Assembly: GCF_001590905.1 (NCBI RefSeq)
Contig: NZ_BCTT01000013.1
Span: 1-64,000, forward strand
Source: Serratia grimesii NBRC 13537
GTDB taxonomy: Bacteria > Pseudomonadota > Gammaproteobacteria > Enterobacterales > Enterobacteriaceae
Reading direction: 5' to 3'
Length of the DNA stretch: 64,000 nt
Notes under the pieces: model-generated
What the model saw: the letters and a program-made list of their open reading frames with translations, nothing else
What the model was told of the DNA's origin: nothing
Databases searched by the model: none
Made by a program: the position numbers and the translations under genes
In this document: one piece after another, positions 1 to 64,000 of the stretch
How the letters are laid out: each line of letters begins with the position of its first letter
Position numbering within the stretch: position 1 is the first letter of the stretch

Positions 1-8
1 ACCCACCA
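1..8 (+). tRNA. 3' end of a preceding tRNA (partial)
   Basis: The window opens with ACCCACCA, identical to the 3' acceptor end plus CCA of the next tRNA at 123. Val and Lys tRNAs in such arrays both end this way, so this is most likely the tail of another tRNA-Val gene cut by the window edge. Its identity cannot be fixed from eight bases. Confidence 0.6.
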
Positions 9-47
9 CTCATTCTCTTGTTTAGCAGTACCCGGAAGTTCTGAAGT

Positions 48-123
48 GGGTGATTAGCTCAGTTGGTAGAGCATCTCCTTTACACGGAGGGGGTCGGCGG
101 TTCGAGCCCGTCATCACCCACCA
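48..123 (+). tRNA. tRNA-Val (anticodon UAC)
   Basis: A 76-nt cloverleaf with encoded CCA. The acceptor arm GGGTGAT pairs with ATCACCC, the D-arm reads AGCTCAGTTGGTAGAGC, the anticodon arm is TCTCC/GGAGG with TAC at 81-83, and the T-arm carries GGTTCGAGCC. It closely resembles E. coli valT/valU. Together with the following tRNA-Lys it matches the valUXY-lysV type of array, which in E. coli lies close upstream of yfeR-ligA-cysK, the same genes found later in this window. Confidence 0.97.
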
Positions 124-130
124 CTTCTGC

Positions 131-206
131 GGGTCGTTAGCTCAGTTGGTAGAGCAGTTGACTTTTAATCAATTGGTCGCAGGTTCGAATCCCGCACGAC
201 CCACCA
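131..206 (+). tRNA. tRNA-Lys (anticodon UUU)
   Basis: A 76-nt tRNA with encoded CCA, nearly identical to E. coli tRNA-Lys: acceptor GGGTCGT/ACGACCC and anticodon TTT at 164-166. It lies 7 nt after tRNA-Val, so both probably derive from one precursor transcript that ends at the terminator at 213-238. tRNA-Lys genes are frequent integration sites. I see no second copy of its 3' end elsewhere in the window and no integrase gene. Confidence 0.98.
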
Positions 207-212
207 ATACAG

Positions 213-238
213 AAAAAAGCGCCTTTTGGCGCTTTTTT
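213..238 (+). terminator. Rho-independent terminator of the tRNA operon
   Basis: A perfect hairpin, AAAAAAGCGCC / TTTT / GGCGCTTTTTT, begins 7 nt after the tRNA-Lys CCA end. It should end the Val-Lys tRNA transcript. Confidence 0.93.
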
Positions 239-321
239 CGCATCTGTCGTTCAGAACCCCTCAAAACCTTTACCACCCTCCCAGTATCTTCATACAACTA
301 ACCATGCTCGTTATTAGGGAG

Positions 322-447
322 AGCGTGCCGAAGGGGTCGTAGCGGCTTGCCCGCCGACCAATTTGCCGGGAGCAAATTGGAACGACTTCCAGTCGGCCCG
401 TAGGGTGGGACACATGGACGTGTCCCATAATGGCCCCTCGGTGCGCT
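322..447. repeat. Multi-hairpin palindromic intergenic element
   Basis: The 338-nt stretch between tRNA-Lys and entA holds no gene. It contains nested inverted repeats: outer imperfect arms 322-336 and 434-447, GCCGAC 353-358 with GTCGGC 392-397, CCAATTTGC 358-366 with GCAAATTGG 372-380, and TGGGACAC 406-413 with GTGTCCCA 420-427. This looks like a mobile palindromic repeat or a structured RNA. No copy was seen elsewhere in the window, so the family is unassigned. Confidence 0.6.
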
Positions 448-487
448 AGGCCGGGTATCTCGGGTTTAAAGACAACTATTTCACTAC

Positions 488-514
488 AAAATAAAGGCGC
501 TGCAAGCAGCGCCT
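488..514 (-). terminator. Terminator downstream of entA
   Basis: AGGCGCT...AGCGCCT (495-514) reads on the minus strand as a GC-rich hairpin followed by TTTATTTT. It lies about 30 nt after the entA stop, at the right place to end the entCEBA transcript. Confidence 0.7.
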
Positions 515-544
515 ATAGGCTATAGCGAAGGTAAAACCTGATAA

Positions 545-1303
545 TCAGGCCGCCAGCGTCGCCCCGCCATCAATCACAATATCCTGCATGGTGATATGGC
601 TGGCGCGATCGGAAGCCAGGAACAAAATGGCATCGGCGATTTCCTGCGGCTGAGCAATTTTCCCCAACGGAATACCCAGTTTGAATTGCTCCGGGAAACC
701 ATTGATGGTGTTCTGCTCACCCGTTTCGTCCTGCCACATACCACGCTGCATTGGCGTATTGGTTGAACCTGGAGATACCAGGTTGCTACGGACGCCATAA
801 GGGGCCATTTCCAATCCTACGGTTTGACACAGGCTACGCAATGCCGCCTTGGAGGCACAATAGGCCGCCATACCGACACGCGGTACATGGGCTGCATTAG
901 ACGCCACACTGACGATAGCACCACGCCGTTGGCGGCGGAAAACGGGCAAAGCATGGCGGAACATATTGAATGCGCCACCCGCATTGACGGCCAGACAGGC
1001 CAGCCAATCTGCAGTGCTGGTTTCATCCGTCATCCCCATACGCAGAATACCCGCCCCATTCACCAGGACGTCCAATTCACCTTGCTCAGCCAGCAAACGT
1101 CTACACACAAGGTCTACTGCGTCAGGGTCGGCGATATCCAGTACTTCAGTACGGAAGGCATATTCCGCCTCGCCAAAGTGCTTATCGAATCCAATCACCT
1201 CGGCACCGGCCCGCATAAAAGCTAATGCCGTTTCTAACCCAATCCCGGCTCCCGCGCCAGTAACCCAGACACGCTTACCCGCGAAATCGCCCTGTTGCCC
1301 CAT
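545..1303 (-). CDS. entA: 2,3-dihydro-2,3-dihydroxybenzoate dehydrogenase EntA
   Basis: Oxidises 2,3-dihydro-2,3-dihydroxybenzoate to 2,3-dihydroxybenzoate with NAD+, the last step of the catechol branch of enterobactin synthesis, in the cytoplasm. At 252 residues it matches the classical SDR family: cofactor motif TGAGAGIG at 15-22, NGAG at 82-85, catalytic Ser around 132 and YCASK at 148-152. The start chosen is the ATG at 1303, which shares a base with the entB stop (TGATG) and has an AGGGGA ribosome site. A frame extension to 1336 would overlap entB further and is disfavoured. It is the last gene of entCEBA; the entH thioesterase that follows entA in E. coli is missing here. Confidence 0.95.
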   Translation of the reverse strand: MGQQGDFAGKRVWVTGAGAGIGLETALAFMRAGAEVIGFDKHFGEAEYAFRTEVLDIADPDAVDLVCRRLLAEQGELDVLVNGAGILRMGMTDETSTADWLACLAVNAGGAFNMFRHALPVFRRQRRGAIVSVASNAAHVPRVGMAAYCASKAALRSLCQTVGLEMAPYGVRSNLVSPGSTNTPMQRGMWQDETGEQNTINGFPEQFKLGIPLGKIAQPQEIADAILFLASDRASHITMQDIVIDGGATLAA

Positions 1304-2157
1304 CAGGCTTTCCCCTCTGACAACAGAGCCCACCAACCATCAATACTCGGGTTCTTGGCCAAGGCGATAAAATCAATATCACCACGGATTTTACGCCAGC
1401 GCGCTGCCAGCTCCATGATGCGCACCGAATCCAAACCGTAGTCGATCAGGTTTTCATCGTCACCCATATCTTCACTGTCTTCGTCGAGGAAAGGCATGAT
1501 TTGCTGACGCAGTGCTGCCTTACTGGCGATGCCTGGCAGCAGTTCCGCGGTCGTTACCACACGACCACAACGACCTGCGGTATAACGCAGGGCCATCAGG
1601 TGCTCTTCACGGGAGAAGTCGGCCAGGCCGTCAGCCACCATAAACGGCTGAATATTACGCATGAAGGCATCAATCGCCGTGGTCATGCAGCCGATATGCG
1701 CGTACACGCCGCAGATAATCAATTGATCGCGTCCTGACTCCTGCAAAATTTCCTGCAAGGGGGAGCGGTGGAAAGCACTGTAGCGCCACTTCACCAACAC
1801 GGTATCGTCGTCTTCCGGAGCCAAAGCAGCAACTACGGCTTGCTGTTCCGGATGTTTATTCAAACCCGGCCCCCACATGTCATTTAGCAAGGCGCGATCT
1901 TCATCGCTCTGCTGGTTCGGCTGCGCGGTGTAAAACACCGGGATACCCTGTGACTTGCAGTAACGGCGCAGGTTGGCAATGTTCTCCACCACCTGTTTGA
2001 TCAACGGGCTGTCTTCACCCCAGAAATTCAGAAAATACTGCTGCATGTCGTGGATCAGCAGTGCAGCGCGCTGCGGTTCTACCGTCCAGGTCACTTTGTT
2101 GGTTGGCAGCTCAGCCTGAGTCGGCAACGCGTAATCATTAAGTTTTGGAATGGCCAT
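1303..2157 (-). CDS. entB: Isochorismatase / aryl carrier protein EntB
   Basis: A bifunctional 284-residue protein. The N-terminal isochorismatase domain converts isochorismate to 2,3-dihydro-2,3-dihydroxybenzoate; the C-terminal aryl-carrier domain is loaded with dihydroxybenzoate by EntE and delivers it to EntF. The catalytic Asp lies in LLIHDMQ (D37) and the phosphopantetheine serine in GLDSVR (S244). The length equals that of E. coli EntB (285). The carrier needs a phosphopantetheinyl transferase, and no entD homologue lies in this window. It starts 3 nt after the entE stop and overlaps entA by one base. Confidence 0.96.
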   Translation of the reverse strand: MAIPKLNDYALPTQAELPTNKVTWTVEPQRAALLIHDMQQYFLNFWGEDSPLIKQVVENIANLRRYCKSQGIPVFYTAQPNQQSDEDRALLNDMWGPGLNKHPEQQAVVAALAPEDDDTVLVKWRYSAFHRSPLQEILQESGRDQLIICGVYAHIGCMTTAIDAFMRNIQPFMVADGLADFSREEHLMALRYTAGRCGRVVTTAELLPGIASKAALRQQIMPFLDEDSEDMGDDENLIDYGLDSVRIMELAARWRKIRGDIDFIALAKNPSIDGWWALLSEGKA

Positions 2158-2160
2158 GAC

Positions 2161-3789
2161 TTATTCTCCCTGGACCAGAGTCAGTTGTTGCGCCTCTAGG
2201 CGTTGGCGCAACAGTTTTTTATCCACTTTGCCAACCGGGGTGAGCGGCAGCGTATCAACCTGTATAAAGCGGTCGGGTAACTTGAAATCGGCCACACCCT
2301 CGGCGCGTAAATGGCGACGCAGCACGACCGGTTTCAGTGCAGTTGTGGCGATAATATAGGCGCAGCTTTTTTCGCCCATCAGCTCATCCGGCATCGACAC
2401 CAGCGCCGCATTGATCACTTCCGGATGGCGTAACAGCAGATTTTCGATCTCCTCGGCGGCGATCTTTTCCCCACCGCGGTTGATCTGATCTTTCTGTCGC
2501 CCCTCAACCTTCACATAACCGTCTTCGGTCAGGCTGATCAGATCGCCAGAACAGTAGAAACCGTCGTTATCAAAAGCCGCCGCGTTATGTTCCGGGCTTT
2601 GGTAATAACCGCGGAAGGTATAAGGCCCACGGGTCATGAGACGCCCGGTTTCCCCTACCGGCAGTGGGTTGCCATCATCATCAGCCACCCACAACTCGTC
2701 ATCCGGAGACATCGGGCAGCCTTGGGTCGTCAAAATATGCTGATCGTCATCATCCAACCGGGTGTAGTTCACCAAGCCTTCCGCCATACCGAACACCTGC
2801 TGTAACTGGCAGCCGATTTCCGCGGGAATGCGTGCCGCCAGCGTTTCACCCAACTTGGCGCCGCCCACCTGTAGCAGCTTAAGGCTGGCCAGTTGTTGGC
2901 AACCGCCCCACTCTTCAATAGCCTGCAGCCACAGCGTCACCGCCGGTGGTACGAGCGCAGTCACATTAATCTGATGCTGATCGATTAGTCGGAAGCACTG
3001 CCCGGCATCGGGATCGCTGGCGAACACGACCAATCCGGCACCATAGAAAACACCCAGGACACCCGGGGAGCTCATCGGGTAGTTATGCGCAACCGGTAAC
3101 GCGCACAAATAGCGGGTATCAACGTCGAAATGACAGATCTCCACACTGCGGCGAATGCTGTAGTAGTAATCATTGTGGGTGCGAGGGATAAGCTTTGGCG
3201 TACCGGTGCTGCCACCAGACAACTGGAAAAATGCCACCTGGTCTGCCGGAGTTGGTGCAACAACAAAATCTGCGCTGTCCTCTGCCAACCAAGCCGACAG
3301 TGACTGTTCACCGTCATCCTGGCTACGTAACCCCACCACACGCAATGAAGGATGCTCGGCACGGAACGCCGTCAGGAATTCGTCGTTACCAAACAGACCA
3401 TGTTGACGGTCGGCAATCAGTAATGCCGGTTTGATTTGTGTGGCATAAGCGTTCAGCTCATTGCGTTGATGACTGAAGAGTGCGTTCACTGGCACAACAC
3501 CCATTTTCAGCAACGCAAAGAACGTTACATAGAACTCGACCACGTTACCCAGTTGCACCAACGCAGTATCACCGCTTTGCATACCCCGACGTTGAAGGGC
3601 TGCAGCCAACCGGTCGGAAAGCTGGTTAAGCTGACGATAGCTCAGGCTACGTTGTGGGTCGATCAACGCGATGGCGTCATTTTTAGCCTGACGAGTGATG
3701 ATGTCGGTCAATGGCCGATCAGTCCAATATCCGCGTTCACGATAACGACGGGCTAAATCATCAGGCCAGGGGGTAAAAGCAATACTCAT
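2161..3789 (-). CDS. entE: 2,3-dihydroxybenzoate-AMP ligase EntE
   Basis: Adenylates 2,3-dihydroxybenzoate and transfers it to the pantetheine arm of EntB. The 542-residue protein (E. coli 536) carries the AMP-binding P-loop SGGSTGTPK at 191-199, the acyl-activating motif YCSGDL, and the C-terminal hinge and catalytic lysine region ([21 protein letters not shown]). It is the second gene of entCEBA, 8 nt downstream of entC and 3 nt upstream of entB. Confidence 0.96.
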
Positions 3790-3797
3790 GGGAATGT

Positions 3798-5006
3798 CTA
3801 TCCTTGGTTCAGGCCAAACGCCCGCGAAATGGTACTGAGTTTGGTGCCGGTTTCATGCCACTCAGATTCCGGCGAAGAGTCCTGCACTATGCCGGCACCG
3901 GCAAACAGCCGCACCTGATTGCCTTGCACCGTGCCACAACGAATCGTCACCACCCACTCACCGTTACCTTCGGCATCACACCAGCCGACAATCCCGCCAA
4001 ACAGGCCGCGGTCAAAGGGCTCCAGTTGCTTAATCACCTGGTGTGCCAATGCCGTCGGCGTACCGCACAGCGCGGGCGTTGGGTGCAGCAGGCAGGCCAG
4101 CGAGAGCGCATTTTCAGCACGGCTGGCAGCCTCACCGTCAATCGGTGTCGACAAGTGCCACAGCGTGGTGGTGCTCAATAACTCAGGTGTGGTTGGGATA
4201 TTCAGATAGCTGCAACGTTCGGTCAGCACCTGCCGCATCCCTTCGGTGACAAACTGGTGCTCATAGCGATCTTTTTCTGATACCAACAGCTGCTGACTGA
4301 TCTCGCGATCTCGCTGTGGATCGGCATTGCGTCGAGCGGAACCGGCCAACGGGTTAGAGAAAAATTGAGCGCCGGACTTACGTAACAGCAGTTCTGGGCT
4401 AGCACCCAGCAATGCCCCCTGTTCCAGCGGTACATGGAAGTGGAAACCATGTGGGTTCTGGGCGATGATACGCGCCATCAACGCCTGACGGTCCACCGGC
4501 TCGCGTGTTTCAATCTCCAGCAAACGCGACAGGACCACTTTATCCAACTGGTCGCCTTTGGTCGCTTCTACCGCATCCGCCACCATTTGCATGAAGGGTT
4601 GTTGAGCAGGTACCTCTCTTTGACGGGTAATTTCCGGCAAAGCGTCCTGTGGAGATTTCACGCTGGCCAAAAAGGCATCGCGTTCAAACCATTGAGTGTG
4701 CTGAGGGATAAACAGCGCAGAGGGTTGATGAGTGTCAAACGGGATCGCACCGCACAAAACCGGGTTCTTAACTCCTGCCAGTTTGGCCTCAGCAAAAGCA
4801 TGCTGCACCGCCTGCTGGAATTCGCCATTCAATTGGTCGCCATCCAGGGCCGGCAGCGTGATTTTGGCGAAGCAGCCTTGCGTGCTCAGGCTACGGAAAG
4901 GAGAGGTAAAGAAAAAGCCGGAAGTCGGCGACACACCTGCGACAGGCTGTTCGCTATCCTTGCTTTGTGGCTTCTTATGCCCGGTACCCTTTACTGTAAC
5001 ACTCAT
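3798..5006 (-). CDS. entC: Isochorismate synthase EntC
   Basis: Converts chorismate to isochorismate, diverting it to catechol siderophore synthesis. The C-terminal chorismate-binding domain is intact (GSARR, FGGIVGW and IRCGT motifs; E. coli EntC is 391 residues). I start it at ATG 5006, which has GGGAG correctly spaced upstream and gives 402 residues; an in-frame start at 5033 has no such site. It is the first gene of entCEBA, transcribed away from fepB, with a Fur-like box 38 nt upstream of the start codon. Confidence 0.95.
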
Positions 5007-5043
5007 CGGTTCTCCCTTTCGTATCATTAACAATAACCCGTAT

Positions 5044-5062
5044 AATAATGATTATCATTTGT
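5044..5062. promoter_or_regulatory. Fur box in the entC-fepB divergent promoter
   Basis: The core AATGATTATCATT (5047-5059) matches the Fur consensus exactly, and the 19-mer matches at 15 positions by eye. It lies between the divergent entC and fepB genes. Further AT-rich Fur-like trimers occur nearer fepB (about 5123-5142 and 5165-5183), so several Fur dimers may bind. Iron repression of both transcripts is inferred from this. Confidence 0.85.
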
Positions 5063-5204
5063 ATTGAATCGCGTTAAATTACCCTCGTGAATATGCTATG
5101 TCAATAAATGTAAACAGTTCTTCCAATCATAATCATGATATAAAACCAGCAGCTTTAATTATATAAATGATAAGTATTACTATTTAACTTCTAAGGAATT
5201 CTTT

Positions 5205-6164
5205 ATGAAGAAGAACCTGCTCATCAGCCTGGCACTATTTGGCATGATGGCTATCGGTGTAACCCATGCCGCAGACGCTGGCTGGCCACGCAAAATTGAA
5301 ACGTCACACGGCGTGGTAACACTCACATCCCCTCCAGCCCGTATCGTTTCCACCAGCGTTACCGTCACCGGTACCCTGCTGGCGATCGACGCACCGGTAG
5401 TCGCCAGTGGTGCCACAACGCCAGGCAGCCGTCTGGCGGACTCACAAGGGTTCTTCCATCAGTGGAGCGCTATCGCGGCGCAACGCGGCGTTAAACGCCT
5501 GTACATCGGTGAACCCAATGCAGAAGCCATCGCCGGTGAAGCCCCCGATCTGATTATCATTTCGGCAACCGGTGCCGATTCCGCTCTGCGTTTGTACGAT
5601 CAACTCTCCGCCATTGCCCCGGTGTTGGTCGTCAATTACGACGACAAAAGTTGGCAAGCGTTGGCGACTCAATTGGGCCAGGTCACTGGACATGAAGCCC
5701 AGGCACAAAAAATCGTCAGTGATTTCGATGCCCGTGAGAAATCGTTGAAACAGCGCATGAAGCTACCGGAACAACCCGTCTCCGCATTGGTATTCAGCGC
5801 CGATGGCAAGGCTGCCAATCTATGGACGGCTGAATCTTCCCAAGGCCAAATGCTCAAACAGCTTGGTTTTACGCTAGCCATCCCGCCAGCCAAGCTGAAC
5901 AACAGCCGCAGCATGGGGATGCGCAAAGACATTATTCAACTGAGCGGTGAGAACCTGGCGGAAGGTCTGAACGGCCAGACGCTGATGTTATTTGCCAACA
6001 ACGACAGTGATGCACAACGGCTGATGGCTAATCCTTTCCTGGCTCATCTGCCGTCAGTACAACACAAGCGGGTTTACGCACTGGGGAATGATACTTTCCG
6101 ACTGGATTATTACAGCGCCAGCAACCTGCTGACGCTGTTGGAAAAACAGTTTATTTCTCAGTAG
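5205..6164 (+). CDS. fepB: Ferric-enterobactin periplasmic binding protein FepB
   Basis: Captures the ferric catecholate siderophore in the periplasm and passes it to FepDGC. The 319-residue protein has a Sec signal peptide (MKKNLLIS..., likely cleaved near residue 22-23) and a type III solute-binding fold; E. coli FepB is 318. AAGGA lies 8 nt before the ATG. It is transcribed alone, divergent from entC. Its 3' end overlaps the converging entS by 14 bases. Confidence 0.94.
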
Positions 6165-7419
6165 ATTCTGCGGCGGGCCGGAGATCGTTTTCTTGCCCGC
6201 CACTGCCCACCTGACGCAAACCGCGCATCGCAAACGCCAGCACTACGCCGAGTACCGCAACACCAAAACCAAAGCTGGTTGATGTCATCGCTGGCAGCAT
6301 AAACGCACCCATCGCCCCCAACAGCAACGCTCCAAGTGCGTCACCCACCACGTTCTGCGCCGTCCACAGGCCATTAATGCGCCCGAGGAACGCATCAGGC
6401 GTCAGGTTCTGGATCAACCCATACTGCAACAATGAGTTCAGCGCGCTCAGGTAACCAAAAACCACCAGGAAAAACAGCGCCAGACCATACCATGGCATGA
6501 GACCAAACAGACCAATGGCAACGAAAGCGCCAATCGCCGTCATCAGCATCATCCAACCCGGACGCGCAACGTGGGCAACCCGACCACTGGTGAAGGCGCC
6601 AATCGCCGCCCCCAATGGCACAGCAGAGTACATAAAGCCCAACTGCGCCGCGCTGACATGCCACATACCGGACATGGCCGGATACAATACTCGCACCGCA
6701 CTGGCCATGGTCAGCAGTGCACCGATCAGCGCCACCATACCAATCACCCGATTGCGGAACAGAAAGCCAAAACCGCCGGCGAGCGCACGCAGCGGATGCT
6801 CACGCGGCTGTGGTGGTGGAAACAGCTGTGGAAGACGCAGTAAAGGGATCAGCGTCAGTAAGGTACCAAATGCCGCCAAAGCGTAGTTCCACGTCACACC
6901 GGCGTTAGCGATCACCAAGCCACCGATCGCCGGGGAGAGGATCGAACCAAAACGCACCGTCAGCATGCTGATAGCCCCGGCCTGTACGATATTTTCACGC
7001 CCTACCAGCGCCGGTGTTGCCGCCAACAGTGCCGTGACGCCGACCGCGCCAAAGAAACCGTCCCAGACCGCCAGCAGATAAATCAGTGTTAATGACGGTG
7101 CGGGCAACGCAGCATTCATACACAGGCCGATAAAACCTATGCCGCAGGTGGAACGCGCAAACAAAATCAAACGGCGACGTTCGTAGCGATCGGCCAGTAC
7201 ACCGCCCATCAGTAATCCGGCAAACATGCCGCTGCCTGCCAGCGTTACGGACAATCCGACCAACAGCGTCGATCCGGTCAAGGCTTGAATCTGAACCGGG
7301 ATCGCAATGGCCATCAACCCCAACGCGAGAATAGAAATAAAACGCGCGCAGAATACGGCACGAAAGGCGCCATTGGTCTTAAGCAGGCCAAAATCAAGCA
7401 AAATAGAGGGCTTACTCAT
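6151..7419 (-). CDS. entS: Enterobactin exporter EntS
   Basis: A major facilitator superfamily protein of 422 residues, predicted with 12 membrane segments, exporting newly made siderophore across the inner membrane. It is strongly similar to E. coli EntS through [31 protein letters not shown] and [12 protein letters not shown]. The start is set at ATG 7419, giving [16 protein letters not shown] as in E. coli; an in-frame start 48 nt upstream adds an unrelated leader. It is divergent from fepD, sharing a Fur-type promoter region. Confidence 0.94.
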
Positions 7420-7508
7420 GTGCTTTCTCACCACAACTAAAGAAAAGGGGCAGCGTCTGTGCTGCAATAGCGAAGGGACTCATGGTACCATAGATGAAAA
7501 CAATCAAT

Positions 7509-7527
7509 AATGATAATAAATATCATT
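7509..7527. promoter_or_regulatory. Fur box in the entS-fepD divergent promoter
   Basis: A perfect inverted repeat, AATGATA (7509-7515) and TATCATT (7521-7527), in an AT-rich stretch that also reads AATAATGATAATAAATATC. This is a typical overlapping Fur site between entS and fepD, about 25 nt before the fepD ATG. Confidence 0.82.
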
Positions 7528-7553
7528 TATATTCAATTAAATAATGGATTGTT

Positions 7554-8627
7554 ATGTTACGGATTTCACGCCATTGCACACAGTCTGTTCCCACCCCACG
7601 CGGGCGTCATCTTGGGAACACTCCCCATTCATTCCGTGGCAGGCTGTTTGGCCTGCTGATTGCCCTTTTCGCACTGCTGGTTATCATGCTGCTCAGCCTG
7701 TCGCTTGGCGCTAAATCTATCCCTTTTGACACAGTTATCCAGGCGCTTAACGGACAATGCAGCGGCGCGGACTGCACCATCATTACCAACGCCCGGCTGC
7801 CACGCACGCTGGTTGGCGTGTTGGCCGGCATCGCGCTGGGTCTGTCTGGAGTACTGATGCAAACCCTCACCCGTAATCCGCTGGCCGATCCCGGTATTCT
7901 TGGGGTTAACGCCGGTGCGGGTTTTGCCGTAGTGCTGGGTATCACTTTCTTTGGCGCCGCTAACATCAGTCAATATCTGTGGTTCGCCTTTGCTGGCGCA
8001 ATGTTTGCCGCGCTGCTGGTCGCATTGATCGGTGCTCTGGGTGGCAGCAGCCTGAACCCGGTACGCCTGACGCTAGCCGGGGTCGCCATGGCGGCGGTGC
8101 TAGAGGGCCTGACCTCCGGGATTTCCCTGTTAAACCCGCTGGTGTTCGATCAGTTGCGTTTTTGGCAGGCCGGTTCGCTGGATATTCAAAATATGCAGGT
8201 AGTGCGCACCGTCGCCCTGCCGATCCTGCTGGGCACGCTGATTACGCTATGGATGAGTAAGTCGCTGAATAGCCTGAGCATGGGCAATGAATTAGCCACT
8301 GCGCTGGGGACCGGCATTGTTCGTACCCAGTTGTTGGGCCTGCTGGCCATTACCTTACTGTGCGGCGGTGCCACTGCCGCCGTCGGCCCGATTGCCTTTG
8401 TTGGCCTGATGATGCCACATATTGCTCGTCGGCTGGCCGGTTCAGAACTGCACTGGATGCTGCCGTGGACACTGGTGTTGACCCCTATCCTGCTGTTGAG
8501 TGCCGACCTCATCGGCCGCTTCCTGGTTGCCGGTGAATTACGTGTCTCCATCGTCACCGCCCTGATTGGTGCACCGCTGCTGATCATTCTGGTGCGTCAA
8601 CGCCATATGTTCAGGAGGCAGCGCTAA
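7554..8627 (+). CDS. fepD: Ferric-enterobactin ABC transporter permease FepD
   Basis: An inner-membrane permease subunit of the FecCD family which, with FepG and the ATPase FepC, imports ferric enterobactin. The 357 residues include TRNPLADPGILGVNAGA and GPIAFVGLMMPHIAR, the conserved coupling region. It is about 23 residues longer at the N-terminus than E. coli FepD (334). The extra hydrophilic leader suggests a later true start is possible, but no internal ATG precedes the first membrane segment. It overlaps fepG by one base (TAATG). Confidence 0.94.
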   Translation: MLRISRHCTQSVPTPRGRHLGNTPHSFRGRLFGLLIALFALLVIMLLSLSLGAKSIPFDTVIQALNGQCSGADCTIITNARLPRTLVGVLAGIALGLSGVLMQTLTRNPLADPGILGVNAGAGFAVVLGITFFGAANISQYLWFAFAGAMFAALLVALIGALGGSSLNPVRLTLAGVAMAAVLEGLTSGISLLNPLVFDQLRFWQAGSLDIQNMQVVRTVALPILLGTLITLWMSKSLNSLSMGNELATALGTGIVRTQLLGLLAITLLCGGATAAVGPIAFVGLMMPHIARRLAGSELHWMLPWTLVLTPILLLSADLIGRFLVAGELRVSIVTALIGAPLLIILVRQRHMFRRQR

Positions 8628-9652
8628 TGTCGATGTCTGCAGCCCGTCAAATGGCGAACCATAAAATTCGAGCCTTGTCGCGTCCGACACTGACCGCGCT
8701 GTTGCTAATGCTGGCCGCTCTGGCGCTCGCCATTTACGCCTTGGGTTCTGGCGCACTGTCGCTAAGTGCTTCGCAGGTGATCGATGCCTTGCGTGGTGAA
8801 GGCCCGGCAAATCTGGCGGTGATCGTCACCCAGTGGCGCTTGCCACGCGTGACGATGGCACTGTTGCTGGGGGCCGCACTGGGCCTCAGCGGTGCCATTT
8901 TCCAGTCAATATTGCGCAACCCGCTCGGCAGCCCTGACGTAATTGGCTTTAACACCGGCGCCTACAGCGGTGTATTGGTGGCAATTGTGGTGTTTAATGG
9001 TGGTGTCTTCGGCATCACTACTGGGGCGTTGGCCGGTGGTTTACTCACCGCCGCGTTGATTTATTTGCTGGCATGGCGCAATGGTGTCGAATCATTCCGT
9101 TTGATTATCGTCGGCATCGCGGTGCGCGCCCTGCTGGTTGCCGGTAATACCTGGCTCCTTATCAGTGCATCGTTGGAGTCAGCGATGTCTGCCGGACTGT
9201 GGAATGCCGGTTCACTTAACGGTGTCAGCTGGGCGAAAAGCCTGCCCGTAATAGTCGTAATTGTACTGTGTTGCCTGCTGCTCTTGACCCTGGCTCGCCG
9301 CATGCGGCTGCTGGAAATGGGGGATGACGCCGCCTGTGCGCTCGGCGTGTCAGTGGAACGTTCGCGTGTATTGCTACTACTGATCGGGGTTATCCTGACA
9401 GCCGCCGCAACCGCTGTGGCTGGACCAATCTCCTTTATCGCATTGGTGGCACCACAGATTGCCCGACGCCTGTGCGCTAACCGTAGCGTACTGCTGCTGA
9501 CGGCTCTGACTGGCGCACTGCTGCTGCTGTTCGCTGATGTCGCCGCACAACGCCTGTTTATGCCTTATCAGTTGCCGGTCGGTGTACTCACCGTCAGCCT
9601 GGGTGGCATTTACCTGATTTGGCTATTAATCCGTGAGTCACGAAAAAAATGA
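8627..9652 (+). CDS. fepG: Ferric-enterobactin ABC transporter permease FepG
   Basis: The second FecCD-type permease half, 341 residues, with about nine hydrophobic segments, the SILRNPLGSPDVIGFNTGA motif and the GPISFIALVAPQIARRL coupling motif. The ATG overlaps the fepD stop, and fepC starts inside its stop codon (ATGA), so the three genes are translationally coupled. Confidence 0.94.
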   Translation: MSMSAARQMANHKIRALSRPTLTALLLMLAALALAIYALGSGALSLSASQVIDALRGEGPANLAVIVTQWRLPRVTMALLLGAALGLSGAIFQSILRNPLGSPDVIGFNTGAYSGVLVAIVVFNGGVFGITTGALAGGLLTAALIYLLAWRNGVESFRLIIVGIAVRALLVAGNTWLLISASLESAMSAGLWNAGSLNGVSWAKSLPVIVVIVLCCLLLLTLARRMRLLEMGDDAACALGVSVERSRVLLLLIGVILTAAATAVAGPISFIALVAPQIARRLCANRSVLLLTALTGALLLLFADVAAQRLFMPYQLPVGVLTVSLGGIYLIWLLIRESRKK

Positions 9653-10461
9653 ATGCTGACCCCTTACAGACCGCGCCATTGCGCGCTGAACATCTGACAC
9701 TCGGCTATGACAAAAAAATCGTCGCAAGCGACCTTTCCGTCTCAATACCGCACGGTGAACTGACGGTAATTATCGGGCCAAATGCCTGTGGCAAATCTAC
9801 CTTGTTACGTACCCTCAGCCGTCTGATCCAACCCCAGGCAGGTGCCGTATGGCTAAACGGCAAACACATCAGCGAATATGCAACCAAAGAGGTGGCACGC
9901 CAGCTTGGGCTGCTGCCACAAAGCTCAACCGCGCCAGGCGACATTACTGTGTTTGATTTGGTGGCCCGTGGCCGCTATCCGCATCAGCGTCTGTTCAGTC
10001 GCTGGCGTGAGGAAGATCAACAGGCAGTAGAACAAGCAATGCGTTCTACCGGCGTTTTTGAGCTGTCCGAACAGCCGGTCGATACGCTCTCTGGCGGGCA
10101 ACGCCAACGCGTGTGGATTGCTATGGTATTAGCACAGCAGACACCACTGCTGCTGCTGGATGAACCGACCACCTGGCTGGACATTACCCATCAGATAGAC
10201 CTGCTGGAGCTAATGCGTCAACTAAACCGTGAAAACGGCCATACATTGGTGGTGGTGCTGCACGATCTCAACCATGCGTGTCGTTATGCCACACATCTGA
10301 TCGCCATGCGCGACGGCAAAGTTGTTGCCGAAGGCGCACCTAAGGATATTGTGACGCCAGAACTGATCGAAGCAGTGTATGGTCTGCGCTGCATGATCAT
10401 TGACGATCCGGTTTCACACACGCCGTTGGTGGTACCTCTGGGTAAGCAACAGACAGTGTAA
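9649..10461 (+). CDS. fepC: Ferric-enterobactin ABC transporter ATPase FepC
   Basis: A 270-residue ABC ATPase powering FepDG. Walker A is GPNACGKST at 43-51, the signature LSGGQRQR starts at 147, Walker B is LLLLDEP at 167-173, and the H-loop is VLHDLNH. It is the last gene of fepDGC. The E. coli chain-length gene fepE, which follows fepC there, is absent; entF converges directly. Confidence 0.95.
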   Translation: MNADPLQTAPLRAEHLTLGYDKKIVASDLSVSIPHGELTVIIGPNACGKSTLLRTLSRLIQPQAGAVWLNGKHISEYATKEVARQLGLLPQSSTAPGDITVFDLVARGRYPHQRLFSRWREEDQQAVEQAMRSTGVFELSEQPVDTLSGGQRQRVWIAMVLAQQTPLLLLDEPTTWLDITHQIDLLELMRQLNRENGHTLVVVLHDLNHACRYATHLIAMRDGKVVAEGAPKDIVTPELIEAVYGLRCMIIDDPVSHTPLVVPLGKQQTV

Positions 10462-10489
10462 GGGCCCAGTAGCTGGACCCTTATTAATC

Positions 10490-10509
10490 GGGGCGAATGT
10501 ATTCGCCCC
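10490..10509. terminator. Hairpin between converging fepC and entF
   Basis: GGGGCGAA (10490-10497), a four-base loop and TTCGCCCC (10502-10509). A second small inverted repeat, AGGGCCCAG...CTGGACCCT, precedes it at 10461-10481. Placement between converging operons suggests bidirectional termination; neither side has a strong T-run. Confidence 0.65.
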
Positions 10510-10526
10510 CTCCCCGTCACTGGGTA

Positions 10527-13500
10527 TTACAAAGCGCGTAGTATGCGGTTCAGCAACGGCCCCAGCACTTTGAACGACGCCGGTGAAACGATATCTACGT
10601 GCGCGCAATCCAGTTCATGCACCTGCAAGGCATCCACGTATTGCGACCAGGTCTGCTGCACATCCATCCCTTCCTGTAAGGTCTGACGCGCAACAAACAA
10701 CGTCGCCTGCCCTTTGAAGTTCGCCGTATTGGTCGCTGAAAGCAAGCGGACTGAATCGGCATAGTTGGCTTCGATATTATCAAACATCGCCACACGGGTT
10801 TCGCCCAATGCAGTATCCAACGCATCCTCAGACACTGCCAGGAACTGCTGACGTTCGCGCTGAACTTCTTTTAGCACGTTGTCATCGAGCATCACATCCC
10901 AGTTCTGGGTTTCCGGCGGGTAAGTATCCAGCAACCCAAGGAAGGCCACTTCTTCACCCCGTGCCTGCAATCTGGCTGCGATACCCTGCGCCAAAGTGCC
11001 ACCCAGTGAATAACCGATAAAGTGATAGGGACCCTTCGGCTGCACCTGCAATACCTTCTCCAGATGCGCGTCGCAGACCTGATCCATATGCTCACTGAGC
11101 GCCAGCGGGCCATCAGGACGTGGCGATTGGATCCCCACCAACGACCAATGCTGATCGATATAGCGCGGCAATACACTGAACTGCCAGGAGAATCCAGAAG
11201 CAGGATGCAGACAGAACAACGTCGGACCGTCGGTGGTACGCAGTGGCAATATGCTGTCAAAACCCGTCTGGTCCGCTTCTTCCTGCGTGCGCTCTTGCGC
11301 CAACAGTTGCGCCAATTGTTCTACACGGGAAGCAACCATCACCTGCCCGACAGACACCGCCTTGCCCAGATCACGACGCAGTTCCGCCGCCAGACGCATC
11401 GCCAACAACGAGTGCCCGCCAAGCGCAAAGAAATCATCGTCGGCAAATACAGTTTCACGCTGTAGCAAACGGGCGAACACGGCGGCGATTGCCGTTTCCA
11501 GCCCCGCTTCAGGTTCACGCCCTGCGGCTCTGACACCGCTTTGTGGTTGCGGTAATGCTTTACGATCCAGCTTGCCATTGGCGCTCAGCGGTAGAGACTC
11601 CATCTCAACTAACGCTACTGGCACCATATGTGGCGGCAGACGATCGACCAGCGCAGCACGCAACGCGTCCAGATCAAGACGCACGCCAGGCTGCGCCACC
11701 AGATACCCCACCAGTTGGCGGGCATCTCCACCGCCAGGATCTGTTGGCGTATTATTCAGTACCAGCGCATGCGTAACCGCCTGCTTGATACCCGGTAACG
11801 ACAGCAGCGCATGATCGATTTCACTCAATTCGATGCGTTGACCACGAATTTTTAGCTGATCGTCACTACGGCCAAGGTATTCCACCTCGCCTCCTGGCAG
11901 CCAACGAGCAACGTCACCCGTGCGGTACATGCGACCACCGTCGCCGTCAGGATCTGCCACAAAGCGGCTGGCCGTCAGTTCCGGCCGCCCCAAATAACCC
12001 TGCGCCAGCTGTACGCCCGTAAGATACAAATCGCCAGCAACACCGGGCGGCACCGGACGCAGACGTGCGTCGAGGATGCGCAACCCGGTATTCCACACTG
12101 GCAAACCGATCGGCACGTTAGCCCCCTTGACAGCGGCCAAGGCCTCGCCCCAGGCAGGATGCCAACTGACATCAACAGCGGCTTCGGTCGGACCATACAG
12201 ATTGTGCAACGGCACACCTGTGCGACTTTGCCACAAGCGACACAGCTCGGCAGGCAGTGCTTCACCACTACAGAATACCTGTCGTAATGGTGCGCAGCAG
12301 GCCACTGCTTGTCGGCTGTCCAACGCCCCCACAAAGGCCGCCAGCATCGAAGGCACAAAGTGCATGGTGGTAACTCTGTACCGGTCAATCAATTGCAGCA
12401 GTTGTTCCGGATCACGATGCGCTTCCGGCGGCGCCATAACCAATTGCGCCCCCACCATCAGCGGCCAGAAAAACTCCCACACCGAGACATCAAAGCTGCA
12501 AGGGGTTTTCTGCAACACCACATCGCCTGCCGCCATCGGATACTGGTGCTGCATCCACAGCAAGCGGTTGACGATCGCCTGGTGGCCAACCAGCACACCT
12601 TTGGGCCGCCCAGTCGAACCAGAGGTAAAAATAATGTAGGCCGGATGATGCGGCGTTGGCCCGTGGAGCACGACGTCTGCCGTCAGCGGTGCGTCATACA
12701 GGAAAATATCGCCCTTTCCGGCAAAGCGTGCTTGCTGACCAGGCTCGGTGATAATCAGGCGAGGTGCCGCATCCTCCAGCATCATGCTGAGGCGTTCGTC
12801 AGGGTAACCGGTGTCCAGCGGTAAATAAGCCGCTCCGGCCTCAACAATGGCCATTAATGCCAACGACAGGAAAACTGAACGCGGCAACGCGACGGCGACG
12901 ATATCACCAGGCTGTACGCCCTGCGCTGTCAATTGGCGCGCCAACGCCATCACCTGCTCACGTGTCTCCCGGTAGCTGAATTGATATTGCGCATCAGCCA
13001 GTGCCGGGGCATTCGGGGTTTTCTGCGCTTGCTCTGCTAGTAGGCCCGTCAGCGTTTGCGGCGCCACCGGATGCGCAGTGTCGTTAACTCTGGTCAGCAG
13101 TTTATGATCTTGCTCGGTAAGCAAATCAGCTTCGCTGATCGGCATCTGCGGCTGAGCGGCAAACTGACGCAACAATAGCGGCAAACGCTGTAAATGTGCA
13201 GCCAACTCATCACGCTGATAGCGCTCAGCATTGGCCAGCAGATCAACCTTCAGCGTACCGGATTCATCCAGGTACAGTGCGATTTCCAGATCCCGGACCG
13301 GCCCTGAAGCCAATTCATGGGTAATACCTTCAATACCGCCGAAGTCCAACTGGAAGTCGAACATTTTAAAGTTGAACACCGTGCCATACAGCGGCTGAGC
13401 ATCGCCAATCCGCCCCAGATCACGTTGTACCTGTTCCGCTTCATAGCGCTGATGGCGACGGACGATTTTCAGCTCGCGACCAATATTGCCGGCAACGTCG

Positions 13501-14492
13501 CTCAAGGTCGCCTGCGGATCGAGGTGCATTTCGATCGGCAAAACGTTAATCACCGGCCCATTAGCACACAACGCGGCCGAACCGGTACGGCGCATAAAGA
13601 TAAAACCTGCGCTGAAACTGGCGTGACCACTCAAGCGGGACACCCATAATGCCACCAGTGCCAACGCCATATCTGCCACGCTGAATTGCTGCTGACCGGC
13701 ATTGACCAGTCGGTTAAAATCCTGCTGGTCACACAGTTGCGATAACCGATGGATACGGGTGGTCGGCGTCTGCCCAGCCAATGGCTGAGGGCAAAGGGTA
13801 GCCGGTGTCGGCAACTGTTGGGCCTTATTCAGCCAAAACGCGGCGTCGCGTTGGCACGTGGTCGACTGTGCATAACGCTGATACTCCTCGACCACCTCAC
13901 TGAATGCGGTGAACGGCGTCGGATCCGGCAGTTCATTACGTAATATTCGGGTGTAAATATGGGCAATTCTGCGGGCAATAGCTGTGAAACTAAAGCCATC
14001 AACCAGAATATGGTGATAACGCTGATACCAGAACCAGCGTCGCTCCGACAGGCGGATCAAGATATGCCGATACAGCGCATTGCCGCTGCCGATACGCAAA
14101 TCGCCGGACATATCCAATTGCATGACAGCACGTGCCGCCGCAGCAGCATCGGGGGAATCACGCAAATCAATCAACTCAACCGGCAGGATCGCGAGTTGCG
14201 GGTCAAGCCACTGCACCGGTACCCCATCACGCTCTTCAAAGCGGAACTGCAAGGTATCCACTTCGGATAGGCCCTGCGCAATCGCCTGCATCAAACGATC
14301 CTGATCCAACGCGCCATTCAGTTCAATGTAGTGGGAGACCGCATAAGCATTCGCGTGCGGTGAAATTTGATCGGCAACCCAAATTCCGGGTTGCGCAGCG
14401 ACCAACGGCAGCTCAGTGGCAAGTTGCTGTTCGGCCGATAATAAAGTGCTGTCTGACAAGGTACTGACTCCTGTTTTCGGTATTGGCGCCAT
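10527..14492 (-). CDS. entF: Enterobactin synthase NRPS component EntF
   Basis: A 1321-residue nonribosomal peptide synthetase joining dihydroxybenzoate to L-serine and cyclising the trimer. Domains in order: condensation (HHILVDG near 160-166), adenylation (FTSGSTGRPKG near 623-633; pocket FDVSVW and MHFVPS fit serine activation as in E. coli EntF), peptidyl carrier (LGGHSLL, Ser about 1028), thioesterase (GYSLGG, Ser about 1162, His in CAHVD). E. coli EntF has 1293 residues. I choose ATG 14492, which shares a base with the mbtH stop (TGATG); a GTG lies one codon earlier. It is the last gene of fes-mbtH-entF. The single complete module argues for an enterobactin-type product. Confidence 0.95.
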   Translation of the reverse strand: MAPIPKTGVSTLSDSTLLSAEQQLATELPLVAAQPGIWVADQISPHANAYAVSHYIELNGALDQDRLMQAIAQGLSEVDTLQFRFEERDGVPVQWLDPQLAILPVELIDLRDSPDAAAAARAVMQLDMSGDLRIGSGNALYRHILIRLSERRWFWYQRYHHILVDGFSFTAIARRIAHIYTRILRNELPDPTPFTAFSEVVEEYQRYAQSTTCQRDAAFWLNKAQQLPTPATLCPQPLAGQTPTTRIHRLSQLCDQQDFNRLVNAGQQQFSVADMALALVALWVSRLSGHASFSAGFIFMRRTGSAALCANGPVINVLPIEMHLDPQATLSDVAGNIGRELKIVRRHQRYEAEQVQRDLGRIGDAQPLYGTVFNFKMFDFQLDFGGIEGITHELASGPVRDLEIALYLDESGTLKVDLLANAERYQRDELAAHLQRLPLLLRQFAAQPQMPISEADLLTEQDHKLLTRVNDTAHPVAPQTLTGLLAEQAQKTPNAPALADAQYQFSYRETREQVMALARQLTAQGVQPGDIVAVALPRSVFLSLALMAIVEAGAAYLPLDTGYPDERLSMMLEDAAPRLIITEPGQQARFAGKGDIFLYDAPLTADVVLHGPTPHHPAYIIFTSGSTGRPKGVLVGHQAIVNRLLWMQHQYPMAAGDVVLQKTPCSFDVSVWEFFWPLMVGAQLVMAPPEAHRDPEQLLQLIDRYRVTTMHFVPSMLAAFVGALDSRQAVACCAPLRQVFCSGEALPAELCRLWQSRTGVPLHNLYGPTEAAVDVSWHPAWGEALAAVKGANVPIGLPVWNTGLRILDARLRPVPPGVAGDLYLTGVQLAQGYLGRPELTASRFVADPDGDGGRMYRTGDVARWLPGGEVEYLGRSDDQLKIRGQRIELSEIDHALLSLPGIKQAVTHALVLNNTPTDPGGGDARQLVGYLVAQPGVRLDLDALRAALVDRLPPHMVPVALVEMESLPLSANGKLDRKALPQPQSGVRAAGREPEAGLETAIAAVFARLLQRETVFADDDFFALGGHSLLAMRLAAELRRDLGKAVSVGQVMVASRVEQLAQLLAQERTQEEADQTGFDSILPLRTTDGPTLFCLHPASGFSWQFSVLPRYIDQHWSLVGIQSPRPDGPLALSEHMDQVCDAHLEKVLQVQPKGPYHFIGYSLGGTLAQGIAARLQARGEEVAFLGLLDTYPPETQNWDVMLDDNVLKEVQRERQQFLAVSEDALDTALGETRVAMFDNIEANYADSVRLLSATNTANFKGQATLFVARQTLQEGMDVQQTWSQYVDALQVHELDCAHVDIVSPASFKVLGPLLNRILRAL

Positions 14493-14698
14493 CACGCCTT
14501 ACGCAGTGATGCGGGCCGCATATCCTGCCAATGCTTTTCCAGCCAGTTCACACACTGTGATCGTGCTGCCGGGCCGAATACCGGCGTCCACCCCGCCGGT
14601 ACTGCGCTAAAATCCGGCCACAGGCTGTATTGTTGTTCGTCATTCTGCACAATCAGGCAGATTTGTTGCTCGTCATCGAACGGGTTCAGAGTTTCCAT
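14492..14698 (-). CDS. ybdZ: MbtH-like NRPS chaperone (YbdZ)
   Basis: A 68-residue MbtH-family protein that binds NRPS adenylation domains and aids their folding or activity, here surely EntF. The family signature is visible: NPFDD at the N-terminus, then YSLWPDF, PAGW and the conserved tryptophan-rich W...HWQDMRPASL tail. AAGGAGTC precedes the ATG. Its first 26 nt overlap the end of fes and its stop overlaps the entF start. Confidence 0.95.
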   Translation of the reverse strand: METLNPFDDEQQICLIVQNDEQQYSLWPDFSAVPAGWTPVFGPAARSQCVNWLEKHWQDMRPASLRKA

Positions 14699-16043
14699 CG
14701 CGGACTCCTTGGACAGAAAAGGTTAGCTTGGCCGAAGACGCAGGATACTGATCTGCCCACAATGCCTGTAGGCCATCGATCAAACCGCCACGCCAACAGA
14801 GATAGTCATGCCCGCCGGCAACCGTTCGGTATTGCACCCGGTGACCGGCATCGCGCAACAAATCCGCCATTCGATCATTCACACGATGTGCTACTTTTTC
14901 GTGCACCCCGGCTTCCATAAATACTTTCAATGAGCCCTTGCCAACGCCCTGCTCGACTTGACGCAGTAGCCAACCCGCATCGGCCGGTATCTCTTCGCGC
15001 TGGTACATGTCACGTCGCGGCCACCAGAAGGAGCCTGACTGACTGATCACTCCACCGAAGCACTGTGGCCAGTGCAACCCGGCATACAGTGAAGACAAAC
15101 CACCAAAACTTTGACCGCACACCAGGGTGCGAGCAGGATCACGGCTGTGCGGCGCCCATTCGGCAACCTGCGGCAGCAATTCTTCTTGCACCGCTAGCCA
15201 GAAATCTTCATTACAGGCTAATTCCTGCGTACGGTGCTTGAGGTCGATGATGTCGATCAGCAAATAAACCGCTTCCGGCAGTTTGCCCTCGCGGGTTAAC
15301 TGCATCAGCGGATCCCAGACGGGCATGTTGTTCGACCAGAACTGGCCATCCAGTAACACCGCCAATGGACGCTGCCCCGGGTTACTGTCACCCGTGGTAT
15401 ACACCCACACATTACGGGTATTCCCCAACCGTTCACTGTGCCAACTGTGGCGCTGTAATCTCGCCGGAGGGGCTGGCGTGCAACGTCCGCTGGCGACCGC
15501 GTAGCGATCAAAATCCTGCCAGGCGGGTTGCGCCGGCGCTTCCGGCATATGCAAACCTGACAGCACATTGCCACTGACACCTGCCCAAGAACGGTGAGGA
15601 TTAAGCAGGTCTTGAGTGGCGCCGGCAAACACCTGATGCCACCAGTGACGAATCGAATGCATATTCGCATGCGTATCGTCACCACTCTGTTCCAGAGGAC
15701 GATCATCCATGCAGGGGATAAAACAGTAGCTGCCACGCCAGTCGGCGCTGAGTTCAGTTTGCCAGTACCAAACGTCGGTTCCTTCCAATCGTTGCAAGCT
15801 CTGTGGCGGCGATGATTGATGGTGGTCGGTCAGGCAATTGATGTGGATCCAGACGCGTTGATAGGCTGAAGTGAGCTCACATCCCTGAGGATCACGCCAT
15901 AAAAATGTGACCTTCCCTCGCCCATTCCCTTGCAGCTCCACCAGCGGCGTGCCGCGTTTGGCAATATTCAGCCACCATCCATGGCGCCCGGCGTGCTTGC
16001 TCGATAATAATCTGCTGCTTTCTGACTCGGATTTTGTTTTCAA
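14673..16043 (-). CDS. fes: Enterochelin esterase Fes
   Basis: A cytoplasmic alpha/beta hydrolase cleaving the trilactone of imported ferric enterobactin to release iron. The 456-residue frame contains GQSFGG (nucleophile elbow), SQSGSFWW, and GGHDYLCWRGGL with the catalytic histidine; the N-terminal half aligns with the E. coli Fes IPT-like domain (RDPQG, GTDVWYW, WRGSYCFIP). The only start before the conserved region is a TTG at 16043, with no good ribosome site, so the exact start is uncertain. It is first in fes-mbtH-entF, divergent from fepA. Confidence 0.92.
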   Translation of the reverse strand: MKTKSESESSRLLSSKHAGRHGWWLNIAKRGTPLVELQGNGRGKVTFLWRDPQGCELTSAYQRVWIHINCLTDHHQSSPPQSLQRLEGTDVWYWQTELSADWRGSYCFIPCMDDRPLEQSGDDTHANMHSIRHWWHQVFAGATQDLLNPHRSWAGVSGNVLSGLHMPEAPAQPAWQDFDRYAVASGRCTPAPPARLQRHSWHSERLGNTRNVWVYTTGDSNPGQRPLAVLLDGQFWSNNMPVWDPLMQLTREGKLPEAVYLLIDIIDLKHRTQELACNEDFWLAVQEELLPQVAEWAPHSRDPARTLVCGQSFGGLSSLYAGLHWPQCFGGVISQSGSFWWPRRDMYQREEIPADAGWLLRQVEQGVGKGSLKVFMEAGVHEKVAHRVNDRMADLLRDAGHRVQYRTVAGGHDYLCWRGGLIDGLQALWADQYPASSAKLTFSVQGVRDGNSEPVR

Positions 16044-16131
16044 AACGCCTATTCACTATTTAGCTGGCAGCTTCAGGAAAGCCGGTAAATTCGCGGCGCG
16101 AGGCGCTGCCCAAGAAAACGGTAAACCGAAT

Positions 16132-16150
16132 ACTATTGATAATTATTTGC
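16132..16150. promoter_or_regulatory. Fur-like box in the fes-fepA divergent promoter
   Basis: ATTGATAATTATT (16135-16147) matches 11 of 13 positions of the Fur core AATGATAATCATT. It lies about 90 nt before fes and about 215 nt before fepA, the position where the E. coli fepA-fes control region has Fur sites. It is weaker than the other boxes in this window. Confidence 0.6.
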
Positions 16151-16364
16151 GTTTGCAATAGTGTGTGTAGACTCGTAAACAGGGCAGGTATTCTTCAACA
16201 GGGATGGATACCGGATTTTAGCGCTAAATCCGATGCTGTTGCCGTTGCGTCTCGGCCAGTTGGATTTTTATTTTCGAAAACACAAAAACTACAACCGCCC
16301 TTCTCTCAGCCGGTGGCCTACTGCGTCGGTGCCCCGGGAAAGGCAGCAAGGTAGGAACACTCAC

Positions 16365-18644
16365 ATGAACCGCAAATTATCTCGTTACTCCTTAGCCACA
16401 CTCATCGGGTTAGGGTTAGGCGCGTCCGCCTTTGCGCACGCCGCACAGCAAACTGATACCACCGCAGAAACAGACACTGTCGCCAAAAATAAAAAAGAAG
16501 CCGCCGAAGACACCATTGTTGTCACCGCCGCCAAGCAGAATCTGCAGGCTCCGGGGGTTTCCACTATCACTGCCGAAGAAATCAAAAAGCGCCCACCCGC
16601 ACGCGATATCAGTGAACTGATTCGTACCATGCCTGGCGTTAACCTAACCGGTAACTCTACCAGCGGTCAGCGTGGCAACAACCGTCAGTTAGATATTCGC
16701 GGCATGGGCCCGGAAAACACCCTGATCCTGATCGACGGCAAACCGGCTACCAGCCGTAATTCGGTACGTCAAGGCTGGCGTGGTGAACGTGATACCCGCG
16801 GCGATACCGGCTGGGTACCACCAGAGATGATTGAACGCATTGAAGTGTTGCGCGGCCCAGCTGCGGCACGCTACGGCAACGGTGCCGCCGGCGGCGTGGT
16901 CAACATCATCACCAAGAAAAACACCAAAGAGCTGCACGGATCTCTGAATGCGTTTTTCAACGTACCGCAGCATAAGCAAGAAGGTTCTACCAAGCGCACC
17001 GACTTTAGCCTGTCTGGTCCGTTGACCGACGAACTCAGCTTCCGTTTGTTCGGTGGTTACAGCAAAACTCAGGCCGATGCGTGGGATATTAACGAATCAC
17101 ATAAATCTTACCGTGCAGGTGCCTATGCCAACAGCGTGCCAGCCGGACGAGAAGGCGTAGAAGACAAAAATATCGATGCTATGTTGCATTGGGATTTTGC
17201 ACATTTGCAGTCACTTGAGTTTGAGTATGCCTACGGTCGCCAGGGCAACCTGTATGCCGGTGATACTCAAAACACCAACTCCAATGCGCTGGTACAGAGC
17301 AACTACGGCAAAGAGACTAACCGCATTTACCGCGAAACCTTCGGCCTCAACCATCGTGGAGCCTGGGATAACGGTGTCAGCACCAACAACTATATTCAGT
17401 TCGAACGCACACGTAATACCCGTTTGAATGAAGGTCTGGCCGGCGGTACTGAAGGCATCTTCGATACTAAAAATAACGGCTTCGGCACCACCAAACTGGA
17501 CGATTTCCTGGCTCACAGCGAAGTCAGCGTACCGTTTGAACTGGGCGTGACGCAAACTGCGACTGTGGGGACCGAGTGGAACCAACAGAAAATGAAGGAT
17601 GGTACCTCCACCAGCCAAACGCTGATGGGCGGTACCATTCCTGGCCAAGAAACCGGTACACGTAGCCCTTATGCATCTGCGCATATCTTCTCGCTGTTTG
17701 CCGAAGACAACATGGAGCTGACTGATACCACCATGCTGACGCCAGGTCTGCGTTACGATCTGCACTCTGAGTCCGGCAACAACTGGAGTCCGTCGCTGAA
17801 TCTGTCACAGGAACTGGGCGATTTCTTCACCCTGAAGATGGGTATCGCCCGCGCCTATAAAGCGCCAAACCTGTACCAGACCAACCAAAACTATTTGCTC
17901 TATAGCAAAGGCCAAGGTTGTGCAGCCAGCGATGTCAAAAATGGCTGTTACCTGCTCGGTAACGACGATCTGAAGGCGGAAACCAGCGTCAACAAAGAAG
18001 TTGGCCTAGAGTTCCATAACGACGGCTGGTTGGCTGGTGTGACTTACTTCCGTAACGATTACCACAACAAAATTGAAGCAGGTAATAGTCGCATCGGTAC
18101 CAGCAGCACCGGTACAGCTATTTACCAATGGGAAAACGTACCTAAAGCGGTAGTGCAGGGCTTAGAAGGCACGTTGAACGTACCGGTCAGCGAGAGCGTG
18201 TCCTGGACCAACAACGCCACCTACATGATTGAAAACAAGAATAAGAGCACCGGTGATTACCTGTCGATTATTCCTGAATTCACCATCAACTCAACCCTGA
18301 GCTGGCAAGCAACCCAAGAGCTGTCGATGCAATCGACCCTGACTTGGTACGGCCGCCAGAAACCGAAGAAGTACAACTATCAGGGTAAACCGGTTAGCGG
18401 TACCGAAACCAAGGAAGTCAGCCCGTACGCTGTGGTTGGTGCCAGCGCAACCTATGATGTGACCAAGAACGTCAGCGTAACTGCCGGTATCGACAACCTG
18501 TTCGATAAACGCCAATTCCGTGAAGGTAACTCGCAGAACGTCGGCGACCCAATAACCGGTACCATTAACATTGCCGGTGCAGGGGCTGCGACCTACAACG
18601 AGCCAGGCCGGACTTACTATATGAGCGTGAATACCCATTTCTAA
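16365..18644 (+). CDS. fepA: TonB-dependent ferric-enterobactin receptor FepA
   Basis: An outer-membrane receptor, 759 residues with the start at ATG 16365 (TAGGAA upstream). An upstream in-frame ATG at 16233 would add 44 residues before the signal peptide and is rejected. Sec signal MNRKLSRYSL...AFAHA, TonB box DTIVVTA, then a plug domain with LDIRGMGPENTLILIDG and the arginine-rich loop GWRGERDTRGD characteristic of FepA. The barrel ends in aromatic SVNTHF. E. coli FepA is 746 residues as precursor. It is divergent from fes and followed by a terminator. Confidence 0.94.
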   Translation: MNRKLSRYSLATLIGLGLGASAFAHAAQQTDTTAETDTVAKNKKEAAEDTIVVTAAKQNLQAPGVSTITAEEIKKRPPARDISELIRTMPGVNLTGNSTSGQRGNNRQLDIRGMGPENTLILIDGKPATSRNSVRQGWRGERDTRGDTGWVPPEMIERIEVLRGPAAARYGNGAAGGVVNIITKKNTKELHGSLNAFFNVPQHKQEGSTKRTDFSLSGPLTDELSFRLFGGYSKTQADAWDINESHKSYRAGAYANSVPAGREGVEDKNIDAMLHWDFAHLQSLEFEYAYGRQGNLYAGDTQNTNSNALVQSNYGKETNRIYRETFGLNHRGAWDNGVSTNNYIQFERTRNTRLNEGLAGGTEGIFDTKNNGFGTTKLDDFLAHSEVSVPFELGVTQTATVGTEWNQQKMKDGTSTSQTLMGGTIPGQETGTRSPYASAHIFSLFAEDNMELTDTTMLTPGLRYDLHSESGNNWSPSLNLSQELGDFFTLKMGIARAYKAPNLYQTNQNYLLYSKGQGCAASDVKNGCYLLGNDDLKAETSVNKEVGLEFHNDGWLAGVTYFRNDYHNKIEAGNSRIGTSSTGTAIYQWENVPKAVVQGLEGTLNVPVSESVSWTNNATYMIENKNKSTGDYLSIIPEFTINSTLSWQATQELSMQSTLTWYGRQKPKKYNYQGKPVSGTETKEVSPYAVVGASATYDVTKNVSVTAGIDNLFDKRQFREGNSQNVGDPITGTINIAGAGAATYNEPGRTYYMSVNTHF

Positions 18645-18706
18645 ACGTCCGCTCAAACAAGGCTGCTAACGCCATGTGAAAGGGCTAAACCCTTTGCCAA
18701 CAAACC

Positions 18707-18737
18707 CAGGGGCTGCCAATGCAGCCCCTGTTTTATT
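18707..18737. terminator. Terminator after fepA
   Basis: CAGGGGCTGC (18707-18716), loop CAAT, GCAGCCCCTG (18721-18730), then TTTTATT. It is a strong plus-strand terminator for fepA that runs into the stop codon of the converging DppA-like gene and may serve it too. Confidence 0.9.
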
Positions 18738-20331
18738 ATTTCTCCAGTGAGACTTGTTTGAAGATGTGCTTACCAAACGGATCAATCTCGTAACCTTTCA
18801 CCTCTTTGCGCACCGGTTCAAAAATGGTCGAGTGAGCAATCATCATTGCCGGCATTTGTTCATGCATCATCACCTGCGCCTGTTCGTACATCGCCACCCG
18901 CTTGGTATGGTCGTTCTCTTCACGCGCCTGTAGGATCAACTTATCAAACGGCGGATAGCACCACTTGGCCGAGTTTGAACCCCCGTTGGCTGAAACGCAG
19001 GTAAACAGAGGCCCGAAGAAGTTATCCGGATCGCCATTGGCGGTAGTCCACCCCATCAATGCCGTTTGATGCTCACCATTTTTTATCCGCTGAAGATATT
19101 CGCCCCACTCGAAGGTAACAATCTTTGCCTTCACACCGATCTTCGCCCAGTCAGACTGGATCATCTCCGCCATGCGTTTGGCATTCGGGTTATACGGACG
19201 CTGCACCGGCATTGCCCACAAATCGATAGCAAAACCCTGCCCCAGACCCGCCTCTTGTAGCAGCTGTTTAGCTTTTTCCGGTGAGTACGGGTAATCCTCA
19301 ATCTTGGCATTACTGCCCCATTGCGTCGGTGGCAGTAAGTTTTTTGCCGGTTGGCCCGCGCCGTGGAACACCGCTTCGAGGATCGCCGGCTTGTTCACCG
19401 CCAGCGCCAGGGCCTGTCGCACCTTAAGGTTATCCAGCGGTTTTTTCTGGGTATTGAACGCCAGAAAACCGATATTCAGCCCAGATTTTTCCATCACCTG
19501 AATATTGGGATCCTGGCGCATCCGTGCCAGATCCGCCGGATTAGGGAACGGCATCACCTGGCACTCATTCTTTTGCAATTTGGCATAGCGTACTGCCGCA
19601 TCTGGAGTGATCGAGAATACCAACCGATCAATCTTCGGCTTGCCTTCCCAATAGTGATCAAACGCCTTGTAGAGGATCTTCGCATCCTTCTGGTACTGCA
19701 CCAATTGGAACGGCCCGGTACCTATTGGGTCGTTATCCACACGCTGCGGCGTACCGGCTTTCAACATGGCATCGGCATATTCGGCTGAAAGAATAGAGGC
19801 AAAGTACATGCCGAGATCGGCCACAAAGGGTGCTTCGGCCCGCGAAAGCTCGAAACGCACGGTGTTGTCGTCAACTTTGACAATCTGGTTGATCAGCGTG
19901 CCAAACTCCATCGACTCGAAGTTGGTATAAGCGCCGTTAGAAACTTTGTGATAGGGGTTATTCGCGTCCTTTTGTCGCATGAAGGAGAAAATGACGTCGT
20001 CGGCATTGAAGTCGCGGGTTGGCGTAAAGTATTTATTACTCTGGAATTTCACCCCTTTCCGCAGATGGAAAGTGTAATGCTTTCCGTCTTCACTCACCTG
20101 CCAGCTTTCCGCCAGGCTAGGTTGCAGCTCGACGGTGCCGACTTTGAAATCCACCAGCCGGTTGTAAATCGTCGCCGAACTGGCGTCAACCGTTGGACCG
20201 GAGGTAAATAACTGCGGATTAAACCCTTCCGGCGAACTTTCGGAACAATAAACCAGCGTATTGGCGTGCGCACCACTCATCACAGCCATCGCTAACAATC
20301 CCAGTGCCGTTGTTATTGCTTTTTTATTCAT
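18736..20331 (-). CDS. DppA-type periplasmic peptide (or haem) binding protein
   Basis: A family-5 solute-binding protein closely resembling E. coli DppA (535 residues): after a signal peptide (MNKKAITTALGLLAM...AHA) it reads LVYCSESSPEGFNPQLFTSG, with DPIGTGPFQL, RPYNPNAKRMAEMIQ and SNSAKWCYPPF further on. The start at ATG 20331 gives 531 residues; an in-frame start at 20373 precedes the signal. No dppBCDF genes are nearby, so this is an orphan binding protein feeding a permease encoded elsewhere. In E. coli DppA also delivers haem to DppBCDF, which makes its place beside an iron locus notable. Whether this is the main DppA or a paralogue cannot be told here. Confidence 0.85.
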   Translation of the reverse strand: MNKKAITTALGLLAMAVMSGAHANTLVYCSESSPEGFNPQLFTSGPTVDASSATIYNRLVDFKVGTVELQPSLAESWQVSEDGKHYTFHLRKGVKFQSNKYFTPTRDFNADDVIFSFMRQKDANNPYHKVSNGAYTNFESMEFGTLINQIVKVDDNTVRFELSRAEAPFVADLGMYFASILSAEYADAMLKAGTPQRVDNDPIGTGPFQLVQYQKDAKILYKAFDHYWEGKPKIDRLVFSITPDAAVRYAKLQKNECQVMPFPNPADLARMRQDPNIQVMEKSGLNIGFLAFNTQKKPLDNLKVRQALALAVNKPAILEAVFHGAGQPAKNLLPPTQWGSNAKIEDYPYSPEKAKQLLQEAGLGQGFAIDLWAMPVQRPYNPNAKRMAEMIQSDWAKIGVKAKIVTFEWGEYLQRIKNGEHQTALMGWTTANGDPDNFFGPLFTCVSANGGSNSAKWCYPPFDKLILQAREENDHTKRVAMYEQAQVMMHEQMPAMMIAHSTIFEPVRKEVKGYEIDPFGKHIFKQVSLEK

Positions 20332-20414
20332 TGTGCCATCCCCAGAGTAGAAATCAGACTCGAGGGATACCAATAAATCATGCAGTTAGGGATGTAAAGG
20401 ACAAATTATGAGCA

Positions 20415-20450
20415 CAAAAAACGGGGAGTGCTGGATGCCGCGCCCCCCGT
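20415..20450 (-). terminator. Probable terminator of budAB
   Basis: On the minus strand ACGGGG...CCCCGT (arms 20445-20450 and 20421-20426) is followed by a run of six T. It starts about 20 nt after the budB stop. The loop is long (18 nt) but partly self-complementary. Confidence 0.6.
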
Positions 20451-20470
20451 GGTTAAGACGTCTACTGAAA

Positions 20471-22156
20471 TTAAATCATCTGGCTGAAGTTCATCTGTGC
20501 CATCAGTTTATAGTTGTCAGCGTAATCGACCGGAATGGCCACAACGACTGGCCCCTGTATTTCCATTGCTTTACGCAGCATCGGTCGCAAATCCTCCACC
20601 GATTGCACGGCAAATCCGACCGCACCACAGGCTTCCGCATAGGCTTTAAAATCGATTGGGCCAAATTCCACCCCGGATTTGCGTTGGTATTTGTTCACCT
20701 CCTGCATTTCCACCATGTTGTAGGCGTTATCTACCCAAATCACGTGCACAATATTATTTTTCAGCCGTACTGCCGTTTCCAGTTCCATGCTCGATTGCAT
20801 AAAACCACCGTCACCTGAAATCGACACCACTTTGTCTCCCGGACGTACCAGCGCCGCACCGATCGCCCACGGCAACGCCACACCCATGGTCTGCTGGCCG
20901 TTGGAAATCAACAACTGACGTGCACGGAAGCTGTAAAGATAGCGCGCAATCCAAATGTGGAAACTGCCCATGTCAACACACAGCGTCACATCGTCACTGA
21001 CAATGTCTTGCAGCTCTTTCACAATACGCAGCGGGTGAATTGGCATGCCACCGCGTCGTGCAGCGCGTTCTGCCAATTCGTTGCGCTGGCGGCCAAGATC
21101 ACTGAGGATCAATTCAACCTCTGCCGGTACGCTCACAACCCCGTTAAAGGCTTCGGTCATCATGTCGAGAGTAGCGCTGATATTGCCTACCAGCTCAACG
21201 TCTGGGCGGTAACAGGTATCAATGTCTGCCGGCAGCACATCAATATGCACCAGTTTTAATCTGCCCTGGCTGTTCCACATGCAGGGATCGTACTCGATCG
21301 GGCCATAACCGACACTGACCACCAGATCCGCCTTCTGCAATAACTGATCGGCAGGTTGGTTGTTGAATAATCCGACACGGCCGGCAAAACGGGCAAAGTG
21401 ATTAACGTCGATCACCCCCGCCGCCTGATAAGTCCCCACGACCGGCATATGAGTGCGGTGTAACAAATGACGCACCGCCTCGCTATTTTCCGGACGGCTG
21501 GCCTGTAGACCAAGCAACAGCACCGGGCATTTCGCTTGCTGGATCAGTTTTACTGCGGCATGAATATCCTCGGTCGCAGCAGCGCCCATCCGCGGCAATC
21601 GGCAACCCGCCAGCACAGGCGCACTGACCGGCTCATTGACGATGTCCATTGGCAGGCTTACGAACGAGGCTCCCGGACGACCAAATTCAGCGTGACGGAA
21701 AGCATTGGCGATCACTTCAGAAATAGCCGAACCTGCATGCACTTCGGCGCAATACTTGGTTACCGGGCGGAACATGCTGACGGTATCCATGCTCTGGTGA
21801 GTCTGCTTCAGGTTATCAGCACGTTTCACGGCCCCGCCAAACGCCACCACCGCATCCCCTTCCGAAGTCGCGGTTGCCAGCCCGGTAATCAGGTTGGAAC
21901 TGCCCGGCCCAGAGGTCACCAGCGCGACCCCGGCTTTGCCGGTTAAGCGCCCGACCGCTGCCGCCATAAATGCCGCGTTGGCTTCATGACGCACGACCAC
22001 GGTTTCTATCGATGGTGCGTCTTCCAGCGAATCGAATACGCGGTCGATCTTGGCCCCCGGGATACCGAATACGTGTTTGACGCCTTGCGCCTCCAAATTT
22101 TTCACCACTAAATCTGCGCCGCATGACCAGTTATGGTCTGTATTTGCCTTGCTCAT
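20471..22156 (-). CDS. budB: Catabolic acetolactate synthase BudB/AlsS
   Basis: A thiamine-diphosphate enzyme condensing two pyruvates to alpha-acetolactate in the acetoin/2,3-butanediol pathway. The 561 residues show the activating glutamate in VVRHEAN (E58), the TPP-Mg motif [12 protein letters not shown]...WVDNAYNM, and strong overall agreement with the Klebsiella/Bacillus FAD-independent catabolic class rather than the anabolic IlvB class. AGGAGGT precedes the ATG. It lies 39 nt after budA in one operon, with the divergent regulator budR upstream. Confidence 0.93.
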
Positions 22157-22195
22157 GGAATACCTCCTGAAAATAAACCCAAGACTGTCGCGGAA

Positions 22196-22975
22196 TTAAC
22201 CCTCGGCAGAACGAATCGCGCGATCCAAATCCTCTGGACAGAGGTCGGCACGCAGAAAATCCGCATCATGCGGCAACTGAAGATTGAGACGGGTGATCAC
22301 ACCAAATTGCAGGCGGCCATGGTCGAGTTGGTAATCCAGTACGTGACCACCACCGTTACGATCGTCGGTGATAAAATGTTCGTGATAACCGGCGACCCCA
22401 ACGCCCTGCATATAATCAGGCGAACGGAAACCGACCAACGTGCCCTTCCGCTGACGGAAAGCAAATGTAGGCTGCTCCTCGATCGCTTCTAACATCGGGC
22501 GATAAGGACGCTCCTGACGAGGCACTGTGCGGGTTTCCACATGGCTGAACTCACCGTCAACCCGCACTGCACAGAACAGGTTTGGTGAAGCAACTTGCTC
22601 GTCAATGCACTGGTGCAGTTGCGCCTTGGTGATCGGACGATCAAAGTGTTGGGTGATGCTCGGTTGGAAAAAGGTGACAACGGCAAACGGGGTTTTTTGC
22701 TGCAAGCTGGCCGGCCGCGCGCTACCGTCGGCGCGTAACTGGTGAATTTCCTTGTCGAAGGCGATCAGTTCACCGTCAAGGTGATTGAAAGTGCCCAGGC
22801 CGAAGTTACCGTGCCTGAGCAATTCGGCAATGGTAGTCTCCCCTTCGTAAACGCCGCTGATTAACGCGCTCATCAGCGAGATTTGATAAATCTCGCCCTC
22901 CCCAACGCTCAGCGACTGCCTGGCAAACCCCTGCGCCAAATGCTGCGCACAAGAACAGCCGTGGTTTTCGTTCAT
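22196..22975 (-). CDS. budA: Alpha-acetolactate decarboxylase BudA
   Basis: Decarboxylates acetolactate to acetoin. At 259 residues it has the family's usual length, with zinc ligands H198 and H200 in GYHEHFITDDR and H211 in GGGHVLDY, plus EGETTI and GNFGLGTFN near the N-terminus. GGAGGAG precedes the ATG. It is the first gene of budAB. The butanediol dehydrogenase gene (budC) is not adjacent, as is common in Serratia. Confidence 0.94.
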   Translation of the reverse strand: MNENHGCSCAQHLAQGFARQSLSVGEGEIYQISLMSALISGVYEGETTIAELLRHGNFGLGTFNHLDGELIAFDKEIHQLRADGSARPASLQQKTPFAVVTFFQPSITQHFDRPITKAQLHQCIDEQVASPNLFCAVRVDGEFSHVETRTVPRQERPYRPMLEAIEEQPTFAFRQRKGTLVGFRSPDYMQGVGVAGYHEHFITDDRNGGGHVLDYQLDHGRLQFGVITRLNLQLPHDADFLRADLCPEDLDRAIRSAEG

Positions 22976-23412
22976 AACCTACTCCTCCACCAGCGCGGAG
23001 TGATATACCCCGCGCGTTCAAAATGCTCACATGAGGGTGAGCAAAGATGTCGCCTGTGGCCCGTTCGGTTGGAACGATTCAGCCAATGGCGACAAAAAAA
23101 CCGGCACGGCTGGCCGGCGACACTCAACATCAACAACGGTTTAGATTCACTAATCATTGTTGGTAAATAGAGTGTCAAATTGAACGGTTAATCTGGTGTT
23201 GAAGCAGTTATCAATGTCACAGGCACACGCTGGAGCCTGAGAAAAACCTGTTATCTAATGTTCTTAAAACCGCACGATTTATGCATTTTCTCTCTGAGCG
23301 GTGAGGATCACAGCAAACTCTTACCTGCCGTAAGCCCCCAAAAAGAGTAGCTTCAATACGGTGAACGGAGAACCTGGTATTCATAAGAAACGCTTTTGCA
23401 TATAATGCAAAG
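22976..23412. promoter_or_regulatory. budA-budR intergenic control region
   Basis: 437 nt without a credible gene between divergent budA and budR. It should contain the budAB promoter and the LysR-type regulator's binding sites. Visible features: a wide inverted repeat TGTCGCC 23048-23054 / GGCGACA 23088-23094, and the palindrome TTTGCAT (23395-23401), ATA, ATGCAAA (23405-23411) directly before the budR ATG. No operator could be assigned with confidence. Confidence 0.5.
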
Positions 23413-24315
23413 ATGAATGACGCCCGTTATGTAGAACATCTACCCATATTTCTTGAAGTCGCCCTGCTCGGCAGCTTCTCCGCTGCCGCTCGCAAGCTGG
23501 GCATGGTGCCCTCTTCACTGGTTCGCCATGTTGATGCGCTGGAAAGCGCGCTGGGTGCCACTGTGTTTATCCGTTCAACACGTGGTCTGATGCTGACGGA
23601 CGCAGGGGAAATGCTACAGGCCAGAGCGGCCGCGTTGCTGGCGGATATCACCGATATTCGAGCCGAACTGGCATCGTTAAGTGATATGCCACAGGGCACC
23701 TTACGCATCAGCTGTCTGCCAACCTTTGGCAAGACGTACATCTTGCCGCTGTTACCGACCCTGGCCGAACGCTATCCGCAGTTATTTGTTGAGTTGGATT
23801 TAACCGAACGTCAAACCGACCCGACACAAGAACTTCTGGATGCCGCCATTCGCATCGGCGAACAAAAAGACAGTGGGCTGTACGCCAGCCGCATAGCAAC
23901 CCAACGCTGGGTGATGTGTGCCAGTCCCGACTATCTCGCCCGCTACGGGCAACCAACCGATCTGAATGCGTTACCTGAGCATCGCCTGATTGCTCGCTAC
24001 CACAAACAGCAGCCCGCCTGCTGGGCACAAATTCTCAATGTTCCGCTAATGAGTCGATGCAGTATGGTGCTGCGTTGCGATGACTTTACCGCTCAACACC
24101 AGGCAGCGCTGATGGGAATGGGGATCGCCTTTTTACCCAACTGGGTTGTAGGACCGGATATTCAGGCTGGTCGATTGATACAAGTACTGGAAGATCCGCG
24201 TCAGGAGCAGCAAGGTATTTACCTGCTGCGGCCCGTAGCAAAAATGTCAGTCCGATTGAACCTGTTCATTACCTTACTGAAGCAAAACATCGGTCAGCCA
24301 CCCAGTTGGGAATGA
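23413..24315 (+). CDS. budR: LysR-family regulator of acetoin/butanediol genes (BudR/AlsR)
   Basis: A 300-residue LysR-type transcription factor: N-terminal winged helix-turn-helix (FLEVALLGSFSAAARKLGMVPSSLVRHV, about 11-38), then an effector domain (PQGTLRISCLPTFGK onward). Divergence from budAB, as in Klebsiella and Bacillus, indicates it activates that operon in response to acetate or low pH; that function is inferred from context. The ATG has no Shine-Dalgarno sequence; instead a perfect TATAAT sits 7 nt before it. The 3' end overlaps converging eutC by 22 nt. Confidence 0.85.
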   Translation: MNDARYVEHLPIFLEVALLGSFSAAARKLGMVPSSLVRHVDALESALGATVFIRSTRGLMLTDAGEMLQARAAALLADITDIRAELASLSDMPQGTLRISCLPTFGKTYILPLLPTLAERYPQLFVELDLTERQTDPTQELLDAAIRIGEQKDSGLYASRIATQRWVMCASPDYLARYGQPTDLNALPEHRLIARYHKQQPACWAQILNVPLMSRCSMVLRCDDFTAQHQAALMGMGIAFLPNWVVGPDIQAGRLIQVLEDPRQEQQGIYLLRPVAKMSVRLNLFITLLKQNIGQPPSWE

Positions 24316-25085
24316 AGTGGTGATATTCGGCCATACAACGCCGGGTTGTCGCTTTCGTCTTTCAGTTCGATTCCGGTCAAACGGCGTTGGAAAGCCTGCT
24401 CCAGCAACCACGCCAGCTTGAACGCTGCCTGCGGATAATCCAATCCCTCTGGGCGCACGTTGGAAATACAATTACGCTCCGATTCACGCCGCTGGGTGTT
24501 CGGTCCCCAGGTGAGATAGATCCCCAGACTGTCCGGCGATGATAACCCCGGTCGTTCGCCGATCAACATCACGACCGCCCTGGCCCGTAAACACTCACCA
24601 ATATCATCCCCAAGCGCGACCCGAGACTGATGCGCCAGAACCACGGGCGCCACCGAGAGTGATAGCTGTTCGAGATAAGGCCGTAATGCCTGTAACAAGG
24701 GCAGCGCCTGACGATGTACCGCTTTGGAGGACAAGCCATCTGCAACCACCAGCAATAAATCAGCGGGCTTGTCCGTTAGGCCCAGCAACAGATTGCGGCT
24801 GTCCGACGCCAGCCTGCGCCCCAGATCTGGCCGACTGAGATAAGCGGTGCGATCGCAAGCAAGGCTGTGCACCGTCAACGTCTGCCAGCCTTGCTGGTGT
24901 AACGTCTCTGCCAGCGTATCACTGTCGAACGGCTGATGTACCGCATCGCGCGCTTGCGCATGCGCCAAACCGAATTTAAGCAACTCCTGGGTCGGTAAGC
25001 TGGACCCTGTGCGCCCCAGTGCAATACGTGCGTCGGTGAAGGCACGCAGCGCGTCCCAACTGTTGACGTGGACCGGTTTGCTCAT
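24294..25085 (-). CDS. eutC: Ethanolamine ammonia-lyase small subunit EutC
   Basis: The light subunit of the adenosylcobalamin-dependent ammonia-lyase that splits ethanolamine to acetaldehyde and ammonia. The 263 residues carry family blocks ARIALGRTGSSLPT, FDSDTLAETL, DYLSRPDLGRRL-like YLSRPDLGRRL, VVADGLSS, IGERPGLSSPDSLGIYLTWG and NCISNVRPEGL. The ATG overlaps the eutB stop (ATGA), so the two subunits are coupled. There is no eutA reactivase, permease or microcompartment gene beside it. Confidence 0.94.
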   Translation of the reverse strand: MSKPVHVNSWDALRAFTDARIALGRTGSSLPTQELLKFGLAHAQARDAVHQPFDSDTLAETLHQQGWQTLTVHSLACDRTAYLSRPDLGRRLASDSRNLLLGLTDKPADLLLVVADGLSSKAVHRQALPLLQALRPYLEQLSLSVAPVVLAHQSRVALGDDIGECLRARAVVMLIGERPGLSSPDSLGIYLTWGPNTQRRESERNCISNVRPEGLDYPQAAFKLAWLLEQAFQRRLTGIELKDESDNPALYGRISPLHSQLGG

Positions 25086-26467
25086 CCTCTCTCTCCCTGT
25101 AGCGCCAACAACAATGGGTGATTGGCAGCAGTGTCGCGCAAGCGCCCCAGTTCGTCAGTGATGTGCATTTTCGTTAGCCAGTCGGCGAATTCCGGCGCGT
25201 GCTTCAGTCCCAGTAATTCTCGGATGTACAACGCGTCGTGAAATGAAGTGCTTTGATAATTGAGCATGATGTCATCCGCGCCCGGTACGCCTATCAGGAA
25301 GGTCAATCCGGCGGTGGCCAACAGCGTCAGCAACGTGTCCATATCGTCCTGATCTGCCTCTGCGTGATTGGTGTAACACACATCACAACCCAGTGGCAGG
25401 CCAAGCAATTTGCCACAGAAATGATCCTCCAACCCGGCACGAATGATCTGTTTGCCGTCGTATAAATACTCCGGACCGATAAACCCGACCACGGTATTGA
25501 TCAGCAACGGGGAGAAATGACGCGCTACCGCGTAGGCGCGCGCCTCACACGTTTGCTGATCAACACCATGGTGTGCATTGGAGGACAAACAGCTGCCTTG
25601 TCCGGTTTCGAAGTACATAACGTTATTACCTACAGTACCGCGATGGAGGCTCAGCGCCGCCTGCTGAGCCTCTGCCAGCAGTGCGAGGTTAATGCCGAAA
25701 CCGCTGTTGGCCGCTTCAGTGCCGGCGATAGACTGAAACACCAAATCCACCGGCGCACCACGTTCCATCAAACGCAGCGTATTGGTTACATGCGTCAGCA
25801 CGCAGGATTGTGTAGGAATCGCGAAACGTTGAATAACGTCATCCAGCATGTAGTTCAATTTTTCCAGTAACGGCAGGCTGTCGCTGGCCGGGTTGATACC
25901 GACGACTGCATCACCACTGCCATATAACAGGCCATCGAGCATACTGGCAGCAATCCCCTGCAAACTGTCGGTAGGATGATTGGGTTGTAAGCGTACGCTG
26001 AGGTGGCCAGGAAGGCCGATGGTATTGCGAAAGCGCGTGACGACCCGGCATTTCTTCGCAACCAAAATCAGATCCTGATTGCGCATCAGTTTGCTCACTG
26101 CTGCCGCCATTTCTGGCGTAATGCCTGGAGCCACCAGCGCCAACATCTCGCTATCTGCCTGTTCACTCAGCAGCCAGTCACGAAAATCCCCCACGGTCAG
26201 ATGCGAAATGGGTGCAAAAGCCAGAGGATCATGGCCATCGATAATCAGTCGGGTAACCTCATCCTGCTCATACGGCACCAGCACCTGTTGGAGAAAACTT
26301 TTCAGTGGTACGTCTGCCAGCGCAATGCGTGCCGCCATACGTTCCTCTGCACTGTCTGCCGCCACTTCCGCCAGATAGTCGCCGGAACGTGCCGGTGATG
26401 CCTTGGCCATCAATTGGCGTAAGTCACCAAAACGGTAACTGCGCCGGCTAAGCGTTGCCTGATACAT
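25082..26467 (-). CDS. eutB: Ethanolamine ammonia-lyase large subunit EutB
   Basis: The catalytic TIM-barrel subunit, 461 residues from ATG 26467, which has AGGGGG upstream; the in-frame extension to 26521 is not conserved (E. coli EutB is 453). Diagnostic segments are RLQPNHPTDSLQ, GDAVVGINPASD, YFETGQGSCLSSNAHHG, VGFIGPEYLYDGKQIIRAGLEDHF and CDVCYTNHAEADQ. This isolated eutBC pair is of the Pseudomonas/Serratia type, without the eut microcompartment operon that in E. coli lies near hemF. Confidence 0.94.
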   Translation of the reverse strand: MYQATLSRRSYRFGDLRQLMAKASPARSGDYLAEVAADSAEERMAARIALADVPLKSFLQQVLVPYEQDEVTRLIIDGHDPLAFAPISHLTVGDFRDWLLSEQADSEMLALVAPGITPEMAAAVSKLMRNQDLILVAKKCRVVTRFRNTIGLPGHLSVRLQPNHPTDSLQGIAASMLDGLLYGSGDAVVGINPASDSLPLLEKLNYMLDDVIQRFAIPTQSCVLTHVTNTLRLMERGAPVDLVFQSIAGTEAANSGFGINLALLAEAQQAALSLHRGTVGNNVMYFETGQGSCLSSNAHHGVDQQTCEARAYAVARHFSPLLINTVVGFIGPEYLYDGKQIIRAGLEDHFCGKLLGLPLGCDVCYTNHAEADQDDMDTLLTLLATAGLTFLIGVPGADDIMLNYQSTSFHDALYIRELLGLKHAPEFADWLTKMHITDELGRLRDTAANHPLLLALQGERG

Positions 26468-26679
26468 TGCGCCCCCTGTTCTGCCCTGAATAACCACCTG
26501 AAGTTGCAAACCCTGTACCAAGTGTAGTCAGTCCATCGTCGAAATTATTTTTTACCGAAAATCATCCGATTAGCCTCTCCCAGAAACCTAACGAACCCCG
26601 GATAAGATGCACTAAAATCATGCACGGCATTCCGCCCGCAGGCGCTTCAGGTTAAAGTAGCCGCAACAAAGGAGAGGTA

Positions 26680-27228
26680 ATGAACCGGCAACAGCAAATT
26701 ATCCAGTGGTTACAGCAAGATAGTGAAAGAATGGCCGCATTGCGTACCGCACGGCGACTCGGTCTGAATGACTGGTGCCTGGGCGCTGGCTTTGTGCGTA
26801 ACCTGGTATGGGACCAGTTGCATGGTTACGCCACACCGACACCGCTCAATGACGTTGACGTGATTCATTATGATCCACAGCGACCAGAAGCAGAGCGTGA
26901 CCAAATGCTGGAAAGACGGTTGCAGGAGTGGATGCCGCAGCCCTGGTCAGTGAAAAATCAGGCGCGCATGCACCTGCGCAGCGGTCGAGCGCCCTACCTT
27001 AACAGCGAAGATGCCATCAGCTTTTGGACCGAGAGAGAAACAGCGGTTGGCTCACGCCTGAATGCCGATGACAGCATTACATTGGTGGCACCATTCGGCC
27101 TCGACGGATTGTTTGCTGATACCATCACTTTCAATACGAAAAACGGCGATCTCAATGCCTATGAACAACGGGTTACGGCCAAAGGTTGGCTGCAACACTG
27201 GCCACGCCTGCGGCAAATTCGTGGGTAA
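26680..27228 (+). CDS. Nucleotidyltransferase-fold protein (DUF925/NTP_transf_6 type)
   Basis: A 182-residue cytoplasmic protein with LGAGFVRNLVWDQLHG near the N-terminus and the acidic motif NDVDVIHYD near 56-64, which corresponds to the metal-binding DxD of nucleotidyltransferase-fold proteins. Then SVKNQARMH and ITFNTKNGDLNAYEQRV-type C-terminal blocks. I recognise the family but no substrate is known. AAAGGAGAGG precedes the ATG. It stands between divergent eutB and the following small gene. Confidence 0.75.
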   Translation: MNRQQQIIQWLQQDSERMAALRTARRLGLNDWCLGAGFVRNLVWDQLHGYATPTPLNDVDVIHYDPQRPEAERDQMLERRLQEWMPQPWSVKNQARMHLRSGRAPYLNSEDAISFWTERETAVGSRLNADDSITLVAPFGLDGLFADTITFNTKNGDLNAYEQRVTAKGWLQHWPRLRQIRG

Positions 27229-27287
27229 AGTTTTACCCTTTACGGCCGATACCCTGAACAGCCACATCAAGACTCAGGGAGAGTATT

Positions 27288-27764
27288 ATGTCGACCAGTA
27301 TTACCATGATTGTCCCAGTGAAAAACACCGTACCCGGCATCAGCAACGTCTTTAGCGCCCCTGGCAACGAAGGCCAGTTGTTGATGGCCAAACCGGTCAA
27401 TCAGCAGCCGGAAGGCGGCAAAATGAAAGAAACCAAGGAAGCCGCCAGTAACGATCAGGTAAAAGTTGCCGACAGCGGTGCCTCGGCGCGTATCAAAGCA
27501 CTCAATAAACAAATCCAGAATTTGCAGCAAAAACTGGTCGATCTGAAAGACGCTGAAGGTGATCCTAAAGAGATCGAAAAGCAGAAACAGCTGATCCAGG
27601 CGCAGATTAAAATGCTGCAAGCCGAGATCGCGCGGATTCAAAAAGAAGAGATGGAAAAGCAACAAGCTGCGCAAATGGCCAGTGCTGCCGACAGTGCCAC
27701 ACCCGTTAAAGGTGATGGTATTAACCGCCCAACCGCGCGCAACGCCGTGGATGTGTATATCTGA
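27288..27764 (+). CDS. FlxA-like coiled-coil protein
   Basis: A 158-residue protein whose middle (about 62-130) is a continuous amphipathic helix with Leu/Ile heptads and many Lys, Gln and Glu, ending in an Ala/Gln-rich stretch. This matches FlxA-like proteins, some of which are sigma-28 dependent in E. coli; function unknown. The start has AGGGAGAG 5 nt upstream. No signal peptide or flagellar genes are visible. Its TGA abuts the TGA of converging yfeR within one TGATCA palindrome. Confidence 0.7.
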   Translation: MSTSITMIVPVKNTVPGISNVFSAPGNEGQLLMAKPVNQQPEGGKMKETKEAASNDQVKVADSGASARIKALNKQIQNLQQKLVDLKDAEGDPKEIEKQKQLIQAQIKMLQAEIARIQKEEMEKQQAAQMASAADSATPVKGDGINRPTARNAVDVYI

Positions 27765-28685
27765 TCAGTAATCTGCCTGTTGCCCGCGCTGCTGTTGCAG
27801 TAACGCTGCCTGCTGCCCTACCACCTGCCAAATGACCTCCGCGGCGGGTGTCAGCGAACGGTTTTTACGTCGCACCAGCATCAATGCGCGGTTGATTTCT
27901 GGCACCAGTCGACGCACTTTTAGCTGGCCCCCCTCCGGCAGCGGCAACGCCAGCGCCGGGAAAATGCTGATGCCAATGCCCGCCGCCACCATCGGGAACA
28001 GCGTCGCTGGGTGGCCAATCTCCTGTACCACCGAGGCTTCCACCCCTTGCTGGCGCAGTGCGCTATCAATCAGTGGTCGGCTACCGGAAGCATAGTCCTG
28101 TAATACCAGACGGCAACCATTCAGCGCCGACCAATGCACTTCGGGTTGCCTGGCGAACGGGTGATCATTACGGCACAGCAACAAAAAGGGTTCGTACAGA
28201 ATCGGCTCGCAATCAAGATCCATCGCCTGCACCGGATCCACCACAATACCAAAATCCACTTCAGCGTTTCGAATACTGTGAAGCACCTGCTGTTGTGCCT
28301 GGTCACGCAGCATAATGCGAATATCCGGGTATTTTTTTTCACCCGCAGCGATACATTGCGGCATCAGATGTGCGGAAATAGTCTGGCTTGATGCGACGCG
28401 CACCGTGCCGCTGCGCTGCACACCAAAGCTACGTGCATCCAGCAATGACGACTGTAACTCATCGAGTAAACGCTCAACGCGGTTCGCCAGACGCTGTCCG
28501 GCATCGGTCAGCAGCACTTCACGCGTTGTGCGATCAAGCAAGCGCACGCCGATCTCTGCCTCTAACTCTTTCACGCTGTGGCTGACAGCCGATTGAGTCA
28601 GGCCAATGGCCTCACCAGCCCGGCTGAAACTGCGGTGCCGCGCAATGGCCACAAAAACTTTGAGCTGCTTAATCGAGTAATTCAT
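27765..28685 (-). CDS. yfeR: LysR-family regulator YfeR
   Basis: A 306-residue LysR-type regulator with helix-turn-helix [23 protein letters not shown] (about 19-41) and a C-terminal effector domain ([33 protein letters not shown]) nearly matching E. coli YfeR. It is divergent from yfeH exactly as in E. coli/Salmonella, where YfeR is reported to regulate yfeH in response to osmolarity. This gene marks the return to E. coli-like gene order. Confidence 0.9.
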
Positions 28686-28690
28686 GTTTT

Positions 28691-28709
28691 TTATTCATAA
28701 ATGAATTAA
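28691..28709. promoter_or_regulatory. Candidate YfeR operator
   Basis: A perfect inverted repeat ATTCAT-AA-ATGAAT (28693-28706) with flanking TT/AA, just 7 nt before the yfeR start and about 75 nt before yfeH. The spacing suits LysR-type autoregulation. Assignment rests on symmetry and position only. Confidence 0.5.
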
Positions 28710-28781
28710 ATAAATCAATTTAATTATTATATCTCGTCGCGCGACAATGCGTGCATCGATTTCTTTCCCGAGTGCGCCTCC

Positions 28782-29774
28782 ATGAGATTTTTGCCCGATC
28801 GCTTTACTCTGACGCTGATCGCCACCGTGCTGTTGGCTTCATTCCTGCCGGCACGCGGTGAGTTTGTCGGTTGGCTGAACACCCTGACCATCGCAGCCAT
28901 CGCTCTGCTGTTCTTTATGCACGGTGCCAAGCTGTCGCGTGAGGCCATTTTGGCCGGCAGCAATAACTGGCGGCTGCATCTGTGGGTGATGTTCAGCACC
29001 TTTATTATTTTCCCCGCGCTCGGCGTGCTGTTTAAATGGTGGTCGCCAGTCAACGTCAGTCCAGAGTTGTATTCCGGCTTCATTTACCTGTGCATTCTGC
29101 CTGCTACCGTGCAATCGGCCATCGCTTTTACATCGCTGGCAGGTGGCAACGTTGCAGCGGCGGTATGCAGCGCTTCGGCTTCGAGCCTACTGGGCATCTT
29201 CGTCTCTCCCCTGCTGGTCGGGCTATTGATGAACGTCCACGGTGAAACCGGCAGCCTTCAACAGGTCGGTTCCATTGTGCTGCAACTGCTGGTGCCCTTT
29301 GTCGCCGGTCACCTGTCACGGCCGTTGATCGGCAAATGGATTGAACGCAACCGCAAGTTGATCGGTAAAACTGACCAGACGTCGATTCTGCTGGTCGTCT
29401 ATGCCGCTTTTAGCGAGGCAGTCACGCACGGTATCTGGCATCAGGTCGGCATTGGTTCACTGGTGTTTATTGTCGTGGGCAGTCTGGTGTTGTTGACCAT
29501 TGTATTAGTGGTCAACACCTACATGGCGCGCTGGCTGGGCTTTAGCAAAGCAGATGAAATCACCATTGTGTTTTGCGGTTCGAAGAAAAGCCTGGCAAAC
29601 GGTATCCCGATGGCCAACATCCTGTTCCCAGCTTCGACCGTTGGGATTATGGTGCTACCACTGATGGTGTTCCATCAGGTGCAGTTGATGACCTGCGCAG
29701 TACTGGCGCGGCGCTATCAGAAGAAACAACAGGAAAAACAGGCTGTGCCAAACGCAGAAACAGCGCGGGGATAA
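28782..29774 (+). CDS. yfeH: Bile acid:sodium symporter family protein YfeH
   Basis: A 330-residue inner-membrane protein with about nine or ten hydrophobic segments, of the bile-acid:sodium symporter (BASS/SBF-like) family. It matches E. coli YfeH closely (FFMHGAKLSREAI, YLCILPATVQSAIAFTS, GGNVAAAVCSASASSLLGIF, VFCGSKKSLANGIPMANILFP). The natural substrate is unknown. Divergent from yfeR. Confidence 0.92.
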   Translation: MRFLPDRFTLTLIATVLLASFLPARGEFVGWLNTLTIAAIALLFFMHGAKLSREAILAGSNNWRLHLWVMFSTFIIFPALGVLFKWWSPVNVSPELYSGFIYLCILPATVQSAIAFTSLAGGNVAAAVCSASASSLLGIFVSPLLVGLLMNVHGETGSLQQVGSIVLQLLVPFVAGHLSRPLIGKWIERNRKLIGKTDQTSILLVVYAAFSEAVTHGIWHQVGIGSLVFIVVGSLVLLTIVLVVNTYMARWLGFSKADEITIVFCGSKKSLANGIPMANILFPASTVGIMVLPLMVFHQVQLMTCAVLARRYQKKQQEKQAVPNAETARG

Positions 29775-29780
29775 TGAAAC

Positions 29781-29803
29781 GGGCGCGGCAAGGTACCGCG
29801 CCC
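29781..29803. terminator. Hairpin between converging yfeH and ypeB
   Basis: GGGCGCGG (29781-29788), loop CAAGGTA, CCGCGCCC (29796-29803). It is a strong stem without a clear T-run, at the junction of converging genes. Confidence 0.6.
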
Positions 29804-29809
29804 GGCAAT

Positions 29810-30024
29810 TCAACCTTTCTTCAGCGGCTTGACCAGATGGTCGAGCCCTTCGATTTTAATCGCCAACGTCATTTCCATCAGCATGCCAAGTTTGCCGTTG
29901 GGGAACTCCCCTTTGCGGGCGAACCACAGCAAATACTCTTCGGGCAAGTCGATCAGCACCCGTCCCTGGTACTTGCCGAACGGCATCAGAGTGTTGGCGA
30001 TTTCAATCAGGTTCTCTTTTTCCA

Positions 30025-30025
<1 letters not shown>
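29810..30025 (-). CDS. ypeB: DUF3820 family protein YpeB
   Basis: A 71-residue conserved protein of unknown function (E. coli YpeB, 72). The family core MPFGKYQGRVLIDLPEEYL...KGEFPNGKLG is intact. Its ATG shares a base with the ligA stop (TGATG), so it is co-translated with DNA ligase, as in E. coli. Confidence 0.9.
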
Positions 30026-32049
<2,024 letters not shown>

Positions 32050-32062
32050 TCACCATCAAAGA

Positions 32063-32086
32063 TAAAAAACCCCCGGCAGGCGGGGG
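32063..32086 (-). terminator. Terminator of zipA
   Basis: On the minus strand CCCCCG (32086-32081), a short loop and CGGGGG (32075-32070) are followed by TTTTTTA. It lies between the zipA stop and ligA start. Confidence 0.88.
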
Positions 32087-32124
32087 CTTTGTTGTTACGG
32101 ATATTCAGTGCGCGTAGCAGCCGA

Positions 32125-33123
32125 TCAGTCGTTGTTATCCAACACTTCACGAATGCGCGCTTTGTAGGTTTCCAGCTTCTGCGGGGTCATCATGCGGCGC
32201 TCATCGTCCAGCACCACACCACCCACATCGTCGGCGATTCGCTGTGCCGACTGCAGCATCAGCTTGAAGTTCTGATTAGCGTCGCCATAAGACGGCACCA
32301 TCATGAACATCGACACGCCTGGCGTGGAGAAGTCGGACATCATCTCAGGATCAAAGGACCCTGGTTTGACCATATTCGCCAGACTGAACAGCACTGGACC
32401 GCTGCCTGCAGGACTGATATGGCGATGGAAAATGCCCATTTCGCCAAACTGGAAGCCCGCCTGCAACACGCTCTGCAGCAAGACTTCACCGCCGATCACG
32501 CCACCCTGATGTGCAGTCACGTGCAACACCAGTACGGTTTCTTTCAGTTTTGCCGGTTTGATGGCAGCAGGAGCAGGCTGAGGCTCGTTCACCACCGCTG
32601 GCTTCACTTCCGTCTGCGGCTGATGAGCAGGTTCGGCGTGGAACGCCGGTTCTGCTGCATGCGCCACTGGCGGCAGATCGTCAACGCGCGGTTCACGGCG
32701 TGTCGCAGGCTGCTGCGGCTCATCGTCTTCGTCCTGCGCGTAGTTGTCCAACAGGATGTCATCATAATCCGGCCGCTGGGACAGCGGTGGCGGAGACTGA
32801 TGAGCAGCCGGCTGAACGGCACGCGGTGCTGGCTCAGCCGCCGGAGCAGGCTTGGGCGCAACCACGGGTTCTTCGCGAGCGGCATCAAAATGACCAAAGG
32901 ACGGCTCATCCTGCGGGTGAGCGGAGCGTACACGCACCTCTCCCACGCCTTCATCGAGATCGTCGATCGGGGATTGTTCACGTTCTTTCTTAGAACGTTT
33001 GGCTGGGCGATCGCGGAAAAGCGATGAGCGTTCCTTACGACTGGTCCAAAGACCGTGCAATAACAACGCTATTATGGCGATCGCGCCAACAACGATTAAT
33101 ATCAGACGCAAATCCTGCATCAT
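32125..33123 (-). CDS. zipA: Cell division protein ZipA
   Basis: A membrane anchor of FtsZ at the division ring. Starting at ATG 33123 gives [20 protein letters not shown] as in E. coli and 332 residues; an in-frame start at 33195 is rejected. N-terminal transmembrane helix (about 5-25), basic segment ([18 protein letters not shown]), Pro/Gln/Ala-rich linker (about 60-180), and a C-terminal FtsZ-binding domain ([22 protein letters not shown]...[18 protein letters not shown]). Confidence 0.95.
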
Positions 33124-33344
33124 TGCTATCTCTGTTGTTCCAATACATTGCCACCGCGGCAAACATTCACTCTTTAACTCTATTTGCCCGAGCACACAAG
33201 TGCAAGTCCGTGCTGAACTTTATGCCAATAAAGATGATTACACTGCCTTTTTTTGCTGTTTTTTCAGCCAATGTCACCCTAGCCAGTAGAAAATCATCCC
33301 GATATGATAGCGATGCCTGTTCAGACAAAGAGATAACTTAAGAT

Positions 33345-34106
33345 ATGTCCTATACGCAGTCACCTTCTCACCCCACCAACGGCCTTCATTATTTTGCCGA
33401 AGGCTGGCGCCTGATTTCGCGCCCGGGGATTAAACGCTATGTCGTATTGCCGTTACTGGTCAACGTACTGCTAATGGGGTCCGCCTTCTGGTGGTTGTTC
33501 AGTCAACTCGGCGACTGGATCCCGAGTATGATGAGCCATGTGCCTAGCTGGTTGCAGTGGCTGAGCTATTTGCTGTGGCCGCTGGCGGTCATCTCCGTGC
33601 TGTTGGTGTTCAGTTATCTGTTCAGTACCATCACCAACCTGATTGCTGCGCCGTTCTGTGGCCTGTTAGCCGAACAGCTGGAAGGTAGCCTGACCGGCAA
33701 GCCGTTGCCAGACACCGGTATCTTCGGCATTGTGAAAGACCTGCCACGTATTATGGCGCGTGAATGGCGCAAGCTGGCTTACTATCTGCCCCGCGCCTTG
33801 CTGTTGCTGATTCTTTATTTCATTCCAGGCATTGGCCAGACTGTAGCGCCTGTGCTGTGGTTCCTGTTCAGCGCCTGGATGCTGGCTATCCAGTATTGCG
33901 ACTACCCGTTCGATAACCACAAGGTGAGCTTCGCCGATATGCGCAGCGCACTGCGTCAGCATAAAACCGACAACCTGCAGTTTGGCGCGATGGTTAGCCT
34001 GTTCACCATGATCCCAATCCTCAATCTGGTTATCCTGCCGGTCGCGGTTTGCGGCGCCACCGCCATGTGGGTCGACCGTTATCGCACGCAATTCGTACGA
34101 TCCTAA
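33345..34106 (+). CDS. cysZ: Sulfate transporter CysZ
   Basis: An inner-membrane sulfate permease feeding cysteine synthesis, 253 residues (E. coli 253) with several long hydrophobic segments; conserved [28 protein letters not shown] and [17 protein letters not shown]. It is divergent from zipA and 183 nt before cysK, the order seen in E. coli. Confidence 0.95.
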
Positions 34107-34144
34107 GCCATTTTCGGCCCCGCATTACGATTAATTCTTCGACA

Positions 34145-34163
34145 GGGCGCGCAATTTGCGCCC
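34145..34163 (+). terminator. Possible terminator after cysZ
   Basis: GGGCGC (34145-34150), loop GCAATTT, GCGCCC (34158-34163), then TTATCCTTGT. The T-run is poor. The rest of the 183-nt gap should hold the CysB-dependent cysK promoter; AT-rich TTTCCTAATAACATATAGAT lies at about 34187-34206. Confidence 0.5.
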
Positions 34164-34289
34164 TTATCCTTGTGCTTAAAACTTATTTCCTAATAACATA
34201 TAGATATACCAATTCTTTACTTCCCTGCCGGTACTGTTAGCGTATGCTTTCGATGTTCCCCACATTTTCATAGAGTTAAAGGACGGGCT

Positions 34290-35258
34290 ATGAGCAAGAT
34301 ATATGAAGATAACTCATTAACAATCGGCCATACGCCGCTGGTTCGTCTGAACCGTATCGGCAACGGACGCATTCTGGCTAAGGTTGAATCTCGCAACCCT
34401 AGCTTCAGCGTTAAGTGCCGCATCGGTGCCAATATGATTTGGGACGCAGAAAAACGCGGCATCCTGGTCGCCGGCAAAGAACTGGTGGAGCCAACCAGCG
34501 GCAATACCGGTATCGCTCTGGCGTTCGTCGCCGCGGCGCGTGGTTACAAGCTGACGCTGACCATGCCAGAAACCATGAGCATCGAACGCCGTAAACTGCT
34601 CAAAGCCCTGGGTGCCAACCTGGTGCTGACCGAAGGCGCAAAAGGCATGAAGGGCGCGATCGCCAAGGCAGAAGAAATCGTCGCCACCGATCCAAACCGT
34701 TACATCATCCTGCAACAGTTCAGCAATCCGGCTAACCCAGCCATTCATGAGCAAACTACCGGCCCAGAAATCTGGGACGACACCGATGGTGAAGTGGATG
34801 TATTCATTTCCGGTGTGGGTACCGGCGGTACGCTGACGGGTGTCAGCCGCTATATCAAGAATACCAAAGGCAAGGCAATTACCACCGTTGCTGTGGAACC
34901 TACCGACTCACCGGTCATCACCCAGGCGCTAGCCGGTGAAGAAATCAAACCGGGCCCGCATAAAATTCAGGGCATCGGTGCAGGCTTTATCCCTGGCAAC
35001 CTGGACCTCAAACTGGTCGACCGCGTCGAACAAGTCACCAACGATGAAGCCATCAGCATGGCACGCCGTCTGATGGACGAAGAAGGCATTCTGGCGGGCA
35101 TTTCCTCAGGTGCTGCAGTGGTGGCAGCAGTGAAATTGGCCGAAGAACCTGAATTCGCCGACAAAACTATCGTGGTGATCCTGCCGTCCTCCGGCGAGCG
35201 CTATTTAAGCACCGCCCTGTTCGCTGATTTGTTCACTGAGCAAGAATTGCAACAGTAG
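34290..35258 (+). CDS. cysK: Cysteine synthase A (O-acetylserine sulfhydrylase) CysK
   Basis: A PLP enzyme making cysteine from O-acetylserine and sulfide. The 322 residues show PLP lysine K42 in SFSVKCR, the substrate loop TSGNTG, the phosphate loop GTGGTLTG, and C-terminal [10 protein letters not shown]. coli CysK is 323. Monocistronic, ending in a strong terminator. A second isozyme, cysM, is at 43853-44734. Confidence 0.98.
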
Positions 35259-35280
35259 TGCCCACTGTGCACAAATCGCT

Positions 35281-35308
35281 AAAAAAGCACCTTTCGGGGT
35301 GCTTTTTT
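35281..35308 (+). terminator. Terminator of cysK
   Basis: AAAAAAGCACC (35281-35291) pairs with GGTGCTTTTTT (35298-35308), about 20 nt after the cysK stop. Its last base overlaps the CRP-like site of the pts promoter region. Confidence 0.93.
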
Positions 35309-35323
35309 GTGGACTGGATCAAA
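35308..35323. promoter_or_regulatory. Candidate CRP site in the ptsH upstream region
   Basis: TGTGG-N6-TCAAA matches 8 of 10 half-site bases of the CRP consensus TGTGA-N6-TCACA. It sits at the cysK-distal start of the 395-nt gap before ptsH, the position where E. coli ptsHI-crr has a CRP-controlled promoter. The rest of the gap is AT-rich with no gene. Confidence 0.65.
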
Positions 35324-35587
35324 GTTTATAGCAGTCAAAGATTGATTTTACCTGCCAGCTTTAGTATTTAACGGTGCATTATTTCGGTGCGCAAAATTAA
35401 TCACTCTTCATTCCTTGTTTAAGCTGAATCGATTTACTCATTTGTCGCTGATGCGTTAAACACGGCATAATGGGGAGCTGATTGAAACGACGACAGAAGC
35501 CAAATTTTTTGATCTGAAGTGCCTAACTCGTCGTTTTCTGTTGCATCAATGCTCGCCCCTGTACCATAGTCAGGCGCTAACCAGACA

Positions 35588-35621
35588 AGCTAAAGTCACA
35601 CCCTTGGGCTAAACTTTAGCT
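35588..35621 (+). promoter_or_regulatory. Inverted repeat in the ptsH leader
   Basis: AGCTAAAGT (35588-35596) and ACTTTAGCT (35613-35621) form a perfect 9-bp stem about 33 nt before the ptsH ATG; the right arm is itself part of the smaller palindrome GCTAAACTTTAGC (35608-35620). It may fold in the leader mRNA or bind a regulator; no known factor assigned. Confidence 0.5.
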
Positions 35622-35653
35622 CCACAACACACCAATAAGTTGGGGAAACATCA

Positions 35654-35911
35654 ATGTTCCAGCAAGAAGTTACTATTACCGCTCCGAATGGTCTGCACAC
35701 TCGCCCTGCCGCTCAGTTCGTTAAAGAAGCTAAAGGCTTCACGTCTGACATCACCGTGACCTCTAACGGTAAAAGCGCCAGCGCCAAAAGCCTGTTTAAA
35801 CTGCAAACTCTGGGGCTGACTCAAGGGACCGTAGTGACCATCTCCGCTGAAGGTGAAGACGAGCAGAAAGCCGTTGAGCACTTGGTAAAACTGATGGCAG
35901 AGCTTGAGTAA
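35654..35911 (+). CDS. ptsH: Phosphocarrier protein HPr
   Basis: An 85-residue general PTS carrier passing phosphate from EI to EIIA proteins. Active histidine H15 in [10 protein letters not shown], and the conserved serine 46 region [15 protein letters not shown]. Length equals E. coli HPr. First gene of ptsH-ptsI-crr, 46 nt before ptsI. Confidence 0.98.
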
Positions 35912-35957
35912 TCGGCCCGTCTTCTTAGTTAACACCAGTCAAGAGTAAGGTAGGGTT

Positions 35958-37685
35958 ATGATTTCAGGCATTTTAGTATCACCGGGTATCGCTTTTGGTA
36001 AGGCTCTCCTACTGAAAGAAGATGAAATTGTCATCAACCGGAAGAAAATCTCTGCAGATGATGTAGAGCAGGAAGTCTCACGTTTTCTTGCTGGCCGCGC
36101 CAAAGCGTCCGAGCAGTTGGAAGCGATCAAGACCAAAGCTGGCGAAACCTTCGGCGAAGAAAAAGAAGCGATCTTCGAAGGCCACATCATGCTGTTGGAA
36201 GACGAAGAGCTTGAGCAGGAAATCATAGCCCTAATCAAAGACGATCTGGCTTCTGCGGACGCAGCTGCCTACACCATCATCGAAGGCCAGGCGAAAGCAC
36301 TGGAAGAACTGGATGATGAATACCTGAAAGAACGTGCGGCTGACGTACGTGACATCGGTAAACGCCTGCTGCAGAATATTCTGGGTCTGGCTATCGTCGA
36401 TCTGAGCGCGATTCAGGACGAAGTGATCCTGGTTGCCACCGATCTGACCCCGTCAGAGACCGCACAGTTGAACCTGGACAAAGTTCTGGGCTTCATCACC
36501 GATCTCGGCGGTCGTACGTCTCACACCTCGATCATGGCCCGTTCTCTGGAATTGCCGGCAATCGTAGGCACCAGCGACGTGACCAAGCAGGTTAAGAATG
36601 ACGATTACCTGATTCTGGACGCGGTTAACAATAAAATTTACGTTAACCCAACAGCTGATGTTATCGATCAGCTGAAAGCCGAACAGAACCAGTACGTGAC
36701 CGAGAAAAACGATCTGGCCAAACTGAAAGATCTGCCGGCAATTACGCTGGACGGTCATCAGGTTGAAGTCTGCGCCAACATCGGCACCGTGCGCGACGTC
36801 GCAGGTGCAGAGCGCAACGGCGCTGAAGGCGTCGGCCTGTATCGTACCGAATTCCTGTTTATGGATCGTGACTCACTGCCAACCGAAGACGAGCAATTCC
36901 AGGCCTATAAAGCCGTTGCGGAAGCCGTAGGTTCACAGGCTGTGATTGTCCGTACCATGGACATCGGCGGCGACAAAGATCTGCCGTACATGAACCTGCC
37001 GAAAGAAGAGAACCCGTTCCTTGGATGGCGTGCCATCCGTATCGCCATGGACCGCAGAGAAATCCTGCACGCTCAGCTGCGCGCTATTCTGCGTGCCTCT
37101 GCGTTCGGTAAACTGCGCATCATGTTCCCGATGATCATTTCCGTGGAAGAAGTTCGCGATCTGAAAGGTGAAATCGAGACGCTGAAAGCGCAGCTGCGTG
37201 AAGAAGGCAAGGCGTTTGACGAAACAATTGAAGTCGGCGTGATGGTGGAAACACCAGCGGCGGCGGTGATTGCTCACCACCTGGCAAAAGAAGTCGACTT
37301 CTTTAGTATTGGGACAAACGATCTAACCCAGTATACTCTGGCAGTAGATCGCGGCAACGAGCTGATTTCTCATCTCTATAACCCGATGTCCCCATCAGTA
37401 CTTAGCCTGATCAAACAGGTTATTGATGCATCTCATGCAGAAGGCAAGTGGACCGGTATGTGCGGTGAACTGGCTGGCGATGAGCGTGCTACACTGTTGT
37501 TATTGGGCATGGGGCTGGATGAGTTCAGCATGAGTGCGATTTCAATCCCGCGCATCAAGAAAATTATTCGTAATACTAATTTCGAAGATGTGAAGGCGTT
37601 GGCAGCGCAAGCCTTGGCACAGCCAACGGCGCAAGATCTGATGAATTGCGTGAATAAATTCATCGAAGAAAAGACGCTCTGCTAA
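35958..37685 (+). CDS. ptsI: PTS enzyme I
   Basis: A phosphoenolpyruvate-protein phosphotransferase, 575 residues as in E. coli. It takes phosphate from PEP on H189 ([15 protein letters not shown]) and hands it to HPr. The C-terminal PEP-binding barrel includes [44 protein letters not shown] and the active cysteine in GMCGELAGD. Confidence 0.98.
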
Positions 37686-37734
37686 ACTTCCACGACACTG
37701 GAACGCCGCCCAATTTAATGCTTAGGAGAAGATC

Positions 37735-38244
37735 ATGGGTTTGTTCGATAAATTGAAATCTCTGGTTTCTGATGACAAGAAAGACACGGGCACTATCGAG
37801 ATCGTAGCTCCACTTTCTGGCGAAATCGTTAATATCGAAGATGTACCTGACGTAGTATTCGCTGAAAAAATCGTTGGCGACGGTATTGCTATCAAACCAA
37901 CAGGCAACAAAATGGTTGCCCCGGTTGACGGCACTATCGGCAAAATTTTCGAAACCAACCATGCTTTCTCTATCGAATCCGACAGCGGCATCGAGCTGTT
38001 TGTCCACTTCGGTATTGACACTGTTGAACTGAAAGGCGAAGGCTTCAAACGCATCGCTGAAGAAGGTCAGCGCGTCAAGAAAGGCGACGTCGTTATCGAG
38101 TTCAACCTGGCACTGTTGGAAGAGAAAGCCAAGTCTATCCTGACGCCGGTTGTCATCTCCAACATGGACGAGATCAAAGAGCTGATCAAACTGTCCGGTA
38201 ACGTCACCGTTGGCGAGACCCCGATCATCCGCATCAAGAAGTAA
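37735..38244 (+). CDS. crr: PTS glucose-specific EIIA component (Crr)
   Basis: A 169-residue EIIA-Glc that carries phosphate to the glucose permease and controls adenylate cyclase and inducer exclusion. Both active-site histidines are present: H76 (ETNHAFSI) and H91 ([10 protein letters not shown]), counting Met as 1. It is the last gene of the pts operon, followed by a clear terminator. Confidence 0.98.
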
Positions 38245-38261
38245 TCGCGAATGACCATAGA

Positions 38262-38289
38262 AACGGCGCCCAGTGCGCCGTTTTTTTTA
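38262..38289 (+). terminator. Terminator of ptsHI-crr
   Basis: AACGGCGC (38262-38269), short loop, GCGCCGTT (38275-38282) continued by a run of eight T. Confidence 0.93.
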
Positions 38290-38415
38290 TCCCTTTCGTC
38301 TTTCAAACTGCAGCGTTGTTGGCTGCTTGTGCTTACCCAAGCCACTCACCAGTGTAAGCTACGGGGATTACCCACGCTTGCCGCCTGGCTGCAATTCGAA
38401 ATCCTTTGGGTATAC
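38288..38415. repeat. Dispersed palindromic intergenic repeat, copy A
   Basis: A gene-free element of about 128 bp with imperfect terminal inverted repeats: TTTCAAACTGCAGC (38301-38314) against GCTGCAATTCGAAA (38388-38401), then CTTTGGGTATA at the right end. Internal block GCCACTCACCAGTGTAAGC...GGGGATTACCC is shared with the copy at 49841-50038. I recognise this as an enterobacterial (Serratia/Yersinia-type) intergenic repeat, ERIC-like in behaviour. It lies between the crr terminator and the converging sensor kinase gene. Confidence 0.8.
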
Positions 38416-38516
38416 CGGCTGTAATAGACGTTATCGGCGCGCGTAGCCCCAGCGTACACGTAGTACGTGAGGACGCGAGCACTGCCCTGGTTCAAAATGG
38501 CAAGTAAGATAGTCTG

Positions 38517-39848
38517 TTATGACCAGCGCGGGATGCGCAGGGTAATAACCAACCCCTCTAGTTCGCCGTTGCGCGCTTCAACCTGACCGCCGTGCGCCAG
38601 CACCACCTTGCGGGTGATCGCCAGCCCCAGCCCGTATCCCTTGCCTGACAGTGCTGATTTCACGCGTACAAAGGGATCGAAAATGCTCGACAGCTTCGAC
38701 TCTTCCACACCCGGCCCCTGATCGCTGACCTCTATCTGGAACAGTTGATCGATACGCGTTAGCACCACCGTCACTTGCTGTCCGTGGCTGGAGAAACGCA
38801 GCGCATTACGCACGATATTGTCCACTGCGCGACGCATCAGCTCGGCATTCCCTTTAACGGTATATTCCACGTCCGAACTGGCTTGCAGCACAATATCCAC
38901 TCCCGGAACCTGCGCTTCGTAGCGTGCGTCGCTCACCACCGCATCCACCAGTCCGTACAAATCGAAATACTCTTCATCCAGCAGATTGTTGCTTTCGGCG
39001 CGTGACAGCGCCAACAGCTCGCCAATCATTTTATCCAACCGCCCTGCTTCATGCTCAATACGCTGCAACGAGTTTTCTACATTACCTTCATTCTGTCGCG
39101 CCAGACCAATGGCTAACTGCAAACGGGCCAGCGGTGAACGCAACTCGTGCGAGACGTCATGCAACAACTGCTCTCGAGCGCTGACCAGCAACTCTAACCG
39201 TTCCGCCATGCTGTCAAAGTCACGCGCCACCTCAGAAAGCTCATCATGTCTGCGGCGCATCGCAGGGAATAAACGCACCGATAAATCGCCCTGTGCCACG
39301 CGATCAAAACCGTCGCGCAGTTTGCGCATCGGCCGGGTCAGGTTCCAGGCCAACACCGCGCTGAATAACAACCCCGCCAACCCGCCTACCCACAGCATCG
39401 GAGCGGGGATATTGAAGAAATGCGAGCGCTTGTTCGGGCGGTACTCCTCCCGCAGGCCACGCATGTCGTAGCTCAGCAGATAGCCCTTACCGTCCCCCTC
39501 GCCTGCCACCCATTCTGTAACCGCTTTCGGCATCCGACGGCCTTCAAACACCGGCTCTTCCGGTGCCGGTGCCGGCGGTTGCGCCTGCGGAGTCACGGAC
39601 AGCAAGCGCCGGTCATCTTCCGGCCAGTCTTTCAGCATCGCCTCGAGTGCCGGCATTCCACCACTGCGCAGTTGCGTCGCGGCAGAAGTTAAATGCAGCG
39701 CAATCACTCGCCGAGCCATTGCGTTTTCCGGCGGCTCGTAGCGATCGCCGTACAATGAAAAAGCGACCCACAATGCCTGGGTCATGATGATAAAGGTCAG
39801 CCAGAAGCCGAGCAGGATTTTCCAGAAGAGTCTTCCGCGCATGGGCAT
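38517..39848 (-). CDS. Sensor histidine kinase, CpxA-like
   Basis: A 443-residue inner-membrane kinase: TM1 about 9-31, a periplasmic domain of about 115 residues rich in proline near 90-100, TM2 about 149-170, HAMP, phosphoacceptor H234 in HDVSHELRSPLARLQ, and an ATPase domain with N, D (VSDQGPGVEE) and G (GKGYGLGLAI) boxes. The start codon overlaps the regulator's stop (TAATG). The closest family I recognise is the CpxA/OmpR-partner group. Divergence from macAB suggests it senses an envelope or antimicrobial signal that controls them. It is not cpxA itself by location. Confidence 0.85.
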   Translation of the reverse strand: MPMRGRLFWKILLGFWLTFIIMTQALWVAFSLYGDRYEPPENAMARRVIALHLTSAATQLRSGGMPALEAMLKDWPEDDRRLLSVTPQAQPPAPAPEEPVFEGRRMPKAVTEWVAGEGDGKGYLLSYDMRGLREEYRPNKRSHFFNIPAPMLWVGGLAGLLFSAVLAWNLTRPMRKLRDGFDRVAQGDLSVRLFPAMRRRHDELSEVARDFDSMAERLELLVSAREQLLHDVSHELRSPLARLQLAIGLARQNEGNVENSLQRIEHEAGRLDKMIGELLALSRAESNNLLDEEYFDLYGLVDAVVSDARYEAQVPGVDIVLQASSDVEYTVKGNAELMRRAVDNIVRNALRFSSHGQQVTVVLTRIDQLFQIEVSDQGPGVEESKLSSIFDPFVRVKSALSGKGYGLGLAITRKVVLAHGGQVEARNGELEGLVITLRIPRWS

Positions 39849-40528
39849 TATCGGATTCGGTAGCCGATGCTGCGCACCGTTTCAATACTTAACGCGTTGT
39901 CCGTCAAGGCGCCCAGCTTCTGCCGGATATTGCTGATATGGACATCAACGCTGCGGTCATAAGCTTCACGCGGGCGTCCCAAACCTTTTTCTGACAGCTC
40001 ATCTTTTGATACTACGCGTTCAGGTGCACGTAACAGCAATTCGAGCAGGTTGAATTCGGAAGCCGTCAGATCAAACGGCTTGCCACGCCATTCGCTGCTA
40101 CGGGTAGACGGGTTAAGACTCAGCTCACCGAAATTGATAATAACCTCGTCGTCCACTTCATCCGGGCGCTCGTCAAAACGGCGCAACACCGCACGCAAAC
40201 GTGCCACCAGCTCACGGGGATAGCACGGCTTAGGCATGTAGTCGTCAGCGCCCATTTCCAGGCCGATAACCCGATCGATGTTATCGCCTTTGGCTGTCAG
40301 CATAATGATTGGCATACGGCTCTTTTTACGCACGTCGCGCAGGACGTCAATGCCACTCATGTCCGGCAGCATGATGTCGAGGATCATCGCGGTATAGTCG
40401 CCCGACAGCGCGCCTTCCACCCCGGCTTTGCCAGTCAGTACCAGCGTGGCGTTAAACCCTTCGCCGGTCAGGTATTCGCTCAGCATGGTGCCGAGTTCGA
40501 GGTCATCATCGACCAATAAAATTTTCAT
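39848..40528 (-). CDS. OmpR-family response regulator, CpxR-like
   Basis: A 226-residue regulator: receiver domain with acidic pocket DDD (7-9), phosphoacceptor D51 (ILDIMLP), switch T (MLTAKG) and K in MPKPCYPREL, followed by a winged-helix DNA-binding domain (DLTASEFNLLELLLRAPERVVSKDELSEKGLGR; DVHISNIRQKLG). It resembles CpxR along its length, but the usual KPF is KPC. First gene of the regulator-kinase pair, divergent from macA. Confidence 0.87.
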   Translation of the reverse strand: MKILLVDDDLELGTMLSEYLTGEGFNATLVLTGKAGVEGALSGDYTAMILDIMLPDMSGIDVLRDVRKKSRMPIIMLTAKGDNIDRVIGLEMGADDYMPKPCYPRELVARLRAVLRRFDERPDEVDDEVIINFGELSLNPSTRSSEWRGKPFDLTASEFNLLELLLRAPERVVSKDELSEKGLGRPREAYDRSVDVHISNIRQKLGALTDNALSIETVRSIGYRIR

Positions 40529-40703
40529 GCCTTGCTCCTTCGCGGATTTTCGCCATTTTCACGCCTATTTGTCTGCTTCGCAGCCGGTTTTACTCAATCC
40601 TTACATATTCCTGAACGCCACTTAACCGCAGACCCATCGGCGGCGCGTTAAATTAGTGCCAACAGATTTTTACCGCGCTTTTATGCCAGGGAACTTCATC
40701 GTC

Positions 40704-41897
40704 ATGCCATCGTTTCAACGCTCAAAACGCTATCTGCTGCCCACTGTTATTGTGGCTGCTATCGCCCTATTTCTCTACTTCAGATCTCAAGGTGATACAG
40801 CGCCTCCCCGTTATATCACTGCGGTGGCGCAAACGCGCGACCTGGAACAAACGGTGTTGGCTGACGGCACCATTGAAGCGCAAAAACAGGTCAGCGTCGG
40901 CGCGCAGGTGTCTGGTCAGATAAAGGCCCTGTACGTGGCGCTGGGCGATAAAGTACATAAAGGGCAACGGGTCGCTGAGATTGACGACTTAACCCAGCAG
41001 AATGCCCTGAGGGACGCAGAAGCGGCATTGAAAAACGTTCAGGCGCAACGCGCATCAAAAATGGCGGCATTACACAACAATGAGCGCGCCTATCAGCGTC
41101 AGCAAGCCATCGTGGCGCATGGCGTCGGTATACGGGCAGATTTGGACAATGCTCAGGCCACACTGATTGCCACACGCGCCGATGTTAATGCGCTGGATGC
41201 GCAAATCGTCCAGGCGCAGATTGCGGTCAACACAGCACAAGTTAACCTCGGTTACACCAAAATCACCTCGCCGATAGACGGCACCATCGTCGCGTTACCG
41301 GTGGAAGCTGGGCAGACGGTGAATGCGGTACAAAGCGCACCGACCATCGTCAAAGTCGCTCAATTGGCAACCATGACCATCGAAGCACAGATTTCTGAAG
41401 CTGACGTGGTCAAGGTTAAAACCGGCATGCCGGTCTATTTCACCATCCTGGGTGAACCCGGTAAGCGCTACCGCACCACATTGCGGGCGATTGAACCGGC
41501 CCCGGATTCCATCAATGATGAGACCACCTCTTCCAGTACCAGCAGCTCCAGCAGTTCCTCCAGCTCCAGCACCGCAATTTACTACAACGGTCTGTTCGAC
41601 GTCGCCAACCCTGACGGTGCGCTACGTATCTCAATGACCGCACAGGTGTATATCGTGTTAGCCAAGGCAGGGAACGCCGTGGTCATCCCCGCAACGGCCT
41701 TACAAGGAGACTGGGTGCAGGTGGTCGACAAACAAGGCAACATTGCCAGACGTCCGGTAAAAGTTGGTATTAACAACAACGTCGATGCACAGATTATCAG
41801 CGGCCTATTGGCCGGTGAGAGTGTCATTGTCAGCCAGGTGAATTCCGCAACCAAAAGCAGCACGCGCCGTATGGGCCCGCCGCCAATGGGAATATAA
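40704..41897 (+). CDS. macA: MacA-like periplasmic adaptor of an ABC efflux pump
   Basis: A membrane-fusion protein linking the MacB-type ABC pump to an outer-membrane channel. N-terminal membrane anchor (about 11-28), lipoyl/barrel-sandwich halves ([40 protein letters not shown]-type [14 protein letters not shown]), coiled-coil hairpin between them, beta-barrel domain. I start at ATG 40704 ([10 protein letters not shown]), giving 397 residues; ATG 40683 and GTG 40656 are alternatives and no start has a strong ribosome site. A 17-residue Ser/Thr run (41523-41573) is inserted relative to E. coli MacA. It is followed 2 nt later by macB. Confidence 0.85.
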
Positions 41898-41899
41898 CC

Positions 41900-43849
41900 A
41901 TGAGCCAACAACCTTTGCTGCAACTGCGCGGCATCAGCCGCCGTTTTCAAGCCGGTGAACAAAACGTAACGGTATTGAACAATATCGATCTCTCCATTGG
42001 TCAGGGTGAAATGGTGGCGATCGTGGGCGCTTCCGGTTCCGGTAAATCGACGCTGATGAACATTCTCGGCTGTCTTGATCGCCCGAGCGAAGGCGATTAC
42101 CAGGTGGCTGGCCGCAGTACTGGACAGTTGGATCGCGATAGCTTGGCCGAACTACGGCGCGAACACTTCGGTTTTATCTTCCAACGCTATCATCTGCTGG
42201 GCGATCTGAGTGCGCAGGGCAACGTGGAGGTGCCGGCAGTGTATGCCGGCCATCCACGCCGTTCACGTCAACAACGGGCAGCTGATTTATTACAGCGGCT
42301 AGGGTTGTCGCAACGATTGAATTACCGCCCAAGTCAGCTCTCCGGGGGCCAACAACAGCGGGTTAGCATCGCCCGTGCATTGATGAACGGCGGCGAAGTG
42401 ATTCTGGCGGATGAACCGACCGGTGCGCTGGACAGTCACAGTGGGCAAGAGGTGATGAGTATCCTGAAAGGCCTGCACGCACGGGGCCACACGGTGGTAA
42501 TTGTCACTCACGACATGCAGATTGCCGAACATGCTCAGCGCATCATTGAACTCAGTGATGGCAAGATCGTTGCCGATCGACAGAAAACCGTCCAACGCGT
42601 CGCACGCCTGCCAAAAGCGTTGGATAACACAACCAGCCGCTGGCAATCACAACGCGATCGCCTGCGCGAAGCATTCAAAATGGCGCTCTTGGCTATGGCC
42701 TCCCAGCGCCTGCGCACCCTCCTCACCATGCTCGGCATTATCATTGGCATTGCCTCGGTCGTCTCGGTAGTGGCACTGGGCAAAGGCTCTCAACAGCAAG
42801 TACTGGCCAATATCAACGCCATGGGCACCAGCACACTGGAGGTCTATCCGGGTAAAGATTTCGGCGATATGCGCTCAGCCGCAGTGCAAACGCTGCGTGC
42901 TACCGACGCCGACGCACTGGCACAGCAAGGATACGTGCACAGCGTGACACCGACCGTCTCCACCAGCACCACGTTCCGCTATGGCAACCAGTCGGTCAGC
43001 GGCACAGTCAATGGTGTCGGGGAACAGTATTTTCTGGTCCGTGGCTATAACATCGATAGCGGCATGGCATTTAACCGTCATAGCATCGAGCAGCTGATGC
43101 AGGAAGTCGTGATCGACGAAAATACCCGTGACACGCTGTTTCCTCACGGTACCAACCCACTTGGCGAAGTGATCCTGCTCGGTTCACTGCCTTGCCGCAT
43201 TATCGGCGTCGCCGCTAAAAAGCAAAGTGGCTTCGGCAGCGATGAAAACCTGAATGTCTGGATCCCCTACACCACCGCGATGAAACGCATGCTAGGCCAG
43301 AGCTACCTGAAAAGCATTACCGTACGCGTTAACGATGATGTCGATCTCTCCAGTGCTGAGGATGGCGTAACGCGCCTGCTGAGCCAACGTCACGGTGGCA
43401 AAGATTTCTTCGTGATGAACACCGACAGCATTCGCCAAACCATTGAACAAACTACCGCCACCCTGACGCTGTTGGTGTCGATGATTGCGTTGATTTCGCT
43501 GGTGGTCGGCGGTATTGGGGTGATGAATATCATGCTGGTGTCGGTCACCGAGCGCACCCGTGAAATTGGCGTACGCATGGCGGTTGGTGCACGTGCCAGC
43601 GACATCATGCAACAATTTTTGATTGAAGCAGTTCTGGTGTGCCTGCTGGGTGGGACGCTGGGGGTGTTATTGTCACTGGCGATAGGCGTGCTGTTCAGCC
43701 AATTCAGCGATAACTTCACGATGGTTTATTCCACCGAATCTATCGTTGCCGCCTTTATCTGCTCGACATTAATCGGGGTTATTTTTGGTTTCTTCCCGGC
43801 GAAACGTGCCGCCGGGATGGATCCGATACATGCGTTGGAAAGGGAATAA
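41900..43849 (+). CDS. macB: MacB-like ABC efflux ATPase/permease
   Basis: A 649-residue fused ABC half-transporter (E. coli MacB 648): N-terminal ATPase with Walker [10 protein letters not shown] (43-51), LSGGQQQR and ADEPTGALD; then TM1 (about 272-295), a large periplasmic domain, and three C-terminal TMs with [25 protein letters not shown], the MacB_PCD/FtsX signature. With MacA and TolC such pumps export macrolides, enterotoxin or siderophore-like substrates. The actual substrate here is unknown. Confidence 0.9.
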
Positions 43850-43852
43850 TAC

Positions 43853-44734
43853 TCAGCCAAAAACACCGGTAGAAAGATAGCGATCACCGCGATCACAGAT
43901 GATCGCCACAATCACACTGCCGGGGTTTTCTGCGGCAATCCGCAACGCGCCCGCAACGGCGCCACCGGAACTGACGCCGCAGAAAATACCTTCACGTTGC
44001 GCCAACTGACGCATGGTCTGCTCAGCGTCAGTCTGCTCAATGTCCAATACCTGATCGACCAGATCCGGGCGGAATATCCCCGGCAGGTAGGCTGGCGTCC
44101 AGCGGCGAATACCGGGAATATTGCTGCCTTCTGCCGGTTGCAGACCGATGATCTGCACCTGTGCGTTCTGGCTCTTCAGATAGCCACCGACACCGGTTAT
44201 CGTGCCCGTGGTCCCCATGCTTGAAACGAAATGGGTAATACGCTGCTCGCTCTGTTGCCAGATTTCCGGGCCAGTGGTGGTGAAGTGGGCGTACGGGTTA
44301 TCCAAATTATTGAACTGGTCCAGTACTTTGCCCTGCCCCTGATTGTGCATTTCCAATGCCAAATCGCGCGCGCCTTCCATCCCGACTTCGCGGCTAACCA
44401 GAATCAACTCTGCCCCATAAGCGCGCATCGCCGCCTGCCGTTCCAGGCTCATGTTTTCCGGCATCAACAGCGTCATAGCATAGCCTTTCAACGCCGCGAT
44501 CATCGCCAGCGCAATACCGGTGTTGCCACTGGTGGCCTCGATCAGACGGTCACCGGGCTGTATCTCACCGCGCAGCTCAGCCTGCTGAATCATCGCCAGC
44601 GCGGCACGATCCTTCACCGAACCCGCTGGGTTATTACCTTCCAGTTTGACCCAAACCTCGCTGTTCAGTCCTGTCGTCAGACGTTGTAATTTTACCAGCG
44701 GGGTATTACCGATACATTGTTCAAGCGTTGTCAC
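43853..44734 (-). CDS. cysM: Cysteine synthase B CysM
   Basis: A PLP-dependent O-acetylserine sulfhydrylase also able to use thiosulfate. The 293 residues have PLP lysine K41 in GSVKDRA and loops TSGNTG and GTTGTITG. It starts with GTG, as in E. coli. It lies downstream of cysPUWA on the same strand but after a strong terminator. It converges on macB with 3 nt between the stops. Confidence 0.96.
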   Translation of the reverse strand: MTTLEQCIGNTPLVKLQRLTTGLNSEVWVKLEGNNPAGSVKDRAALAMIQQAELRGEIQPGDRLIEATSGNTGIALAMIAALKGYAMTLLMPENMSLERQAAMRAYGAELILVSREVGMEGARDLALEMHNQGQGKVLDQFNNLDNPYAHFTTTGPEIWQQSEQRITHFVSSMGTTGTITGVGGYLKSQNAQVQIIGLQPAEGSNIPGIRRWTPAYLPGIFRPDLVDQVLDIEQTDAEQTMRQLAQREGIFCGVSSGGAVAGALRIAAENPGSVIVAIICDRGDRYLSTGVFG

Positions 44735-44767
44735 GATCTTTGCCTGTGTGTTGAAGTGCGTAATATA

Positions 44768-44791
44768 AAAGGCAACCCCGGGGTTGCCTTT
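44768..44791 (-). terminator. Terminator of cysPUWA
   Basis: A 24-bp perfect palindrome, AAAGGCAACCCC|GGGGTTGCCTTT, followed on the minus strand by TTATATTA. It separates cysA from cysM. Confidence 0.88.
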
Positions 44792-44816
44792 AAAATGATG
44801 ACGGGTATAAAAACTA

Positions 44817-45905
44817 TCAGGCGCTTTTAGCTAACGCAACAGGTTGTAGTAGTTGATCGCCGGCGTACAGACGCGCATTCAGGCTGCCAACGTAATAACG
44901 ACCGCCGCGCACCGGGTTTTCATTGCCTTCCGGCAAAATCACGCTGATAGGCTCCTGATGCCAGCCGATCGGCTGCACGGTCAATTGCCAGAAGTGGCCA
45001 CGCGGGCTAACTTCCAGCACCTGCACCGGTAACGGGCAGCGGTCACTGCTCTCAGTACCCACTTCCATTTCCCAAGGCCGCAGGAACAAGTCCACGCTAC
45101 CCTGGTGCATCGGCTGGAACGACAGCGGCCACTGATGCGCACCAACAAACAGCTGTGAACCGCGGATCTCGCCGCTCAGGCGGTTCACTTCACCCATAAA
45201 TTCCAGCACGAAGCGGCTGGCCGGTTCACGCACAATCTCTTCCGGCGATCCCACCTGTTCAATATTGCCCTGGCTCATCACCACGATACGGTCGGCCACT
45301 TCCATCGCTTCTTCCTGATCGTGGGTGACGAACACGCTGGTGAATTTCAGCTCTTCGTGTAACTGACGCAACCAACGACGCAATTCTTTACGCACTTGCG
45401 CATCCAGTGCACCGAAAGGTTCATCCAGCAGTAAAATCTGCGGTTCTACCGCCAAGGCGCGCGCCAGGGCTACGCGCTGCTTCTGGCCGCCAGAAAGTTG
45501 TGACGGATAGCGGTTAGCCAAATGGGCCAATTGCACCATCTCCAGCAACTGGGTCACTTTTTGTTTGATCGCCGCTGCATTCGGACGTTCACGACGCGGC
45601 AACACGCTCAAACCAAAAGCGATGTTGTCAAATACTGTCATATGGCGGAACAGCGCATAATGCTGGAATACGAAGCCCACCCGACGGTCGCGCGCATGGA
45701 CATGGCTAACGTCGGTGCCGTGGAAGCCCAACTTACCGCTATTTTGGTTTTCTAGCCCAGCGATAATACGCAGCAGTGTGGTTTTACCAGAACCAGACGG
45801 CCCGAGTAATGCCACCATCTCGCCGGAAGCAATGTCGAGCGAGATATCGTTCAACACCTTGGTACGACCGAAAAACTTGTTGATACCGTTGATCTCAATG
45901 CTCAT
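44817..45905 (-). CDS. cysA: Sulfate/thiosulfate ABC transporter ATPase CysA
   Basis: A 362-residue ATPase of the sulfate/thiosulfate importer. Walker [10 protein letters not shown] (35-43), [20 protein letters not shown]-loop FVTHDQEEA, and a C-terminal regulatory TOBE-type domain. Start at ATG 45905 ([25 protein letters not shown] as in E. coli); an in-frame start at 45962 lies inside cysW. It overlaps cysW by 11 nt and is the last gene of cysPUWA. Confidence 0.96.
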
Positions 45906-46770
45906 GATTTTCCTCCCGCTCGAGACGTGCATTCTGACGTTCCAGACGCCATTGCAGGCCACTCTTCAAAAATAGGGTCACTATTGCCATCAGGGTCAAT
46001 AAACCGGCGGCGGTAAAGGAGCCAACCGTATTGTAATCCTGTTGCAATAACTCAACCTGCAGCGGCAGGCTGAAGGTTTCACCGCGAATAGAACCAGACA
46101 CCACTGACACTGCGCCGAATTCACCAATGGCTCGCGCGTTGGTCAGTACCACGCCGTACAGCAGCGCCCAGCGAATGTTTGGTAACGTCACCCGGCGGAA
46201 CATCTGCCAGCCAGAGGCGCCCAGCAAAATAGCAGCCTCGTCTTCCTGACTGCCTTGACTCAGCATCATCGGCACCAACTCACGCACCACAAACGGACAG
46301 GTAACGAAAATGGTCACCAGCACCATGCCCGGCCAAGAGAACATAAGCTGGATATTATGCGCATCCAGCCAACCGCCCAGCAGACCATTGCTGCCGTAAA
46401 ACAGCAGGTAAATCAGTCCAGCCACCACCGGTGAAACGGCGAACGGGATGTCGATCAACGTCAGTAAAAGTTGACGCCCAGGAAAGGTAAAACGCGTCAC
46501 CAACCATGCCAGCAACGTACCGAAAACCAGGTTGAACGGTACGGTAATCAAGGCGATCAGCACCGTCAGCCAGATAGCGTGCAACATGTCGCGATCGACC
46601 AGGTTACTCCACATCGCGCCAGCACCTTTGGAAAAGGCCTCGGCGAAAATCGAAATGATCGGTACCACCAGCAGCAGTACCGAAAACAGCACGCCGATAC
46701 CGATCAACGTCCACTTGCCCCAGTTGACGCGCGGGCGTTCGACGCCGTTGAACTCAGAGATATCCGCCAT
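45895..46770 (-). CDS. cysW: Sulfate/thiosulfate ABC transporter permease CysW
   Basis: A 291-residue inner-membrane permease with six hydrophobic segments and the EAA coupling loop ([22 protein letters not shown]). Start ATG 46770 shares a base with the cysU stop (TGATG). It pairs with CysU to form the channel. Confidence 0.96.
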
Positions 46771-47603
46771 CAGTGCCCCCCGATGCGTCGGCCAAAGCGG
46801 CTCTGCAAAACGTTAATGCTGAACAGCAACAGCAGTGATGCAGCCAGGATCACCGAGGCAATCGCACTGGCGGCCGGGTAATCGAACTCCTGCAAACGAA
46901 CAAAAATCATCAGTGAAGTCACTTCCGTCTTCCAGGCGATGTTACCGGCGATAAAAATCACTGCACCAAACTCACCCAGGCTACGGGTAAATGAGATCGC
47001 CGTACCGGCTAACAGCGCAGGCGCCAGCTCTGGCATCACGACGCGACGAAAGCTCTGCCAGCGTGTGGCACCCAGCGTTTCAGCCGCCTCTTCGTATTCC
47101 GGCCCCAACTCTTCCAATACCGGCTGAACGGTACGCACCACAAATGGCAGGCTGGTAAATGCCATCGCCACCGCAATACCCAGCCAGGTAAACGTCACTT
47201 TGATGTCAAAATGCGCCAGCCATTGACCATACCAACCGGTAGTAGAAAACAGCCCCGCCAGCGTCAGACCGGCTACCGCAGTCGGCAACGCAAACGGCAG
47301 ATCGATCAAGCCGTCCAACAGCGTGCGACCCGGGAAACGGTAACGCGTGAGGATCCAGGCCATCAGCATGCCAAACACCGCGTTAAATAGGCTGGCAACA
47401 CCCGCAGCCAGCAGCGTCACCTTGTAGGCTGCGACCACCTGCGGATTGGAAATTACCTCCCAATACTGCGCCAGGCTCATTTGCGCCAACTGCATCACCA
47501 GCGCACTGAGCGGTAACAGCAGGATCAGACAGGTGTAAAACAGGCTGCTCCCGAGGCTCAGTCCGAACCCAGGCAGAACCCGTTTGCTGGACAACGACAA
47601 CAT
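46770..47603 (-). CDS. cysU: Sulfate/thiosulfate ABC transporter permease CysU (CysT)
   Basis: A 277-residue permease half (E. coli 277) with six membrane segments and coupling loop EYEEAAETLGATRWQSFRRVVMPEL. The ATG shares a base with the cysP stop (TAATG). Confidence 0.96.
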   Translation of the reverse strand: MLSLSSKRVLPGFGLSLGSSLFYTCLILLLPLSALVMQLAQMSLAQYWEVISNPQVVAAYKVTLLAAGVASLFNAVFGMLMAWILTRYRFPGRTLLDGLIDLPFALPTAVAGLTLAGLFSTTGWYGQWLAHFDIKVTFTWLGIAVAMAFTSLPFVVRTVQPVLEELGPEYEEAAETLGATRWQSFRRVVMPELAPALLAGTAISFTRSLGEFGAVIFIAGNIAWKTEVTSLMIFVRLQEFDYPAASAIASVILAASLLLLFSINVLQSRFGRRIGGH

Positions 47604-48625
47604 TACTTATGCCCTGCTGCTAATAACTGATCCAACTCACCACCGGTGGAGAAATGCGTTTTCATCACCTGCGGCCAGCCGCCAAACTGATCTTCTACCC
47701 GGAACAACTTGGTGTCCGGGAACTGGCTCTTCGCTGCCGCCATCGCCTGCTTATCGTAAACGCGATAGTAGTAGCTGGTGATCACCTGCTGCGCTGCCGG
47801 GCTGTAGAGATAATTCAGGTAGTCTTTGGCCGCCTGTTCAGTCCCGTTTCTTTCTACATTCTTGTCAACCCAGGCAACCGGGAACTCTGCCAGAATATCG
47901 ACCGGCGGCACGATCACTTGGTATTTGTCTTCACCATACTGTTTACGAATATTGTTCACTTCAGATTCAAAACTTATCAGCACGTCACCCAAGCCACGCT
48001 CCACAAAGGTGGTCGTCGCACCGCGACCGCCGGTGTCAAACACCAATACGTTTTTCAGGAAGCGGGTCATAAAGGCGCGAGTTTTCGCCTGATCGTTACC
48101 ATCAGCCTGATTTGCGGCACCCCAAGCGGCCAGATAGGTATAACGGCCATTACCGGAAGTTTTCGGGTTTGGGAATACCAGCTTCACATCGTCGCGCACC
48201 AAATCATTCCAGTTATGAATGCCTTTTGGATTGTCCTTGCGTACCAGGAAAGCCATGGTGGAATAGAAGGGGGAACTGTTGTTCGGCAAACGGCTCTGCC
48301 AGTCAGCCGGTATCAGTTGCCCACGGTCGTGCAGGATCTGTACGTCAGTAACCTGGTTGTAGGTCACCACATCGGCACGTAACCCCTGTAAGATCGCCAG
48401 TGCCTGTTTGGAAGAACCTGCATGGGACTGTTTGATGGTCAGCTTGTCGCCCGGATGCTGCTGGTTCCATTGCTGCTCGAAACCAGGATTCAATGCAGCA
48501 AACAATTCACGGGAAACGTCATAAGAGCTGTTCAGCAATTCAGTTGCCGAAACGGTGCCACTGGCTAACAGCGCCGCTGCCAACCATCCTTTCAGCACAA
48601 TATTTTTAACCCGTGTTTGTTTCAT
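47603..48625 (-). CDS. cysP: Thiosulfate/sulfate periplasmic binding protein CysP
   Basis: A 340-residue binding protein, signal peptide cleaved near SATE (about residue 27), conserved [38 protein letters not shown]. First gene of cysPUWA. About 200 nt of non-coding DNA upstream should contain the CysB-activated promoter. Paralogous Sbp is not in this window. Confidence 0.96.
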
Positions 48626-48830
48626 TCTGCACCTTAGCTAACTGAGTCAATCTGTCGGGCTTTCGCCCTGATGTTGACCAGTGTATTTATAACTAGGTGC
48701 GGAGCTGTAACGCTTTTATATACCGTTTAGTGATTTTCAAGCATCAAACGCTATAAGGCAGGGCCGGGGCGGTTTTGGCGAGGAGGGATGATGATACCGG
48801 AGCCGACGATAGCCGACTCCGGTGTCGCTC

Positions 48831-49730
48831 TTACAGCGACAACAAGCGCGTCAGCGAAGGAGCAAAGTAATAGCTACCGGTCACTGCACGGCTGAAACGC
48901 AACATGGCATCGCGTTTACCGTCGAGATCGCCAAACATACTCAACAGCTGTTTTTCGATGTTATGCAGGCGTGCGCAATAGGCGATGAAATACAACCCGT
49001 GCTTACCGCTGGCAGTGCCATAAGGCAGGCTCTGGCGCAGAATCTTCAGGCCTTTACCGTCTTCTTTCAGATCAACACGGCTGACGTGAGAAGTGTCCGG
49101 GCGCTGCTCTGGCGGCAACTCTTCACTGTCATGCTTGGTGCGGCCAATAATCTGCTCTTGCTGTTCCGTGGTAAAGCGCTGCCACTGACGCAAGTTGTGT
49201 TCGTAACGTTGTACCAGCACGTAGCTGCCACCTTCATCCTCTTCACCTTCGGCAATCACCGCCACTTCAGGACGTTTGTCGCCCTGCGGGTTTTCGGTAC
49301 CGTCGATAAAGCCACTCAGGTCACGCTCTTCTACCCAGCGGAAACCGTGGGTTTCTTCTTCAATTTTGATCGCATTGCCGAACGCCGCGAGCGCAGCCTG
49401 CGCCAGCGTGAAGTTAACGTCATGACGTAAAGATTGGATATGGATCAACATGTCGCGCTGGGTCGCCGGCGCCAACCCTTTACCCAACGGGGTAAATGGC
49501 TTCAGCTCTTTGGCCCCCTGACCGCTGGACAGATCGTGCCAGACGTCATAACCAAAGGCGATCACCGCGCCCAAATGGGCGTCGGGGAACTGCTGTTGCA
49601 GCTCGGTCAACGTCTGGCAAAATTGCTTACAGCCCTGACGCAAATCGGCAAACTCGCCCTGCACGGTGGCTTCCATAAAAATGGCGAAACGGCAGTGTTC
49701 CAGCAAAATGCCGCTCTGAACCTGTGTCAT
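48831..49730 (-). CDS. yfeX: Dye-decolorising haem peroxidase YfeX
   Basis: A 299-residue cytoplasmic DyP-type peroxidase (E. coli YfeX 299). It binds haem and has been proposed both as a porphyrinogen peroxidase and as deferrochelatase. DyP motif GFIDGTENP and proximal-histidine segment [13 protein letters not shown] are intact. I start at ATG 49730 (MTQVQSGIL, as in E. coli); an in-frame ATG at 49745 adds five residues. Next to a dispersed repeat. Confidence 0.95.
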
Positions 49731-49840
49731 TGTCGTTATCCTCAATACCTGAATCGGGTAACAGGCTTCCTGTCACGAATGCGCGGTATCATACCGCAAG
49801 CAAGGGTAATTGCCTTGCCCGAACGCAAAGAAAACAAGGA

Positions 49841-50038
49841 TACCCGTCGCCTTTCAAACCACAGCGTTGTTAACTGCACACAGTTACGTGGCCTATCCGT
49901 GGGCCACGCCCTTAGGGGCCGCTGCAAGCAGCGTTCACATCTGTTCCCGACAGATTTGTCACCCAAGTCACTTACTAAAGTAAGCTCGTGGGGACTCCCG
50001 TGCTGGTCGCCCAGCTGTGGTTTGAAATGCATAGGGTA
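49841..50038. repeat. Dispersed palindromic intergenic repeat, copy B
   Basis: The 358-nt gap between yfeX and yfeY holds a 198-bp element with perfect 14-bp terminal repeats TTTCAAACCACAGC (49852-49865) and GCTGTGGTTTGAAA (50014-50027), outermost TACCC / GGGTA. It shares GTCACTTACTAAAGTAAGC...GGGGACTCCC with copy A. An additional internal segment of about 85 bp contains small hairpins GTGGCC...GGCCAC and ATCTGT...ACAGAT. It resembles a MITE carrying an insertion. Confidence 0.82.
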
Positions 50039-50088
50039 AAAAATTTATGAGGGTTTGGCGCCGCGAATAGGGCGCCAAAAAGAAAGGC

Positions 50089-50673
50089 TTACTGAGGTTT
50101 GGCGTGCCAGATGATCTTGCTGACCGTCCAGCTTTTTAGTGTGTCATCCGGTGGGATAATGTCCTGCGGGCCAGCCCATTTGCCGCTGAAGATGTAGGTA
50201 ACATACTTACTCTGTTCTGCCACACACTCCACTTTGCCTGCGTCGTCGCCACTGGCTGGTTTACAGGCACCGAATGCCTTCTTGTACATGTCACTGAACG
50301 GCGTACCGAGCTTGCTGCCCCATTCGGTCGCCACTTTGCTGTCCATCACGTCCACACGCTGCACGTGGCCTTTTGGTTCGCCGGTGATCACCAGCTTCAC
50401 TTCATTACCGTCGATCGCCTGATAGTAAGAAACGATCTGACCCTGGCTGGTGGCCATGCCACCACGCAGACGGTAATCGCCGTTCAGCCCGTCGTTGATC
50501 GCGCTTTCTGACATCGGGGTGCCGGCATTCAAATCGCCAACGCCCTTGGCGCTGACCTCAAGGCTGCTGCCAAACCAGTTAAGTGGCGACAGGCTCGACC
50601 AGGAGAAGTTCGACATGGTCGAACAGCCGGTCAGTAACAGCGGGAGCCCTAACAACAGTGGGCGAATATTCAT
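50089..50673 (-). CDS. yfeY: Lipoprotein YfeY (RpoE-regulated type)
   Basis: A 194-residue predicted lipoprotein; start at ATG 50673 gives a lipoprotein signal with lipobox LLTGC (Cys about 17). An in-frame start at 50733 lies before the signal and is rejected. It matches the E. coli YfeY family, described as sigma-E regulated; function unknown. I could not find a convincing sigma-E promoter upstream. Order yfeX-yfeY-yfeZ is as in E. coli. Confidence 0.88.
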   Translation of the reverse strand: MNIRPLLLGLPLLLTGCSTMSNFSWSSLSPLNWFGSSLEVSAKGVGDLNAGTPMSESAINDGLNGDYRLRGGMATSQGQIVSYYQAIDGNEVKLVITGEPKGHVQRVDVMDSKVATEWGSKLGTPFSDMYKKAFGACKPASGDDAGKVECVAEQSKYVTYIFSGKWAGPQDIIPPDDTLKSWTVSKIIWHAKPQ

Positions 50674-50788
50674 CTTTAGCTCCTTAACATCAAAGGCATG
50701 GGCCCGGCGTTTTGCTGCGTGCCAGCCTCTCACAACTGCCCACGCTTCGCCATCAGTTGCGAGCTTGGAGTGCAGAAAATAAGAAAAG

Positions 50789-50805
50789 TGCCGCCGCAGG
50801 CGGCA
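50789..50805 (-). terminator. Terminator of yfeZ
   Basis: TGCCGCC-GCA-GGCGGCA immediately after the yfeZ stop, followed on the minus strand by CTTTTCTTATTTTC. Confidence 0.75.
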
Positions 50806-50806
50806 A

Positions 50807-51271
50807 TTAACCCACCTCTTCTTGCTGAGTAAAGCAGGCTTTCAGCCGCTGGTTCAGCAGCAGATAAGCCAGTGCCAGCGCATCAAGCAGTATCCATAAC
50901 ATATCCAACGGTGGCTGATTGTCGGCCTGTTGCCACAGGCTGAACACTGAACCGCCCAGTGCCGCCAGTAGCGAGAGACAAAGCACCCAACGCCAGGCAC
51001 GCCACAATCGTGGCCATTGGTGACGTCGTGGAGCCAACAGAAATGCCAGCGCCGCCGGCAACCCCAGCATGATCCCATACCAGAATCTTTGGGTATCCGG
51101 ATAGAACAGCTGCAACAACCCTTCCCCCTGCTGGCGTGAAGCACCGGCCATCACAAACAGGATCCAGGTACGGGCTTGTAAAACCAGGACGCCCCAAAAC
51201 CACAGCGGCAAACGCAGTGCGCCGTGATGATCGTAATCGTCGGGGGAAAAACGGTGTGGGGGTGACTTCAA
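50807..51271 (-). CDS. yfeZ: DUF2919 membrane protein YfeZ
   Basis: A 154-residue inner-membrane protein with four predicted hydrophobic helices (about 24-44, 65-80, 93-110, 122-138), preceded by the conserved DYDHHGALRLPLWFWGVL segment of DUF2919. Function unknown. It begins with TTG at 51271, supported by AAGGA eight bases upstream. Same position as E. coli yfeZ. Confidence 0.82.
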   Translation of the reverse strand: MKSPPHRFSPDDYDHHGALRLPLWFWGVLVLQARTWILFVMAGASRQQGEGLLQLFYPDTQRFWYGIMLGLPAALAFLLAPRRHQWPRLWRAWRWVLCLSLLAALGGSVFSLWQQADNQPPLDMLWILLDALALAYLLLNQRLKACFTQQEEVG

Positions 51272-51443
51272 CGTCGATTCCTTATCAATCTCATGAGTAC
51301 TCCTTCAGATGGGAGTCACATTTATTGTTTTCAATGCGCACGCTTAAGAACCCCTTAAGATTTTCATGCTTTACTTAACCCCATCAAACCAGCAGTCCTG
51401 ATTGGCAGGGCTTTGATTCTCGATTGAGATAAGGAAGCTTAAG

Positions 51444-51842
51444 ATGAAAAAATATACCCTGGCCGCATTAATCGCGCTGTGCAGCGCACCGGTTCTGGCA
51501 CAGCAAGGTGGGTTCCTCGATCCTGCCGCTCCGCAGACACAAACGCAAAATACCCAGCAAGGGGGCTTCTCTGGCCCAAGTGCCGCGCTGACCACCGTAG
51601 ACAAGGTGAAATCAATGAGCGATGACACCTGGGTGATGCTGCAGGGTAACATTGAGCGGCGTGTGGGCGACGACACCTATACCTTCCGCGACGCCAGCGG
51701 CACTCTGACAGTAGAGATCGACAAAAAACGCTGGAACGGCCAGACCATTACCCCGAAAGATAAAGTGCAGTTGGAAGGGAAAGTAGACAAAGGCTGGAGC
51801 AGCGTGGAAGTCGATGTGAAAAACATCAAAAAGCTGCCATAA
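51444..51842 (+). CDS. YgiW/YdeI-family periplasmic OB-fold protein
   Basis: A 132-residue exported protein: signal peptide cleaved near VLAQ (residue 19), short Gln/Gly-rich region, then the bacterial OB-fold (BOF) domain (TTVDKVKSMSDDTWVMLQGNIERRVGDDTYTFRD... spanning about 50-131). Relatives YgiW and YdeI contribute to stress and antimicrobial-peptide tolerance. No equivalent sits between yfeZ and ypeA in E. coli, so it is an addition here. Confidence 0.85.
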   Translation: MKKYTLAALIALCSAPVLAQQGGFLDPAAPQTQTQNTQQGGFSGPSAALTTVDKVKSMSDDTWVMLQGNIERRVGDDTYTFRDASGTLTVEIDKKRWNGQTITPKDKVQLEGKVDKGWSSVEVDVKNIKKLP

Positions 51843-51853
51843 CCCATAGCAAA

Positions 51854-51875
51854 GGGCGGTGAAGCTTCACCGCCC
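51854..51875. terminator. Bidirectional terminator between converging genes
   Basis: A perfect 22-bp palindrome GGGCGGTGAAG|CTTCACCGCCC between the BOF-family gene and ypeA. Confidence 0.8.
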
Positions 51876-51885
51876 AAAGTACCAC

Positions 51886-52311
51886 TCAATATTCCTGATC
51901 TTCGATCAGTCGTTTACCCAGGTTGGTCACGTTCTGGATCTCGTAACCGAGTTTTTCGTACATCTCGATCACCGTGTCGTTGTCTTCACGCACCACCAAT
52001 TGGATCTTCGGGCACCCACGCGCGATCAGCTTCTTTTCCAGACGGTTAATTAACGCATTGGCAATACCGCGCCCGCGATAATCCGGATGAACCCCCAGAT
52101 AATACGCCGAGCCGCGATGACCGTCGTAACCGCCCATCACCGACCCCACCACTTCCCCGCCCACTTCAGCGACCAGAAAGAGATCCGGATCGTGGTTCAA
52201 TTTACGTTCAATGTCCATCTCAGGATCATTCCACGGTCGCAGCAGATCGCAACGCTCCCACAGAGTAATGACTTCTTCAAAGTCGTCTTGTCGAAATACG
52301 CGAATTTCCAT
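51886..52311 (-). CDS. ypeA: GNAT acetyltransferase YpeA
   Basis: A 141-residue GNAT-family N-acetyltransferase like E. coli YpeA (141). The acetyl-CoA loop reads [19 protein letters not shown], with [19 protein letters not shown] after it. Substrate unknown. Divergent from amiA. Confidence 0.93.
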
Positions 52312-52454
52312 CGATGTTCGCCGCTGTTAATTAAGATGTTTATCTGATTATCGCGTGATTATTCACTTACGCAATATCAAACTGCGATTTACCCCAGCAA
52401 TTATCCAGAAATCACCGGTCCCCCGCGTAATAAATGGACATAGTTATCAGGTCG

Positions 52455-52473
52455 ATTAATGATTATCAATACG
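52455..52473. promoter_or_regulatory. Candidate Fur box upstream of amiA-hemF
   Basis: TTAATGATTATCAATA contains 14 of 19 consensus positions; the core AATGATTATCAAT differs from the ideal AATGATTATCATT by one base. It is 43 nt before the chosen amiA start and about 140 nt from divergent ypeA. Confidence 0.6.
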
Positions 52474-52516
52474 ATATAACGTCGCAAAATAGAATTTGTC
52501 GATGGAGCGTAGCGTT

Positions 52517-53404
52517 ATGAAAAAGCAGGTTAAACAATTCTTCAATTTTAAGCCGCTTGCCACTTCTCCTACGCGACGCCAATTACTGCTCTCGGGCCTG
52601 GCTCTGGTGCTGCTCGGCAGCAAAAGCCAAACGGCCAGTGCCGAATCCGGTGGCATGCTGCGCAACCAACACAGCAAACCTGCACCTAAACCGTCGGGCA
52701 GTAAAAGGCTGGTAATGATCGATCCCGGTCACGGCGGTATCGACTCCGGCGCGGTCGGCAGCGAAGGTTCGCAGGAAAAACACGTCGTATTGGAGATTGC
52801 CAACCACGTCCGCCGCATCCTGCACGAACAGGAACACGTCGAAGTCCGTCTGACACGGGAAGAAGACGAGTTTATCCCGTTATTCCAACGCGTTGAGATT
52901 GCCCACCAGCATCAGGCCGATCTGTTTATCTCGATTCACGCTGACGGCTTTACCAGCCCGGAAGCCTCAGGTGCTTCGGTGTTTGCCCTGTCCAACCGCG
53001 GCGCCAGCAGCGCCATGGCACGTTATCTGTCTAACCGCGAGAATGCCGCCGATGATGTGGCTGGCGGGAAATACAAAAACCAGGACAATTATCTGCAACA
53101 GGTGCTGTTCGATCTGGTGCAGACAGATACCATCAATAACAGTCTGACACTTGGTCGCCACGTACTCGGACAGATTCGCCCGGTACATCATCTGCACAGT
53201 AACAGTACAGAGCAGGCGGCGTTTGCCGTGCTGAAATCCCCATCAATTCCGTCTGTGTTGGTCGAAACCTCGTTTATTACCAACCCGGCGGAAGAACGCC
53301 TGCTGGGTACCACCGCTTTTCGCGAAAAAATCGCCCGTGCCATCGCCGACGGTGTAATCAGTTTCTTCAGTTATTACGATGCACACCAACGAAAACCGGG
53401 CTAA
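52517..53404 (+). CDS. amiA: N-acetylmuramoyl-L-alanine amidase AmiA
   Basis: A periplasmic zinc amidase splitting peptidoglycan cross-bridges at the septum. From ATG 52517 (GGAG nine bases upstream) 295 residues; E. coli 289. A twin-arginine signal (TRRQLLLSGLALVLLG) indicates Tat export. Amidase_3 motifs: IDPGHGGIDSGA, HVVLEIA, SIHADG, and the catalytic glutamate in VLVETSFITN. Starts at TTG 52496 and ATG 52502 are possible but less well placed. hemF follows after 183 nt. Confidence 0.94.
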   Translation: MKKQVKQFFNFKPLATSPTRRQLLLSGLALVLLGSKSQTASAESGGMLRNQHSKPAPKPSGSKRLVMIDPGHGGIDSGAVGSEGSQEKHVVLEIANHVRRILHEQEHVEVRLTREEDEFIPLFQRVEIAHQHQADLFISIHADGFTSPEASGASVFALSNRGASSAMARYLSNRENAADDVAGGKYKNQDNYLQQVLFDLVQTDTINNSLTLGRHVLGQIRPVHHLHSNSTEQAAFAVLKSPSIPSVLVETSFITNPAEERLLGTTAFREKIARAIADGVISFFSYYDAHQRKPG

Positions 53405-53488
53405 TATTGCCAGCCGAAGTGAATAAAGGTTCCCCCTTGAATCTCAGGGTTAGCAGCAATCACACGCCCAAATCAATGACCAAACTAA

Positions 53489-54963
<1,475 letters not shown>

Positions 54964-54981
54964 TTGCGCCCGCACTCCACT

Positions 54982-57243
54982 TTAGAATCGCACCTCCCCG
55001 CCGAAGATATAAGTTCGTCCACGGGCAGTGTTGGCAGCAGTGGCGTCATCACCTTGAATAGGCAACATATTCAGCTTGTTAAGCGCCTCTGAATAACTCT
55101 TGTTCATCAGATTCTGCACACTAAATTTTAGCAGCACGTTACGGTTAATTTGATAGGTGCTATACAGATCGATAATGGTCGGGATGTTCGGCATATCCTG
55201 CTTCACTATCTCACCGGTGGTTTCACTTTGTTCATAATCCGGAGACAAACGGCGGGCCTTTCCTGTGTATTTCACAATACTGCCGACAGTCAATGACTCA
55301 TCCAGGAAACGCACCCCGGTATTCAGTGTAAAGTACATATCCGGAAGTTCATTGATATCACCCGCGCCAAAATAGGTGCTGGCAATTGAAGTCGGCTGCT
55401 CGGTATGCTGCTTACTGAATGACATGCGAGCGAAGGCGCGACCTGCGTCATAATTGGCTTCCAGCTCTACGCCATGCGCACGTACAGGAGTCAACGAGTT
55501 GACGTAGATGTACATATTGTCCGCATAGTCTTCACTTTCATCGGCCCAGTTATTTTCAAGGTTTTCGCGATAGCTACATTTGCGTCCATTACGGCACACC
55601 ATGTATGACTCGCTGAAAATATAGTTGTTAACCTTACTGGTATAAGCCACCACTTTCAGTTGAAGCGAGTCCTCTTTAACCAATAAATCATGACCATTGG
55701 CGTTAAATCCCGCCTGCCAAGTTTCTGCTCGTTCCCCCTTCAAAAACGGGTTCATCGACGCTCCACCAGAGTTTGAATAGAACACTTCCTGAATATTAGG
55801 CGCGCGCATGGATTTGCTGTAGCTGACAAAGGGTTGCAGCCATGGCGTTACCTGCGCAGAAAGCATCACCGATGGGTTAAAACCTTGTTCTTTTAAATTA
55901 ATATTAGCGGCACCCTGAGGGAAACATTGTACCCGGTAATCACAAGCAGGTTTAAATCCTGTCAGCTTGTTGCTGCTGTAATTCAGGTTTAAATCTAATT
56001 GATAAATATCCCGATTAAGCTGTAAGCCGGTGTACAAACTGGTGATACGCTGATCACCTGACGGCGCGAAGGTGTTGTTTTCGATAGACTCCTGCGCGGT
56101 CTGCTCATCTTCGATTGCCGACTCAACATGCTTGGTGTATCTGTTGTGCATGATTTTACCGCCGTAGCTGAAAGCTACATCGGTGTTCAACAGGCTGAAG
56201 CGACTTGTATTATTGATATCCAATGCGTCGGAACGGTTTTCCGAATTGGTATTAAAGAAGGTGAATAGCGAACCACCGTTATATTCCTGATTCCCTTTAC
56301 TGGTACTGGCAGTAATATTTAAATCGACCAATTCCGAGAACGGTGCATAATGATATTTTATATAAAAATCATTACTGTGAATATCTCGACGAGAGAATCG
56401 GTTTTGATAGCTCCTGGCCGAAAGCTCAATACTATTAAATTCATCCGGCTTGATATCCAGTTTGAATAACTGCGATTTTGGATTTTGCTTCATAAACTCA
56501 TCATATCCAAAATCCTCGCTACTCACCCCGTCACCATTATTGAAGTTCGAGTAAACAGAGCTGCCGCTGATTGCCGCCATGGCACCAATGCTGCCAGTAT
56601 CGGTAAATGCTTGCCCTTTTCCCGCGACTGCAACCATACCACTACGACCAATACCATTACTGCCGACAGAAAATTTAGTCCTAATACCAAAAGGGTTGCC
56701 GGAGAAAATAACATCATCAACACCAATAGTACGAAAGTTCGCGCTGCCAGCCAGAGCATTGACCCCTGCTCCCCCACTGCTTTCACCGCGTGCCACGTCG
56801 ACCCCAACGATAAAGTTTGGATCGATCAGAACACCTGACTGGCTATTGGTTGAACCATGTGAAAGAACCCCAGAAGTGGATGTTCCGTAATAGCTTTGGG
56901 TAATACCATCTACCATAGTGTTAACCCGGCCAAACCCGCTCATTCCACGGATATTAACGCTAACCGCGCCTTGACTCGGATCGATTTGGGTATAGGTACC
57001 TGGCATACTGCGCAGAATACTGTCTACCGACTCCAGGTTCTTATTTTCACCACGGGAACTGAACGCCCCCGGTTTTTCCAACGCCTCCCTTTCACTGTTG
57101 TTACTGCTGTCTGCCGCCGAAACATTTAACGGACTGAAAACCACCTTACCGCTGCCCTCTTTTGCCTCACTCTGTGCAGCCGTCGCCCCCCCGCTCAGCG
57201 CCATTCCCGCGCCGAACAGGCTTACTAATAATTTAATTTTCAT
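54982..57243 (-). CDS. TonB-dependent outer-membrane receptor (HasR/haem-receptor-like)
   Basis: A 753-residue receptor from ATG 57243: signal peptide MKIKLLVSLFGAGMALSGGATA, TonB-box-like KVVFSPLNV, plug domain (SVDSILRSMPGTYTQIDPSQG; VNIRGMSGFGRVNTMVDGI; GSANFRTIGVDDVIF, the last typical of HasR/haemophore-type receptors), 22-stranded barrel with SMRAPNIQEVF and NPFLKGERAETW in place of FRAP/NPNL, ending ...IFGGEVRF. No histidine lies between those two motifs, unlike classical haem receptors. Two short cysteine pairs (CDYRVQC, CRNGRKC) probably close extracellular loops. An in-frame start at 57306 precedes the signal and is rejected. Ligand uncertain: haem/haemoprotein first, another siderophore or peptide second. 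Confidence 0.8.
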   Translation of the reverse strand: MKIKLLVSLFGAGMALSGGATAAQSEAKEGSGKVVFSPLNVSAADSSNNSEREALEKPGAFSSRGENKNLESVDSILRSMPGTYTQIDPSQGAVSVNIRGMSGFGRVNTMVDGITQSYYGTSTSGVLSHGSTNSQSGVLIDPNFIVGVDVARGESSGGAGVNALAGSANFRTIGVDDVIFSGNPFGIRTKFSVGSNGIGRSGMVAVAGKGQAFTDTGSIGAMAAISGSSVYSNFNNGDGVSSEDFGYDEFMKQNPKSQLFKLDIKPDEFNSIELSARSYQNRFSRRDIHSNDFYIKYHYAPFSELVDLNITASTSKGNQEYNGGSLFTFFNTNSENRSDALDINNTSRFSLLNTDVAFSYGGKIMHNRYTKHVESAIEDEQTAQESIENNTFAPSGDQRITSLYTGLQLNRDIYQLDLNLNYSSNKLTGFKPACDYRVQCFPQGAANINLKEQGFNPSVMLSAQVTPWLQPFVSYSKSMRAPNIQEVFYSNSGGASMNPFLKGERAETWQAGFNANGHDLLVKEDSLQLKVVAYTSKVNNYIFSESYMVCRNGRKCSYRENLENNWADESEDYADNMYIYVNSLTPVRAHGVELEANYDAGRAFARMSFSKQHTEQPTSIASTYFGAGDINELPDMYFTLNTGVRFLDESLTVGSIVKYTGKARRLSPDYEQSETTGEIVKQDMPNIPTIIDLYSTYQINRNVLLKFSVQNLMNKSYSEALNKLNMLPIQGDDATAANTARGRTYIFGGEVRF

Positions 57244-57363
57244 ATATCCCCAGAAATTGCCAAAAGGTTTGATGGCCGACAATGCCCAGCAAAAATCCCC
57301 GCCCATAAGACGGTAAATATTGTTATTGTTTTAATACGCCGCAGTTTCCTGCGGCGTTAAATA

Positions 57364-59496
57364 TTATTTCTTTGCCTGTTGATCCATCGCCAGAATAAAG
57401 GCGTACTCCAGAGCGCTATTTTCCAGCCGAGCCAGGCGACCCGATTTGCCGCCGTGACCTGCAGTCATGTCGGTGGACAGCAGTAGCAACGAATCCCCTT
57501 GCTTAAACTGCCGCAACTTCGCTACCCACTTGGCGGGTTCCCAATACTGCACCTGCGAATCATACAACCCGCTGGTCACCAACAAATTCGGGTAGTGTTG
57601 CTTGCGCACATTGTCATACGGGCTGTAAGACTTCATCAGCGCATAGGCCTGCGGCTCATTCGGATTGCCCCACTCTTCATACTCACCAGTGGTTAATGGA
57701 ATACTGTCGTCCAACATGGTGGTCACCACATCAACAAAGGGCACCTGCGCCACCACCGCGTTATACAGTTGCGGAGCCTGGTTGATCACTGCCCCCATCA
57801 GTAATCCACCAGCGCTGCCTCCCATGGCGTAAATACGGCCTGGTTGACCATAGCCATCCTTGATCAAGGCTTGGGTGGCGTCGATAAAGTCGCTGAAAGT
57901 ATTCGGCTTGTGGATCAGTTTTCCCTGTTGGTACCAGTTCTGTCCTAACTCTCCGCCGCCGCGTACGTGAATCAGCGCATAGACGAAACCACGATCCAGT
58001 AGGCTAATACGATTGGCGCTAAAGGCCGGATCCATGCTCATGCCATAAGCACCATAGCCGTACACTAACAGCGGACTGTGACCCGGTTTGAACATCGTCT
58101 TGTTGTAAACCAGCGAGACCGGTACCTTCACACCATCTCGCGCACTGATCCACACCCGTTCACTGTGATACAAGCTCGGGTCAACGCCTTTCACTTCCTG
58201 CTGCTTCAGCAAGGTTCGGCTGCCCTTATTCAAATCCCAGTCGTAGGTACTGGTTGGGGTCGTCATCGCCGAATAGCCGTAACGCAAGCGATCACTGTCC
58301 GGATCGGGGTTATAACCCAACCAGGCCATGTAGCTGGCATCGTCAAACGGAATACTGCGTTGGGTCTTACCGTCCCAACTTATCTGCCGCAGTTGCACCA
58401 ACCCATCGCCACGTTCTTTCACCACCAACCAATCACGAAACAGGGTAAAGCCCTCAACTTCACGCTTTTCCTGTGGAGCAATTAACGTCTGCCACGGTTG
58501 CTGCGCAGACGCTGTGTGATACAGACCGAAGTGCGGGCTTTGATGGTTGGAACGCAGATAGAATTCACCACGATAATGATCGAGATAATATTCACGTCCG
58601 CTGTGCCGGGCTGCAAATAACTGCGGTGCACTTTGCGGGCGATTAGCGTCGATCAGACGCACTTCAGAGGTGGTATTGCCGCTGATAGTGATAATGACGT
58701 AATCACGGGAAGCCGAGCTACCGAGACTCAGGTAGAAAGCAGCGTCGTTCTCCTGATACACCCGTTGGTCTTCCGTTACCGGCGTGCCAAACGTATGACG
58801 GTAAACCTGATATGGCAGCAAGGTTTGTGGGTGATTCCGCACATAGAACAAAGTTTTGCCATCGTTAGCCCACACCATATTGCCGGAGGTGTTCTCAATG
58901 ACTTCTGGCGCCCAACGTTTGTCAGCAATATCCTGTAGGGAAATCCGATACTGGCGGCGGCCCTGTACATCTTCAGACACCGCCATACGCCGGTTGTCCT
59001 GGCTGATGTCCATTCCCCCGACGCGGTAATAATCATGACCTGCCGCGCGTTGATTGGCATCCAGCAACGTTTGCCACGGCGCATCGGCAGTCAAAGCCTG
59101 CCGTTGATACAGCGCGAAATTTTTGCCGGCGGCGTAGCTTTCCTGATAACGATAGCCGTTCAATTGATAAGGCACCGAGCGGTCTTCCGGGCTAATGCGG
59201 CTCAGCATTTCCTGATACAGCTTATCGCGCAGAGCTTTATAGGGCTGCATCATCTGTTCGGTATAACGATTTTCCGCAGTCAGATAATCCAGCACCTTTT
59301 TGTTCTTTCGGCTGTCGTCACGCAACCAGTAATAGTCATCTGTACGGGTTTCACCTTGCGCAGTCAGTACTTTGGGTACTTTTTCTGCCTGCGGGGGTTG
59401 CGGCTGCGCAGCTACCGCAGAATTTAAAAATCCGAACGAAAACAGTAAAGCGGCGCCCAGGCGACACTTCTTATTCGATGACAGTGGGTGATTCAT
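57364..59496 (-). CDS. Exported oligopeptidase B (S9A prolyl-oligopeptidase family)
   Basis: A 710-residue serine peptidase that is oligopeptidase B by sequence: triad S561 (GGSAGG), D646 (GLYDSQVQYW), H681 (AGHGGKSGR), beta-propeller in the N-terminal half, and the acidic pair in PLTTGEYEEWGNP that directs cleavage after Arg/Lys. Unlike E. coli OpdB (686, cytosolic), it begins with a clear Sec signal (basic MNHPLSSNKKCR, then hydrophobic to AVAAQ near 30). So it should act in the periplasm or outside, on short basic peptides. It lies 55 nt after the TonB-like gene and 120 nt before the receptor on the same strand; a hairpin (57336-57357) without a T-run separates it from the receptor. Confidence 0.88.
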   Translation of the reverse strand: MNHPLSSNKKCRLGAALLFSFGFLNSAVAAQPQPPQAEKVPKVLTAQGETRTDDYYWLRDDSRKNKKVLDYLTAENRYTEQMMQPYKALRDKLYQEMLSRISPEDRSVPYQLNGYRYQESYAAGKNFALYQRQALTADAPWQTLLDANQRAAGHDYYRVGGMDISQDNRRMAVSEDVQGRRQYRISLQDIADKRWAPEVIENTSGNMVWANDGKTLFYVRNHPQTLLPYQVYRHTFGTPVTEDQRVYQENDAAFYLSLGSSASRDYVIITISGNTTSEVRLIDANRPQSAPQLFAARHSGREYYLDHYRGEFYLRSNHQSPHFGLYHTASAQQPWQTLIAPQEKREVEGFTLFRDWLVVKERGDGLVQLRQISWDGKTQRSIPFDDASYMAWLGYNPDPDSDRLRYGYSAMTTPTSTYDWDLNKGSRTLLKQQEVKGVDPSLYHSERVWISARDGVKVPVSLVYNKTMFKPGHSPLLVYGYGAYGMSMDPAFSANRISLLDRGFVYALIHVRGGGELGQNWYQQGKLIHKPNTFSDFIDATQALIKDGYGQPGRIYAMGGSAGGLLMGAVINQAPQLYNAVVAQVPFVDVVTTMLDDSIPLTTGEYEEWGNPNEPQAYALMKSYSPYDNVRKQHYPNLLVTSGLYDSQVQYWEPAKWVAKLRQFKQGDSLLLLSTDMTAGHGGKSGRLARLENSALEYAFILAMDQQAKK

Positions 59497-59551
59497 AATC
59501 CCTCACGAAGTTTGACCTGTAGGCATCCCGTTAGGAGGACGTCTGTAGGTG

Positions 59552-60352
59552 TTATTTGCCGGCATTTAACGCCGCCAGATTAAAATCAATTGGCATCGTC
59601 ACGTTGACGGCGCCATTTCGCAACATGTCAGACGGGGGTAATGGCAGCGGCTGCGCCCGCTCTACCACGGCTAGCGCCTCACGATCGAGTGATGCAGTGC
59701 CCGAGCGAACCCGGAGTGTCACCCCCGACACCCGCCCCTGAGCATCAACACGGAACGTCACCTGCGGCATACCGGTACGTCGGCGACTGCGGGCCTCTGG
59801 CGGATAGCGTTTAATGTTGTTCAGATGACCTTTCACCAGGCTTTCCCATGACAGTTTGGCTTGAACGCTGCTGTTGGAGTCGCTGTTGATCGGTGCGGCG
59901 GTCTGGCGGGCAACGTTCTGCGCTTTTGGCGCAGCGGCACTGGAAGCAGCAGCATGGCGCATCTCTTTAGCCTGCTCTTCCGGTTTTGGCTGAGCTTTCT
60001 GTGGTGGCCGGAGTTCAGTGCGTTTTTTTTCTGCCACGGAAATTTTGGTCTTTTCAGCACGCGCCAATTTAGGCAAGTCGGGTTGCTCCAACTGCTCGGC
60101 CGGTTGCGCCGCAGAGGATTCCGCCTGTTGCACACCCAGCGGTAGCGGTTTTGGGCTTTCCGGTGCCTCTACTTGTTCCGCCCAGCTCATCATCACCGCC
60201 GGTGGGGGTAATTGCATCATCGGTAACGGCTGGGACGGCCAGTAAAACATCAATACCAGCGCGACGTGTACTGCTATCGCACACAAGAAACCGCGCGCCC
60301 AACGCGGCTGCGGCATATCGACGACAGGGTAAGATAAAGACTGACTTAACAT
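59552..60352 (-). CDS. TonB-family energy transducer (TonB/HasB-like)
   Basis: A 266-residue TonB-type protein from ATG 60352: short cytoplasmic N-terminus, one membrane helix (about 17-35, FLCAIAVHVALVLMFYW), a Pro/Glu/Lys/Ala-rich periplasmic linker (about 40-170), and a C-terminal TonB domain (IKRYPPEARSRRRTGMPQVTFRVDAQGRVSGVTL). An in-frame start at 60412 overlaps the Fur box, so 60352 is preferred; ATG 60316 is possible. No exbB/exbD adjoin. Its position with a receptor recalls HasB, which energises HasR in S. marcescens. Confidence 0.87.
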   Translation of the reverse strand: MLSQSLSYPVVDMPQPRWARGFLCAIAVHVALVLMFYWPSQPLPMMQLPPPAVMMSWAEQVEAPESPKPLPLGVQQAESSAAQPAEQLEQPDLPKLARAEKTKISVAEKKRTELRPPQKAQPKPEEQAKEMRHAAASSAAAPKAQNVARQTAAPINSDSNSSVQAKLSWESLVKGHLNNIKRYPPEARSRRRTGMPQVTFRVDAQGRVSGVTLRVRSGTASLDREALAVVERAQPLPLPPSDMLRNGAVNVTMPIDFNLAALNAGK

Positions 60353-60397
60353 AAGGACATTAGAATACTTAATCGCGAATGATTGCAGATCACATTT

Positions 60398-60416
60398 GCT
60401 AATGATAATCATTTGT
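60398..60416. promoter_or_regulatory. Fur box upstream of the TonB-like gene
   Basis: AATGATAATCATT (60401-60413) is a perfect Fur core; the 19-mer matches 15 positions. It is 46 nt before the TonB-like start, in the gap after chaN, indicating an internal iron-regulated promoter. Confidence 0.85.
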
Positions 60417-60458
60417 AACTGTTATTAACAGTTCTTTTCGCTGTGTTTACTCTATGAA

Positions 60459-60493
60459 TTTCAAGTTGCAGCAAACAGCGCTGCAACTTGAAA
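60459..60493. repeat. Miniature inverted repeat related to the dispersed element (copy D)
   Basis: TTTCAAGTTGCAG (60459-60471) and CTGCAACTTGAAA (60481-60493) form a perfect 13-bp stem with a 9-base loop, 20 nt downstream of the chaN stop. The arm sequence equals the terminal repeat of copies A-C, so this looks like the two ends of the element joined without its middle. It could also act as a terminator for chaN, though no T-run follows. Confidence 0.7.
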
Positions 60494-60513
60494 GGCAACC
60501 CGTCTTGGCCTAA

Positions 60514-61353
60514 TTACTTCACCGCCGGGGTAACCCACAGATAATCCGCCACCTGTTTATCGACCTGTACACCAGGTTCTGCCAGCATCAATACTGTTGG
60601 CAATGCTGTTGGTTGTAGATCTTGCACGTGAAGTGGTACCCCTACCGATTTAGACGCATGATAACCACCAGCAATAAGCAAAGCAGGCGTCGGCGCAGCC
60701 AGCAAACGTTCGGCCATACGTCGGTCACGCTGCTGCTGAATAGCCAGCATGGCATGCAGCTGTTGCGGTTCGATATTCCCGCCATGTGAGGTGCGAATAG
60801 TTTCCTCCAGCGCTTTTTGCACCACCGGCCGTACCGACAGCGTTCCCTGCGGGAAACTCGGCTGCTGATAAAACGCCATGATTTCACTGCGATCCAGGTT
60901 GGCTGACCACAGTGGATAAGGCGCCCGCATTGCCGCCATGATCACGTCACCGTACAGCGACCACTTCCAGCCTGGCTGCCAATCAATCAACTCTGCCACA
61001 CGACTGTCACGCACCGTCGGATTTGACTGTAGCCAGTGTTTCACCTGATCCACTTTGGCCTGCTGATTCGGATTTATCATCTCCATTAGCACACTGCCTT
61101 GTGACCGCCGCAGAGGTAATTGCTGCACCAACCACAGTTCAATCTGATGGTGATACGGGTTGTCATGTTTTTCCCCAACAACCACGCGTTGCTCAACAGA
61201 CAGTCGGGCCAATAGCTGATCAGGCGTCAGGCTTTCCCCACTACGCAAATCGGTAATTTTCCCCAGTTCGATAAGGGTATTTTTTGGCGGTGAAACGGGG
61301 GTTTGACTGCAGGCACCGAGCGCCAGTGCGGCCAGTAAAATCAAAAATCTCAT
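60514..61353 (-). CDS. ChaN-family haem-binding lipoprotein
   Basis: A 279-residue lipoprotein (signal MRFLILLAALALGAC, lipid Cys about 15) of the ChaN family (haem-binding uptake, Tiki superfamily). Characteristic motifs: VVVGEKHDNPYHHQIEL near 59-75, VLMEMINPNQQ, and C-terminal LLIAGGYHASKSVGVPLH. In Campylobacter jejuni, ChaN is an iron-regulated haem-binding lipoprotein that works with the receptor ChaR. Here it heads a minus-strand row of four genes, 36 nt downstream of a strong Fur box. Confidence 0.85.
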   Translation of the reverse strand: MRFLILLAALALGACSQTPVSPPKNTLIELGKITDLRSGESLTPDQLLARLSVEQRVVVGEKHDNPYHHQIELWLVQQLPLRRSQGSVLMEMINPNQQAKVDQVKHWLQSNPTVRDSRVAELIDWQPGWKWSLYGDVIMAAMRAPYPLWSANLDRSEIMAFYQQPSFPQGTLSVRPVVQKALEETIRTSHGGNIEPQQLHAMLAIQQQRDRRMAERLLAAPTPALLIAGGYHASKSVGVPLHVQDLQPTALPTVLMLAEPGVQVDKQVADYLWVTPAVK

Positions 61354-61388
61354 GATGCTGCCCTGTAATAAAAAGTGGCGACATTATA

Positions 61389-61407
61389 GATAATAATTAT
61401 CATTTGC
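61389..61407. promoter_or_regulatory. Fur box upstream of chaN-like gene
   Basis: GATAATAATTATCATTTGC matches 16 of 19 consensus positions, the best 19-mer in the window, located 36 nt before the ChaN-like start. mmuP begins 140 nt away on the other strand and may or may not be affected. Confidence 0.87.
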
Positions 61408-61547
61408 ATATAGATGGCAACCTATCCTGAGACGTCGATAACTATATTTTTACCTTATGGTTTTTTGTCTCACATTGATTTCATGAGGTATTGCAGGTAT
61501 AACCAATAGCCATTTAGCTGCTTAGACGTCTATACGGATAGAATATC

Positions 61548-62957
61548 ATGCACTCACCTGTTTCCGCCGAAGGGCAATTCAAACGCACCATGAAAGCCCG
61601 GCATCTGGTGATGCTGTCGCTGGGGGGCGTGATTGGTACCGGGCTGTTCTTCAATACCGGCTATATCATTTCCACTACCGGTGCTCTCGGCACCCTGCTG
61701 GCCTATTTGATCGGGGCGTTGGTGGTTTATCTGGTGATGCTGTGTTTGGGTGAGCTGTCGGTGGCGATGCCGGAAACCGGTGCCTTTCACGTCTACGCAT
61801 CACGCTATCTTGGCTCGGCCACCGGTTATACCGTCGCCTGGCTGTACTGGCTCACCTGGACGGTAGCACTGGGTTCCAGCCTGACCGCCGCCGGTTTCTG
61901 CATGCAGTATTGGTTCCCTCAATCGCCGGTGTGGCTATGGTGTTTGATCTTCTGCGCGGCGATTTTCCTGCTTAACGTGGTCACTACCCGGTTCTTTGCT
62001 GAGAGCGAATTCTGGTTCTCGCTGATCAAGGTCGTCACCATTCTGGCATTTATCATCCTCGGCGGTGCGGCAATGTTCGGCCTGCTGCCGATGAAAGACG
62101 GTACGCCAGCGCCCTTCCTGCATAACCTGACCGCCTCCGGCTGGCTGCCAAACGGCACCTTGCCGATCCTGATGACCATGGTGGCAGTGAACTTCGCCTT
62201 CTCCGGCACCGAACTTATCGGTATTGCCGCCGGTGAAACCGAGAACCCGGAAAAGGTGGTGCCTTGGGCGATACGTACCACGGTGATTCGCCTGATGCTG
62301 TTCTTTATTGGTACGGTGTTTATTTTGGCTGCGCTGATCCCGATGGATCAGGCAGGGATTGTCAAAAGCCCGTTTGTGCTGGTGTTTGAACGCATCGGGG
62401 TGCCCTATGCCGCCGATATCTTTAATTTCGTGATCCTGACCGCCATTCTGTCAGCAGCCAACTCGGGCCTGTACGCTTCGGGTCGCATGCTGTGGTCGCT
62501 GGCCAACCAGCGCACCCTGCCGGCTTATTTCTCCCGCGTCAATAAACGGGGTATCCCGATCAACGCGCTGACGTTCAGCATGCTCGGCGGCGTACTGGCA
62601 TTGCTGACCAGCGTAATCGCGCCGGACACGGTATTTGTAGCACTGTCAGCGATTTCCGGCTTTGCGGTGGTGGTGGTCTGGTTGAGTATCTGCGCGTCGC
62701 ACTACGCGTTCCGCCGTCATTATGTCCGCAGTGGCCAGCCCATTTCCGGTTTAAAATACCGCGCGCCGGGTTACCCGTTAACGCCGATCGTGGGTTTTAC
62801 GCTGTGCCTGCTGGCCTGCGTCGGACTGGCATTCGATCCAGAACAACGTATTGCACTGTATTGCGGTTTGCCGTTTGTGGCCCTGTGCTACGCCGCCTAT
62901 TATCTGACCCGCCGCACCGGGCAAAAAACAACGCTGGGAGAGCATCATGTCGGTTAA
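61548..62957 (+). CDS. mmuP: S-methylmethionine permease MmuP
   Basis: A 469-residue amino-acid transporter of the APC family with 12 hydrophobic segments; conserved [13 protein letters not shown] near the N-terminus and [29 protein letters not shown] in the middle. Identification as the S-methylmethionine permease rests on similarity to E. coli MmuP and on the coupled mmuM gene, whose start overlaps its end by 11 nt. Confidence 0.9.
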
Positions 62958-63885
62958 CAACCCTATCACCACACTCTTAACCGCCAACCGTACACTGATT
63001 TTAGACGGTGCGTTGGCCACGGAATTAGAAGCGCGCGGCTGTGACCTTAGCGATCCGCTGTGGTCGGCAAAAGTGCTGATTGAAAACCCTGAGCTGATTT
63101 ATCAGGTTCACCTCGACTATTTTAACGCAGGCGCGCAATGCGCTATCACCGCCAGCTATCAGGCTACACCACAAGGCTTTTTACGCCGCGGTTTGGATCA
63201 TTCACAGTCCCTGGCGTTGATCGCCAAAAGCGTGCAACTGGCGCAACAGGCACGCAACGACTATCTGGCACTGCACCCACAGGCGGTACCGCTGTTGATC
63301 GCCGGATCGGTCGGTCCCTATGGGGCTTATCTCGCCGACGGGTCCGAATATCGCGGTGATTACGCCTTGCCGCAGGAAGAAATGATGGCCTTTCACCGCC
63401 CACGTATCAAAGCGTTGGCTGAAGCCGGTGTTGATTTGCTGGCCTGTGAAACCCTGCCATCGTTTGGTGAGTTGCAAGCATTGTTGATCCTGTTACAAGA
63501 GTTTCCAACGCTTGGCGCATGGTTTGCCTTTACCCTGCGCGACAGCCAACACCTCAGCGACGGTACGCCGTTAGTCACGGTTATGGCGGCGTTGCACGCC
63601 AATCCACAGGTACTGGCGATCGGCATTAACTGCATTGCACTGGAAAATGTCACCCCGGCGCTGCAGCAGCTTGCTGCGCTGACTGACAAGCCGCTGCTGG
63701 TCTACCCGAACTCTGGCGAACATTACGACGCGGTAAGCAAAACCTGGCATACCTGTGGTGGCGCACACGGTAGTCTGATTGATCAAATCGGCGAATGGCA
63801 GCGCATCGGCGCACAGCTGATTGGCGGTTGTTGCCGCACTACGCCACAAGATATCTGTCAGATCGCCGCACGCTGCAAGGCATAA
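62947..63885 (+). CDS. mmuM: Homocysteine S-methyltransferase MmuM
   Basis: A 312-residue zinc enzyme transferring methyl from S-methylmethionine to homocysteine, yielding methionine. Pfam S-methyl_trans blocks: [13 protein letters not shown], the zinc ligands Cys in NCIALENV and the paired Cys of [11 protein letters not shown], and YPNSGEHYD. It is translationally coupled to mmuP and ends at a strong hairpin. Confidence 0.93.
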
Positions 63886-63889
63886 AAAA

Positions 63890-63917
63890 AGCCTCCTGCG
63901 CCGGAACGCAGGAGGCT
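63890..63917. terminator. Terminator between mmuM and the gene at the window end
   Basis: AGCCTCCTGCG (63890-63900), loop CCGGAA, CGCAGGAGGCT (63907-63917). On the minus strand it is followed by a run of seven T, so it chiefly ends the minus-strand gene; it also stands 5 nt after mmuM. Confidence 0.92.
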
Positions 63918-63933
63918 TGTCGTCACTCAAGGC

Positions 63934-64000
63934 TTATAACGGTTCGGTCTGCGCTTCCACCACGGCCAACGCCACCATGTTGACGATGCGGCGTACCGAG
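63934..64000 (-). CDS. maeB: 3' end of NADP-dependent malic enzyme MaeB (partial)
   Basis: The minus strand encodes a C-terminus SVRRIVNMVALAVVEAQTEPL followed by TAA at 63934-63936, then the terminator. This is the kind of ending I associate with enterobacterial MaeB (malic enzyme fused to a phosphotransacetylase-like domain). E. coli maeB lies in the same general region, near hemF and the eut genes. With 21 residues the call is by recall and context. Confidence 0.6.
   Translation of the reverse strand, partial: SVRRIVNMVALAVVEAQTEPL

Follow-up and report, generated by a model that had tools for sequence, protein, structure and literature searches.

A cluster of four genes lies on the minus strand of the window, a 64,000-nucleotide stretch (positions 1 to 64,000) of contig NZ_BCTT01000013.1 from Serratia grimesii NBRC 13537. 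The genes, here called N, B, P, and R, encode a ChaN lipoprotein, a HasB-like TonB protein, an oligopeptidase B (OPB), and a TonB-dependent receptor; all are present in a row as described in a first-pass annotation of this DNA, and their Pfam families agree with that description. Gene N (60514..61353, minus strand) encodes a 279-aa lipoprotein of the ChaN/CjrA type with the lipobox LGAC (PF04187, E 1.1e-35), and gene B (59552..60316, minus strand) a 254-aa TonB protein of the HasB/CjrB type (TonB_C, TIGR01352; HasB 2m2k). Gene P (57364..59496, minus strand) encodes a 710-aa OPB with a signal-like N-terminus, and gene R (54982..57243, minus strand) a 753-aa TonB-dependent receptor (Plug and TonB_dep_Rec domains) assigned to the CjrC type by homology. 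The start of B is most likely 60316 rather than 60412, because the latter overlaps a Fur box and because in 6 of the 12 Serratia loci, the window included, the matching frame closes after 6–15 codons. The receptor most likely starts at the ATG at 57243 rather than at the longer-ORF start 57306, since the longest ORF in Hafnia and Cedecea relatives opens at the matching ATG. Two exact facing 13-base copies form an inverted repeat between N and B (60460..60492), a candidate hairpin; promoter and terminator scans gave site numbers not above those in shuffled sequence. The neighbours in the window are hemF, yaiI, and amiA as well as mmuP and mmuM (Pfam). The lack of has genes (hasA, hasDE) among these neighbours rules out a has locus, as the first-pass annotation had concluded.

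Two putative Fur boxes mark the locus. The first (61389..61407, minus strand) lies 36–54 bases upstream of the ATG of N, and the second (60398..60416) lies upstream of B; scored against the 19-base Fur consensus, they match at 16/19 and 15/19 positions, the same values as first reported. Only four places in the whole 64-kb window reach at least 15/19: these two and a further two, at 5044 and 7506, that belong to a siderophore cluster. The chance level is a mean of 0.1 per sequence (order-1 Markov model, ten sequences of 64 kb each). Across related loci, a match of at least 14/19 occurs upstream of N in 30/35 and upstream of B in 25/34 that bear B, and 4000 random 240-base stretches from the same loci reached 14 in 172 cases, 15 in 60, and 16 in 25. 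None of the 34 scanned loci with P has a match above 12/19 upstream of that gene, and the window has none upstream of R. Serratia and Photorhabdus have a separate Fur box for B, and Hafnia has a 16/19 match upstream of exbB. We infer that the locus responds to iron and that N and B-P-R are separate transcription units.

N scores 124 bits against PF04187 (Pfam cut-off 27.7), which places a ChaN domain in the protein, and its only PDB match is 2g5g, a “putative lipoprotein.” Inspection by eye found the lipobox cysteine in 36/37 loci, the exception being a plasmid locus (L059) in which the chosen start cuts it off. N is thus predicted to be a lipoprotein of the ChaN haem-binding fold, with haem binding itself putative. 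B carries a TonB_C domain (E 2.1e-13), and a PDB comparison at E 0.001 matches it to HasB 2m2k alone, over its C-terminal part (E 3e-25). HasB is a TonB paralog devoted to a single haem receptor (portions of PMC9008036). The genome carrying the window has one ExbB above the profile cut-off, a long one; the same source reports long ExbBs in Serratia and, in Alphaproteobacteria, mostly alongside hasB (PMC9008036). In Hafnia and two Iodobacter-like loci, exbB-exbD lies inside or directly before the cluster. The earlier proposal that Fur boxes mark an uptake locus equipped with an energiser gains support from this arrangement and from the HasB-only match of B. For the E. coli relative, colicin Z entry requires CjrC, CjrB, ExbB, and ExbD, with TonB dispensable, according to the sections of PMC6668396 consulted.

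P has the architecture of an S9A oligopeptidase B (Peptidase_S9_N, E 2.8e-96; Peptidase_S9, E 1.1e-65), and its best PDB matches are bacterial OPB entries (E about 1e-274). OPB cleaves after Arg or Lys. The catalytic triad (Ser561-Asp646-His681) is intact in 34/34 copies, which rules out a dead peptidase; Glu605 is present in 34/34 and Glu607 in 28/34, with Asp in the other 6, and these two positions are the acidic residues of the S1 pocket. P scores 950.8 bits against the NCBIfam equivalog PRK10115, below the cut-off of 1313. A signal-like N-terminus was seen by eye at the 34 listed loci; in one of them (L013) the chosen start trims it and a longer form shows it. The window genome encodes a second OPB, 59% identical to P and with no signal-like start. 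P is predicted to act in the periplasm. Cysteine counts are uninformative, as P has none and the Serratia cytosolic OPB has none either. The first-pass statement that OPB is normally cytosolic was too broad: several other gammaproteobacteria have OPBs whose starts are signal-like or of lipoprotein type, and inspection by eye of 1.5-kb flanks revealed no obvious TonB receptor beside them. In a quick, midpoint-rooted OPB tree, one branch (SH-aLRT 100) splits 17 cluster OPBs, from 35 available, from 52 others, consistent with one acquisition. That tree kept 69 of 76 rows, with seven filtered as short or broken alignments (the cytosolic OPB of the window genome included) and L063 excluded by hand; the Pasteurellaceae-like L045 sits on a very long branch and its placement is unsure.

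The ligand of R can be approached from several sides. R contains Plug (E 1e-9) and TonB_dep_Rec (E 1.4e-30) domains, and among NCBIfam models it scores highest with TIGR01785, a haem receptor, where its 246.1 bits fall below the cut-off of 316.85. Classical haem receptors use two axial histidines, one in a plug loop and one in an extracellular loop. The plug-loop histidine is present in 23/23 receptors, and the extracellular-loop histidine in 1 of 22 readable rows, a count that covers His only and leaves room for Tyr-type ligands. By sequence, the nearest solved relative is 9oaa (TdfH, 272.7 bits), with HasR at 104 bits. The structure model of R has a mean pLDDT of 51.9, and its 50 listed structural matches barely separate receptors for haem, cobalamin, and siderophores; no conclusion here rests on the predicted fold. 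In one relative, a TbpB/FHBP-like lipoprotein is encoded downstream of R.

Transporter genes near related receptors offer another line of evidence. Two Pasteurellaceae-like genomes carry N-R or N-P-R followed by a PF01497/FecCD/ATPase transporter, whose ATPases score 314.6 in one and 252.6 in the other against a curated haem cut-off of 261. The ligand of these transporters is uncertain, because the binding protein and permease score best with models for vitamin B12, none of them reaching its cut-off, and because 4/14 control genomes also contain an ATPase above the haem cut-off. One ABC ATPase in the genome carrying the window is above the haem cut-off. Haem is thus a putative ligand of R. In its favour, two distant relatives have a haem-type ABC transporter linked to the cluster; to its disadvantage, R lacks the second haem histidine and has as its closest solved relative TdfH, a zinc/calprotectin receptor.

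The first-pass annotation had made conservation of gene order a test of its reading, and N-B-P-R, on one strand, was recovered at 32/32 loci found with R, so that this test did not refute the reading. The scan used exact peptide patterns from the window receptor, which divergent receptors, with or without P, may escape. P adjoins R at 35 of the 38 loci with a neighbourhood read and is absent from L044, L046, and the plasmid locus L059. Within a set of 30 Serratia genomes, R and an exported P co-occur in the same 21. Nine lack both; in the five full-size examples examined, the site still has N, with B, P, and R jointly absent from it (5/5), while G537 has no N in the stretch read and G538–G540 were left out. 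N-B-P-R is a conserved module; the order at 32/32 loci and the co-occurrence in 21/30 genomes rule out a chance neighbourhood. The four-gene chromosomal form occurs in Serratia, Photorhabdus, and others, and carriers of the cluster also include Iodobacter, Hafnia, and Cedecea. Against Serratia PL17, 86–97% of bases are equal over the first three genes and the opening part of R, then 55–82% over the remainder of R and 88–96% past it, so that R looks recombined. A plasmid origin of the window copy was considered and rejected: a near-identical cluster is filed as plasmid-borne in one record, NZ_MT039221.1, but this record also contains maeB, hemF, amiA, and cys genes and looks like mislabelled chromosomal DNA.

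Sequence comparison establishes the gene content and order, their conservation, the Fur-box matches, the HasB-type TonB, the peptidase residues, and the grouping of R with CjrC. The best explanation of the whole, to which we give about an even chance, is an outer-membrane uptake system of the CjrABC kind that is repressed by Fur, brings its own energiser, and has a fuller, four-gene form. Under iron limitation, two transcription units, N and B-P-R, would be expressed. R would bind a source of iron, for which haem and haem-bearing proteins or peptide fragments are the likeliest candidates, and B, powered by a long-form ExbBD, would open R in place of the housekeeping TonB. N may receive or hold the ligand at the periplasmic side. 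P, as a periplasmic trypsin-like oligopeptidase, would cut Arg/Lys-containing peptides arriving with or as the ligand, and trimming of imported peptides is its most likely role; the ligand so freed would pass to a haem-type ABC transporter encoded elsewhere in the genome. Counting for this explanation are, among other points, the constant gene order, the intact triad, the grouping of the cluster OPBs, the co-occurrence of R with exported P, the nearby exbB-exbD genes, the transporters of the two Pasteurellaceae-like genomes, and the haem-type ATPase of the window genome; counting against it are, besides the sub-cut-off haem-receptor score, the missing histidine, and the match to TdfH, the presence of R without P at 3/38 loci and the 5 genomes in which N persists at the site although the other three genes are absent there.

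Other roles for P and other ligands for R have to be weighed against this explanation. P may be a guard behind R, destroying in the periplasm those Arg/Lys-rich peptides that enter by a door exploited by bacteriocins or cationic peptides. The related CjrC is a receptor for colicins Js and Z (portions of PMC6668396), OPB has been proposed as a factor in resistance to some antimicrobial peptides (PMC8533160, consulted in part), and the recombined look of R relative to PL17 is the pattern expected for an exploited surface receptor; we consider a guard role rather unlikely. P could also be a passenger, a general exported peptidase co-expressed under iron limitation and functionally untied to R. 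Exported-looking OPBs at other places in other genera and the existence of N-B-R or N-R without P would fit, but the 17 cluster OPBs group together, P fills the slot between B and R in 32/32 loci, and it occurs in the same 21/30 genomes as R and is absent jointly with B and R, so that such a role appears very improbable.

The ligand may also be other than haem, with R taking a metal from a non-haem host or competitor protein, much as TdfH obtains zinc from calprotectin. The best PDB sequence match of R is TdfH, the second haem histidine is absent, and the TbpB/FHBP-like lipoprotein of one relative is encoded behind R. Against these points stand the Fur-type boxes, the ChaN and HasB-type partners, the relatives with PF01497/FecCD transporters and a haem-type ATPase, and carriers such as Photorhabdus and Iodobacter, which would not be expected to meet calprotectin. 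A non-haem ligand of this kind seems to us unlikely.

The four-gene uptake system matters for what it may reveal about Cjr-type imports. It adds a partner enzyme whose rule of cleavage after Arg or Lys constrains the ligand, and thus N-B-P-R may help to reveal what these systems take in. If P does act on imports of R, uptake would be coupled to periplasmic proteolysis, which would explain what the plasmid form lost. Natural deletions are on offer in the five Serratia genomes without B-P-R at the site, and the hosts are experimentally easy.

Several known systems share parts of this design. The C-terminal part of B matches HasB of the HasB/HasR pair of S. marcescens, and R matches HasR weakly (104 bits); unlike in a has locus, R is nearer to TdfH than to HasR and no hasA or hasDE stands beside N-B-P-R. 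Like the S. proteamaculans enzyme with solved structures and PtrB, P is a two-domain S9 peptidase with an intact triad and acidic residues; unlike them, it has a signal-like N-terminus and scores below the equivalog cut-off. TdfH of Neisseria gonorrhoeae (9oaa), a receptor for calprotectin zinc in the part of its record consulted, is a 901-aa chain, against 753 aa for R, and is 24% identical in an alignment made with a poor model. The hemin-utilisation genes of A. baumannii likewise combine a peptidase with TonB-type haem uptake; in the portion of PMC3224125 available to us, they comprise ExbB/D-type proteins, TonB, a TonB receptor, haem-binding protein A, a Zn-dependent oligopeptidase, and dipeptide ABC genes. 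Compared by name only, that zinc enzyme is another type of peptidase than P.

The closest system, which the first-pass annotation overlooked, is cjrABC-senB, a plasmid-borne locus of Shigella and of enteroinvasive and extraintestinal E. coli with the same order and strand of ChaN lipoprotein, TonB-like protein, and TonB receptor. R is 67–68% identical over its full length to plasmid CjrC-type receptors (19 non-Serratia sequences among the best 20 of 559 matches). Megablast against E. coli genomes gave no match, which is unsurprising when the receptor proteins share 67% identity. The gene order and CjrC-orthologous receptor of the CjrABC system are thus both found here, with P between the last two genes, and the 16/19 and 15/19 matches would supply its Fur box; a functional Fur box lies upstream of cjrABC-senB, for which iron uptake is still to be confirmed (excerpts of PMC7412671). 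The literature consulted in part on CjrC names no proven natural ligand. The one plasmid region read gene by gene, from Enterobacter, runs ChaN-TonB-receptor-senB, with no OPB between TonB and receptor; in contrast, the Serratia locus is on a chromosomal contig, has the OPB between B and R, and lacks senB. The senB gene is outside the cjrABC definition and marks the cjrABC-senB form; a senB-like gene occurs in 0/35 P-bearing loci searched, the window included, and in 2/3 loci without P.

In the receptor tree, the plasmid receptor falls within a set of Hafnia and Cedecea copies whose loci have P, so the plasmid form probably lost this gene. In the ChaN tree, the plasmid copy joins Cedecea davisae weakly (80/42) and a group with Hafnia, Cedecea, and L044 firmly (98/100); both trees hold 23/37 loci, and the AU-test groups were picked after the tree was seen. 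A bolder and doubtful, though conceivable, extension is that N-B-P-R is ancestral to the Cjr system and cjrABC-senB a reduced derivative, with the periplasmic peptidase lost and SenB gained and in an accessory place. Instead of bare haem, the native ligand would then be an iron source linked to a peptide, for instance a fragment of a haemoprotein or a peptide metallophore, which R would import intact and P would open in the periplasm. The first-pass annotation knew of no description of this exact combination; that claim falls for three of the four genes, which form the cjrABC system. An exported OPB together with Cjr-type genes is described in none of the literature matches listed, which cover few subscription journals, and the arrangement is absent from the consulted parts of the Shewanella and Yersinia matches. 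P is the new element, and N, B, and R are the known cjrABC system.

Four minus-strand genes lie head to tail at the locus, as the first-pass annotation had described: N, for a ChaN lipoprotein (60514-61353); B, for a HasB-like TonB protein (59552-60316); P, for an oligopeptidase B (OPB) with a signal-like N-terminus (57364-59496); and R, for a TonB-dependent receptor (54982-57243). They are flanked by mmuP-mmuM on one side and yaiI-hemF-amiA on the other. The longest reading frame of B would begin at 60412, an unlikely start because 6 of 12 Serratia loci have the corresponding frame closed after 6-15 codons. A second OPB, which has no N-terminal extension and is 59% identical to P, is encoded in the same genome (5.07 Mb, 40 contigs).

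The four genes are conserved as a module. A genome scan recovered 32 R-bearing loci (11 Serratia, 13 Photorhabdus, 5 Cedecea/Enterobacter-named Enterobacteriaceae, 1 Hafnia, and 2 Iodobacter-like), and N, B, P, and R share order and strand in all of them; P adjoins R in 35 of the 38 loci read. The mmuP flank is confined to Serratia (11 of 11 loci, against 0 of the 21 others), so the module sits at different genomic places. Within the genus, 21 of 30 genomes have both R and exported P (83-100% identity), and the other 9 have neither. In five full-size Serratia genomes without R or P (L137-L141), N alone occupies the site and directly adjoins yaiI; B, P, and R are missing together, and thus behave as a unit, without which N can be kept. 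Of 148 genomes from the order, 4 have N (E at most 1e-15); R has a near-full-length match in exactly those 4 and partial matches to longer receptors in two further genomes. In the class set (369 genomes), a receptor was detected at 1e-70 in one additional genome.

A scan with a 19-base consensus recovers the Fur boxes named at first pass, at 61389-61407 (16/19) and 60398-60416 (15/19). Just two further sites score at least 15 in the 64-kb window (Markov null, 0.1), both within a siderophore cluster at its opposite end. This catecholate-type cluster (545-18644; Fur-box matches at 5044 and 7506) adjoins two tandem tRNA genes (48-203) and encodes isochorismate synthase, AMP ligase, isochorismatase-carrier, and a one-module NRPS (condensation, adenylation, carrier, and thioesterase domains), along with a binding protein, two FecCD permeases, an ATPase, an enterochelin esterase, and a FepA-type receptor.

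The N and B sites score 16 and 15 in 12/12 Serratia loci; in 13/13 Photorhabdus loci, the ranges are 11-14 for N and 14-16 for B. There was no good site upstream of P in the 34 P-bearing loci scanned and none above 13 upstream of R in Serratia loci, a pattern suggesting that, in these two genera, Fur controls N and B-P-R as separate units. The five Cedecea/Enterobacter-named loci have a site before N (15) and none before B, and Hafnia has a 16/19 match upstream of exbB and none upstream of N or B, suggesting a single Fur-controlled unit in Cedecea and Hafnia. Inverted repeats occur in the N-B gap (60460-60492, where the two 13-base copies are exact) and in the P-R gap, so that R may be expressed differently from P. 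A near half-copy of the N-B repeat is found at 53519-53531, near hemF.

The peptidase looks active, trypsin-like, and mostly cluster-bound, to judge from its residues and its grouping. The catalytic triad and Glu605 are present in 34/34 cluster OPBs, and Glu607 in 28/34, the remaining 6 having Asp. Searched against the PDB, P scored best to bacterial oligopeptidase B entries (E about 1e-274). One branch (SH-aLRT 100) separates 17 cluster OPBs from 52 others, among them cytosolic-looking enzymes of enterobacteria and exported-looking ones from other genera; the Pasteurellaceae-like cluster OPB has a long branch and an unsure placement.

The receptor probably has a history of its own. From N through B and P into the start of R, the window agrees with Serratia PL17 at 86-97% of bases; agreement falls to 55-82% in the remainder of R and returns to 88-96% past it. 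The window groups with PL17 in the trees of N and P and with Serratia H1w in that of R (99/97), and a clade of the window R with six other Serratia loci, excluding H1w, is rejected (p 0.0045). Recombination has probably replaced R, as would fit a surface receptor under selection by bacteriocins, phages, or hosts. Compared with loci L019 and L012, R (54982-57243) matches the closest species in its start and flanks and differs over most of its length.

As for its ligand, we lean slightly towards haem or a haem-bearing compound. The top NCBIfam model of R is a haem/haemoglobin receptor family (246 bits, below cut-off), its partners are of ChaN and HasB type, and in two genomes taken for Pasteurellaceae a PF01497/FecCD/ATPase transporter comes after the cluster, with an ATPase that exceeds the haem cut-off in one of the two; these points count for haem. 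Counted against it are those transporters' binding proteins and permeases, which score best to vitamin B12 models (below cut-off), the second haem histidine, found in just 1/22 receptors (the plug-loop histidine is in 23/23), and the nearest solved receptor, TdfH (9oaa), which is reported to pirate zinc from calprotectin. In the Pasteurellaceae-like locus L045, a TbpB/FHBP-like lipoprotein (10878-12092) stands directly after R, before a haem-type ABC transporter.

The module may carry its own energiser, as proposed at first pass. In cjrABC-senB, its plasmid-borne relative in E. coli and Shigella, colicin Z is reported to enter via the receptor CjrC using the TonB-like CjrB with ExbB and ExbD, TonB not being needed (PMC6668396); by homology, this supports the idea of a private energiser. 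Genes exbB-exbD lie between N and B in the two Iodobacter-like loci and before N in Hafnia. The Iodobacter-like ExbB seems to be extended at its N-terminus, and so does that of the window's genome; such long forms are reported from Serratia and also from Alphaproteobacteria, where they mostly accompany hasB (PMC9008036).

Against plasmids, R matched 559 records (514 from Escherichia): 1 Serratia at 99.6%, 554 at 60-80%, and 4 below 60%. The Serratia record, NZ_MT039221.1 (L058), filed as a Serratia proteamaculans plasmid, bears the same cluster (R 99.6%, P 99.7%) as well as maeB, hemF, amiA, and cys genes, and is probably a mislabelled chromosome piece. OPB is encoded in 41 plasmid records (1e-80); among the matches listed, an identity to P of 60% or more is reached by the Serratia record (99.7%) and by one of 4.9 Mb from Aeromonas (60.9%). 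A P of Cedecea type would be expected at about 64-65%. In the one plasmid region read, Enterobacter cloacae pM12X01451, ChaN-TonB-receptor genes precede a gene predicted as senB/TieB, and P is absent; this region is cjrABC-senB.

In the receptor tree, plasmid CjrC is sister to the Cedecea davisae receptor (100/99) within a Hafnia/Cedecea clade (100/100) whose every other member has P. A grouping of the four P-bearing receptors that leaves out the plasmid copy is rejected (p 1.4e-10), as is grouping the three Cedecea-like receptors alone (p 0.0013), the groups for receptor topology tests having been chosen after the tree had been inspected. By eye, the leader upstream of the plasmid receptor looks like the Cedecea P-R gap. 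These sequences are read most simply as loss of P and gain of senB in the plasmid form. A senB-like gene lies beside R in 2 of the 3 loci without P (the plasmid and L044, from a same-family genome, not L046), and no P-bearing locus has one (0 of 35); no loss of P can be argued for L044, since its position in the receptor tree is not settled.

The first-pass annotation was thus right about genes and Fur boxes, in part about mechanism, and in part about novelty: it took the combination to be undescribed, but a Cjr-type system was already known, the peptidase being the extra component. That system, cjrABC-senB, is proposed to serve iron uptake and is reported to have a functional Fur box, uptake being unconfirmed (PMC7412671). 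The plasmid form, in the region read, has senB after the receptor and no P, whereas the Serratia form has P between B and R. Two points are new: the chromosomal Cjr-type form regularly includes the peptidase, and the plasmid form of E. coli seems to have arisen by reduction.
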